NCBI GenBank assembly: GCA_003024785.1 | Contig: PUQB01000248.1 | Location: 62,001 to 126,000, forward strand | Reading direction: 5' to 3' | Origin: Selaginella tamariscina | Taxonomy: Eukaryota; Streptophyta; Lycopodiopsida; Selaginellales; Selaginellaceae | DNA length: 64,000 bases | Part shown: positions 1 through 64,000 of the stretch, piece after piece | How the letters are laid out: every line of letters begins with the position of its first letter | Numbering within the stretch: the first letter of the stretch is position 1 | Made by a program: the position numbers and the translations under genes | The notes under the pieces: generated by a model | Database searches by the model: none | The model's input: the letters and a program-made list of their open reading frames with translations, nothing else | What the model was told of the DNA's origin: nothing

Positions 1-2140
1 AAATTAAATAATAAATACCTTCTTTGTACATGCTTACACGCTCCACCAAATTTTCTAGTGTCTTATTTGAAGAAGAATTTTTTGACACCCGCTGATCCAT
101 CACAAACATTTGAAACGGTTTTCTGCAAATAGTAATGTTACCCCATAAAGTCTTTGAATCCAACAACAAACATCTGTAGGGCTTGTCATGATTCGTAGCA
201 TCCTCTTTATAAGGTTCAATTTGGTTCTCCATTACTGAAGGATTGCCATAAGAGAAGGCGTTATTACGATGTTCTCCTTTTTGGCGTTAGTCTTCCGATT
301 GGTTCACCCATTGGACAAGCATATCATCGTCTGTCACATGCAGATATTTGCTAACTTCCTCATATGCTGAAGTCGAAGTCCAACCCAGTTTGTGATAGTG
401 TATTCCTAACCACTCCTTGAAGTGTCTAATTGTCATCAGCTCCATTGCTTTGAGATGAAAAGAAGAGATGGGGTTGTTGCTGTAGTTTGCCATCAACTAA
501 CATATCCATCTCCTCCACTATTGTTCCATTCAACGGCTTCAACCATGGAACTTGAAATTATTATTTACATCATTTACAGCTTGAACAGACTTAGCCTTGG
601 GAGTTTTATTAAGTTTCTTTGCAAACTTTTCGAAGGGCTCCCCTTCACTTGTCTGGTTCTTCTTCAGTATTCCTCTCACAAACGATTCCATGATCCCCAC
701 CCATTTGGCAAAGACCTTGTTCTTAGGGCAAAAAATCAGCATCATCATGAACGATGTTTCCTTCCCGCCCACATGTGCAAAATCAACTGCTGTAATTTCT
801 TCAGTTCTTTACTAATGAAAAAAGTAATATATTAATATAATAGCGAGATAAATCCCGCCAAAACAATTTTCTTATCTAGTATTTTGCACTTTGTTATCTC
901 TTTGCAGTAGCTCTTTGCGGCCGCCCAAGAGTTTTCCACATGGATCGTGTGTGTTTGAACTTCTCCCATATTTTGCTGTTATAGTGATTGGTGTCAGCAG
1001 TGTCCCATTCCGTCGATAGTTTATGGCGGTTATAAGATTTGACTTAGCTAAAAACATCGATCTTTTTGTCAGCTTCTTATGAGTATACTCGGAAAGCTTT
1101 GTTGCCATCGTTCCCTTATTGTGTTCATCAAGAAGTCATTTGGTGCTGTTATCGTGTGTTGGCCGCTAATAATGTATTGATTTTTTATTCTCCGTTTGGA
1201 TTTTCGTAATATGTTTTGATGTTATTACCCACACTATCTCAGTGCCTTCTTTCTTTCATAGTATGAGCACAAAACAACATTATGTGGAGCAGTGTAAGAA
1301 TTGTCGTCCTTCATCTTCTCCATGAGCTCAACTACACGTTCCTAGTTGAGTGGCCTATAATTGAAGTTGGGGTTAGCGCTGCAATACTTAACCTTACACT
1401 CGTAAATCTTATCATCCGACATGTGGCTTATTGCAGTATAGGATGCCACTGGTGCAGCTGACAAAACGATTAATGATTTTCTTCTGCAGTTAGAATCAAC
1501 ATGTGTAAACCCTGATTGCAGTTGTTTTAGTGTTCTTGGCACACTCTTTCAACTTCCAAAGATTCCTAAACAAATTAAACGTGATCTATAAAGAACTTGG
1601 GACCAAGCCATCCTCTCAATCTCCCTAATGATGTCACTGTGTTATTCTTCAATAAGACGTGGGACAATTGTTTCACTTATGAATGTTCTGTATTATGAAG
1701 TAATATTTGTTGCGAATACACCTATTCGATGATTATTAAGATACTCGAAGTAGACATCTAATCGAATCCTCTCCATATATGGGCTTTCGTCTAATTAAAG
1801 AAGAACTCCACAATCGACATCATTAGTGAACACGTGAATGTCATAATCCACAAGTCGACAAAACCACCCGAGGTTCTTGTAGTATCTGGCGTCCTTCGAA
1901 TCTGAGAACGTGATATTAAATGAAACAAGGTATATATTTCGAGCATCGTCCAATCTCGATTTGCAGCCTGCCCTCGAGTGTTTGACTAGTGAATCTATTT
2001 TATTATTTTGCTTGTCCACCCAATGTGACAGAGGTTTGATATTAACCACATTTGATCCAATGCGCTTTCTGTTTATTTTAAAATATGGCCAAGTTGATTC
2101 CAGAATCTCCCAACCCATCTCATCTCCTCCTCGTCTTTAA
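1..2140 (-). pseudogene. Unrecognised minus-strand coding remnant
   Basis: Successive minus-strand open stretches (about 1795-2118, 1342-1542, 872-1108, 539-772, 287-496, and one from about 285 to the window edge) read like protein: balanced composition, few low-complexity runs, Trp/Tyr-rich segments such as WLGIHYHKLGW. They do not join in one frame, and clear splice sites are seen for only some gaps. I do not recognise the family. It could be a host gene with several exons, a decayed transposon gene, or an old viral insertion. The strand is supported by all the pieces being on one side. It is interrupted several times and runs off the left edge, so its true extent is unknown. Confidence 0.35.
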
Positions 2141-2989
2141 TGTCACCTCAATTCCACATTTAAATACAAAAATGATAAGTTCTTTAAGTATATATCCGAG
2201 TATAACAAATTTTGTTTTAATTCTTACCAAGAATTTAATGACGACTCCATACTAATGACTGAATCAATTCGTTTGATTAAGTCATCTCTCTGCACAATAT
2301 TACATTATGAATACAATTCATAGAAAAACACACACACACTTATATAAACCCAAATATACAAATACACTATTAAAACTTTATAGAGTCTATACATATTTTT
2401 ATCAGAAGTGCTCAGATTAATTAGATGGTGAGGAATTATAATATACAGACAAACATGTACTTATTATTAATACACTGGGACATTCACATTCACACTTCTT
2501 TGTCTTCAAGAAAAGTGGGTGGGATTAAGTGTCCAAAACTCACATTTGTGATAGTGCAAGGAACTGGTATCATTTGGTTTTAGAACTATCACAAATGTGA
2601 ACTTTAAATAATTTTACATGGTTTACTGGCTTTTATTTAGAATATTATGATAAGATTATAAAAATAAATAAAAGGAGATAACTTATATATATATATTAAT
2701 ACACACATTCACTTAGAATTTGGTGGGATTAATCCCATCACCTTTCTTTGTTTCAGAGAAAAATAAGCGAGATTAATCTCACTCACCATTTTAAGAGGCA
2801 GGGACAAGTGGTGAGATTAATTCTGCCACCACTTCCTTGCCCCCTAGAATTTGTGTTTTCGAGATAGATATATAGAAATTATAATATACAAATAAACACC
2901 GTACGTATAAATACATATGTGTGTGTGTGGGAGATACAGGTAAAAGAGTTGTGGTATTACAATAAATATTTCAAAAATACAATATATTA
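2141..2989. other. Gene-free AT-rich spacer with small palindromes
   Basis: No convincing gene. It holds a hairpin at 2540-2600 and a cluster of GATTAATC-centred palindromes between about 2722 and 2832 (for example TGGGATTAATCCCA at 2724-2737 and GAGATTAATCTC near 2771). These may be remnants of a small foldback element. Confidence 0.5.
2540..2600. repeat. Inverted repeat (16-bp arms, ~29-nt loop)
   Basis: TCACATTTGTGATAGT at 2540-2555 is matched by its exact reverse complement at 2585-2600. It would form a stable hairpin in RNA or a small cruciform in DNA. No coding context is visible. Confidence 0.7.
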
Positions 2990-4640
2990 AAGTATGACAA
3001 ACTGAACTATCGATCACGCACACCATATATATTTCAAGCATATAATAAGTAAACCTTATAATGATATAGTAATATAATTTAGATTTATTATAATTACTTA
3101 ATAATTAATGTAAATTATAAACAGGATGATGGAGAAGGTGTATAAGAAGGTCAGCAGCCAATATAAAGAAGCCCAAACCCAAACGTGAGGTCGAAGTTGC
3201 AAAGAAGGGAGGACCGTCGGATGAAGAAAGATGCTCGTTCAAGGGGTAGTGGTAAACCCGGTAAGGGTGGTAAACCTTGGAAGGGTGGTAAAACTGGTGG
3301 TAAACCTGGAAAGGGCAGGAAGCCGGGTAAGAACTGATGGTTTTACGAATTATAATAATTAATTATATATATATTATTTCTTACTTTATTTTATAATTAT
3401 AAAGTCAATAATGTACATGTATATATTCTTTATATAGACTATTTACATATGTTTTCAAAGTGTGTTTCCATATTATATATAATTATATATATTAATTTAT
3501 TTATATATACATATAAAAAGGTGTATACACATGATAATAAATGACATAGCTACATTTTTTAATAAAGACACATTTTGTCATTTTTAATAAGATTTATAAA
3601 ATGTAAAAAACTATAATGAGTTAAGCAGAGTTTCCTTTATTAATATATATATATATATATATAGAAAGAGAGAGAGAGAGAGAGTTTCAACAAAGTTTTT
3701 CAAAATTATGAAAGCAATGTGAACCGTGTGATGTGGAGACTTATTACAAAAGTTTTTTAAAATGAACTAAATTATTTAGAGAACTTCATATAACATTTAA
3801 AAATCTTTAACATAAATTTTAACCAAAATAATAGTTATTTTTAATTATTTATTTAAAACTTATTGTAATTACTATAATCCCTATAATATACATGGTTAAA
3901 GGACAGTGTTTTACAGTTAAATACTATGACTTCTGAATATGATATATGGATGTATATATGTGAGCAATGAATATTGCCATATAGAATTTACTATTTAAAA
4001 AAAAAATCATCAATAAAATATAATTAAATTATTTGAAATATTGTGTTTATAATTAAATAGTCCTGGTTGATGATATAATTTTATAAAAGGATTTTTTATG
4101 TTTTATAAAATATATTAAACTCAAACTATAAATTATAGCATACCATATATAATATAATAACTTCATATAATATTTAAAAATGTTTAATATAAATTTTAAC
4201 TAAGAATTGATTATTATTAAGTATTTGTTTATAATTTATTATTTTATTCATTTAAAATAGAATAAAATGAGAATAAATGATATGAATATATATATAATGA
4301 AACAAAATAAATCTACTTTATAAATAAGAAATTGTTAGTAATTATTATAATCTTATAAATAACTATAATATACATGTTTAAAGGACAGTGTTTTAAAGTT
4401 AAATACTAAGACTTTTGAATATGATACTGTACGTGAACCATTAATCAATATTAGAAAACAACGTCTTGAACAAACAATAAAGGTAAATTAAATTAGGAAG
4501 AAAAGTATTTTCATTAATAAAAAGGCTTTATTATATTATCTGATAGAAAGTATATTTTATAGAATCTTTATAGGGCCAAAATTTAATATATTTAATAACT
4601 TTGTGAAACTTTCTTAAATAAATTCAAAAGTGATAGACAT
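2990..4640 (+). repeat. Duplicated SPB1-tail / upstream block, copy A
   Basis: This block recurs in the same orientation at about 18245-19927, in the same order: an AAAGTATGACAAACTGAACT segment, the SPB1 terminal exon, then AT-rich DNA with two internal copies of a motif starting AAAGGACAGTGTTTT (near 3900 and 4380; in copy B near 19198 and 19606). Both copies carry the internal repeat, so it predates the block duplication. A further relative lies inverted at 47570-48290. In copy A the block leads directly into an LRR-Roc-COR gene. Apart from the SPB1 exon it shows no coding sequence. Confidence 0.8.
3125..3337 (+). pseudogene. SPB1-type rRNA methyltransferase, last exon, copy A
   Basis: An acceptor-like ATAAACAG precedes a stretch encoding the C-terminal tail typical of SPB1/FTSJ3 pre-rRNA 2'-O-methyltransferases: MMEKVYKK, then KKPKPKREVEVAKKG, a RRMKKDARSRG-like core and a Gly/Lys-rich end (GGKPWKGGK, KPGKN) before TGA at 3335-3337. 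The family acts in the nucleolus during large-subunit maturation, and this tail is its basic RNA-binding end. The part corresponding to GVRVKSAGKGKVLVD in copy B is missing here, and the frame shifts at least twice. No upstream SPB1 exons lie in the preceding 3 kb, so this is an isolated exon carried along by duplication, not a working gene. Confidence 0.7.
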
Positions 4641-4902
4641 CCTGCATTTATTTAAACTTCATTTAAATTTTTTATTATATTCTCGTTAACAAATTAAATA
4701 TAAAGAAAATTATTAATTTATTTAAATTCTTTTTCATATAAATCTTGAATGAAAACATTATTATTATTATTATTAATTAATAAATGCTTATCAGGAGTGA
4801 ACATTAAATAAAAACATTATTATTATTATTATTCATTGTTGACTTCTTTTATTCTTTCTTTCTTCCTTATCAAACCTCTAGAACAGAGTTTGACATGTTC
4901 TA

Positions 4903-7900
4903 ATGGAGCCATTGTCCGACCAAGAGCTCTACGATCTGTCAAAAGGAAGCACTTTCTACCACATCTTTGTTAGCAACAGCAATGTAGTGGAAGTGAAATC
5001 AGCTGAGGATGTCGAGGATGCACTGTCCAAACACCAAACAGTAGTGCTCATGTTTGAAGAAACCCCAATCTCACGAATCTCGACAGCATTCCTCTCATAG
5101 TCAAGCACCTGACCTTAGACTACATAGTTGACAAGCACAACTGGTATGGTGATTTTATGTATGCATATGCACATAGGATGAAACATCTCGAGACACTCTG
5201 GATTGGGTATGTCCAAAATTTCAATTGGCTCCATGAGCTAGACAAGCTCAGATGTCTACGCATCGAGGTAAGTAAAGACGCTGCTCAGGCTTTTTTCACT
5301 GCACTAAGGGATTCAAAGTGTGTTATCGAGGAGCTTCAACTCAATAATATGTTCCTCAATCACAACTGGCCGGATAATGACGAGCTCCTGGATGCAATTG
5401 TGTCCATGACTTCTCTAAGGAGGCTCTGTATAGGAGAGATAGGGGTCGGGAAAGAGGTTTTGTTTAACCATCTCACCTCTCCACGGTGTAACATATACGA
5501 CCTGGAAATTCAAAGGGTGGCGAACAGTTACCCTGATCTGGCAAATGTTCTCAGGCATCCTGACTGTACATTGCGAATCTTAAGGGCTCGACACTGGGGC
5601 GAGAAAACTGAAGGGTACAGGCAATTTCTAGACGCCCTGAAATGTAGCAAACTGCAACATTTATCTTTATTCACTAGGGATGATGATTTTGTTGAAGGGT
5701 TGGAAACAACATTGCACAAGGATGATCTAAAGCTCACATCACTCTTCTTAGATACCTCTCATCGTCTTGATATGGAGTCGTTGCTCAGTTCCAAGTTGAC
5801 GCATCTCAGATTGTACATCTACTCCGGCCAGTTCTTGCTCGATAGCTCGCAACGTTTTGAGCGAGCTATATCGACTTCAAGGCTGAGACATCTTACTGTC
5901 AGTGGAACACATTTGGTGCCGCTTGGAGAACAACGGAAGCTTGTGGATTTCTTGAACAGGAATATCGATTGTCCATTGGTGACATTGGACCTTCATGAGT
6001 GGCAGTCTCAAGTGTTACACCAAAGCTGTTTGCAAATCTTGAAGCGGAACAAACTCTATCGAGAAGGAGGTCTTTTGGAAGGAGGCGTAACTGCACCTTC
6101 AAATGCTAAGCTTTTTATCTGCGGAGACACTGGAGTAGGGAAGACAACCATTAGGAAGAACCTTGCCAGAAGGGTTGGATCCCCAGCATTTTCCAGTCAT
6201 CAAAGTCGACTTATGGCATAGAGCTTCAAGCTTTATGCTTTACAGATAAGAAGTTGATTGTGTGTGACTTAGCTGGCCAATCTGAGTACCATACATTTCA
6301 TCACTACTTTGTAAGAGGCAGTGATAAAGATTTGTTTCTCCTCGTTTGTAGGGCTCCTACAGCTGCAGACGATCCAGCAGAGTTAGAAAAACAACTCAAA
6401 TACTGGCTGAGATTCATTGTTGCACATCGTTCCTTGTCCGACCAGAGGCCAAGAGTATTGATACTTCTCAATTACTTTCCCGCTAGCGAGAGGCCAAACA
6501 ATATCACAAGTACAACGATGAAAGGGCTCGCATTGATCCGATGTGGAGCAGTAATCCAAGAGTACTCGCAGTGCATTGACTTTGGGGATACAGAAAGCAT
6601 TAGTGTATATGGAATTGTGGCTAGAAAAATCAACCAAGTCAGACAACTCAAAGGAGCATTGGAGAGAGCCTTGGGAGGAGTGTTGGAGAAGAGACCAAAA
6701 GTTCCATCAGTTTGCAATCGCATCATGAATCAGTTGAATGCTACACAGCAACCCAAGGTGGTGTCACTTGAGAGAAGTTCAGGAACATGTACAACATGAG
6801 AAACTTCAAGGAAATCCGGTTTAAGGCATGTCTCATGCATCTTCACGATAGTGGAGAACTGGTCTACTTTGAAGATGACACACCAGACGAGACACAACAG
6901 TTTGTTGTCCTGGATGTTCAGTGGTTCTTGCGAGATGTTATTGGTGTTTTTCTGCCTCGGTTAGGAAGGAACTTGAATGACGCACGACCTCCGGCAGTGC
7001 AGCCCATCATGAGTGTTCGTGCAAAACTCGCAACCTGGTGTGAAGAAACTCACATTCCTTACATACTGTCTTCACTTCAGAAGCTAGGTGTGGTGCTACC
7101 AAACCAGGGGGAAACTCATGTTACGATCTTGCCTTTGTTGAAAGAAACTCTCCAGCAATGGCAGCAAGAACGTGGGAGGCCCGGGGTCAGCAGCTACTGT
7201 TTCTGGGGAAGGAGATTCGATTGCAAACACTCTGAGACAACAATTCTGCCATCTGGGATCTTCAACATGCTTCAAGTGACACTTGCAGGTATGTTTTCTC
7301 AACATAGGGTTGGACAAGGCTGGCTGTACCTGGTGGAGAACAGAATCCATGTGATTGTCAAGATTGGAGGCAGCAGAGGAGAATGGTATGATATGCATTG
7401 GGTCGATGTACTTGTTCGAATACCATTCGACTGTGAGACGTACCTACTGGAGCAAGCCGAGAACCTTTTCCAGCGCGTGAACCTGTGCATTGCTGAAGTT
7501 TGTGGAGCTCCGAACTGGGATGTCCTGCACTGGAACTGGAAGAGAAAGTCATCAGGCCGCAACGAATTGAGAGCAACTTAAGTTCAAGATTTGAGGATGT
7601 GTGCCCACTAGTCTCACTTGTTGAAGAGCTCAACATGGATGGTCGTACTTTGCTCTATGAACATACTTGGCCAAGTTTGCAGAGTAATCCAATCTATGAG
7701 CTCTTGTTGCCGAGTGAACGGGATAAATACTTTGCAGCACAGCAGGCAACCTGAATGTCATCGGGTTCAAGGTACAAGAGTGTTTAAATGCAACAACTAG
7801 TGACAGTGAGCATAGTACCACGGATGGTACCAGTGAGTTAACCATTGGTGTACTCAAACGGATGGAGTCCAACATAGTGAGGCAGATAAGAACTTCAGAA

Positions 7901-8518
7901 GCCAGGATAACAAGCGAGATTCACAGACTGGAGTTGGTTGTCAAGAAACAAGTGGATGTTGTACACATGCAATTAGGTGAGATTCTCTCTAAGCTCATGC
8001 TCCATATGGACTTTGAGGCACCTAAGTACCCATACATAACAGACGAGAACAACTTCCTCCAGAAGCTGTCTCAATCTGCATTCGGTTCAACTCTGAGACT
8101 TCATTTCTTATGTGAAAGCCACCAGCGTTGTCATCCAGTGGAGAACCAACGAGGTATTGAAATCACTGTAAGTCCGGAGTGGTTGAAGAAAGCAGCTCCA
8201 GTATTAGTTCCAGCACTCAGAATTATGTTCTTTGCACTCAAGGTGGTCGCCATTGCGCGGTTTGGTGTAGCCATTCCATCTCCGGCATCTGCATTTCCCA
8301 AGGGTCTCAAGGATGCAGAAATTCAAGCAGTAGTGGAGGCAGTGTTTGGCAACGTTGATAAACACCTCAAGTCTGGATTTCCCACGAGAGACGAGCTGAA
8401 AGAGTTTCATAAATCTCTTGATATGTTTTTGAAGGGAAGGGATCTGGAGCATGACTTGGGGTTACGTAGGAGAATACAGAATGGGCGACATGTTTGGCTG
8501 TGCCAACAACATCAATGA
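4903..8518 (+). pseudogene. LRR-Roc-COR (ROCO-type) GTPase gene, copy A
   Basis: This is the most complete of five copies here. From the ATG at 4903 it encodes an N-terminal block (MEPLSDQELYDLSKGS), ribonuclease-inhibitor-like leucine-rich repeats (about 5060-6000), a Roc GTPase domain with P-loop GDTGVGKTT (6123-6149) and switch II DLAGQ (6266-6280), a COR domain (about 6790-7560; KACLMHLHDSGELVYF), a helical segment (from about 7860) and a C-terminal block (ENQRGIEITVSPEWLKKAAP) resembling plant ROCO proteins. There is no kinase domain. The usual THxD-type G4 motif is replaced by LLNYFPAS. Against its sister copies the frame shifts by 1-2 nt near 5060, 6177, 6775, 7530 and 7745; otherwise frames are open. 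No introns are evident. In other organisms ROCO proteins signal as dimeric GTPases; the role here is unknown. Either a recent pseudogene or a gene with assembly indels. Confidence 0.8.
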
Positions 8519-10309
8519 TTGTTATGTATATTTCTGCCTTTCAATAACTAGCTTCTATGTACTTACTTGAATCCACGTGTATGTTTGTATGTATATACAT
8601 ATAGATGTGTGTGTGTGCGTACAAATAAATACACAGAATGCTGGAACCCATAGATACAAACTGGCTCCACGAAACTTCTTTTCTCCGTATTTCTTGTTGA
8701 GATTGTTGAGTTCTGTAAGGCAATATTGTAATATATTATAATTATATATTATTGCATATATACATTTAATATGCATATACATATTTGGAATCGGGTTATA
8801 TATGTGTGTATGTATGTATGCATAAACACATCTTACATGTATCTGTATGTATGTATACTTTCACTGAACTCGAGATTTACACTTTGCGATCTATTACTTT
8901 ACACGCAACCACATATACATACACATACATACTTATACGGGATCGAGTTGCGTGTGTTGTATAGACACATGCTGTATATGAAATGACACTTTAATAATTT
9001 GGTTCTCGACGTTTGATCTCCGTACTGAAGGATGACGTATGGATCCTGTTTCGACATCCATTATGTGTCCTTGAGATTCTTCCCCACCAACAACTAGACA
9101 AAGACAAAGCAAAATTAATTAACGGATTAATTAAACAATAGTGCATGTTTGCTACTTTAACATGTGTATACAATAATGTGTATCAAAAGGTATATAGATA
9201 TAACATACCACCAACCACTAAACAAAAATCAAATGCACAAAAAAGTGAAGAAGAAAAATTCAATGTGATTGAGTAGAATGAGTTTTATATTAATGTTGAC
9301 TTGACTTTGTTGTCTTTAATCGTTATTTGCCCTAATAGAAAAGGTTCCTTAGTTGTTTACAAAAATTAAACTTATTACATAGGTGTATATATCTAAAGAA
9401 TGTTTGGTTTACCATATTCATGTATTTTGTTATTTCCGTAATTGATTTGAATTTTTAAATTTTATCAATGGGTTTGCCTAGTCCATACTAAAGCATCTTT
9501 ATAATCTACCTTATAAAATTCATTCAATATTTCATCTTTTACAAGTTCTAAAGCCCAATTAAATAACTGTATAATAAACCGTAATATCGTTATAAATAAA
9601 TAATATTTTAAATTTTTTATAATGACTAATTAAACATTAATAATAATTTAATATTAATTATTATATAACAAGGTATTAGAAAGCATATTTATTATATATT
9701 TGTTAAATGGTGCAATTTTTTCTAAACTTTGACACCCGTATTTTCTAGTTGGTTGTCTAGAATCACTTCGTTTCCCTTTCTCAAATATCTACAATAATTA
9801 TATATATTAAATCATGTATATGCATTAACCCCAAAGATCCTTTTAATTCATATTCTCTAAATGCATATAAAATTATTTAAATAATTAAATTAATTAATTA
9901 ACATTAAGGAAGAGAAGTTAGATTGTGAAAACTAACCCTTTTTCTTATTGCCTTCAGTCCTGTGTTAATTCCGTTGCACACTAAGACTATATACTAATTT
10001 AAAATCTTCTTTAAGTACTTTCATAAACTAATGTAAATGCTAATAATTCTGTAGTTACATTGAAAAAAACATTATAATAATATATAATATATAATATATT
10101 GTTACAAAAATTCCTCCGTTTTTTTTAAACTAAGAACAACAATATAAAACGAAGACAATAAGTTAAGGTTTAATACACATTATTAGTGAGGTGTCCCAGA
10201 GAATATTCTCAAGGAATTCTTTTCATGAATATGTTCATTTGTATGTATGTATGTGTTCATTTCTCATTTATGGCATTTTAAATCTTCATGTTATTCTTTT
10301 CTTTGTCAG
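8519..10309 (+). other. Gene-free 3' flank of ROCO copy A
   Basis: AT-rich DNA with TATG/GT microsatellites. Much of it recurs inverted at about 49750-51370 (flank of copy D) and directly at about 56986-58480 (flank of copy E). A short conserved stretch at about 9010-9075 (reading ISVLKDDVWILFRHP) appears in all three flanks, but no splice signals make it a clear exon. Confidence 0.6.
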
Positions 10310-10363
10310 GTGCAAGAGTTCAAAGTGAAGAATATCTGCAAGGAACGACAGGAGTGTAGCCAG
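10310..10363 (+). CDS. Candidate 54-nt internal exon, copy A
   Basis: A 54-nt open segment (VQEFKVKNICKERQECSQ) lies between a pyrimidine-rich acceptor (TTCTTTTCTTTGTCAG) and a GT donor followed by a GT microsatellite. The counterpart at 49682-49735 on the minus strand differs at only a few positions (MQEFKVKNICKERQDCSQ) and keeps both splice dinucleotides. I do not recognise the gene, and no partner exons could be placed. It is absent from the flank of copy E. It may be a relic exon of a gene that was duplicated and shredded with the ROCO units. Confidence 0.4.
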
Positions 10364-12490
10364 GTGATTGTGTGTGTGTGTGTGTGTGGTGTGTGTATGT
10401 GTGTGGTGTGTTGGATGTGGGTACACTAACGATATATGCTTGTATAATAGTGATAGTACGCAAATCATACATGTTTATAAGTGATCAGGATTTACGCATA
10501 TTAACATTCTTCAATATAAAACAGTTAAATGAGAAAGTTTAAGAAAAAAATTCTTAAATATTAATTAAAATTTTAAATGTTAATGATAAATTAAAAGTCT
10601 TAAAATTATATATAATATTTATTTTAGATTCTTATATATTTATTATATATTGCATAAATAACTTCATTAAACTACTTTAAAACTTAACCATTTTGTGAGA
10701 CTTGGAGTTTGACCTGTTATAATTGAATCTATTAAACACTTCCAGTTAACTGTGTACTTTGTTAAGTATGTTGCTGATAATTGTAATTATACAAACATTC
10801 TCATGTTTACACAGCGCCTTTAATAACAATACAGTTTGTCATTATATAAATAATAACAATAATAATAATAATTACGTAATAAATTACTAAAGATTTTATT
10901 TTTTTCTTTTGCTTATTAATAATTAAAACACATGGAAATTCACTCAGGGGTGTAACTCTCAATTATGTTTTAATAAAATATCACTTTCATTATCTTTGAT
11001 TTGAAATTAGTTTGAACAAAAATTAATAAATGAATTTTAAAATGGATGACTATATTATTTGTATAAGTGAATGACAAATAGGTGCATCTTATATAATTAT
11101 TCATATTTAGTATGTATATATATATAATAAGCATATATTCACATCACATATATATAGATAATATATCTCTAAACTGCACATGTGTGTATATACATGATTA
11201 TGATCATACATATGCATATATAAATAGCTTATGTCTTTTAAGTACAGTGTTTAAGTTATTGTTATATTAATAATATAGCAATCAAAGATAAATAAGAATT
11301 TATATCTGTAACATTCCATTGTACTGTATAATATAAATTATATGTTTAATTAACCTATGATCAATTATTTTTAAGATTAACATCTAAAATTAATTTTACA
11401 TTATCTATTTCTTTATTAACTGTTTTTATAAGCACATTGATAGGTTTAATTTTATGTATACAGTTAGAGATCTGTGTATGCGATCTCTCTCTCTCTCTCT
11501 ATTTATCTATCTATATAATACATCATATAAAGACAGTATGTATATGTGTGGGTGTGAAGGCATACACACACACTTTAACGGTTTGTTAAATATCTACAAT
11601 ACTGAAAATTTGCTTTTATAAAACACTGCATTATTAATAATAATAGTAATATCAAAATTAATAACAATAAGCCTATATTCAGAATCAATCAGCAATTAAT
11701 AGTCCACTTTGTGCTGATTTTTTTTTTTTAATTTCTTTTTGAAAAACTTAACTTGATACCAATTTTTTTAATGAAATACTGAAAAAGAACTGAGGATATA
11801 TCTGGCAAATATTCATTGTTATTCTTTAATTTAAAATGATTTTTAACCAATAAAATTAATATTAAGTAATCAGCAGTGAGTCCGTGACAGTGGGTAGAAC
11901 TTATAACTAAGCATGTTTGTAAGTGTACAGCTCGGACTTCACTTACTTCCTTCAGCTTCTCTACTAGCTCTAGCTATGACTCCACCTTGTTAACGTAGAG
12001 TATTTGTACATAGTTCTTTGTATGTAGATGATGTATCTTAACATAATATATTCACGTGTGCGGTGTGTGTGTGATATAGATCTGTGATATCGGAGTACAA
12101 TGACAATTTTATATGTTTAATTTTGTTTTTCAAATTATACACTATGGATCATGTAATTTGTTTAATATTTGATAAAACTAGCTTCAAATATAATCAAATA
12201 TAACAAATCGTTCGATAAAAAAATATCTGACGGTTTAAATTCCCTACGAATGGATCAACGGCTTATAATCAATTGTACTGCACTGTAAGATTTATTAATC
12301 AAATTGATTAGTAGCAGTACTAATACAGTGCAATCATAGCTTAAAAAAAAATTAGTGAATTAAAGATAACCCAGAAAAAACATATATATGTATCAATTAT
12401 ATTTACATAACGCATATATAAGGCATATAGACACATATCTACTCGTCGACGTATAAACTTACCCGATATCATTGAGGTCGCATTAAGAAT
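10364..12490. other. Gene-free AT-rich spacer
   Basis: Low-complexity AT-rich DNA with GT, CT and CACG microsatellites. Large parts resemble about 59870-61900, with the 12060-12260 stretch resembling 58600-58720, so this is duplicated flank in a different order. An imperfect inverted repeat with arms TGCACTGTA / TACAGTGCA lies at about 12279-12332. No coding or RNA gene is seen. Confidence 0.6.
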
Positions 12491-13613
12491 TTAATTCTGA
12501 TTATCAGATGGATTAATAGAAGATAATAATATAGCAGCCTTGAACACCATGAAACCAGCCGTTCCACCTAATAGTTCTTCCCCACCAAGTTGATGCATCT
12601 GTTAAAACGTTTATGATCACGAATATCACAACACACACACGCACGCACGCACGCACGCACACACTTACCTGAGTCTTTGCCACGGCAAAAAGCAATGAAA
12701 CCACCAAGAGCAAACGTGCACTTGAGTTCTTCAAGCCTGGAAAGAACCCTGAAGATTTACCAACGCGATCTACAATGCCCTGAAGTAGAAACAAGTAGAA
12801 GAATTCACCGGCTCCGCCAAAATAAGAACCCGCTTGCAAGTCTCTTATATCCTGCTACTCGTAGAATCCATATACATATACACACATATACTAGCACCCA
12901 CACACATATACACATTATTTACCAGCTCCGAGAGTGACTAGAAAAGCATCAGAAAGAAGTGAAGATTTCTTCAGTGACTCGTACTCTTTCATCCCTTGTT
13001 CTCTCATTTCTTCCTGGGCCCTTATATACCTGTAGAAAAACATTTATATATTCAGACTCGTATACTACATATGTTTATATAATGAGAGAGAGAGAGATTA
13101 CTCAGTACTGTTTTGGGTCCGTGGTTTTAACTCTATAGCAGAAACCTCACCACCATCCCCAAGAAGCTCACCATTGCCTTTGAAAATGTAAACAGACTCT
13201 TCTTCATCTTGTGTTCTCTTTGTCACTCTAGCTTCGTCCATTCTCCACGTTCCTAACACACTCTTCACTCTCAACATGAGAAGTTCAATGTACATGTATG
13301 TATATCTACTTATGATGCTGATGGTGTGTGACATATATCACACACGCACACACATACACACGCACATGCACACACATATACATGTGTATATACCTGTTTC
13401 GGGGCGATCCAGAGTGCTTCCAGCTGACCCATATCCGGTGCAAGAAACTCAAATACGTCAACATCGCCCTTCTGAAAACGCAAACCCTCATTATCCACGC
13501 ATCTCAAAGTGCTGTTTCCTTGCTTCCCAATCAAAGCAACCCAAATCCTCCCTCTAGCCACAGGAAATCAGAACCGCGACTCGTACTCGTGACCAGTTCG
13601 ACCTTATACATAG
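12491..13613 (-). pseudogene. PLAT/LH2-domain plant membrane protein gene
   Basis: A minus-strand, five-exon gene is readable: about 13613-13394 (PLAT start YKVELVTSTSRG, then RGRIWVALIGK, FEFLAPDMGQLEALWIAP), 13252 to about 13105 (GTWRMDEARVTK, rest of PLAT), 13028-12923 (RAQEEMREQGMKEYESLKK, charged helix), 12851-12669 (Gly-rich and hydrophobic segments, LLLVVSLLFAVAKTQ) and 12598-12491 (GGEELLGGTAGFMVFKAAILL, stop TAA). Most junctions are clean GT-AG, for example CAG/GTAAGTG at 12669. The order PLAT domain, charged helix, membrane segments suggests a plastid or other organellar membrane protein, but no transit peptide is secure. One-base phase errors occur near 13565, at the first junction and near 12830 (TTTT run), so as read it is broken; it may be intact if those are assembly indels. 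The exact family name is uncertain. Confidence 0.6.
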
Positions 13614-14130
13614 AAATGCCGCCGTTTTCCGACGGATTGAATCCGGCAGAACTTCCGGGAGGGCCTGTATTGGGAAGAACCAATACAGGACGCTTGTAAA
13701 AGCCGGATTTTCCTGTCTGTTCTTGTGTTCTAGAGCATCCGCCATCAGAAAACGGATTGAATCCGGTTCCGTCATGCTTCTAAATGCCGGATTTTTCTGA
13801 ATTTTTGTGTTCTATGTATGCTAACTATGAATCGCTTACTTCTGTGTGAAATGCCCTTGTCTGCACCGTATCCCCGGTTTCATGATCGGAAAACCGATCG
13901 AGTCCAGTAGAGCTTCCGGCAAGTTCTGTATTGGAAAGAATCGATATCAGATGCTTGATTTTTGTGCCGGTTCTTCTGTTCTATGTCTATAAATAACAGC
14001 AATTTGAGTAATTCTGTGTAGAATACCTCGATTGATGATGCCCCAATTCGGATGCCGGACTGTGAGCAGTGCCATTTCGTATAAGCCCAACAAAAAATGA
14101 GCGCCAAATGATGAACCCTAGAAAACAGCA
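13614..14130. repeat. Three diverged repeats upstream of the PLAT gene
   Basis: Three imperfect copies of a GC-richer unit follow one another. Shared landmarks include GGATTGAATCCGG or GATCGAGTCCAG, CTTCCGG, TGTATTGG and a closing TTGTGTTCTATG-like tail (near 13726, 13803 and 13977). On the minus strand they lie just 5' of the first PLAT exon, so they may be the 5' leader, promoter or N-terminal region of that gene. Open reading here is short and not convincing. Confidence 0.5.
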
Positions 14131-15485
14131 ATTCCGTATATATTTTTCATAAATATACTAAAGTCACTGCTACTTATTACAAGCTCATGAAACTATTGTA
14201 TATTAATCAATAAACCTAGATAACTATTTAACTGTATTTAACCAATAGTTATAATTAACAATATTATATAAAAACTAATATACTTAAAAACAGTTACTTG
14301 AGAGTACATTTATCAACTGTGCAGTATTTATCAACTGGGTTTGTGTTTTATTCTTCTGCTGTGCATGTATTAATGCTGTTTATATTAATCATTAACCATT
14401 AAACTGTTTTTAACTATTACTTATAATTAACAATATTATCTAAAAAACTAATATACTTACTTTTCTTTTGTGGTGCAAACTTCATGAATATTACGGTCTC
14501 AACATGGTGATCTAATTAGTTTAATAATTAATTAATTGTCTTAAGAGATACTAGCTTTTTAATATATTATTGGTTGTGCGTCTGCTTTCAACACCAAGCC
14601 TTTGTATGTATGCATATAATTGTATGTGTGTGTCTACATACGTTCATAATATATGTATTCAGCTAAATTATACTTTAACATTGCAACGTTTAATATTTTT
14701 CGATATTGTAACATCAGACTATGTACATTTATCTTTTATACGCATAATTACACAGGTATATCTGCACACTTAGTGAGTAGATACTTTTTTCATGTATGTA
14801 TGGTAACAATTCAACCAAACAAAATAATCACTCTGTGTGTACGTGTATATACAACAATACATACATGTTAGATAACAATGAGAATCTGACTAAGGCTGCA
14901 AAGAAAACTAAATGGACTTTAAGTTTTATACTAAATAATTAATTTGAGTTAAACTTTATTAATGATTTCTTTTATTTTAATTTATTTAATTTTTTGTAGG
15001 ATTCTGCCAAGGAGAAACTTGACTGATGAAACATAATATATATAGTCATTATTAAAGATCTCTTAACTGTATGTTATATAATAGTTTCTTTATTTTTATT
15101 AAGAATCCTAATTTACAGCTTTTAATGAATTTAACTTTAACCTAATCCTAAACCCACTTAAGCATACAATTATACAAACGTTCTCCTCAAACAACATTAA
15201 AAATTTACTTTAAATTTATAACCAGGTTTAAAAGAAACATTAAAAATAAATTACAGACTATATTAATAACGAATAAATTCATTAAATGTAAATACTCTTT
15301 CATCTTAAAAAGACATTAGCTTAATAGTTAAATTTCAATACCAACTGACTATTAATTATACACAAAACTAGATTATTATTAATGTGTTACATAGAGACAA
15401 TAAGAAACTTAAGAATAAATATGTCATATATCCTTGTATGCCGTCAGTGGCAATTACATTTACCATTCCACAACAGCAAATATTA
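14131..15485. other. Gene-free AT-rich spacer
   Basis: AT-rich sequence with short microsatellites. It resembles about 63040-63990, for example the TTAATCAATAAACCTA and ACTTGATG-containing stretches, marking the far end of the duplicated flank. No gene seen. Confidence 0.6.
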
Positions 15486-15698
15486 TGTTAAGATTCCGCC
15501 TTCTATCTAGTTTGTGAGGAGCTGGAACGTCTCCAGAGTTAACTGGGTTGCATGGAGATGCAAAGTGTTAACAACCTGCCGTCTCTCATGTGTTTAAAAA
15601 AAGTTAAAGATGTACTTATTAATGTATATATAACCTTGTACATGATGTTTTAAATAATAAAAAAGAGAGAAATTTGAAGTGATATATATTTCTCAACA
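15486..15698 (+). repeat. Candidate 5' LTR of the Copia fossil
   Basis: The stretch is bounded by TGTT and AACA, contains a TATA-like box and a polyadenylation-type AATAAA, and is followed directly by a tRNA-Met-type primer site. With no second copy in the window, the LTR call rests on these signals and on the gag sequence behind it. Confidence 0.5.
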
Positions 15699-17200
15699 TA
15701 GTATCAACCATGGCGATGGTTACTAGGTTATGGGAAAAATACAGCAAGGGAACAACGAGGAGATGATGCTCTTCCACATGTAGTTTAAGGCTTCAACAAT
15801 GCAAGAGGCACTCATGAGTACATGCAGTTGAAGCGTTCATCCAAAACCAGGGTTGATCGGTTACAGAGTTGTTCCATGAATGACCACCAACCACAAGGTG
15901 CTTCCCATTTTAATTTTCACAGGTACTAACTTTGAGAATTGGTTTAAGGAAGTTTTCTTCATCTTTCTACATGATAATTGTCTTTGAATAGTTTAGGGTT
16001 TAGAAAAGAAACCAATGAATGGGACATCATCAAAGCAAGATGACTAGCAACTTCGTAGCAACAAAGCAATTTTCTTTATGGGAATTGGCTTGGGAAAACT
16101 TCATTACCATCATCTGAATCTTCTCAAAAACGCTGCAAAGAACTAGGCAGCATTACAAGGTGTCTATAAATGAGTTGACTTGAAGTCAAAGTTATTCGGA
16201 CTAAAGATGGGACCAAATGAGTCTTTATCAACCTTTTTTGGGCGCATGAAGTTGATACTGTCTCAACTAGCAAGTCTAAAGGAAGTCATGAATGAGGATG
16301 ATAAAGAGGAAGTGCTTCTCAATGCGTTGACCCTGATCAATGAGGAAGAATTGAGAGAACTTGCTAAGCAAGTAGTGACATCAAGTGCTTTCTTTGCAAG
16401 CTCCTCTACAAAGCCAGCAAAGAGTCCTCTAGGTGTGAGAGGAGAGCAGTTTGGTCGGCAGTAGTTTCAAGGCTAATGGCATTAATAGTGGTGCTGGCAG
16501 CTACAATGTCAGCACACCAAGAAATGTGAGTGCAACTATTGCAATCGTGTGGGACATTACTCAAGAGAGTGCAGAGACAAAATAGCTGGACTAAGAAAGA
16601 GAAGAAGCCGTAAGTCAATAAAAATTCTAATGGTTAAAGACGCTTCAACTTTAAAAAGTGATGAGAAAGTATTGTGGCTAGACAATTGTGCAACCATGCA
16701 CATGACTCACAACTATAGTGCTTTTCTCAAATACTAGCAACTCCTAGCAGGTCGAGAGGTTAGTCTAGGTGATAACCATGGTCTTTCAGTTGTAAGAGTT
16801 GGCACAGTATAGGTGTAGGTAGCCTCAGGTTAGAGGAAAAAGATCCACAATATGCACCACGTCCCAACTCTCTCACACACGTTGTTGTCCTAGGAGTTGC
16901 AGCAGATGTTGGCTTCACATTCTTCTTTGACAACGACATGTGCATCATTCGAGACAAGTGCAACAGCAAGGTGATCACATTAAGTGCAAGATACACTAGT
17001 ATTTACAAGTTAAATGCGAAGTTGTTGCCTTGCCACCACTTGAAAGTGCTCACGGTCCAAGTTCTGAGACAACTGAATGACATGTAGATTTGGTACTTTG
17101 TGACGTTTGTTGATGACTCTAACTCACTTCCAAGCGTACAAGGTTTGCTGAAAACTTCCAGGAACATTGCCTTTAAGCATTTTAATTTTAATTTTAAAAT
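15486..17200 (+). mobile_element. Fossil Copia (Pseudoviridae-type) LTR fragment
   Basis: A candidate 5' LTR (15486-15698, TGTTA...CAACA with TATATAA and AATAAA inside) is followed by a primer-site-like TAGTATCAACC. Then come gag-like sequence (about 16170-16464), a CCHC zinc knuckle (CNYCNRVGHYSREC, near 16525), a protease-type LDNCATMHM motif (near 16675) and integrase-like remains. The element stops within pol; no 3' LTR is seen. It is broken in several places and looks old. It is a different subfamily from the Copia copies at 28935-44230. Confidence 0.7.
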
Positions 17201-17846
17201 TAGTGTCAAATTAAAATTATTAATGTTTAGATGAATTCATTGATAGGATTTTAATCTAATTTTTCTAATTGATCATTTATGATGTTGCTTGATCTTTCTA
17301 TAATGATATTGTATTTATAAATGATTAAAGTATATTTAATTTGCATGAATATAAATAACTATGTATAAATCTTATAAAAAATTATCTTAAATCTAGAGGA
17401 AGTAACTTAAAGCTTAACTTAATTTTTTAAAAATGATTTATAATATGTAATTAAATATGCATTCCTTTTATTGGTAATAAGTTTGGTAGGCAACTTTACT
17501 TGTATGTAATAATTTTTTTAAATTATTATTATTATGTTATATACAATAAAATTATTTATATATTTAAGTATATCATACAATAACTACATTTACTTGTATA
17601 CACAATTAATATTTATATGCTTGATACTTTTTAAATATAAGGATCCATCGCACACAAGATGATCATTTACTTCTTATGTTTTCATGTTAAATAAATTTTA
17701 TTGCATAAAAAGTTATTTATTTAATCACATAATTATTTGTAATGATAACTATTAGTTAAACAGTAAAAATTTAAATAGTTAGCTATCTTTTTATGTATGT
17801 GGCTGATAGTTCTTAGTTGCAGTTATTTTCGTGTACATACATACAT

Positions 17847-17877
<31 letters not shown>

Positions 17878-18244
17878 TATATGTATGTACGTAAATAAAT
17901 ATTTCTAATACATTGTTTTTATATCAACATATAATAACATTACAAACTATATACATATTTTAGCAGTAGTGTAATTACCATAAGTAGGAAACATACACTT
18001 TAACATCTAACTAAATTCTATTTGTAGTCTAATTTCAAGATATTTTTAATCTCTAATTTTTTTGATTTAACTGTATTATTTCAGTATCCTGGGAGGAACA
18101 GAGACTATGATCAGAGTTATATCATATTGTGTATATTATATATTAGGAAAATTCTCTAAATATAGATGTGTATTATATTAAATTAGTACTCGTTCTTTAA
18201 ACTCTTTGAAATATATAGTTATAGTTCCTTCTCTCTCTCTACAA
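17201..18244. other. Gene-free AT-rich spacer
   Basis: AT-rich with ACAT/AC microsatellites at about 17832-17882 and 18277-18302. A stretch at about 17640-17830 matches 62900-63025, partly in inverted order (GTGGCTGATAGTTCTTA; and the reverse complement of CATGAAAACATAAGAAGTAA). No gene seen. Confidence 0.6.
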
Positions 18245-19527
18245 TTATAAAAGTATGACAAACTGAACTATCTACACACACGCACACACACACACACACA
18301 TATATAGTTCAAGCATATAATAAGTAAACCTTATAGTGGTATTAAAATTATAGTAATATAGTTTAGATTTATTATAATTATTTAATAATTAATGTAAATT
18401 ATAAACAGGATGATGGAGAAGGTGTATAAGAAGTATAAAGAAGCCCAAACGTGAGGTCGTAGTTGCAAAGAAGGGCGTGAGAGTGAAGAGTGCTGGGAAA
18501 GGCAAAGTGCTTGTGGACCGTCGGATGAAGAAAGATGCTCGATCAAGGGGTGGTAAGGGTGGCAAACCTTGGAAGGGTGTAAACCTGGAAAGGGCGTAAG
18601 AACTGATGGTTTTACGAATTTTAATAACTAATTATAATATATATTATCTTGTTTACTTTATTTTATAATTATAAAGTCAATAATGTATTCGTCGCTCCTG
18701 TGTACATGTATATATTCTTTTTATAGACTATTTACATTTGTTTTCAAAGTGTGGCTGTAAACCTGAAAGGTTGGTTTTCCATATTATTATAATTATATAT
18801 TAATTTATTTATATATACATATAAAAAGGTGTATACACATGATAATAAGACATAGCTACATTCTTAATAAAGACACATTTTGTCTAATTCAATAATTTTT
18901 AATAAGATTTAAAAACTATAATGTAAGCAAAGTTATCTTTATTAAGATGGAACGTAATATAACTCTTATATATATATATATATATAGCTTCAAATTTTTC
19001 AAAATTATGAAAGCAATGTTTACCATGCGGGGGAGACTTATTACAAAAAATATTAAAATGAAACTAAATTTTTTAGAGAACATATAACATTTAAAAATCT
19101 TTAACATAAATTTTAACCAGAAATGATTATTTTTAATCATTTATTTAAAACTTATTATTTATTAGTAATTATTAGAATAAGTATAATATACATGGTTAAA
19201 GGACAGTGTTTTGGAGTTAAATATTATGATTTCTGATATGATATATGGATGTATATATGTGAGCTATGAATATTGCCATATAGAATTTATTATTTAGGAA
19301 TAAAAAATCATCAATAAGTAAATTATTTGAAATATTGTGTTTATAATTAAATAGTCTTGGTTGATAATATAATTTTATAAAAGTGTTTTATAAAATATTT
19401 AAACTCAAACTGTAAAGTAGAATACCATATATAATATAATAACTTCATAATTTAAAAATGTTTAATATAAATTTTTACTAAGAAATGATTGTTATTAATT
19501 ATTTATTTAAAATTTATTTTTTATATG

Positions 19528-19559
<32 letters not shown>

Positions 19560-19927
19560 ATCTATAGAATGAAACAAAATAAATAATAACTATAATATAC
19601 ATGTTCAAAGGACAGTGTTTTGAAGTTAAATACTACGACTTCTGAATATGATACTGTATGTGAGCCATTGATAAATACTAGAAAACAACGTCATAAGGAC
19701 TTTAACAAAATAAAGGTAAATTAAATTAGGAAGAAAAAAATGAAATATGAGTTACTAAATATTTGCATTAATAAAAAGAATTTGTATTCAACTTATAAAA
19801 ACCCTTTATTATATATAAGTAGATTATGTTATATATGGTGCTTTTTAGCTTTTAAATTAATCCTACCAAATGATTTTAGCACATACTCTAGAATATACGT
19901 AAAGTCTATTCTATAACTTAGACCCTC
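18245..19927 (+). repeat. Duplicated SPB1-tail / upstream block, copy B
   Basis: Second copy of the block at 2990-4640, about 15.25 kb downstream in the same orientation. It is cut off at its right end by the transposon inserted at 19937, and the ROCO copy that should follow resumes near 28068. Confidence 0.8.
18409..18606 (+). pseudogene. SPB1-type rRNA methyltransferase, last exon, copy B
   Basis: After the same ATAAACAG acceptor, an open 54-codon stretch (18435-18599) encodes KKPKREVVVAKKGVRVKSAG, then GKVLVDRRMKKDARSRGGKG and KPWKG, the conserved nucleolar tail of SPB1/FTSJ3. It preserves the GVRVKSAGKGKVLVD segment missing from copy A, while the last few Lys/Gly codons slip frame so that TAA at 18597 precedes the original TGA (18604). 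No other SPB1 exon is present, so it cannot make a working methyltransferase here. Confidence 0.75.
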
Positions 19928-19936
19928 CACTAAAAG
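19928..19936. repeat. Left target-site duplication of the MULE
   Basis: CACTAAAAG here is repeated exactly at 27808-27816. Nine bases is the usual Mutator-superfamily target duplication. Placing the boundary here also lines up the two terminal inverted repeats from their first bases (GAG). Confidence 0.75.
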
Positions 19937-20052
19937 GAGTCCCGACAAAAAGAGGGCTTCCGGGCTTGGACCCGGAATATTCTAAAGAATCTAGAATATT
20001 CTTAGAATATTCCTAAATATTCTTAGAATTTAGGATTTTGGCTCAGTCGGCA
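19937..20052. promoter_or_regulatory. Left terminal repeat with GAATATTC motifs and half-site
   Basis: The terminal inverted repeat (19937 to about 19960) is followed by three GAATATTC motifs (19975-19982, 19994-20001, 20005-20012) and then AGTCGGCA (20045-20052), a half-site of the internal palindrome array. GAANNTTC is the core of heat-shock elements. Here the spacing between the last two units is one base longer than ideal. A transposase or host-factor binding role is inferred. Confidence 0.6.
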
Positions 20053-20107
20053 ATTAACAACAAAAAATATTTAAATCATAGCCATGTTTATACTGTATTA
20101 TTAAAGT

Positions 20108-20113
20108 TTTATT
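20108..20113 (-). terminator. Polyadenylation signal of the ParB-methylase gene
   Basis: AATAAA on the minus strand lies about 30 nt past the stop codon at 20144, fitting the 3' end of that gene inside the transposon. Confidence 0.5.
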
Positions 20114-20143
20114 TCAACACCAAAGAGTACAATTCAACACTTG

Positions 20144-23100
20144 TCACTTCTTCTTACGATTGAGCAATGCTGCAATTCGTGAACCACCAGTCCTACTTGA
20201 CGTCGCTATTGGTTGGGTTGGGATTTCCTCTGGCTGGATGTTCTCTTTAATCCTGTTCATAGCAATTCTCCCGAGCTCAGGGTTCTTCTCAGTCCCAACA
20301 ATGTTTCTCCCCAGCTCGATAGCTGCAAGCATTGAGGACCCCGTACCACTGCCTATATCCCAGATAAGATCACCTGGCCGGGTGAGTCGTTCTATCACGA
20401 GCTGCATCAATCGAGTGCTCTTCGGTTGGTAGTCCATCCTGCATGTGAAGATAATGGTAAATACTTAAATTGTTGAAATGAAATGCCTACCATGGTTCTT
20501 GGAACCGCTCAGGATTATCAACAAGAATTGTTGATGACAAACGCAGTTATCGCGCAATCCTCTAGATGCATCTTGGAAGACAAGAAGGAGCAGGATGCTC
20601 TCCTGTTAAAACATCAAAAATCATTAATGAACTTCATGAATAAAGAAAAAAGTACCTTCATCTTGTTGCGGTAGCCCCAACCACGCCCTCTGTAGATGTA
20701 GTACGTTGCAGCAAGTTGAAGGTCCACCACACTTGCAGCTCGGACAACTTGATCCCAGGTGTTTGCTGCAGCAAACACAACCAACCAACCATTTGCAGCC
20801 ATATGCATACCTGCAAACTGGAGTGCTTCATCGAACTTCACTGGATCAAGGTAGAGGTATGGCGTATCACTCGTTGTATTTCCTGGCAAGGTCCCATTTG
20901 GAAGGTCGAAGATCACCAAGTTGAAACCATATTCTCCCGCAATATGCTGGTAGCGAGTCTGGCTGTCAGCTGTATGGTACCTGGCCACCTGTGTCTGAAC
21001 TTTTCTATAAGGAACCAGTCTAGCGTCAGGAACCTCCTCTTCCTTCTCATCCGTGAGCACGGCCTGTTGCATCTCCTCGATGTCATCAATCGCCAAGAAA
21101 TTATCACCTCGAGTTGTAGCAAGTGAAGGGACGAATGTGACCAAGTCATCCTTGATGTCCATGGTTCCCTGCGATGGTAGCACTTCAGATAAATTGAAGG
21201 CAGCTGGATCGCGAGTAGTGGAGGTGCCAGCTACTGTATCTGAGGTCTTCTTTGACTGCTGCACAGGCTGACGCCGCTTTGCCTTGGCCTTTGTCTTCTT
21301 AATGAAGTCGACCTCTGCCGGATCCCATGAGATGCATGGGAGATCTTTTGAGTGTTCATTGTAGAGATCCTTCTCCCATGTTGGTGGTTGCCCAGGTGGA
21401 TAATCAAGCCAGAACGGTACGTTACACGTCGAACTCTGTCAGGCCAGATCTTGTCTTCGACCACATGTGTGGTGCTTCCATGTAATCTGACCAGAATACC
21501 ATAGTCTGTGTGTGAGGCACCTTTCTCGCTGCGACATACCTGTAATGAACATATAGTAGTGTCAGAATGTAACAATGTCAAGAAGATCATCCTTACCTCC
21601 AAATCATCCTTCTTGCTGTCTCTTCGTGTTCGAGGAACTCTTTCGGCTCTATGGAGTAAGTGAACTTCACACACTCATGGAATGGCTGGAACATCACGTT
21701 CTTGCATTTTACCCGCACTTCATCGTACCAAGTCGTGAAATCTGTAACCGGCCTGCTCCACTCGCCATCCTCGATGAGTCCCGTGAGAATCTGTACTGCC
21801 TCCTCTCTGATTGCCGCCAATACAAATCGATAGTAAACCACCTTATCCACTCCTTATCCTGAACACCCGGCAATCCAAGTGTCTCTTGCTCTCTCTTCAG
21901 ATCGAGACGTACCAGTTTATTGAAGTACATGATTCTCGTCTCGTTTGGAATTCTCGCCCTTGAAAGCGCGTACAGCTTTTCCAACCCCATCCATCTGCAT
22001 TGTTTCCATGTGATTTGGGTCACCTTGTCGAACCACTCTTCACCCAATGCAGGATCGATGATGGCTAAGATCTTCATCATGCGCTTGTCATGCTTAATGT
22101 AGACCTGTTGTTGCTCCTGGTATTTGTTGCCTTTGGATGCCCTTGCAGCCTTCTCAAGATCATCCTCAATCTCACTCTGTAATTCACAGACGTAATCAAC
22201 TAAGTAATATAAGTGTGAGACGTGGTACCTCAAAAAAATCTTTGCACAGATCAAATTCGGAAGTGGATGCCAAGCTTGTTGTCCAGTTGCGCTTTCCTTC
22301 CACTTTCTTATGTCATCTCGTTCCTTGTCACTGAGCCTGGCCAAGATCTTCGCTGTGCCCTCCTCACTGGTGCAACATGTCTTCACAGATAGCAGAAGAT
22401 GTGGCAGTGTGGTTTGCACTGCCGTTGCGGAGGAACTGCATATTTGAAAATCTCGAAGTTAGTTAATCCTATGATCTAGAGGTCACTATGTTTACCTATT
22501 AATTTGCTGAAACATTGTCACAAGCTGAAGATTATCCATGACCCCAGCACGGATGAAGCCTGAACGCACTCTCACTGCCCACTGATTCTTATCTTCCGTG
22601 TCTTCTGTGTACAGCTTCTGAAGCACCTTTAGCCTGTGATTACCATCCCAACAGATGAACTTCTTCATCGAAAGCATTGGTGCCCATTGCCGGAACATGT
22701 CAGACTGAAGCTCCTCCTCAAAAGCCAAATGCTGAGCATACATCGCTTCATCGCTTCTCAATGCTGCCAGATCTGCATCTGTCATGGGGTCCCCAACTTG
22801 AAGGATGAACTGAGTGGTGTTGCGCAAATAACCAACTGCCTTCTTGAAACTCCTAGTCAAAGATTCCAGATCCGCTGGATTGACTCTCCGCACCTGCTCA
22901 TTTCCCAGAATTCGGCAAATAGGGACATCCGGTGCCTCTCCATATTCTCGGATTGTGATCTTCGCGAGAAGACGCACTGCACTCTCCGAATGCATGCTGG
23001 CTGCAATGTTGTAAACTTCCTCATTATCTGGCACTTCTGCTTTACCCTTCTTCTTCTTCTTAGCAGCCTCTGAATCTCCAGCAGCTTTGCGTCGTCTCTT

Positions 23101-23437
23101 CTTGTCTTGGGTTCATCCTCTTCGTCACTCGACAAAGTCACTGCGCATGAGGCTTGTGTGCCTTCTGTCTGCTCCTGTGTCTCCTGTGGTAAGACATCAT
23201 CCTCAACTTCTTCAACAAAGTCTGATTGTTCTTGTTGGGGTTGAACTACATCCTCTTGCTCTCCTGACCAGTCCTGCTGGCTTGCCTGTTCAACTGGAGC
23301 ATCACTTGAAGGTCCTTGTTCCTGAACCACAGCCAGCTTCCTACTTCCTCTCCCACGACCCCGACGCCCTCTCTCTGCTTCTGCTTCTCAGTAGGCTCCT
23401 TCATCTTCTTTTCTTGTAAACGTTGTGAAGAGCGCAT
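20144..23437 (-). CDS. ParB-domain / N4-N6 DNA methyltransferase fusion
   Basis: A spliced gene of about 1000 codons. Exons: 23437-22496, 22435-22229, 22176-21597, 21539-20656, 20602-20491, 20438-20144; the five introns are 52-60 nt with GT-AG ends. Exon 1 has an acidic/basic low-complexity leader, then a ParB/Srx-like domain with the signature CWDGNHRLKVL (near 22650). Exon 4 holds the methyltransferase front half: FDLPNG at the motif IV position, then NGWLVVFAA. Exon 6 holds motif I (WDIGSGTGSSMLAAIELGR, then GTEKNPE). Motif IV before motif I is the order of beta-type N4-cytosine/N6-adenine enzymes. ParB-methylase fusions are known from phages and bacteria. The [DN]PP[YFW] motif reads DLPN, so activity is uncertain. 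One-base shifts against the inferred reading occur near 23390, 23090, 22235 (T run), 21840, 21430 and 20520. A splice-acceptor-like TTTTGTAG just before the ATG leaves room for an earlier start. Confidence 0.75.
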
Positions 23438-23522
23438 CTACAAAAGCAATAAGGTTTAACAAAAAACTGTAATAAATGTTCAAAGATGTTTAATAAAAAT
23501 TAAAAAAACATACTAGCCCTCA

Positions 23523-23960
23523 CAGTCGGCGTGCCGACTGAGAGAGCAGTTGCTGTAAGTCCCAGTCGGCATGCCGACTGGGCCTGGCAACAAAGGGAGT
23601 CCCAGTCGGCATGCCGACTGGGCTGGCAACAAAGGGAGGCCCAGTCGGCATGCCGACTGGGCTGGCATCAAAGGGAGTCCCAGTCGGCATGCCGACTGGG
23701 CCTGGCAACAAAGGGAGGCCCAGTCGGCATGCCGACTGGGACTGGCAACAAAGGGAGGCCCAGTCTGGGACTGGGAACGAAGCAGGCCCAGTCAAAATGC
23801 TAGGTGGGACTAGAACAGTCAACCCTAGTCAAAATGCTGACTGGGGCTGGAACAGTCAACCCCGGTCAAAATGTTGACTGGATCTGGAACAGTCCACCCC
23901 AGTCGGCCTGCCGACTGGGACGGACAACGAAGTCAGTCCGAGTCGGCAGGCCGACTCGGA
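23523..23960. repeat. Array of ~12 palindromes (CCAGTCGGCATGCCGACTGG)
   Basis: Near-identical palindromes with core AGTCGGC-NN-GCCGACT start at 23523, 23561, 23601, 23640, 23679 and 23719. Four decayed units follow (about 23759, 23787, 23823, 23860), then two good ones with variant cores (23898, 23937). Period is 38-40 bp; spacers share a GGCAACAAAGGGAG-like sequence. The array sits between the divergent promoters of the methylase and transposase genes. Half-sites recur at 20045-20052 and at 27615-27673 near the transposon ends. Such dyads suit a dimeric DNA-binding protein, or a symmetric methylation target; the ParB-methylase is the obvious candidate (inference). Confidence 0.85.
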
Positions 23961-24438
23961 TTTCTTGCAACTGTGAAGAGATGTAAAAAGATGAACAGAT
24001 CATGAAAAGATCATGAGCAGATCATGAAGAAATCAGAAAATACTCACCCCCTCAATGGAAGCCTATTGTGATTAATCCCTGGAGCCACACTTGCTCCACG
24101 CTATGCCCCCAAATGAGCCCCTGCTCCACGAAAACCTAGCCGCCCTCTGCCCTAGCCGCCCTAATTGCAAAACCCTAGCCGCCCTAAATCAATTAAAAAC
24201 CAACCTAATTTCTGTAAACATATTGCATGCATGATCGCCACTTGTACATAGTAAAACTTTTTAATTTACAAAAAACCTACCCAGACGCAGTAAATTAATT
24301 TCACTCTTCTACCCTTAATATTATTTTTAATATTTGTCAATGAAATGATTGCCTCACGACTAACAAACACATTAACCATCGTGTGTAATATGTTCATTGT
24401 CTTTGAATTTTAACTTTTGTTTGTTCCATTTTTGCTAC
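23961..24438. promoter_or_regulatory. Transposase-side intergenic region
   Basis: About 480 bp between the palindrome array and the transposase ATG. It contains three copies of CCTAGCCGCCCT (24135, 24151, 24174) and an AT-rich stretch before the start. It presumably carries the transposase promoter. No further ORF is credible. Confidence 0.4.
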
Positions 24439-27400
24439 ATGGCAAGAATCAGCTACAATGGTGTTGACAAGGACTTCCCTGCAGATGAAGATGGTATTGC
24501 ATTTGTCTTTGAAACAGATCTCAGGTCTGCATTTGACATTCCACCTTGGCAATCTTTTAAAGTGCTGCATTTGATGTCTGTTGTTGGTGGAGATGCTGCG
24601 AATGTTGAGGTAGAACCAGAAGGGAGCAAGAGCTAGCAGTTTTGTGTATTACACACTTCTTCCTTCCAAAGGACCGCTATTCCGGTTGGAGACAACAGAT
24701 CGGGACAATTCTATGGTAACAATACTTCGCAATAGTCAGAGATGTAGGATTGGGAAGCAACTGGTGGTCTCGTCATCGATTCAGCAAGTTGCTGAGGTCC
24801 CAGAAGATTGCAACGGAAATGTGATTTACGAGTTGCCAGCACACGAAACAATGAAGGACAAGTACAAAGGGATGAATAGGAAGGATGGGTGTGATTACTG
24901 GACTCAACGCTGCACAACACATTGGAATGTTCCAGCTCGTGTTAGTCGCAGTTCATGTATTGGCCACATGAAATGCGTAAAGGAAACATGTCCGTTCATC
25001 AGCTTCAGTAAGAAAGCAAATGACTGCCAATTTAAGGGCACCATTGATAAAGTCCAGTTATCTTCAGATGGTAGAGTGCTTGGAATGAAGTGTGTGCATT
25101 GCAACAATGAGCCCCTTCTAGTGCAGACATGCTCCGTTGTTGCATATTACATAATTCCAGATGATATCACATGCACGAGGCTTTTCATCCATCTTGGAGA
25201 ACATCAACACCCACGTAGACCACCCGAATCCATGGTCTCTAAAGACAGAGCTAAGGAGACAATCAACAAAGCAGTCGCTGCAACCCCAAGAACTAATCAA
25301 CGTGTCATAGAGTTTCAAGCAGCACGCAATATAATTTTGGAAAAACTGGTAACAGATTCTGGAGATGTATCATACGACAAGGTTCTGTCAGATCTACTAC
25401 CACTCACAAATCACCGCCGGTAAGCAAAAAAATTATTATTTCCTTTTGGAGATGCTTAACCTTTCCATGTAGAACAAGAGAATGGATATCTCAGGCTAGA
25501 ACAAGAGACACTCGTTTCAAAGAAGGTTACGAAGGACTTCTGCAGTTAAAGAAGAAGCTATCAATCCCATTCATACATGTTATCCACATACCCGGAATGG
25601 ACCTCAACGGAGCTGAAGAGCAGCCTTTAATCTTCAAAATGACAGTTGCCGGCCCAGGATCCGGAATAGACTACATTAGAAGGTGTCAATCTGGAGGTGA
25701 TCTCGAACAGCAGTGGGTGGTGCTAGACCACACATATCGTATTGATGATTGGTGTACACTGGGAATACATCTCTATGATCCATTGTAAGTATTAACATAT
25801 CTATGTTTTAAAATACTTACTAATATAATGCACTTATGTTTGTGTAGTTTAAGGTCGATGGTGACACTTGCTTATGGTGACATGATCAGGGAGGATAGTG
25901 TGGCGGTGATCAAATTTTTGAACACTATGCTTCAAGTGTGCAGCAAGCAAGGACTTCATAATGTGAACTTTGCGGGGTTCATGTCAGATGAGTCAGGTGC
26001 AATTTGGTTAGCATTGCGTCAAGTTTTCAACAATGGGTCAAAGATGAGAGGAAGAGAAAGGAGTTGTTTGTTCCATTACATGCAGTCAGTGCGTCAAGTT
26101 ACAAAGAAGTGGATACTTGAGGAACACAGGGAGGAGCACATGAACCTTGCACGCTCATGGCCTGCAGCACTAACCAACCAAGATAAGTTGGAACGACGAG
26201 TAATGTTGGAGTCATTTTGGGAAGGCAGGTCCAGTAACGTTAGCGCTTTGCAAACATGGCTGTCATGGTGGGCAAGACATGAAGATCATATTTCCATGAC
26301 AGAGATAATTGACTTGACAGAAGATGGTGTTGCGAATGTGCCTACCACTAACAACTCCGAAGTTGTTCATGCAAGAGCACGAAGAGCAAGGCTGACGAAG
26401 CGTGTTCCTTTGTTGGAGGCAACAATGTTAGATTTAACAGATGCTGTTTTCCAAAGTGCAAAGGTCAAGGCATCATTTGAAGGGAGATATTCAGGCACAG
26501 GTCCTTCCATGGAAACTCTTCTGAAACGTGCACAGCAGAAACTTTCAGCGGGAAAATCAGTGTCTCCAACAACTTTTGCAAATCTTGTTAGTGATGAAGA
26601 GCATCTTGCAAGTCCAGAGTTTGCCTCTACAACAAATGTTCGTGTTCGAACCGTTCGTCAACCGTCAACTGGGGACCATGGGATTGATGCACTTCGTACA
26701 CATAGACATGACACACAATATGCAGAACAAGTCATCCCAAATGCACGCAGGAAAAAACTCAAGTTTCAAGATGTCAATGTCACTGAAAGAGAGACGTTGA
26801 TGACTCAGTGGGCCATCAGACGCATTGGGGAGGCAAGTCAGGTGAAATGTCTAGGTCTCACTCAGGACGGTAACAGCAAGTGTGGCAGACCCATAGGATA
26901 TCCACATCGTGTACCGGCACCAGGATTTCACGGTAGACGGCAATATACAAATGCATTTGGGAACATTGAGTTCACTCATCAGATGTTATGGTTCTGCCCA
27001 CGCGATTCTTGTTGCTTCAGACGACCATATGCAGGGATTCCTCCTGAGAGTATTCCAGAAGTTCCAGAGGTTTGGCCAGTTCAAAAAGGAACAAACTTGA
27101 ATGCAAATGAGGTTGAAGCTCTTCTGAAAGCAGGATTCAAGTTGGAGGGATTTGAAGAAATGGTAGACGACAGTAGTAGCCGAATGGATCGAACACCATC
27201 ACCACCAAGAGGAGAGGGAGCACATAGAGTACCAACATACCATGGACGGAGTGTGCGAACACCAACAAGAATGTCCAAGGAACATGAGAAACATTACAAC
27301 CAGGCAAAGATTCTTCAAGGTCGGATCAACAACGTGGAGGTGGTTCAAAGAGGGAAGACTGAGGCCTTCATTGTCTCTGCAGGCATGCAATCTGCTAAGG

Positions 27401-27612
27401 TAACAATTTCTACTGTTCCGTCATGCACTTGTGCAACTTTTCAGAAAGCCAAGAACTGGAGCCCCTGCCAACACATGTATTTTGTGTACACTCATGTTCT
27501 TGGATTGGACCCAACGATTACTTACTTCTTACAGAGGCGGACCCTTACTCCAGCAGAAGTGCATCGGTTATTGGTTGATTGCAAGCGCAATGTCGAACCT
27601 GCGACCTTTTAA
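24439..27612 (+). CDS. Mutator-like (MULE) transposase with SWIM finger
   Basis: Three exons (24439-25419, 25473-25784, 25848-27612) joined by GT-AG introns of 53 and 63 nt give about 1018 residues. Residues ~150-258 form a Cys/His-rich domain like the GCM/FLYWCH/WRKY group that binds transposon ends (CDYWTQRC through HLGEHQHP). A DDE-type core follows: D in VVLDHTYRI (~411), D in FMSDESGAIW (~479), CxxH in CLFHYMQ (~505), E in NNSEVVHAR (~603). A SWIM finger CTCATFQKAKNWSPCQH lies at ~958. This is the classic Mutator layout; it cuts and pastes the element via the terminal repeats. The ATG at 24439 is the nearest one in frame with MARISYNGVDKDF. One extra G in a GGG run near 24624 shifts frame; everything after it is open. 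It is divergent from the ParB-methylase gene. Confidence 0.85.
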
Positions 27613-27614
27613 GT

Positions 27615-27807
27615 AGTCGGTATAGTAAAGTCTAGTCGGCAAATAATTAGCGTTTTTCACTTGTTGGTCGGCATTTTATATTGAAAGTTAAAGATAATCT
27701 ACTTGGCAGAATATTCTAGAATATTCCGTTTATTTGACAGAATATTCCTGGATATTCGGGAATATGCGAAAAGCCCGTTGTACGAAGCCCGGTTTTTGCT
27801 AATCCTC
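27615..27807. promoter_or_regulatory. Right terminal region with heat-shock-type element
   Basis: Half-sites AGTCGG (27615), AGTCGGCA (27634) and GGTCGGCA (27666) are followed by GAATATTCTAGAATATTC at 27709-27726. That is four perfectly spaced alternating GAA/TTC units, the textbook heat-shock-factor site. Another GAATATTC starts at 27740, and the terminal inverted repeat ends at 27807. The layout mirrors the left end. Confidence 0.6.
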
Positions 27808-27816
27808 CACTAAAAG
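27808..27816. repeat. Right target-site duplication of the MULE
   Basis: Exact copy of CACTAAAAG at 19928-19936. Confidence 0.75.
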
Positions 27817-28067
27817 GCCACCACACATTGAATGTGCGAGAAACATCCTGCATCACAAAGTTGTCATATATATATATATATATATATATGAAATGGGCCT
27901 TAATAAATCATGTTATTTACGTGTTGAATTTATTTAAAATTCATTTAAATTTTTTAACAAATTAAATATAAAGAAAACTATTAAGTTAAACCCTTATTCT
28001 AATTATACTTAATTAAACTTAGGAGGTGATCGTTTTCCAGAACGATGATATTCTATTTAAAATACAT
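27817..28067 (+). other. Upstream flank of ROCO copy B, continued
   Basis: AT-rich flank with a TA microsatellite (27868-27890). It resumes the sequence interrupted by the transposon (compare AAATTAAATATAAAGAAAA near 4690). No gene. Confidence 0.5.
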
Positions 28068-28934
28068 TGTCCGACCAGGAGCTCTACGATCTGTCACAAG
28101 AAAAAACATTTCGTAGCAGCAACAGCAATGTAGTGAGAGTGAAGTCAGCTGAGGATCTTGAGGATGCACTGTCCAAGCACAAAACAGTAATGCTCAATTC
28201 TAAAGAAACCCCAATCTCACGAATCTCGACAGCACTCCCCTCATAGTCAAGCACCTTGCCTTCTACCACGTATTCATTAAGCAAAGCTGGTAGCTGATTT
28301 TATGTATGCATATGGACATAGGATGAAACATCTGGAGACACTCTCGATTGGGTACGTCCACGATGTCAATTGGCTCCAGGAGCTAGACAAGCTCAGATGT
28401 CTAAGCATCGGGGTAGATGAAGACGCTGCTCAGGTTTACAGTTACCTTGATCTGGCAAATGTTCTCAGGCGTCCTGACTGTACATTGCGAATCTTAAGGG
28501 TTCGACACTGGGGCGAGAAAAGTGAAGGGTACATGCAGTTTCTAGACGCCCTGAAATGTAGCAAACTGCAACATTTATCTTTATTCACTAGGGATGATGA
28601 TTTTGTTAAAGGGTTGAAGACCACATTGCACGAGGATGATCTAAAGCTCATATCACTCCTTGGATACCTCTTATCATCTCGGTGTGGAGTCGTGCTCAGT
28701 TCCAAGTTGACGCATCTCAGATTGCACACCTACTCCTCCAGTTCTTGTTTGAGAGCTGGCAAGGTTTTGAGCGAGCTATATCGATTTCAAAGGCTAAGAC
28801 ATCTTACTGTCAGAGGAACACATTAGGTGTCGCTTGGAGAACAACGGAAGCTTGTGGATTTCTTGAACAGGAATATCAATTGTCCATTGGTGACATTGCC
28901 TCAGTGAATGGGAGTCTCAAGTGTTACACCAAAG
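28068..28934 (+). pseudogene. LRR-Roc-COR gene, copy B, 5' part
   Basis: It matches copy A from its sixth or seventh codon (LSDQELYDL region) to the LRR/Roc boundary, but the start codon region is replaced. About 235 bp of leucine-rich repeats (copy A 5293-5525) are deleted at about 28434. The frame slips elsewhere. At 28934, after GTTACACCAAAG, an LTR element interrupts; the gene resumes near 44246. Clearly dead. Confidence 0.8.
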
Positions 28935-29112
28935 TGTTGAGCTGAAATCAAGGAGATGACAGCCTCAATCTCCGGCAGCTTCTCCAGCCGCTTTCAAGGC
29001 TTAACAGTCGCCAAGATATTTTCAACGTAGAGTTGTATATATACTATGAGTGAACTAATAGGCATGACAATTGTTTCCTTTCTTTTCTGATTAAAGATCT
29101 TTCATTCTGTCA
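28935..29112 (+). repeat. 5' LTR of the forward Copia copy
   Basis: 178 bp, TG...CA ends, closely matched by 33285-33461, followed by the primer-binding site. Confidence 0.85.
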
Positions 29113-32100
29113 TGGTATCGGAGCAGGGTTAGAAAGATGGAGATGCTGCTACTGTCACATTCTCCAACGGCCGTTCCATTACCAATTTTGATGGTTCTGG
29201 AAATTTCTCAAGCTGGAGACGCCGAATAAAGCTCATCCTCAAAGGTGAGGGAGTTTGGGGCGTGGTCAATGGAGACGAGCTCAAACCAGAGCCGATGCTG
29301 GATACCAAAAGCTGGACACCTGGAGCCGGCGAGAGGATAAAGGCACGGCAACGATTGAATTAGCTGTGACGGAGAGTGTGTTGAACTACACCAACAAAGA
29401 TCTGTGGAAGAAGCTCTGCAACAAGCACAAGTTGCAGACTCATGTGCAGATTGGACACCTCTGCACAGAGATGGTCAATATGTGGTGGTCCGAATCTGAG
29501 AACCTTGACCAGTTCGTGGACAACATGAAGAACACGTACAGGCAGATTGAGGAGTCCGACAAAGACAACAAGCTTCCTTCTTCCCTCTAAAATTACTTCT
29601 TTCTTTGTTCTTTACTCAACTCTTTTCACTCCCTTCGAAGCAACTTGATGCAGGTTGAGAAGGTTCAACTTAGCCGTGCAATACTTGTCCCTAAGGAGGA
29701 GATAATCATGCAGAAGGATGTGGGAATTGGTAGCTCAAATTCTGATCAAGCCTTGTTTGCAGGAACTTCTAAGCAAATTGCAAGGAAGAAAAAGAACAAG
29801 GAAAAATCAGAAGGAGAGTTGAACACGTCCAAGCTGAAGGAGAATGGGAAGGATAAGAAAAAGAAAAATTGTGGTTACTGTAACAAAGCTAACCATGATG
29901 AGAATGAATGCAAATTGAAGATGAAACATCTTCAAAAGCAATTGGAGGAGATCAAGTCTAGGAAGTCATCAGCTAACTATGGATGCCTACTTGAGGAGGC
30001 TTGTGTTGCTGAGATCAAAATCGAAGTTTGCAACAACACAACGGTAAAAGGCTCTTTGTGATAGATTTGGTGCTACTACTCACCTGACTTGGCATAAGGA
30101 TCATTATGTAAGTATCGTGACTGTCTTGGCCAACATGCAGTTCAACTGGGAGACAATAGTGAGCATCATGTGCATGGAATCGGTGAAATCAGCATTCACA
30201 CATCTGAAGGGGATCTCACACTCGCTAGGGTAATGTTTGCTCCTTCCTTATGCAAAGATTTACTTTCTATTGCTAAAATAACTGATATGGATAATATGGT
30301 CGTTTTTAATAATATGACTTGTATTATCCAAAGAAAGTATTCTAACAACGTGGTTGCTGTAGCACCCAGGAAAGGAAATTTATACCATCTTAAGGACAAG
30401 GTGTCAACCAATTCCTTAATTCTTGCTTTAGTTGGCAAAGGTAGTTATGACCTTTGGCACAAGTGACTAGGTCATTGCTCAATTTTTGGGACTGAAAGTT
30501 TGAGACCAATGGTAAATGGTTTGAACATATCTAACGATTTGACTCTTTCTCCATGCGAGGCATGTGCTCTTGCAAGCATAATCGCCAACCATTCAAAACA
30601 ATCGGGAGTAGGGCACATGAACTGTTGGAGCTTGTCCATAGTGACGTAGTGGCCAATCTGTGTTCCATCTTTTAACAAGGCTAAGTATTTCCTAACCTTT
30701 ACAGATGATCTTAGTCGAAAAACTTGGGTTTATTTCTTGAAAACTAAATGTGAAGTTTGGATTGCTTTATAGAATGGAAAGCATTGGTGGAGAACCAAAC
30801 TGGTTGCCAAATCAAAAAGTTGAGGACTGATAATGGCGGTGAATTTGTGAATCGCAATTTCAATCAGCTATGTTCCACTTCTGGGATTCAACGCCAACTC
30901 ACCGAACCATATACACTCAACATAATGGGGTCGCAGAAAGAAAGAATTGTTCTATCGTGGAATAGCAAGATGTCTTCTTGTACATGCAAATGCTCCTGAG
31001 AAATTTTGGGCAAAAGCCGTAAGGTATGCAGTTTTCCTTCTTAACCATCGTCCCACTGTCGCAGTTAGAGGGAAAACTCTTGAAGAACGGTTTATGGGAA
31101 TTAAGCCTGACGTGGCTAATCTACGTATTTTTGGGTGTATTGCTTATCGACATATTCCCTCAGATCTACGTTCAAAATTTGAACCTTCTAGACAACGACT
31201 AATGTTTATAGGCATGTCAGAGACAAGTCCTCATGCTTACCGCTTGATGGATCCATCGACTAGCACTGTTCACATATGTAGGCAGGAAGAGGTACAATTT
31301 TTTGAGGAAACTTCTTATTTTGAGACAGCTTCTATTCCTGACCTTGATTTTTGTGACGTTTCCACGTGAGTGGCTCTAGAATGACAACATTCTTGATGCA
31401 GATGTTTGGAATGATTATCCTACTATAGAGTCTCTTGATCAAGGAGGAGCTGACTCAGTGATCCAAGCGGATAATGAACCAGCTGAATCCACGTCTCCAT
31501 CTCCAACGATAGTTGATCCTACACCAGCAATTGAGGAGCTAAGAAGAGGAAAGCGGATGAAAATTCCAAACAAGAAAGCCATTGAAAATGCAGAGTGCTC
31601 GTATGCTTTTACCTCTAATCTCTTGGAATTTTGTGCAGCTGCCTGTGTGCTAGAGCCAATCTCTTTTAAAGAGGCTATGGCTAGCTCGGATAATGTTCAT
31701 TGGAAGGAAGCGATGGATAGGGAGATTGACTCTATCACTCGCATGGGAACCTTTGAGGTAACGGTTTTACCAAAGGGAGCTTCAGCTCTTGGCTGCCGCT
31801 GGGTCTATAAGACTAAGTTGAATGCAGATGGCTCCATCAATTATCACAAAGCACGGCTTGTGGCATAGGGTTTCAAAACAGTATGGCGTTGACTATCTCG
31901 AGACTTACTCTCCAGTGGTAAAAATGATAAGCATTCGAATTTTACTTTCTTTTGCTGCTCATTTTGATCTTGAGATTCATCATACTGACATTAAAACAAC
32001 ATTTTTAAATGGAGATTTACTGGAAGAAGTTTATCTCCAACAGCCCGAAGGTTATGTTGTTCCTAGAAAGGAGCACCTTGTATGGAAACTCAAGAAAGCT

Positions 32101-33284
32101 CTTTATGGGCTTAAGCAAGCATCGCGAGCTTGGTGACAGAAAATTGATGCATTTTTCAAAGTGGACGGTTTCACACCCATTTCTTCAGAATCCAACGTCT
32201 ATATTAAAAGGGAAGGAAAGTTTTTACTTATAGTTGCTCTTTACGTAGATGATTCACTTTTGATTTGCAATAGCATTGATTATTTAAAGTGTTTTAAGGC
32301 AAAACTTGGAAAGGTTTTTGCTATGGAGGATCTTGGGGAAGCATGGTATTTTCTAGGATTGGAGATTTACCGTGATAGGAAACGACGTCTACTTCATGTA
32401 TCTCAACAATAGTACTTGACCAAAGTACTTGAGACATATGGCAATGCTGATTGCAATCCATCTCTTGTACCTATGGAACTTGGTAACATCAAGTTCTTAA
32501 CCAAGGCTGAATGTCCTTCCAGCAAGGAGGAGCAACAAGCCATGCAAAAGGTACCGTTTCAAAATCTACTTGGAAGTCTAATGTATGCTATGTGTGTAGC
32601 CGCCTGATTTAGCCTACGTGGTCATTGCTCTCAGCCAGTTTCTGCTAATCCATGTAGAAAGCACTGGGAGATGGTTAAATTGATGATGCGTTATGTAAAG
32701 CAGACGCTTGGTTATGGGGTGTTATACCAACCTAGGGAGATGTTCACGTTAACTGCCTACAGTGACAACAGCCTGGCAGATGATCGTGACAATTATAAGT
32801 CCACTATAGGATTTTGTTTCCAGCTTGGAAGCAGTCTGGTTCTATGGAGCAGCAAGAAGCAAGTACACGTTGCTCTCTCTTCTACAGAGGCAGAATACCT
32901 TGCTGCCTCTGCTGCCTCACGAGAAATTCTTTGGTTTTAGGATTTTCTTGGAGCTCTTGGCCAGGAAATATCACCAATCAAGCTTCATGTTGACAACAAA
33001 GGAGCTATCGATTGGTGTAACAGTGAGGTAACACACTGGAAGTCTCGACATGTTGCCAAGCATTATCACTATGTTCGAGATTTGGTAAAAGCAGGATTGT
33101 TGAAAGTTGAACACATTTCTTCACGTCAGCAGCTTGCGGACATTTTCACGAAGCCACTGGCCAAAGAATTATTTATTGAGCATCGGTCAGCAATTGGAGT
33201 CGTGGCAAGGCCTTGACTGAGGAGGAGGTAAAGTACATATGCAAAGCAGCCGAAGCAGCAGTCATCACCCTTGTTTAGGAGGAG

Positions 33285-33461
33285 TGTTGAGCTGAAATCA
33301 AGGAGATGACAGCCTCAATCTCCGCAGCTTCTCTGGCCGCTTTCAAGGCTTAACAGTCGCCAAGATATTTTCAACATAGAGTTGTATATATGCCATGCAT
33401 GAACTAATAGGCATAACAGTTGTTTCCTTTCTTTTCTAATTAAAGATCTTTCATTCTGTCA
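33285..33461 (+). repeat. 3' LTR of the forward Copia copy
   Basis: 177 bp, preceded by a purine-rich tract (TAGGAGGAG) and ending CTGTCA. Immediately beyond it the inverted Copia copy starts. Confidence 0.85.
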
Positions 33462-35712
33462 GTGAATAAATAATTCTTTGGCCAGTGGCTTCGTGAAAAT
33501 GTCCGCAAGCTGCTGACGTGAAGAAATGTGTTCAACTTTCAACAATCCTGCTTTTACCAAATCTCGAACATAGTGATAATGCTTGGCAACATGTCGAGAC
33601 TTCCAGTGTGTTACCTCACTGTTACACCAATCGATAGCTCCTTTGTTGTCAACATGAAGCTTGATTGGTGATATTTCCTGGCCAAGAGCTCCAAGAAAAT
33701 CCTAAAACCAAAGAATTTCTCGTGAGGCAGCAGAGGCAGCAAGGTATTCTGCCTCTGTAGAAGAGAGAGCAACGTGTACTTGCTTCTTGCTGCTCCATAG
33801 AACTAGACTGCTTCCAAGCTGGAAACAAAATCCTATAGTGGACTTATAATTGTCACGATCATCTGCCAGGCTGCTGTCACTGTAGGCAGTTAACGTGAAC
33901 ATCTCCCTAGGTTGGTATAACACCCCATAACCAAGCGTCTGCTTTACATAACGCATCATCAATTTAACCATGTCCCAGTGCTTTCTACATGGATTAGCAG
34001 AAAACTAGCTAAGAGCAATGACCACGTAGGCTAAATCAGGGCGGCTACACACCATAGCATACATTAGACTTCCAAGTAGATTTTGAAACGGTACCTTTTG
34101 CATGGCTTGTTGCTCCTCCTTGCTGGAAGGACATTCAGCCTTGGTTAAGAACTTGATGTTACCAAGTTCCATAGGTACAAGAGATGGATTGCAATCAGCA
34201 TTGCCATATGTCTCAAGTACTTTGGTCAAGTACTATTGTTGAGATACATGAAGTAGACGTCGTTTCCTATCACGGTAAATCTCCAATCCTAGAAAATACC
34301 GTGCTTCCCCAAGATCCTCCATAGCAAAAACCTTTCCAAGTTTTGCCTTAAAACACTTTAAATAATCAATGCTATTGCAAATCAAAAGTGAATCATCTAC
34401 GTAAAGAGCAACTATAAGTAAAAACTTTCCTTCCCTTTTAATATAGACGTTGGATTCTGAAGAAATGGGTGTGAAATCGTCCACTTTGAAAAATGCATCA
34501 ATTTTCTGTCACCAAGCTCGCGATGCTTGCTTAAGCCCATAAAGAGCTTTCTTGATTTTCCATACAAGGTGCTCCTTTCCAGGAACAACATAACCTTCGG
34601 GCTGTTGAGATAAACTTCTTCCAGTAAATCTCCATTTAAAAATGTTGTTTTAATGTCAGTATGATGAATCTCAAGATCAAAAATGAGCAGCAAAGAAAGT
34701 AAAATTCGAATGCTTATCATTTTTACCACTGAAGAGTAAGTCTCGAGATAGTCAACGCCATACTGTTGTTTGAAACCCTATGCCACAAGCCGTGCTTTGT
34801 GATAATTGATGGAGCCATCTGCATTCAACTTAGTCTTATAGACCCAGCGGCAGCCAAGAGCTGAAGCTCCCTTTGGTAAAACCGTTACCTCAAAGGTTCC
34901 CATGCGAGTGATAGAGTCAATCTCCCTATCCATCGCTTCCTTCCAATGAACATTATCCGAGCTAGCCATAGCCTCTTTAAAAGAGATTGGCTCTAGCACA
35001 CAGGCAGCTGCACAAAATTCCAAGAGATTAGAGGTAAAAGCATACGAGCACTCTGCATTTTCAATGGCTTTCTTGTTTGGAATTTTCATCCGCTTTCCTC
35101 TTCTTAGCTCCTCAATTGCTGGTGTAGGATCAACTATCGTTGGAGATGGAGACGTGGATTTAGCTGGTTCATTATCAGCTTGGATCACTGAGTCAGCTCC
35201 TCCTTGATCAAGAGACTCTATAGTAGGATAATCATTCCAAACATCTGCATCAAGAATGTTGTTGTCATTCTAGAGCCACTCACGTGGAAACGTCACAAAA
35301 ATCAAGGTCAGGAATAGAAGCTGTCTCAAAATAAGAAGTTTCCTCAAAAAATTGTACCTCTTCCTGCCTACATATGTGAACAGTGCTAGTCAATGGATCC
35401 ATCAAGCGGTAAGCATGAGGACTTGTCTCTGACATGCCTATAAACATTAGTCATTGTCCAGAAGGTTCAAATTTTGAACGTAGATCTGAGGGAATATGTC
35501 GATAAGCAATACACCCAAAAATACGTAGATTAGCCACGTCAGGCTTAATTCCCATAAACCGTTCTTCAGGAGTTTTCCCTCTAACTGCGACAGTGGGACG
35601 ATGGTTAAGAAGGAAAACTGCATACCTTACGGCTTTTGCCCAAAATTTCTCAGGAGCATTTGCATGTACAAGAAGACATCTTGCTATATCCACGATAGAA
35701 CGATTCTTTCTT

Positions 35713-37411
35713 TGTCATAGTTTTTACTATGACTCCTCTTTACTTTGGACGTTGACTGTTGTTACCTACTGTACTATGTTGACAAGCCCTAGATGTAGTG
35801 AGAAACAGCCCGCTTAGTGCACTTAGGTGTTTGGGGTAGTCCGGCCGGCTGTCCTTAGATATCTCGAGAAACTCTAAGCGAAGGTAGCACTTACCTTCTA
35901 GAAAACTCTTACCCTCGTTTTCCATGTCCCGGTTGGATTAATGGCTAGTTCCGGTGAGTTCGGCATGTCGGATATGCTTAGAAATACCCCCAGGTTTGAC
36001 AGGTTAGGTTTAGGGGTTGATGGATAACTCACCAAGTATGTTCCCTCTGGGAATGAGATTTCAGTGCTAGCCCACTTATGTAAACAGGAAAACAGGGGGG
36101 GGGCCTCTGTCACATAAATAAGGTAGTATATAGGAGTGAGGGTTCCTGGGTTCATGACTGAGCTCGTTACTCTTCTCCCGTGCAAGCTCTAGCTTGTGTT
36201 GTCAAGGCACAACCCTCTGTTGTGCCGCCCTAACTTCCAGATGCCAGGGGTACGTCCCACCTTCGGGGTAGCTTACCCTTAACGTTGGCGAATCCATGCA
36301 TGGGAGGTCTTGTCGGAATGCACGTTCCAAGAGGCAGAGGTTGAGGCTTGTCTCCAGCCTCCTCCTCCACGTCAAGCTAGGTGTAGCACTCACAGCCAAG
36401 TAAGGCACATCCGTGTCCTTGTCCAACTGTGGGCGTGGGATCTTGTTTGATAGGTTCACAGTACCATTTCCTGAGGGTTCATTGAGGGGTTCTAGAGTTG
36501 GCATTTAGGAGCCACGTTTGTGGTACTTGGTGCAACTCTTGAATCTAAGGGCTATGGCATGATAGCCCACATCGGGGAAGGCAGTGTCACATGGAGATGT
36601 GACACTGGGCTAAATGTCACATGGTACAACGCCTGAGGCACGCCCTTTGGGGTGTGTCATGGTTTGTCGCCAAGGGGTTGGATACTCTAGCCAATAGGCA
36701 TGCTTGTGTTTGCACTAGGGTGCTAAGCCTTGGGCATCTGCTCTAGGGAGGCTAGGTCTCGTAACTAGGTGTGCTTTGGCACACTTGGCTAGGGGAGTGT
36801 TCTCCTTGGAATCCAGAGGTTAACAACCTAAGCTCATTAGCAGAAGCCCTTTCATGAGGCACTTGCAAGGTCATGTGCTTAGGGTTATCCCAAACCTAGC
36901 CTTAGGGAGTTTGCTTAGCAGACACTCGTGTTCGCCTACGGCGCACACTCGTGTCCTCATAAGTACTAGCTCTAGGTCTAGGGTATAACTTAGCCACTCA
37001 AACCCTTAGGGGTTAGTCGTGGTTCAGGGTACCCCTTGTCGCCCTAAAGGGTTGTACTCCCGGATGAGGGTGATTCCTCAAGGGGTAAGTGACGATGCCT
37101 TAGCTCTGTCTAGGGGTATGTGTGGAACACATGTCTCCTTGATGGGGGTTAGGGCATGAGCCTGTCTAGGTCTTCTAGGGCAAGACCCTAAGTCAACTAG
37201 GGTTATCCCTCAAGGGTTTTGGGGTAGACACTCTAGGGAGACTTAGGCTAAACCCTAAGTCTCCTGTCCACTTGGGCATTAGAGTCTAACCCTAGGGGTC
37301 ATTGGGGTTGTTCTGGAAACTTAGCGTTGCTCACACAGGGTGATGACGCCAAATGGCCACCTGGCAGCCATGTGTCGCCACGTGTTAGCCCTTTGGGTTA
37401 AAACTCTGACA
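35713..37411 (+). repeat. 5' LTR of the LARD-like element
   Basis: About 1.7 kb, GC-richer than the surroundings and dense in CCTAG/CTTAGG motifs. It is closely matched by 41203-42894, with scattered small differences. Confidence 0.85.
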
Positions 37412-40400
37412 ATTGGTATCAAAGCCATTCTCTGTGGTCAGCAGGACTGCCTAAGTTGTAGTGTGTTTCAGGGTTTAGTTAGTTCTAAATTTTTGAAGTA
37501 CTCTATCACTTTTGGCTAACGTCTGAATTCTGCGCGGAGAGTTGGTCCTGAGATCTATAACTCTTCAAAGAACATCTACTTATAAGTGGGTGTGGGTTAT
37601 GGACTCCAATGTCGAGGGTAGCACTCGGAAGGCAACTTCCAAGTTGCATGCCAGGTTACGTTTTCTCTAGGTTACTTGACCTTAAGGTTGTCCAGGTTAC
37701 TTTACCATATGTTTTCACACAGGACGTGGCATGTTAGTTTGTTCTGGCTTAGAAACTAAGTCTTGTGAAGTGGATCATGTGATATGCTAAGCTTACCCAT
37801 TATTGAAAATTTTTCTTTTTCTTTAAGGTGTTTGAATTTGGGATAACACATGATTTGGAAACAGACAGTGTTCTTTGAGTTTTGGCTTATGTCAAGATTC
37901 AATATCGGATCCAACTGTAGTGTTCAAACGGGGAAAGACTTATGTTCAGAAGTGCATCTTTGACTTCGGGGAAGGGGCATATTCAAACATAAGAGTGAAC
38001 ACTACATTTTGACATAAAAGTGTAAATAAGCTCTCATTATAGTGCATGTTTCCGAGAGTAAACTCTAGAAGCAACTATGGTGTTGAACTTGTAATACAAC
38101 AAAATGTCAAATATTAACATATGATGAATATGTTAAGCAGTTGGTTCGAAGATCCAATGTAATCAAAGTATTGTCCGATGGACATAATACTTTGATGACG
38201 CTAGCTGCAAGTAACATTAGGTGAAATAGTTTACTAAGTTCAAGTCGTCTGAGTTTGAACAAAGTACAACTTGAAACCTTAGTTGGTTGTAGGCGTGCAC
38301 TTTATATTCAAGTTAGCTAACTCGGCTAACTTGATTATGAAGTTATCTCATGTGGGATCTTAAGAATGGATAGAATAATATATTTTGGCAGTAGACGGAT
38401 TTAATGTTGCATCCCTATCAATGCAACTTTTGGGATAGATGGCATGATCTATCAGAAAGAGTAATGTTGGAAACATACGTTTACATTTTTAATTTACTGA
38501 GTAATGAAGAACTTGCATAGTGAAGGCGTTCGGCGCACACTTGTGTAATTTCATTATTAACTCTTTAATCTTGGAAACTGTAATGTTGTTTGCAATGTGA
38601 GGAGAAGTTCTTGAACAAGGGTGATTCCTTGGTTAAGAAGAGCATGATTTGGAATTCTCCACTTTGTTTATTAACTAAGTAAGGAAACTTGCTAAGTTTG
38701 ATAACTTATGTTGAGAATTACCAATGAGCTAGTAACAGTTGGATTTCCATTGGAGGTTTAAGTGTATGTACCTCCTCAGAGAGTCGGTATTCGATGAGGA
38801 TCAGAAGTTGGTATTGTTTTTCAATAACGATTTCATTTTAGAGTCGAATATGATTATTCAAAAGACGGTTTCTTGACTTTGCATCATGGTCGCAAATGTG
38901 GGCACTTAAAGAACAAATAAAGTATGTATCTTCAATCTTTCGGAATATTGAAAAATAGAACTATTATTGACTCAAGGTTTGATTGTATTCCTTGGGTTAG
39001 TTGTTAGTTTTATCTCAAGGTTTGATGGTGTTCCTTGAGTTGGTTCAATATTCTTGAAAGTATGATATTGTGTAGCGGGATTAGCTCAAGAAGATGGTGT
39101 CCCTTCTTGATGATTGTAGTTCAAGGTTCGTCCAATATCCAGTTCGAGAATATGAGGTTTCCTATCACCTCATCTGTTGAGATATTTATATTCTAAACTT
39201 TGGCAGAATTTGTGACAATTTTTTTCAAGATTGATTATAAATGACTTGTTAAAGTATAATATGATATCTCTTCAATATTGAGTTTGGAGCACTCAATATC
39301 AAACTTGGTTATGATCACATGAGGTGGCCGTAATCATATAATATAAAGACTCAAGTGGATTTGAGTCTGACACTTTGGTAAGGCACTACCTTAATGTTAT
39401 AACTTGAAACGTGTTTTCAAGTTAGTTGAGAAATGAGACATTTCTCAATACATTGCTTGAGGGGCAATGTGACACTTTCTGGATTGCTAGGTGTCTAAAG
39501 TGAATAATGTATCTTAGTTTAATGTACTGAACTAGATATTTTATTCATGTTTGGGGAGATCTATTGAATTATAAGGTATGACTAAAACATGAAGTTGATC
39601 TAACACTTCAGTGTTATGATAACATTTATGTGGAGGTTTATATCTTACTAAATCAATTAGATGAACCAGACACTAGTTCATGATTCCTCTTAGTCTCTGA
39701 ACAAAGTTCCTCGAAATACTGTTGTAACATTATATTTCCGTCTCAAAATTGAAGTTCGGTTCATGTAAACTAAAACCATATCTATAATGTAGTTGTAGCA
39801 TTTCGATAAATTGATATAATTGTAAGTTTATATTCACTAGTATAACAACTAGTTGATAAGTTTAGGATTTGAACGTTAAAACGATCATTATCCATTCGAG
39901 TATCAATATCAAATTGCGACTATTTATAGAATAAGGATTAGTTTTAAAAGATGTTTATCAAAAACACTAGTTGCTTCAGTTAGTGAAATGCTATACTTCG
40001 GTATAGTGTTGAAAAATTTTACGAAATAAGTTTAAGAGTTGGAAATAAATATAATGTTATGAAGGCGTACAGTATTACGAGTTCAGGAGACTCTTATCGT
40101 GAAAATTAAATTTTAAAATTCTGTATTTTGAACTTAGTACGATAAGGAGTTAGGAATTATTGAATGGCACCTAGTATGTTGTGCTCTTTGGAGAATGAGT
40201 ATAATGAGGACTAATTAAGACAAAGATTGTTGATTGAGGCATTAGAGATGGGTTGAATTTCCTGGTTTCCACATTGGTTTATGAGAAAGGTATGTTAGCT
40301 TCTCTGGTCCCTGAACTGGTCGGTGTTATGAAAGAGTACAAAGTTGATTGTGAAAGATGAATGGTAGTGCTATCACACTTGGTTGCAAATTTGACTGAAT

Positions 40401-41202
40401 TTGATTCCTATCGGGAATAAATTTATGTTAATAACACACCAAGTGGATGGCAGGTTGGCAAGACCTTGTTGTATACATGTGTACAGCCATGCGCCTCTAT
40501 GATCGCCTCTGGCTAGATTAATATGTTTACAAAGAACAGGGTTTTACGAATTGTACTCTTGTATCGGAAAAGAACTTGATTCCGATAAAAGTCTCATACT
40601 TAGTCTGGTGTAACTATATACTAACGAGAGATAGGTATAGTAGCAGACCCTTATGAAAAGGGGTAATGAGAAACACCGAGGGATGTAGAGATGTAAGCTA
40701 TAATATCCTAACATGTGGGACCATTGGAAAATCAAAAGAAATGCGAAGGTGTTTGGTCAAGCATTTGAGAAGTGCTTGTTGTGTGTTAGACGACAGAGGT
40801 CGTCAACAGCATTTAATATAAGGAATAAAGCAAGTCTTTATTTCTTATTAACCAAGGGGCCGGCAACAACACTAACTAGAGGCCTCCAATATAAATTCTA
40901 GTTAAGTAAAGAAATTAACCAGTGTTGTGTGCGTCGGGTGACAGACTTTGCAGACGTGCAAAAGGTCTCCAAGTGACTTCATGTCACAGGTGGTGCCTCC
41001 GGCAGCTGGGTTTACAACTCAGTGAACGACAGTTCTGAAGTACTTGGTTTCGCATAATGCAAGGGGGGTAATAAAACTTATGTGAACTTTTGGCTGACTC
41101 CACATAGAGTGATATGTTAGTTTTGGTTAATTTTTTCTAACATTATCTAGTCTTGGAGTTGGACGTCAATGAGGACGTTGACATTTTCAAAGGCGGGGAG
41201 TG

Positions 41203-42894
41203 TGTCATAGTTTTTACTATGACTCCTCTTTACTTTGGACGTTGACTGTTGTTACCTACTGTACTATGTTGACAAGCCCTAGATGTAGTGAGAAACAGCC
41301 CCGCTTAGTGCACTTAGGTGTTTAGGGGTAGTCCGGCCGGCTGTCCTTAGATATCTCGAGAAACTCTAAGCGAAGGTAGCACTTACCTTCTAGAAAACTC
41401 TTACCTCGTTTTCCGTGTCCCGGTTGGATTAATGGCTAGTTCCGGTGAGTTCGGCATGTCGGATATGCTTAAAATACCCCCAGGTTTGACAGGTTAGGGT
41501 TTAGGGGTTGATGGATAACTCACCAAGTATGTTCCCTCTGGGAATGAGATTTCAGTGCTAGCCCACTTATGTAAACAGGAAAACAGGGGGGGGGCTTTGT
41601 CACATAAATAAGGTAGTATAGGAGTGAGGGTTCCTGGGTTCATGACTGAGCTCGTTACTCTTCTCCGGTGCAAGCTCTAGCTTGTGTCATCAAGGCACAA
41701 CCCTCTATTGTGCCGCCCTAACTTCCAGATGCCAGGGGTACGTCCCACCTTCGGGTAGCTTACCCTTAACGTTGGCGAATCCATGCCTGGGAGGTCTTGT
41801 CGGAATGCACGTTTCAAGAGGCAGAGGTTGAGGCTTGTCTCCAGCCTTCTCCTCCACGTCAAGCTAGGTGTAGCACTCACAGCCAAGCAAGGCACATCCG
41901 TGTCCTTGTCCAACTGTGGGCGTGGGATCTTGTTTGATAGGTTCACAGTTACCAATTCCTGAGGGTTCATTGAGGGGTTCTAGAGTTGGCATTTAGGAGC
42001 CACGTTTGTGGTACTTGGTGCAACTCTTGAATCTAAGGGCTATGGCATGATAGCCCACATCGGAAGGCAGTGTCACATGGAGATGTGACACTGGCTAAAT
42101 GTCACATGGTACAACGCCTGAGGCACGCCCTTTGGGGTTATGTTATGGGCTTTGTCGCCAAGGGTTGGATACTCTAGCATAGGCATGCTTGTGTTGCACT
42201 AGGGTGCTAAGCCTTGGGCATCTGCTCTAGGGAGGTAGGTCTCGTAACTAGGTGTGCTTTGGCACACTTGGCTAGGGGAGTGTTCTCCTTGGAATTCAAG
42301 GTTGAACAACTAAGCTCATTAGCAGAAGCCCTTTCGTGAGGCACTTGCAAGGTCATGTGCTTAGGGTTATCCCAAACCTAGCCTTAGGGAGTTTGCTTAG
42401 CAGACACTCGTGTTCGCCTACGGCGCACACTCATGTCCTCATTAAGTACTAGCCCTAGGTCTAGGGTATAACTTGCCACTCAAACCCTTAGGGGTTAGTC
42501 GTGGTTCAGGGTACCCCTTGTCGCCCTAAAGGGTTGTACTCCCGGATGAGGGTGATTCCTCAAGGGGTAAGTGACATGCCTTAGCTCTGTCTAGGGGTAT
42601 GTGTGGAAACACATGTCTCCTTGATGGGGGTTAGGGCATGAGCCTGTCTAGGTCTTCTAGGGCAAGACCCTAAGTCAACTAGGGTTATCCCTCAAGGGTT
42701 TTGGGGGTAGACACTCTAGGGAGACTTAGCTAAACCCTAAGTCTCCTGTCCACTTGGGCATTAGAGTCTAACCCTAGGGGTCATTGGGGTTGTTCTGGGA
42801 AACTTAGCGTTGCTCACACAGAGTGATGACGCCAAATGGCCACCTGGCAGCCACGTGTCGCCACGTGTTAGCCCTTTGGGTTAAAACTCTGACA
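41203..42894 (+). repeat. 3' LTR of the LARD-like element
   Basis: About 1.69 kb, preceded by a purine tract and followed by the TTCTT target duplication. Confidence 0.85.
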
Positions 42895-44245
42895 TTCTTT
42901 CTGCGACCCCATTATGTTGAGGTGTATATGGTTCGGTGAGTTGGCGTTGAATCCCAGAAGTGGAAACATAACTAATTGAAATTGCGATTCACAAATTCAC
43001 CGCCATTATCAGTCCTCAACTTTTTGATCCGGCAACCAGTTTGGTTCTCCACCAATGCTTTTCATTCTATAAAGCAATCCAAAACTTCAAATTTAGTTTC
43101 AAGAAATAAACCCAAGTTTTTCGACTAAGATCATCTGTAAAGGTTGGGAAATACTTAGCCTTGTTAAAAATGGAACACGGATTGGGCCACAGACGTCAGT
43201 ATGGACAAGCTCCAACAGTTCATGTGCCCTACTCCCGATTGTTTTGAATGGTTGGCGATGATGCTTGCCAAGAGCACATGCCTCACATGGAGAAAAGTCA
43301 AATCGTTAGATACGTTCAACCATTTACCATTGGTCTCAAACTTTCAATCCCGAAAATTGAGCAATGACCTAGTCGCTTGTGCCAAAGGTCACAACTACCT
43401 TGCCAACTAAAGCAGAATTAAGGAATTGGTTGACACTTTGTCCTTAAGATGGTACAAATTTCCTTTCCTGGGTGCTACGGCAACCACGTTGTAGAATACT
43501 TCTTTGAATAATACAAGTTATATCGTTAAAAACGACCGTATTATCCATATCAGTTATTTTAGCAACAAAAAGTAAATCTTTGTGTAAGGAAGGAGCAAAC
43601 ATTACCCAGCGAGTGTGAGATCCCTTCAGATGTGTGAATGCTGATTTCACCGATTCCAATGCATGTGATGCTCACATTGTCTCCCAGTTGAACTGCATGT
43701 TGGCCAAGACAGTCACGATACTTAACATAATGACCCTTATGCCAAGTCAGGTGAGTAGTAGCACCAAGAATCTATCACAAAAGAGCCTTTTACCATTGTG
43801 TTGTTGCAAGTTTTGATTTTGATCTCAACAACACAAGCCTCCTCAAGTAGGCATCCATAGTTAGCTGATGACTTCCTAGACTTGATCTCCTCCAAAATTA
43901 CTTCTTTCTTCGTTTTTTACCCAACTCTTTTCACTCCCTTTGAAGCAACTCATGCAGGTTGAGAAGGTTTAACTTAGCCGTGCAATACTTGCCGTTAAGG
44001 AGGAGATAATCATGCAAAGATGTGCGAATTGGCAGCTCAAATTCTGATCAAGCCTTGTTTGCAGGAACTTCTAACAAATTGCAAGGCAGAAAAAGAACAA
44101 GGGAAAATCAGAAGGAGAGTTGAACACGTCCAAGCTGAAGGAGAATGGGAAGGATAAGAAAAAGAAAAATTATGGTTACTGTAACAAAGGTAACCATGAT
44201 GAGAGTGAATGCAGATTGAAGATGAAATATTGAATAAATAATTCT

Positions 44246-45342
44246 GCTTGCAAATCTTGAAGCGGAACAAAATCTATCAAGAAGGAGGTCTTTTGGACGA
44301 GTCACCTTCAAATGCTAAGATTTTCATATGTGGAGACACTGGAGTTGGGAAGACAACTATTCGGAAGAACCTTACCAGAAGGGTTGGGATCCCCAGCATT
44401 TTCCAGTCATCAAAGTCGACTTATGGAATAAAGCTTCAAGCTTTATGCTTTACACATAAGAAGTTGATCGTGTGTGACTTAGCTGGCCAATCTGAGTACC
44501 ATGCATTTCATCATTACTTTGTAAGAGGCATCAAATACTGGCTGAGATTCATTGTTGCACATCGTTCCTTGTCCGACCAGAGGCCAAGAGTATTGAAACT
44601 TCTCAATTACTTTCCCGCTAGCCAGAGACCCACAAGGACAACGATGAAAGAATTCGCATGGATCCGATGTAGAGCCGTAATCCAAGAGTACTCACAGTGC
44701 ATTGACTTTGGAGATACAGAAAGCATTAGTGTATATGGAATTGTGGCTAACAAAGGAGAATTGGAAAAAGCCTTGGAAGGAGTGTTGGAGAAGAGACCAA
44801 AAGTTCCATCAGTTTGCAATCACATCATGAATCAGTTGAATGCTACACAGCAACCCAAGGTGGTGTCACTTGAGATGTTTAGGGACATGTACAACATGAG
44901 AAACTTGGAGGACAATCGGTTTAAGGCATGTCTCATGCATCTTCACGATAGTGGAGAACTGGTCTACTTGAAGATGACACCAGACGAGACACAACAGTTG
45001 TTATCCTGGATGTTCAGTGGTTCTTGCAAGATGTTATTGGTCTTTTTCTGCCTCGGTTAGGAAGGAACTCGAATGACCCACGACCTCTGGCAGTGTATTC
45101 CATCACGAGTGTTCTCGCAACCAGGTGTGAAGAAAGTCACATTCCTTACATACTGTCTTCACTTCAGAAGCTAGGTGTGGTGCTACTAAACCAGGAGGAA
45201 ACTCAAGTTAGGATCTTGCCTTTGTTGAAAGAAACTCTCCAGCAATGGGAGCAAGAACGTGGGAGGCCCGAGTTCAGCAGTTACTGTTTCTGGGGAAGGA
45301 GATTCGATTGCAAACACTCTGAGACAACAATTCTGCTTGTAC
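44246..45342 (+). pseudogene. LRR-Roc-COR gene, copy B, 3' part
   Basis: Resumes copy B right after the LTR stack at CTGCTTGCAAATCTTGAAG. It encodes the Roc domain (P-loop GDTGVGKTT, near 44331; DLAGQ, near 44476) and COR (KACLMHLHDSGELVY). It keeps the base missing from copy A after the P-loop, so 44248-45060 is one open frame, but it lacks a stretch of Roc (SDKDLFLLVCRAPT in copy A). It ends abruptly at ACAACAATTCTG, where the inverted-arm element begins, so the C-terminal third is absent. Confidence 0.8.
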
Positions 45343-45830
45343 CAATAAATTCCCGATCATTATATACATTGTACCATTAAACCCTGACGCGCCAAAGGCT
45401 TAACCTAATCCTATTACAAAATTAGTTTTGAAGTTCTTCTGTAATCATTATAAAAAAAAGATTCACTTTGGCATATTTTATAAACAATTTCACATTATAT
45501 TTAAATTCAATATATTTTTCACAGTGCGTCTAACGTGCGCGTTGCTCGTTGACGTACATGTTACACGTCCCCATCAGCCTGTTAGACGACCATGTCAACA
45601 CATGTTGCATCATTGTAAATCAAAATCTATGTATTGGCAAGCGAAATATAAAAAATTTGTATATACATCATCACCGAGGGTGTTGTCCTCAACTTTGATG
45701 TGAATAACATATAAATATTTAATTTGCACCCATGTGAAGCCCACGTGAATAGCATATAATACCCCGTTTGCATATTGTTATAAATAATATAACGATATAC
45801 TTACATTGGATCTAAACAAATTTTTATCAC
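45343..45830 (+). repeat. Left long inverted arm
   Basis: About 490 bp, no genes. It begins exactly where ROCO copy B is cut, and matches 48293-48845 in reverse with small indels. Confidence 0.7.
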
Positions 45831-45869
45831 CATCCGTGTGAATCCTTTTAAAACCGTCGGCACTCAATA

Positions 45870-47545
45870 TGTCTGACTTGGCTGACAGTTGTAGCCACAA
45901 TTCCATATACACTAATGCTTTCTGTTCCCCAAAGTCAATGCACTGCGAGTACTCTTGGATTACTGCTCTACATCGGATCAATGCGAGCTCTTCCATCGTT
46001 GTACTTGTGGTCGGCTCTGTAGGGGAAAGTAATTGAGAAGTATCAATACTCTTGGCCTCTGGTCGGACAAGGAACGATGTGCAACAATGAATCTCAGCCA
46101 GTATTTGAGTTGTTTTTCTAGCTCTGCTGGATCGTCTGCAGCTGTGGAGCCTTACAAACGAGGAGAAACAAATCTTTATCACTGCCTCTTACAAAGTAGT
46201 GATGAAATGCATGGTACTCAGATTGGCCAGCTAAGTCACACACGATCAACTTTTATCTGTAAAGCATAAAGCTTGAAGCTTTATTCCATAAGTCGACTTT
46301 GATGACTGGAAAATGCTGGGGACCCAACCCTTCTGGCAAGGTTCTTCCGAATGGTTGTCTTCCCAACTCCAGTGTCTCCACATATGAAAAGCTTAGCATT
46401 TGAAGGTGGTTAGGCCTCTTCCAAAAGACCTCCTTCTCGATAGAGTTTGTTCCGCTTCAAGATTTGCAAACAACTTTGCTGTAACACTTGAGACTTCCAC
46501 TTCAAGGTCCAATGTCACCAATGGACAATCGATATTCCTGTTCAAGAAAGCCACAAGCTTCCGTTGTTCTCCAAGCGGCACCAAATGTGTTCCACTGACA
46601 GTAAGATGTCTCAGCCTTGAAGTCGATATAGCTCGCTCAAAACGTTGCGAGCTCTCGAACAAGAACTGGACGGATAGTGTGCAATCTGAGATGCGTCAAC
46701 TTGGAACTGAGCACCGACTCCATATCGAGATGATAAGAGGTATCAAGGTGAGTGATGTGAGCTTTAGATCATCCTCGTGCAATGTTGTCTCCAACCCTTT
46801 AACAAAATCATCATCATATGAAAGATAAATGTTGCAGTTTGCTACATTTCAGGGCGTCTAGAAACTGCCTGTACAGTTTCCTCGCCCCGTGTCAACCCTT
46901 AAGCTTCGCAATGTACAGTCAGGATGCCTGAGAACATTTGCCAGATCAAGGTAACTGTTCGCCACCCATTAATTTCGAGGTCGTATATGTTACACTCTGG
47001 AGAGGTGAGATGGTTAAGAAAACCTCTTTCCGACCCTATCTCTCCTATAGAGAGCCTCCTTAGAGAAGTCATGGACACAATTGCATCAGGAGCTCGTCAT
47101 TATCCGACCACGTCGAGTTCAAGCTCCTCAATAACACACTTTGAATCCCTTAGCGCAGTGATAAAAGCCTGAGCAGCGTCTTTACTTACCCGATGCTTAG
47201 ACATCTGAGCTTGTCTAGCTCATGGAGCCAATTGAAATCCTGGACATACCCCCAATCCAGAGTGTCTCGAGATGTTTCATCCTATGTGCATATGCATACA
47301 TAAAATCAGCAGCATACCAGTTGTGCTCGTCTGGTAAATAGGCAAGGTGCTTGACTATGAGAGGAGTGCTGTCGAGATCCGTGAGATTGGGTTTCTTCAA
47401 ACATGAGCGCTACTGTTTCGTGCTTGGACAGTGCATCCTTGACAACCTCAGCTGAATTCACTTCCTACCTGTGCTCCCAAAAGATCCGATCAAAAGTGTT
47501 TCCTTGTGACAGATCGTAGAGCTCCTGGTCGGACAATGGCTCCAT
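45870..47545 (-). pseudogene. LRR-Roc-COR gene, copy C (N-terminal two-thirds)
   Basis: The ATG at 47545-47543 opens MEPLSDQELYDL as in copy A. LRR and Roc sequences follow down to about 45870, where homology stops just before COR. The MKHLETLWIG repeat (near 47260), P-loop region (near 46375) and DLAGQ region are present, but the frame is broken repeatedly, including in the C run near 47390 where copies A, B and D also lack a base. Truncated and dead. Confidence 0.75.
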
Positions 47546-48292
47546 TTGAACATGTCAAACTCTGTCTAGAGGTTTGATAAGGAAGAAAGAAAGAATAAAA
47601 AAGTCAAAATCGAGATATTCATTAGTTAATAATAATTAATAATAATGTTTTATTTAATGTTCACTCCCATAAGTATTTATTAGTTAATAATATAATGTTT
47701 TTATTCAAGATTATATGAAAAAGTATTTTAAAATAGAATATCATAATTATACAAATTGCGAAGCTTTTTAACATTGTTACACGTTATAAATTAAGTATAA
47801 TTAAAATAAGGGTTTAATTTAATAATTCTCTTTATAGTTAATTTGTTAATGAGAAAATAATAAAAATTTAAATGCAAATAACATGATTTACTAAGGTTTC
47901 AACTTACACTTCACATTTGTGATGCGCGGAACATATGTGAAGTGTAAATTTTGGCCCTATAAAGATTTTATAGAATATACCTTATATATATTTTAAAAAT
48001 CATTCAAATGGTAGGATTAGTTTAAAAGCTTAATAAAAAGCACCAAATATAATAAAGAATTTCTAATCTTGTCAAATACAAGTCAGTGCAAATTTTAGTA
48101 ACTCATATTTCTTTTATTTTTTCTAATTTATCTTTATTTTTCGTTCGAAGTCCTTATGAAGTTGCTGTCTCGTATTTATCAACATCACATGTGAAATCTT
48201 ATTAGAAGTCATAGTATTTAATTTTAAAACACTGTCCTTTATTATAATTATTTACAATATTATAATAATTACTAACATTTTCCATGGGTGAA
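47546..48292 (-). other. Upstream flank of ROCO copy C
   Basis: AT-rich, the reverse complement of the upstream block at about 4370-4900 and 19600-19920 (for example AAAGGACAGTGTTTTAAAATT read on the minus strand near 48240). No gene. Confidence 0.6.
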
Positions 48293-48845
48293 CAGTGGAT
48301 GGTGATAAAACATCGTTAGATCCAACATAGTTTTGAAGTATATCATTATATTATTTATAGCAATATGCAAACGGGCTTCACACGGGTGTAAATTAAATAT
48401 TTATATGTTATTCATATGTTCTCAAAGTCGAGAACAACACCCTCGGTGACGACATTATGTATGAATTTTATATATTTCCCTTGTCAATACATAGATTTTG
48501 ATTGAAATATAAACAACGGTGCAACATGTGTTGACACAGCCGGACGTGTAACATGTACGTTAACGAGCAACGCGCACGCTAGACGCACTGTGGAAAATAT
48601 ATTGAATTTAAATATAATGTGAAATTATTTAAAAAATATGCCAAAGTGAATCTTTCTTTTTATAATGATTATAGAAGAACTTCAAAACTGGTTTTGTAAT
48701 AAAATATAAAACAAAAAAAAAGGACATTAAATCGATTACTTTCTATATAAACATGTATGATTAGGTTAAGTCTATCACTTAAAGCATCGGGTTAATGGTC
48801 AAGCCTACTATGTATATAATGCCGGGTTTAATTTATTGGTACAAG
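48293..48845 (-). repeat. Right long inverted arm
   Basis: About 555 bp, inverted partner of 45343-45830. A short direct repeat, AAGCCTACTATGTATATAAT, occurs inside this end (near 48805) and again just across its edge (near 48843). Confidence 0.7.
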
Positions 48846-51369
48846 CCTACTATGTATATAATTAAATGTATATTCATATACAGGTTAGGCCTGCACAACG
48901 CTTAACATAATAAATTAACCTATTTAACACTATATTTTGACTATAGTATGATATACATCTAATCAAAACTGTATACCTATTAATATGCATATTAATATAA
49001 TAATTAATGATTGTAATGTATACCTTCATATTGATCTTGGCCCTCTTCTTGCTTTGTCAAGTCTTTAATAGCATTGGAACTAAGTAATGTAAAGCTTGTT
49101 TATAAAATGGAAAGTTTGTTGAACGAGTCCTCATATAATATACTAATGCATTGTGTAGTGTCTGTTGATAGTGTACGTTATTATAACAGAAGCAGTGATT
49201 TGCCATTATATGTTAACTTACTGGAGTTTAATTTTTTCATCACACACTAAAACTCAAGTGCCACCTCACGGTGTCTATTAGTGGAAGTTATGATCACATG
49301 CAATGAATTATACACGTACATTGATATGTAAGTGTTAGCTCCTTGTAGATTAAGAATTAAAAAGTACATGTACATATAACACGTACATTGTCTGTGTGTA
49401 AAGTGGCATCCATCTGAGAATTCCTGAAATCGAAACAAATATTATATATATCAGATTTTATTATTTATAATTAAATCTCACTCACACACGCACGCAACCT
49501 TAAGATGTGGAAGCCAGAGCGTGATAATTTCGAGTGTCGGGAGACGGCAACCGTCTGATAAATAAAGAAATCACACACAGTACCCGCGTGTGCGCACACA
49601 CATTATCACTAAATTATAAACAAGCATATATCGTTAGTGTATGTATACACATGCACGCAGGCACCACACACACACAATCACCTGGCTACAGTCCTGTCGT
49701 TCTTTGCAGATATTCTTCACTTTGAACTCTTGCATCTGATCAAGAAAAGAATAACATGAAGATTTAAAAGGCCATAAATGAGAAATGAACATACAAATGA
49801 ATATAATATATGGAATTCATGAAAAGAATTCCTCGATTCTTTGGGAATATTCTCGTCGGGACTACCTCAAATATTTTAATAATGTGTATTAAACCTTAAC
49901 TTATTGTGTTTGTTTTATATTGTCGTTGTTAATTTCAAAAAACGGAGGAATTTTTGTAGCAAGATATATATTATTATATTATTATAACGTTTTTTCTAAT
50001 GTAATTACAGAATTATCAGTTTATGAAAGTACTTAAAGAAGATTTTAGATTAGTATATTGTGTTAGTGTGCAACGGAAGAATTACAGTTAATTAATTTAA
50101 TTATTTAAATAATTTTATATGCATTTAAAGAATATAAATTAAAAGAGTTAATGCATTCCATTTGTGCACATGATTTATTATATATAATTTCTTTTTAAAT
50201 GCATGTTTTTCCTTAGTTTTTAGTATTTATTAATTAATTAAATTTTAATTAATTACCATTAATGGCTGGATTGTGAAAGCGTTCCAAAATTGAGAGAGGG
50301 AAGATGGGGATTCAGGAGACAAAGGCGGGAAACGAAGTGATTCTACACAACATACTGGTATATTTCTTTGTAATGGTGCAATTTTTTCTAAAGTCTGACA
50401 TAATAAAATATGCTTTCTACTATTAACGACAACAAGTAACTCATTCTATTCAAGCACATTGAATTTGTTTTGTTCACTATTTCTGCTTGTTTAGTGGTTG
50501 GTTCTATATACCTTTTGGTACACATTGTTGTATACACATGTAACAGGATCCATACGTCATCCTTCACTACGGAGAGCAAACGTTGAGAACCAAGACTGAT
50601 ATGGTTATATGCTCATTATTAAATATCATTTCATATGTCTATACACAACAGACTTATAGGGGATCGAGTTGCGTGATGTGTATGTATGTGTGGTTGCGTG
50701 TAAGTGATAGTTCACAAATGTAAATCTGGAGTTATACATACATACAGAAACATGTAAGACACATACATATACAACCCGATTCCAAATATGTATATGCTTA
50801 TTACATCTGCATATTAATATATAATTATAATATTATAATATCTTATTACATCTTCATATTACATGAGCTCAAGATGAAATCTCAAGAACTCAACGTGTAC
50901 ATTATAATATTATAGATCTTATTACATTATATAATATAATGTATGTATGTATATTACATTGTATAATATAATGTAATATGTAGATGTAATAAGATGTATT
51001 AGATATGTATGTGCCACGTGCAGTAGGTACTTTTATACTCATAATCCTTCATCAGTAAACGTGTCACATTTAAAGATGTGTGCTGTTATACGTACAAATG
51101 AGTATGTAAGTATTTCTACAGAACCATTCCCAGATAGAGTTGCATTTGTAGATGCCACGCTGGTACTTCGTGGAGCCAGTTTGTATCCACATATGAATGA
51201 GTGACGTGCGGGAAGCTTCAGCTGCTACGTAAGTTACAAGTGTTTGATGAGCCGGTGTATTCATTTGTACGCACACACACCACACACGTCTATATGTATA
51301 TACATACAAACATACACGTGGATTCTGAAGTAATTTATAAAAGCTTGTTATTGAAAGCAGAAATGTAAC
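48846..51369 (-). other. Inverted 3' flank of ROCO copy D, gene-poor
   Basis: Apart from the small exon at 49682-49735, no gene. From about 49740 to 51369 the DNA is the reverse complement of 8520-10310, with AT palindromes around 50930-51000 and GT/CA microsatellites. Confidence 0.6.
49682..49735 (-). CDS. Candidate 54-nt internal exon, copy D
   Basis: MQEFKVKNICKERQDCSQ with AG acceptor and GT donor, the counterpart of 10310-10363. Same length and phase, and very few differences. Gene identity unknown. Confidence 0.4.
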
Positions 51370-54300
51370 ATAACAGTCATTGATGTTGTTGGCATAGCCA
51401 AACATGCTGCCCATTCTGTATTCTCCTACGTAACCCCAAGTCATGCTCCAGATCCCTTCCCCTTCAAAAAACATATCAAGAGATTCTTTCAGCTCGTCTC
51501 TCGTGGGAACTCTAGCCTTGAGGTGTTTATCAACGTTGCCAAACACTGCCTCCATTACTGCTTGAATTGCTCCATCCTGGAGACCCTTGGGAAATGCAAA
51601 TGCCGGAGATGGAATGGACTACACCAAAACCCGCAATAGCGACCACCTTGAGTGCAAAGAACATAATTCTGAGTGCTGGAACTAACACCTGGAGCTGCTT
51701 TCTTGAACCACTCCGGACGTACAGTGATTTGATACCTCGTTGGTTCTCCACTGGATGACAATGCTGGTGGTGTTCACATAAGAAATGAAGTCTCAGTAGA
51801 GCCGAATGCAGATTGAGACAGCTTCTGGAGGAAGTTGTTCTCGTCTTATGTATGGGTACTTGGGTGCCTCAAAGTCCATATGGAGCATGAGCTTAGAGAG
51901 AATCTCACCTCCTTGCATGTGTACAGCATCCATTTGTTTCTTGACAACCAACTCCAGTCTGTGAATCTCGCTTGTTATCCTGGCTTCTGAAGTTCTTATC
52001 TGCCTCACTATGTTGGACTCCATCCGCTTGAGTACACCAATGGTTAACTCACTGGTACCATCCGTGGTACTATGCTCACTGTCAATAGTTGTTGCATCTA
52101 AACACTCTTGTACCTCGGACCGATGACATTCAGGTTGCTCTGCTGTGCTGCAAAGTATTTATCCCGTTCACTCGGCAACAAGAGCTCATAGATTGGATTA
52201 CTCTGCAAACTTGGCCAAGTATGTTCATACAGCAAAGTGCGACCATCCATGTTGAGCTCTTCAACAAGTGAATTAGTGGACACACATCCTCAAAGCTTGA
52301 ACTTAAGTTGCTCTCGATTTGTTGCGGCCTGATGACTTTCTCTTCGAGTTCCAGTGCAGGACATCCCCAGTTCGGAGCTCCACAAACTTCAGCAATGCAC
52401 AGGTTCACGCGCTGGAAAAGGTCCTCGGCTTGCTCCAGTAGGTACGTCTCACAGTCGAATGGTATTCGAACAAGTACATCGACCCAATGCATATCATACC
52501 ATTCTCCTCTGCTGCCTCCAATCTTGACAATCACATGATTCTGTTCTCCACCAGGTAGAGCCAGCCTTGTCCAACCCTATGTTGAGAAAACATACCTGCA
52601 AGTGTCACTTGAAGCATGTTGAAGATCCCAGATGGCAGAATTGTTGTCTCAGAGTGTTTGCAATCGAATCTCCTTCCCCAGAAACAGTAACTGCTGAACT
52701 CGGGCCTCCCACGTTCTTGCCCATTGCTGGAGAGTTTCTTCAACAAAGGCAAGATCGTAACATGAGTTTCCTCCTGGTTTGGTAGCACCACACCTAGCTT
52801 CTGAAGTGAAGACAGTATGTAAGGAATGTGATTGCTTCACACCTGGTTGCGAGTTTTACGAACACTCGTGATGGCTGCACTGCCAGGTCGTGGTCATTCA
52901 AGTTCCTTCCTAACCGAGGCAGAAAAACACCAATAACATCTGCAAGAACCACTGAACATCCAGGACAACAAACTGTTGTGTCTCGTCTGGTGTGTCATCT
53001 TCAAAGTAGACCAGTTCTCCACTATCGTGAAGATGCATGAGACATGCCTTAAACCGGATTTCCTCGAAGTTTCTCATGTTGTGTGTCCTGAACTTCTCAA
53101 GTGACACCACCTTGGGTTGCTGTGTAGCATTCAACTGATTCATGATGTGATTGCAAACTAATGGAACTTTTGGTCTCTTCTCCAACACTCCTCCAAGGCT
53201 CTTTCCAATGCTCCTTTGAGTTGTCTGACTTGGTGACACTTGTAGCCACAATTCCATATACACTAATGCTTTCTGTATCCCAAAGTCAATGCACTGCGAG
53301 TACTTTGGATTACCTCTACATGATCATGCGACTCTTTCATCGTCGTTGTACTTGTGGTCTCTCGCTAGTGGGAAAGTAATTGAGAAGTATCAATACTCTT
53401 GGCCTCTGGTGGACAAGGAACGATGTGCAACAATGAATCTCAGCCAGTATTTGAGTTGTTTTTCTAGCTCTGCTGGATCGTCTGCAGCTGTAGGAGCCTT
53501 ACAAACGAGGAGAAACAATCTTTATCACTGCCTCTTACAAAGTAGTGATGAAATGCATGGTACTCAGATTGGCCAGCTAAGTCACACACGATCAACTTTG
53601 TATCTGTAAAGCATAAAGCTTGAAGCTTTATTCCATAAGTCGACTTTGATGACTGGAAAATGCTGGGGACCCAACCCTTCTGGCAAGGTTCTTCCGAATG
53701 GTTGTCTTCCCAACTCCAGTGTCTCCACATATGAAAAGCTTAGCATTTGAAGGTGGTTAGGCCTCCTTCCAAAAGACCTCCTTCTCGATAGAGTTTGTTC
53801 CGCTTCAAGATTTGCAAACAGCTTTGGTGTAACACTTGAGACTTCCACTTATGAAGGTCCAATGTCACCAATGGACAATCGATATTCCTGTTCAAGAAAG
53901 CCACAAGCTTCCGTTGTTCTCCAAGCGGCACCAAATGTGTTCCACGACAGTAAGATGTCTCAGCCTTGAAGTCGATATAGCTCGCTCAAAACGTTGCGAG
54001 CTCTCGAACAAGAACTGGCCGGAGTGATGTGCAATCTGAGATGCGTCAACTTGGAACTGAGCACGACTCCATATCGAGACGATGAGAGGTACCAAGGAGA
54101 GTGATGTGAGCTTTAGATCATCCTCGTGCAATGTTGTCTCCAACCTTTAAAAAATCATCATCCATATCGAAGATAAATGTTGCAGTTTGCTACATTTCAG
54201 GGCGTCTAGAAACTGCCTGTACCCTTCAGTTTCCTTGTCCGTGTTCAAATTTAAGCTTCGCAATGTACAGTCAGGATGCCTGAGAACATTTGCCAGATCA

Positions 54301-54883
54301 AGGTAACTGTTCGCCACCCTTTGAATTTCCAGGTCGTATATGTTACACTCTGGAGAGGTGAGATGGTTAAACAAAACCTCTTTCCGACCCTATCTCTCCT
54401 ATAGAGAGCCTCCTTAGAGAAGTCATGGACACAATTGCATCGAGGAGCTCGTCATTCTCCGACCACGTAGAGTTCAAGCTCCTCAATAACACACTTTGAA
54501 TCCTTAGCGCAGTGATAAAAGCCTGAGCAGCGTCTTTACTTACCCTGATGCTAGACATCTGAGCTTGTCTAGCTCATGGAGCCAATTGAAATCCTGGCAT
54601 ACCCATACCCAATCCAGAGTGTCTCGAGATGTTTCATCCTATGTGCATATGCATACATAAAATCACCATACCAGTTGTGCTGAGTGGTAGTAGAAGGCAA
54701 GGTGCTTGACTATGAGGAGTGCTGTCGAGATCCGTGAGATTGGGTTTTCTTCAAACATGAGCACTACTGTTTCGTGCTTGGACAGTGCATCCTCGACATC
54801 CTCAGCTGAATACACTACATTGCTCAATGAAAAGTGCTTCCTTGTGACAGATCGTAGAGCTCCTGGTCGGACAATGGCTCCAT
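51370..54883 (-). pseudogene. LRR-Roc-COR gene, copy D (full length)
   Basis: Starts at the ATG at 54883-54881 and covers the same extent as copy A: LRRs (about 54700-53850), P-loop/Roc (about 53730-53250; DLAGQ near 53575), COR (about 53100-52330) and the C-terminal block (about 52020-51400). Its frame is broken more often than in copy A, with more than ten shifts by eye, mostly single bases. The last codons read into NNINDCYV, as in copy E. It faces copy E head to head. Confidence 0.8.
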
Positions 54884-55105
54884 TAGAACATGTCAAACTC
54901 TGCTCTAGAGGTTTGATAAGGAAGAAAGAAAGAATAAAAGAAGTCAACAATAGCTATAATATTAATAAAAAAAATTTATTTAACTTTCACTCCCGATAAA
55001 TATATAATAATAATGTTTTTATTTAAGATTTATATAAAAAAGTATTCTAAATAGAATATCATAATTCTGGAAGACAAAGTAAGTAAAATACAAATGCATT
55101 TAGCA
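54884..55105. other. Junction between ROCO copies D and E
   Basis: About 190 bp of the usual ROCO upstream flank of copy D, then an abrupt switch at about 55105 into the middle of the Roc domain of copy E. This marks a rearrangement breakpoint, not a promoter for E. Confidence 0.6.
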
Positions 55106-56985
55106 ACTCAAAGGAGCATTGGAAAGAGCCTTGGAAGGAGTGTTGGAGAAGAGACCAAAAGTTCCATCAGTTTGCAATCACATCATGAATCAGTTGAATG
55201 CTACACAGCAACCCAAGGTGGTGTCACTTAAGGAGTTTAGGACACGTACAACATGACAAAGTTGGAGGACAATCGGTTTAAGGCATGTCTCATGCATCTT
55301 CACGATAGTGGAGAACTGGTCTACTTTGAAGATGACACACCAGACGAGACAACAGTTTGTTGTCCTGGATGTTCAGTGGTTCTTGCGAGATGTTATTGGT
55401 GTTTTCTACCTCGGTTAGGAAGGAACTTCGAATGACCACGACCTCCGGCAGTGCATTCCATCACGAGTGTTCGTGCAAACTCGCAACCAGGTGTGAGCAG
55501 CAGCTCACATTCCTTACATACTGTCTTCACTTCAGAAGCTAGGTGTGGTGCTACAAACCAGGAGAAACTGAAGTTACGATCTTGCCTTTGTTGAAGAAAC
55601 TCTCCAGCAATGGAAGCAAGAACGTGGGAGGCCCGAGTTCAGCAGTTACTGTTTCTGGGGAAGGAGATTCGATTGCAAACACTCTGAGACAACAATTCTG
55701 CCATCTGGGATCTTCAACATGCTTCAAGTGACACTTGCAGGTATGTTTTCTCAACATAGGGTTGGACAAGGCTGGCTGTACCTGGTGGAGAACAGAATCC
55801 ATGTGATTGTCAAGATTGGAGGCAGCAGAGGAGAATGGTATGATATGCATTGGGTCGATGTACTTGTTCGAATACCATTCGACTGTGAGACGTACCTACT
55901 GGAGCAAGCCGAGACCTTTTCCAGCGCGTGAACCTGTGCATTGCTGAAGTTTGTGGAGCTCCGAACTGGGGATGTCCGCACTGGAACTCGAAGAGAAAGT
56001 CATCAGGCCGCAACAAATCGAGAGCAACTTAAGTTCAAGCTTTGAGGATGTGTGTCCACTAGCTCACTTGTTGAAGAGCTCAACACGGATGGTCGCACTT
56101 TGCTGTATGAACATACTTGGCCAAGTTTGCAGAGTAATCCAATCTATGAGCTCTTGTTGCCGAGTGAACGGGATAAATACTTTGCAGCACAGCAGAGCAA
56201 CCTGAATGTCATCGGTCCGAGGTACAAGAGTGTTTAGATGCAACAACTATTGAGAGTGACCATAGTACCACGGATGGTACCAGTGAGTTAACCATTGGTG
56301 TACTCAAGCGGATGGAGTCCAACATAGTGAGGGAGATAAGAACTTCAGAAGCCAGGATAACAAGCGAGATTCACAGACTGGAGTTGATTGTCAAGAAACA
56401 AATGGATGCTGTACACATGCAAGGAGGTGAGATTCTCTCTAAGCTCATGCTCCATATGGACTTTGAGGCACCCAAGTACCCATACATAACAGACGAGAAC
56501 AACTTCCTCCAGAAGCTGTCTCAATCTGCATTCGGCTCTACTGTGAGACTTCATTTCTTATGTGAAACCACCAGCATTGTCATCCAGTGGAGAACCAACG
56601 AGGTATCGAAATCACTGTACGTCCGGAGTGGTTCAAGAAAGCAGCTCCAGTGTTAGTTCCAGCACTCAGAATTATGTTCTTTGCACTCAAGGTGGTCGCT
56701 ATTGCGGGTTTTGGTGTAGTCATTCCATCTCCGGCATCTGCATTTCCCAAGGGTCTCAGGAGGAGCAATTCAAGCAGTAATGGAGGCAGTGTTTGGCAAC
56801 GTTGATAAACACCTCAAGTCTGGATTTCCCACGAGAGACGAGCTGAAAGAGTTTCATGAATCTCTTGATATGTTTTTGAAGGGAAGGGATCTGGAGCGTG
56901 ACTTGGGGTTACGTAGAGAATACAGAATGGGCGACATGTTTGGCTGTGCCAACAACATCAATGACTGTTATGTATATTTCTGCCT
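55106..56985 (+). pseudogene. LRR-Roc-COR gene, copy E (C-terminal half)
   Basis: Begins inside Roc (LKGALERALGG region of copy A, near 6645) and runs through COR, the helical segment (ESNIVREIRTSEARITSEIH) and the C-terminal block to RREYRMGDMFGCANNINDCY. It lacks the ATG, LRRs, P-loop and switch II, so it cannot act as a GTPase. Several single-base shifts are seen. With copy D it forms a ~1.9 kb inverted repeat. Confidence 0.8.
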
Positions 56986-58144
56986 TTCAATAACAAGCTT
57001 CTATATTAATATGTATTTACTTGAATCCACGTGTATGTTTGTATGTATATACATATACGTCACTCATTCATATGAAATGCTGCATAGATACAAACTGGCT
57101 CCAGGAATCTTCTTTTCTCCTGGATTTCATCTTGAGCTCTGTAAGGCAGATGTAATAAGATGTATAATATTATAATATTTAATGATATATTATTACATAT
57201 ACTAATATCTGTATCTATGTATACTTTCACTAAACTCGAGATTTACACTTTGTGATCTATTACTTTACACGCAACCACACATACAGACTTATACGGGATC
57301 GAGTTGCGTGTGTGTATAGACACATGCTGTATATGAAATGATATTTTAATAATGAGCATATAACCATATCACTCTTAGTTTGATCTCCATAGTGAAGGAT
57401 GACGTATGGATTCTGTTTCGACATCCATTCTATAGTGTCTGTTTGCTAATTTAACAAAAGGTATATAGATATATATGCATAAATCTACATACCACCAACC
57501 ACTAAACAACAAAAACAAAAGCAGAAGAAATGAACAAAAAAGATTCAATCTGTTTGAATAGAATGAGTTTTATATTAATGTTGACTTGACTTGTTGTCAT
57601 TAATCGTAAGGTATTAGAAAGCATATTTATTATATATTTCTTTGTAATGGTGCAATTTTTTTCTAAAGTTTGACATTGCGGTGTGTAAATCACTTCGTTT
57701 CCCATCTTCCCTCTCTTAGTCTCCTTTTCTGGAACGCTTTCACAATTCAGCCCTCCTTTTCATATTAGTGGTAATTAATTTTAAAAATGTTAAAAACTAA
57801 GGAAAAACATCTATAAACATACAAATGAAATGTGTCCAGCCCCCCTTTTGTATTAGTGGTAATTAATTAGAATTTAATTAATTAAAAAATACTAAAAAAC
57901 TAATGAAAAACATGTATTAAAAAAAAATTATATATGACAAATCGTGTTCAGCTCCCCTTTCTCTATGAGTGGTAATTAATTAAAAAATACTAAAAACCAA
58001 GAAAGAACATGTATTTAAAAAAAAAATGTCTATAACAAATCATGTATATAAATGAAATATATTAACCTTAAAGATCTTTTTAATTTATATTCTTTAAATG
58101 TATATAAAATTAATTAAATAATCAAGTTTAATTAACTTCATTAA
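56986..58144. other. Gene-free 3' flank of ROCO copy E
   Basis: AT-rich flank resembling 8520-9950. It holds about three loose tandem copies of a TAGTGGTAATTAATTAAAA-like unit at about 57765-58030, each ending near AAAAACATG. No gene. Confidence 0.6.
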
Positions 58145-58214
58145 GGGTGGGCTTCCTGCTTAGATGCTTTCAGCAGTTATCCGTTCCGCACTTGGCTACC
58201 CAGCGTGTACCGTA
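58145..58214 (-). pseudogene. Organellar large-subunit rRNA fragment (~70 nt)
   Basis: The reverse strand reads ACGCTGGGTAGCCAAGTGCG, then GGATAACTGCTGAAAGCATC and AAGCCCACC, a conserved stretch near the 3' part of plastid 23S / plant mitochondrial 26S rRNA. The sister flanks (near 9903 and 50265) lack it, so it is an insertion into copy E's flank. It is far too short to be a functional rRNA. Plastid versus mitochondrial source cannot be settled by eye. Confidence 0.8.
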
Positions 58215-59966
58215 GGCTGGATTGTGAAAACTAGCCCTTTTTCTTATTGACACTATATATTAATTTAAAATCTTCTTAAGTACTTTCATAAACTGATGTA
58301 AATGCTAATAATTCTGTAATTACATTTTAAAAAAACATTATAATAATAATATATATAATATTGTTACAAAAATTCCTCCGTATTTCTAAACTAACAGCGA
58401 CAATATAAAACGAAGACAAGAAGTTAGGTTTAATACACATTATTAAAACTTTAATATTCATTATCTAATGAGGTATTCCCAACGAGAATATTCCCAAAGA
58501 GTCAAGGAATTCTTTTCAGAATTCCATATATTCATTTGTACATATGTATGTACATGTGCGGCGTATGTGTGTGTGTGTCAATATATATATATATATATAC
58601 ACAGTATATAGATCTGTGATAATTTTATATGTTTAATGTTTTTTTTCAAATTATCTATGGATCATGTACTTTGTTTAATAACGGTTTAAATTCCTTACGA
58701 ATGGATCAACGGCTTATAATTAATGAGATTTGAGACGCTTAGATTAAGCAAAAATAGTATCATTAATCTTTCTTTGTGTGGTGTGTGTACTTAAGTACCT
58801 GAGACATAAATTAGACAAAGTATTGAAGAGATAATGCTCGTAACATGGAGTCTATATATTTCATGTAACTGCACTATTCCATGAGCCCTCCCTCTCTCTC
58901 TCAAACCACACACCACACACACACACACACACACACGGTCTAATCTTCACCAACCTTTAGAGATGGACACTTTCAACATATTTGAACTTGTACTATGCCA
59001 TGAAAGGCACCTCCATGTGTGTGTGTGTGTTATATGTATCTGTATGTAAATAAACTCATGTTAAGTGAGGTCTATATACGACTGCATCGATAACATTCTA
59101 GCTTTAAGCAAATACAATTCAACCACGAAACGGCAAGAATTTTGCATAACCTTGCTTCTCATGCACGCGTGGCAAGATTGTGTATGTGTGCGCGTGCGTG
59201 TGTGCAGCTGGGAATAATGTGCTACGTAATATATGTAGTAATTGAACAGATTTCCCCAAAGAAACCGTGTTATTAGACCCTGCGCTTATTGTCTTATTGT
59301 CTTTCTAAGAGCACTCTTTATCGAAGCTGCACACAATGGTGTCTAGTTTCGTCTATTAGCAAAAACCTCACATGTTCACCCTTTTTCTTGTCCTTTACCC
59401 TTCTGCCTTCCCGTTCGGCACTCAATTGGCCTTCTAATTGTACTTTATATTATACGTACCTCAAAATTTGATACACATGAATATTCCTTGGGGATGCTAT
59501 ATACGATGCATCTTAATATATGATCTCTCGTTCGAACATAGTATAATATAGTTATTTATAGCATTTACTAACATTTTTTTTATTTTGTTCCAATTTATTA
59601 TAGATTAAATATATATTATTTTATTTCATTACAAATTTTATAAATAAAAATTATATTTATAATTAATATCATTCTATTTCATTTCAAATTTCAAAACAAG
59701 AATAATTCATTTATTTTTAATTATTTAAATCTGCTTAAATAAATATGTATATTAAACATTGTTAGAAATATTATATGAAATTTTAAAAATCAATTTGTTT
59801 CATTTAATTTATGTCAATGGTTCTTAAATGTTCTTTTGTTTTTAAAGGTTAAATGTTAAATTTTAATTATAAAAATAAATTTGTTATAGTTTGACTTACT
59901 ACATAATATCTTCATCAAACTACTTTAAAACTTAATTTGTTTTAATAATAATAAATCACTTGAAAA

Positions 59967-60015
59967 GTGTGTGTGTGTGTCTCTATATAGATATAGACAC
60001 ACACACACACACACA
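59967..60015. repeat. GT/AC microsatellite palindrome
   Basis: A GT run, CTCTATATAGATATAG and an AC run form a near-perfect palindrome that could extrude as a cruciform. Confidence 0.6.
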
Positions 60016-61286
60016 AGCTCTAAATATGTATATTCTCTATAAAGTAAAAGCTAACTATTATAAGTGATTAAGTTTTACACATATTAATATTTTCAATATA
60101 AATTAAGGAAAATTGTTCTAAAAAAAAGAAAGAAATGCACACTTAAATTATCTTAAATATTGATTAAAATCTTAAATGTTATAATAAGTTAAAATTATTA
60201 AAAGTTCTATATAAATTTGTATCAAAGTGTTCTTATTTATTTTGGTTTCTTATATATTTATAATATTGCATAAATACCTTCGTCAAACTACTTTAAAACT
60301 TAATAATTGCATTGTGGCTTGAATTTGACTTATTATAATTTAATTTTTAAGTTTTAAAGTAATTTAATAAACTTATTTAAGTAAATATAATAAATATATA
60401 AAAACCAATACGAATAATTTAATACAATTATTGTATAGAACAATTTCAATTAATTGTATACTTTATTAAGTATTTTTGTCTGCTATTGATAATTTTAACT
60501 ATAAATACATATTCTCATATTTACACATACAATATAGTTTTTTATTAGATAAATAATGATAATAGTATTAGTATTTATTGCATAAATTTATATAAAATTT
60601 AAAGATTTTTTTTATTTTCTTTTGCTTTTTAATAATTAAAACACATAGAAAGCAACTCATTGGCTTTTATCAACGTTTTAAAAAATAGCACTTTTTGACT
60701 TTAAAGTTATTTTGAATAAAAGTTAATAATTAAAATTTTAAAATGATGATATATTATATTATTATTTATATAAAAAAATTTAACCAAGTAAAGTGAATGA
60801 CAATAGTAGTATCTTAGTTAATTTTCATACTTATTATGTGTATATTAGATATAGATATATAATAAGTATATATTTTACTCACATATATATATAATATATC
60901 TCTTAATATACATAATTACGATCATACATCTGTATATATAGCTTGTTTATTTTTTGTGTTTTAAGTATATTCTTTTAATTATTGTTGTATTAATAATATA
61001 AAATTCTAAGATAAGTAAGAACAATTTAGAACAATTATTATATAAAACATGCATTTGTATTAACATTTCATTGTATATATAAATTATATGTTTAATTGAC
61101 ATGTGACCAATTATTTTTGAGATATACCTTTTAATAATTCATTTTTTAGAATGCAATTTATTATATAATATATTATTTATTTATTAGTTGTTTTCATATT
61201 TATATTGAAGCACATTGATATGTTTAATTTTATGGATGCACTTAACAATCTGTGTATGTGATATATATACATGTGTGTATATATAT

Positions 61287-61367
61287 TTAACAAACTACGG
61301 TTAAAGTGTGTATGCAATATATACATATATATATATTGCATACACTTTACTGGTGGTTTGTTAAATC
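61287..61367. repeat. Foldback repeat (~36-bp arms)
   Basis: TTTAACAAACTACGGTTAAA, then GTGTGTATGCAATAT, is mirrored by ATATTGCATACACTTTACTG, then GTGGTTTGTTAAAT. Unit A has only one arm (near 11560-11590), so the second arm arose by inverted duplication in this copy. Confidence 0.6.
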
Positions 61368-64000
61368 TTTTATATGATATACTTATTCTCTTGTCACACA
61401 AATATAAAAATTTCTTTTAAAAACAATGTTAATAATAGTAACATTATAACAATAAACCGATGTATATCAGCAATTAATAATTTTTCATTTTCTGTTGATT
61501 TTTATTTTTATTTTTTCTTAAAACTTAACTCTTTTTAATATTTTATTATAAGAAAGTTGTTAATGAAAATACTAAAAGAAGTTTTTAATGAAAATATTAA
61601 AATGATTGACATATTTACATATCTTCTTTCATTATTCATTATTATTCTTTGATTTTAAATTAATTTAACCAATAAAGTACATATTAAGTTTAAAAATAGT
61701 TTTTTAAAGACGACTTTATTAATTATATCAAATTTATTAAATGAACGGTAGTGGATAGTAAGCATGTTTGTAAGTGTACACTTGACATAGTACTTTATGT
61801 GTGTGTATAATGTATCTTAACATCGTATGTGTGCATGGCGTACATGCATATATATATATATATATATATAGCATATATACATGCATATGAAGTAGTTGTT
61901 AGTTTTAACTATTGCTATAATGTCCAACGAAAATAGTGTGTGTTAACTTTGATGTTACTTATATTGTGATTTAATGCTATATTTAGATAATATAATAACA
62001 CACAAGATATACATATAAACATTTGACCATATTTCAACATATATATAGACAAATGTTTACAAATAGGGAGTTATATGTTGTCCAAATTTGTATTATTGTC
62101 TTATATCAATGTTAAAATGATAATAATAATAATTATTATTATTATTTTAAATAAAGTATTATAAATGTAAACAGTGATTTCATATAATATTTGATATATA
62201 TGTCACAGAATAAGTGAATAATGCCAAAGAAGTACATATAAAACTTAAGGTAAATGCCCTGGCTCATCAAATAGATTTTTTTAATGTTGTTTTTTTTTAC
62301 CTTTTTATTATAACATGAGCTGTTATTTTTTTTTTTAAAGTTAATTAAATAAACAATTAATTTATTTGTATTAGTGCTTAACTAGGGAAAAGGCAATGCC
62401 GAGTGAGTTAAGGCGTTTCAAAACACACACAGATACGTATGTTTGTCCCTGTGCGTGGGTGTTATGTATATATGGATATATAAATATGTGTACATACATA
62501 AAATGTGTATCTGTACCTTATTTTGTCTGTGTTTCCTACGAAAATATATACTACAAAGATATATTTAAAAGCGTGTTCAAAGTATATTTAAAAGTCCTTT
62601 TAATTAAGACATTGTTTTACTTTTAAATTATTTCATAGTTAATATTTTAATACGAAGGACATCAATATGTTTATATCCTGATACTCTGTAGTTATTACTG
62701 TCTTTTAGAAATTAATAATATCTTGAATATAAAGTTTATTTAGATGTATTTTTAATCTCTTCCATACTTATGTAATTATACTACTATGCTAATGTATGTA
62801 TATAGTTCGTAATGTTAATCATATGTTGATACAATTGTATATTTTAGTTAAAACAATGTATTAAATACTATGTATTTATGAATATATATACTCAATAATT
62901 ATGTGGCTGATAGTTCTTATTTGCAGTTATATTCTCATGTTTACACAACCTTGAAGAAACTATTTAATTTTCGATCGAATAAATTTTATTTAGCATGAAA
63001 ACATAAGAAGTAAAAGTGTGATGGACTCTGTTACTGTAACATAATATTATTACAAGCTGATTAACTATTATGTATTAATCAATAAACCTATTTGACCATT
63101 AGTTATAATTAACAATATTATCTCAATATCTTAAAAACAAGGTACTTAATACAAGCTCATTAAAATATTTATATTAATCAATAAACGTAAATTAACAATA
63201 TTATTTATATACTTCATTTTCTTTGGTGCAAACGTCATGAATATTGTCTCAACAATGGCAACATGATAATCTAATTTGTTTAATAATTACTTAATAATAC
63301 ATGTTAGTTATAGAAAAGTTTAATCGTTATTTAACATTATTAATATTAAAAATAGGTTTGAAATAACTATGTTGTGTGTGTATACATATATCTTTTGCTG
63401 TGTTCATACTGACAAAAAAAATATTTCCGACGGTAATATGGGGACGGGTTTTAGCTGCCACTAATCAACGTTGTAAATTAATAATTTAATAAACGAGACT
63501 TTAATTATTATATATAAAGTTTAATGTTTAATTTAAGGAGCTAAACTTTATTTTTTAAATTGTATTTGTTTATTAGTTTTATAGGATACTTGGCAAGGAG
63601 AAACTTGATGGAAAACATATATATTAATAATTATAATATCTCTCTCTATATATAATTAAAGATCCCTCACTGCAAAGTCAACATTCTAAAGTTTATTTTT
63701 ATTAAAAATTCTACAACTAAAAAAAATTTAGTTTTTTTTTTTGTTTATTAAATTAAATTTTCCACTTGGCGTTAAGCATACCATCCTCATCACACAACAG
63801 TGAAAATTTTAGTTTGTATTTAATCTAATTTTATTTTATTTTGAGTTTTTATGAAAGGAAGCTGAGGATTTTATACAACATTTTAATAACTAACGAACGA
63901 ATTTATTAAAATTACTGAACAGATATTTTAAGAAAGATAAATTTCAATACCAACTATTAATTATACAGAAAACTTAATTATTAGATACCCTCTCGACAAG

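Follow-up and report, generated by a model that had tools for sequence, protein, structure and literature searches.

ParB-like and DNA methylase domains are already known to occur together in accessory genes of algal transposons. The Ectocarpus transposon Sola1-1_Ec32 encodes a 1104-aa accessory protein with ParB-like and N4/N6 methylase domains, for which the authors suggest self-binding and self-modification, and the same article cites cases from green and red algal transposons (Iyer 2011, Petroll 2025) (PMC12477816). In phages and prophages, the ParB-CTPase fold is found fused to an N6_N4 methylase (PMC12704722), and bdelloid rotifers possess N4CMT, a horizontally transferred rotifer gene with an SPPY motif (PMC8885841). 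An anti-silencing role has been described for VANC, the accessory protein of Arabidopsis VANDAL21 MULEs, which causes loss of DNA methylation and targets short motifs in tandem arrays of varying number (PMC5735166). Our literature search (titles and abstract openings, mainly of open-access articles) returned no MULE or land-plant transposon with a ParB-methylase, and an earlier description is possible. The initial annotation, to which no described MULE with this cargo was known, agrees on MULEs with this search as far as it reached, but has to be read beside the algal accessory genes already in print; going by the published descriptions, what is new here is the setting and the target array.

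The element was identified in a window of 64,000 nucleotides of the Selaginella tamariscina genome, and its features are listed in Table 1. An exact CACTAAAAG pair flanks positions 19937-27807, as originally proposed, and 9-bp duplications recur around other copies. The inverted ends that had also been proposed were retained in part: the ends themselves recur in copies, but the match between them is only weak, the inward-read sequences GAGTCCCGACAAAAAGAGGGCTTC and GAGGATTAGCAAAAACCGGGCTTC agreeing in 16 of their 24 positions (counted by eye). The inverted repeat was considered weak because a repeat search of the window did not report the element ends as an inverted pair. On contig C744, a related site crosses the junction with a single target copy and without the element; a 16-base gap lies immediately to its left.

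Table 1. Coordinates of the transposon and its features in the window.
Feature	Position	Strand	Remark
Transposon, window copy, 7871 bp	19937..27807	.	ends, copies, duplications, empty site
9-bp target site duplication, left copy CACTAAAAG	19928..19936	.	
9-bp target site duplication, right copy CACTAAAAG	27808..27816	.	
Left terminal/subterminal region	19937..20052	+	GAGTCCCGACAAAAAG end, AATATTC-rich repeats, CAGTCGGCA site 20044-20052
Accessory gene (amino-methyltransferase with a ParB-like motif region)	20144..23437	-	6 predicted exons
Accessory gene exons, predicted	23437-22496, 22435-22229, 22174-21597, 21539-20656, 20602-20491, 20438-20144	-	
Last methylase exon	20144..20438	-	SAM-binding motif DIGSGTGS, N6_N4_Mtase profile match
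ParB-like motif region	22492..23016	-	VPICR ... RRVNP ... WDGNHRL; motif-level assignment
Intergenic tandem array	23518..23960	.	8 palindromes AGTCGGCNNGCCGACT; 0 in shuffles
Transposase gene	24439..27612	+	3 predicted exons: 24439-25419, 25473-25784, 25848-27612
Right subterminal/terminal region	27615..27807	+	AGTCGGC 27634, GTCGGC 27667, end ...GGTTTTTGCTAATCCTC

Approximately 220 candidate loci in the 300.7-Mb S. tamariscina genome share the ends of the window element. First-look searches returned 225 candidates for the 301-bp left end, 217 for the right end and 223 for a 701-bp piece of the methylase, and the 40 scored in each search displayed 96-100% identity. From this family (family A) we assembled a set of 21 copies, comprising the window copy and 20 fetched copies, and both ends were located by script in 17. 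An exact 9-bp duplication was present at the predicted place in 13 of these 17; the match was 8/9 in L010 and L011, becoming exact after a one-base shift, 7/9 in L016 and 3/9 in L024. The duplication was left unscored in L015, L019, L020 and L022. Shared flanks in the pairs L009/L013 and L010/L011 reduced the scored copies to 15 sites, 12 with an exact duplication. At least 31 of the top 40 transposase matches, among the matches listed, had a methylase match at the expected place. Methylase-side alignments contained 0-24 substitutions per ~3.5 kb in 20 of the 21 copies and 81 in L026. The concern that these ends might not recur around other copies was not borne out, and the gene pair co-occurs between common ends with 9-bp duplications across copies of the plant's own genome; a single odd insertion was rejected on the evidence described. 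Family A is thus a family of DNA transposons that amplified recently and whose two genes are divergent.

Both genes contain introns, in agreement with the first description of the locus, and their exons are predicted. The majority sequence of the 21 methylase genes encodes 1014 aa, choosing the exon 3 length read by 5 of 16 printed copies. Small indels leave none of the 21 methylases and 3 of the 21 transposases (L012, L020, L021) fully open, with both genes broken in the window copy, so the intact proteins are majority readings. The frame-breaking indels may be assembly errors in repeats or decay; a reading of copy-to-copy indels as basecalling marks of modification was considered and dropped.

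The predicted fusion of ParB to an N4/N6 methyltransferase was upheld for its methylase part, where the N6_N4_Mtase profile (PF01555) matched at E 7.5e-10 (39.6 bits against a cut-off of 26.7; positions 165-220 of 221). The ParB label was assigned from a pattern of WDGNHRL and VPICR motifs, and the published Ectocarpus transposon protein does pair ParB with an N4/N6 methylase; a ParB profile search of the accessory protein against Pfam, NCBIfam, PHROGs and PDB gave nothing relevant. The WDGNHRL motif is identical in family A and the aligned family-B locus, and is a candidate for box II of ParB/Srx, a nucleotide-binding motif of the G-x-x-R type. A single-sequence AlphaFold2 fold of the ParB-like exon alone reached a pLDDT of 49, too low for a fold search. 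Motif IV of the methylase reads DLPN in both families, compared with the (D/N/S)PP(Y/F/W) form, or DPPY, that was expected. This makes catalysis doubtful, and for the same reason marking by the element of its own DNA is something that we infer. In a large protein set, residues 140-1014 gave no hit at E 1e-3 when the 7994 candidates with the most words in common were scored, and residues 770-1012 none even at E 10; no relative of the accessory methylase was found in viral contigs. Phage tblastn with this protein gave generic methylase matches: among 325 matching phage records, the 8 listed align over 9-17% of the protein, with identities of 24-36%, and none reaches 80% coverage. Of the 739 N6_N4_Mtase candidates in the genome, 150 were scored; none of these exceeded 41.6 bits, almost all of them matched over one and the same C-terminal exon, and a stand-alone host gene for the methylase did not appear among them. 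On the evidence described, a host gene was rejected.

The same gene pair is present in a second family, B, in which the methylase is 50-55% and the transposase 55-63% identical to family A; the methylase thus probably predates the split of the two families. Family-B ends are related to those of family A, and one of three family-B loci checked has its own 9-bp duplication, GCTGGGAAT. Comparison of the family-B copy L038 with family A revealed 55% identity for both the methylase (830 codons) and the transposase (950 codons), with pS of 0.83 and 0.78, both saturated, and pN of 0.302 and 0.315, respectively. Across the methylase domain, pN was 0.301 in L038, inside the span of values for the other segments (0.265-0.350), 0.303 in L037, 0.385 in L039 and 0.389 in L029, frame damage contributing partly to the two higher values. 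The last methylase exon is 70-71% identical between the families (L037, L039). Within family A, 18 of the 21 copies had nonsynonymous to synonymous ratios of 76:49 (1.55, versus 3.6 expected from opportunity) for the methylase and 45:30 (1.50, versus 3.5) for the transposase, with no stop-making substitution in the former and one in the latter. Judged from these substitution patterns, both genes, present in two diverged families, appear to be under purifying selection. The data support the view that a eukaryotic transposon family regularly includes an amino-methyltransferase gene among its components.

We also examined the motif CAGTCGGCA, which occurs 13 times in the window against 0.14 expected, every time inside the element. 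Its sites are concentrated between the two genes and repeated near the element ends. The palindromes AGTCGGCNNGCCGACT number 3 to 11 in each of the 20 fetched copies. In family B, the same half-sites lie between the genes in both loci holding that stretch and also near an end; the tight palindrome was not found in this family. CAGTCGGCA is a repeated element motif conserved in family B. These sites are newly recognised here and resemble VANC target arrays. A copy-number-variable tandem motif in the non-coding DNA of the family, as in VANC-like systems, makes CAGTCGGCA a candidate target; just as plausibly, the motif is bound by the transposase itself.

Assignment of the transposase depends on motifs and duplication length. 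Its majority sequence (21 copies, 1018 aa) contains D412, D478, CLFH at 504 and E602, followed by a C-terminal SWIM-like CxC...CxH, giving by eye the spacing D-65-D-C2H-123-E. A D-D-E triad with C2H between the second D and E, together with a SWIM finger, characterises MULE transposases, and the order is, by eye, that of L044, a canonical MULE found in this genome. The SWIM finger profile gave a sub-threshold match (E 0.016). Duplications of 9 bp, within the 8-11 bp of MULEs, were exact in the 13 of 17 copies noted above and at one family-B locus. The initial label of MULE transposase rests on these points and not on the Pfam MULE profile (PF10551), to which neither the whole transposase nor its DDE segment could be matched even at E 10; in a genome search with this profile, none of the 148 matches listed was on contig C558. 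Alignment to L044 was of no use either (blastp E 5.6; hhalign nothing usable), and in the large protein set no protein matched the transposase at E 1e-3. The failure of profile and alignment, along with the weak inverted ends, would suit an element of a superfamily other than Mutator with convergent 9-bp duplications; we consider this improbable in view of the duplications themselves, the D-65-D-C2H-123-E spacing, the SWIM-like finger and the motif order shared with L044. MULE-like is the most fitting label for the transposase.

As to function, we tentatively favor, at somewhat less than an even chance, a sequence-directed self-marking or anti-silencing factor that acts via the CAGTCGGCA array. 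The array would deliver the ParB-like protein to the element's own DNA, where it would methylate nearby adenine or cytosine amino groups; alternatively, by occupying the array, the protein would keep promoter and ends free of host silencing 5-methylcytosine, and copies would thereby stay expressed and mobile. A more detailed version, in which the array is parS-like in arrangement and the methylase loads, spreads, deposits 6mA/4mC via its non-canonical DLPN site and shields promoter and ends against 5mC silencing, is rather unlikely. Families A and B kept protein and motif while their non-coding DNA diverged.

Accessory proteins of the helper type include TNPA of En/Spm and MURB of MuDR. The methylase fold could likewise be catalytically dead and the protein a DNA-binding transcription or transposition helper only, an explanation that is on balance unlikely but carries real weight. 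It is consistent with the replacement of DPPY by DLPN, conserved in both families, with an array that by itself could serve binding, and with the loss of activity reported for the rotifer N4C methylase when the Ser and Tyr of SPPY are changed to Ala (PMC8885841). Retention of the DIGSGTGS motif argues against a dead fold, as do the 70-71% identity of the last exon and the methylase-domain pN of L038, which falls among the values of the other segments, although it is higher in L039 and L029. Dam methylation ties IS10 transposition to hemimethylated, just-replicated DNA. If the methylase marked both strands and the transposase preferred hemimethylated, just-replicated DNA, the mark would tell new copies from old; CAGTCGGCA sites lie close to each end and in the intergenic stretch, where such control would act, but methylation of the element and the base to be methylated in the motif are both hypothetical, and we regard a timing role as quite improbable. 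MULEs are also known to capture genes, Pack-MULE style, and no copy among the 21 has a fully open methylase frame, as might be expected if the methylase were passive cargo, captured from the host or from a foreign source. This is the explanation we find hardest to credit, given that the methylase is under purifying selection comparable to that acting on the transposase, both inside a family and from one family to the other, its presence in two families, and the lack of any donor gene standing out among the 150 scored of 739 candidates (best 41.6 bits).

Genuine enzyme-made 6mA or 4mC in land plants is disputed. The accessory methylase offers a concrete candidate writer of either mark, with a candidate target sequence and many near-identical, recently spread copies; the genome was probably PacBio-sequenced, so single-molecule kinetics may already exist. 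With a bacterial-style DNA-marking gene that selection has apparently preserved, the element may label its own copies and escape being switched off. If self-marking is true, a vascular plant would have a second DNA-marking system, one that belongs to a transposon and is addressed by sequence.

Compared with described systems, the accessory protein shares its domain pair with the phage ParB-CTPase/N6_N4 fusions, if the ParB label is right, but those are prokaryotic (PMC12704722). Like N4CMT, it is a bacterial-type amino-methylase in a eukaryote; it differs in having DLPN rather than SPPY and in being transposon cargo, whereas N4CMT is a rotifer gene not described as such in the account drawn on here (PMC8885841). 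Sola1-1_Ec32 offers a eukaryotic transposon protein of similar size with ParB-like and methylase domains, its gene and that of the transposase again lying on opposite strands, but by description is a 21.5-kb Sola element of a brown alga, whereas the element here is MULE-like, measures 7.9 kb, has 9-bp duplications and resides in a vascular plant; the target array, co-divergence and selection test given here are absent from the parts of that account used for comparison (PMC12477816). The known range of ParB-methylase accessory genes would widen from algae to vascular plants and to a MULE-like element. With VANC, the element shares a plant MULE accessory gene and a short motif in variable tandem repeats outside the coding sequence, some of them upstream of the transposase; the VANC motif, YAGTATTAY, differs from CAGTCGGCA, and VANC has DUF1985/DUF287 (PMC5735166), neither of which was found in a Pfam scan of accessory protein residues 147-1014 in two pieces. 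The accessory protein would resemble VANC in action while being unrelated to it, which suggests that unrelated plant transposons may have converged on one device, an accessory protein directed at short motifs that are repeated in tandem within the element's non-coding DNA.

Searches of the 300,702,823-base assembly, in which the window is G000:C558:62001-126000, returned 225 first-look candidates for the left end of the window transposon (family A), 217 for its right end and 223 for a piece of its methylase gene, and the 40 scored in each case were 96-100% identical. The ends thus recur around other copies. A 701-bp transposase piece gave 668 first-look candidates, with all 40 scored 100% identical; the surplus is probably family B, a diverged second family with the same gene pair, since its transposase DNA is about 70% identical at that piece. 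The two ends had been described as inverted; they recur across the genome, but their mutual match is 16 of 24 places when read inward (GAGTCCCGACAAAAAGAGGGCTTC against GAGGATTAGCAAAAACCGGGCTTC, hand count), and a repeat search of the window did not pair them as an inverted repeat.

The 9-bp target duplication proposed in the initial annotation was confirmed. From 21 copies (the window copy and 20 fetched), both ends were located by script in 17, and 13 of these had an exact duplication at the predicted place; two others matched at 8/9 positions (exact after a one-base shift), one at 7/9 and one at 3/9. Two copy pairs had common flanks, reducing the set to 15 insertion sites, 12 with an exact duplication. 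In L015, a copy outside the script scoring, GTGACAGTG was visible by eye on both sides. A genome search with the joined flanks of the window copy also found paralogous sites without the element, continuous through the junction; the C744 site aligned with a single CACTAAAAG and a 16-base gap directly left of it. The existence of these empty sites suggests that the segment around the insertion is itself duplicated. Because the paired copies L009/L013 and L010/L011 lie on different contigs yet have identical flanks and duplications, some contigs of the assembly may be allelic or duplicated, and the number of copies may be overestimated.

Coordinates of the transposon, related sites and neighboring features
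Feature	Position	Remark
Transposon, window copy	19937-27807	flanked on both sides by the nine bases CACTAAAAG
Target duplication CACTAAAAG	19928-19936 and 27808-27816	identical copies
Best paralogous empty sites	C744:141915-142129 and C152:30267-30481	87% over query 29-260
Family-B element, 7.7 kb	L038 (G000:C516), 960-8674	intact 9-bp duplication GCTGGGAAT
Palindromic derivative	L040 (G000:C531), 65-7503	left ends on both sides
Roc and COR-A matches	window 5058-8515 and 44242-45057	probably ROCO-type LRR gene family
Copia-type reverse transcriptase fragments	window 31380-31865 (+) and 34781-35269 (-)	about 3 kb apart
G+C-rich stretch	L042 (G000:C908:137911-138201)	odd contig composition

Elsewhere in the window, the Roc and COR-A matches lie beside weak LRR and P-loop matches; Roc at the second place scored 34.1 bits, above its cut-off, and the other Roc and COR-A matches fell below theirs. 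The two Copia-type fragments have equal sub-threshold scores and opposite orientation. On another contig, L042 lies inside a reported 48,820-aa open frame with a weak RuBisCO match. The assembly also contains one full RuBisCO large-subunit gene, whose best PDB matches are probably land-plant enzymes.

The co-occurrence of both genes between the same ends was borne out. Among the transposase matches listed, at least 31 of 40 had a methylase match at the expected distance and orientation, and by our own reading at least three of the other nine (C561, C450, C440) had a listed left end correctly placed. At least 26 of the 40 left ends listed had the N6_N4_Mtase exon just inside, and at least 16 of the 40 methylase matches listed had a transposase match. 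The locus L040 carries two inverted methylase halves around a short center; no transposase match was found, and its flanks did not match as a 9-bp duplication. We also examined the genome for Pfam N6_N4_Mtase, obtaining 739 first-look candidates. All 150 scored were above the cut-off, none exceeded 41.6 bits and nearly all covered the same C-terminal exon, so no ordinary stand-alone host gene of this family stands out among them.

In the majority sequence of the 21 copies, the predicted divergent intron-containing genes were recovered: a plus-strand transposase of 1018 aa in three predicted exons and a minus-strand methylase of 1014 aa in six. Splice sites were taken from DNA, the exon 3 acceptor is uncertain, and the 1014-aa frame depends on one exon-3 length, as read by 5 of 16 printed copies. 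Among individual copies, 3 of 21 (L012, L020, L021) had an open transposase frame and none a fully open methylase frame; the differences are mostly small indels, arising from either assembly errors in repeats or decay. In methylase exon 5 (window ~20545), 6 of 21 copies have deletions of differing size (1 to 4 bases) at one site, real or assembly error.

The methylase C-terminal part matched Pfam N6_N4_Mtase (39.6 bits, cut-off 26.7), PHROG DNA methyltransferases (best 1e-11) and, in a PDB search, MboIIA (5e-4). Its SAM motif is DIGSGTGS, and the DPPY-type motif IV position (YGFNLVIFDLPN) reads DLPN in both families. Of the proposed ParB-methyltransferase fusion, the methyltransferase half therefore stands at profile level, but the ParB half at motif level: an upstream VPICR...RRVNP...WDGNHRL segment, which resembles a ParB/Srx box I/box II pattern, matched nothing relevant in Pfam, NCBIfam, PHROGs or PDB profiles, and its single-sequence AlphaFold2 model (pLDDT 49) was of no use. 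The assignment of the other protein as a MULE transposase is likewise partly supported. Its motifs WVVLDHTYR (D412), GFMSDESG (D478), CLFH (504) and TTNNSE (E602) and a SWIM-like C-terminus follow, by eye, the order in L044, a canonical MULE transposase of the same genome, but neither a MULE profile nor pairwise alignment with L044 gave a match, and the SWIM match (E 0.016) was below cut-off.

On the methylase side, 20 of 21 copies carry 0-24 substitutions per ~3.5 kb (L026 carries 81); on the transposase side, 19 carry 0-28, the exceptions being L019 (123) and L022 (237), whose segments cross rearrangements. So few copy-to-copy differences mark family A as a recent burst. Across 18 copies (L019, L022 and L026 dropped), nonsynonymous:synonymous counts were 76:49 for the methylase and 45:30 for the transposase, where opportunity, uncorrected for transition bias, gives 3.6 and 3.5; stop-making substitutions numbered 0 and 1.

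Several of the N6_N4_Mtase matches belong to family B (L029-L033 and L036-L039, where L037-L039 are extended cuts at three of these places). Its methylase is 50-55% identical to that of family A over 475-862 codons (L029, L037, L038, L039; 38% in the damaged L033), and its transposase 55% (L038) and 63% (L039) in the two loci holding one. L039 retains the divergent gene order, and in L038 the methylase is joined to a transposase segment by an internal inversion. For L037 and L039, the fetched stretch did not include a second duplication copy. The family-B end GAGTGCCGCCATTTTGGAGG is similar to the family-A end GAGTCCCGACAAAAAGAGGG. Between whole genes of the two families pS is saturated (0.78-0.83), while pN for L038 is 0.302 (methylase) and 0.315 (transposase), so the two genes are under constraint and their divergence has gone hand in hand. 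For the methylase domain, pN was 0.301 (L038), 0.303 (L037), 0.385 (L039) and 0.389 (L029), the last two from tblastn alignments crossing damaged frames.

The tandem array between the genes of the window copy is built of ~40-bp units and includes eight palindromes of 16 bp, AGTCGGCNNGCCGACT; shuffles gave none. The 20 fetched copies have 3 to 11 each, with constant arms and a variable center (AT 87, GT 20, AG 20, CT 19, TT 1 over all 21 copies). All 13 occurrences of CAGTCGGCA in the 64-kb window (0.14 expected) and all 18 of AGTCGGC in either orientation fall within the element. The array contains 16 copies of GTCGGC/GCCGAC; one more lies close to the left end and two close to the right end. 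The other 6,528 bp of the element have none, and the window outside the element has 3. Between family-B genes there are no tight palindromes, and 8 (L038) and 12 (L039) of these half-sites; TTGCCGACTGAG stands at the family-A subterminal place in 5 of 6 aligned B ends, L033 having TTGCCGACTGGG. Retention of the motif while its surroundings diverge points to a candidate recognition site of an element-encoded protein, the ParB-like methylase or the transposase.

A ParB-methylase accessory gene in a transposon, and the self-modification idea, are already in print for Ectocarpus Sola1-1_Ec32 (PMC12477816), whose authors also cite two works on green and red algal transposon cases. In the titles and abstract beginnings of literature listings, which did not contain those two works, we found no such gene in a MULE-like element or land plant, nor an accompanying target array. 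The methylase motif DLPN departs from every amino-methylase motif named in PMC8885841 (SPPY, DPPY, NPPY, DPPY/F, DPPW), yet is kept in both families, and methyl transfer may be part of the role. The accessory protein would bind DNA and find its own family by way of short tandem motifs in the promoter region and ends that the members share. We prefer a putative role in sequence-directed self-marking or anti-silencing, in which binding, methylation and anti-silencing are all presumed, because the anatomy of the element fits motif addressing of the VANC type. VANC of Arabidopsis VANDAL21 is described as binding a short motif and causing loss of DNA methylation, its targets often occurring as tandem repeats that differ from one related element to another (PMC5735166), and the short tandem motifs in the promoter region and ends of the Selaginella element resemble these targets.
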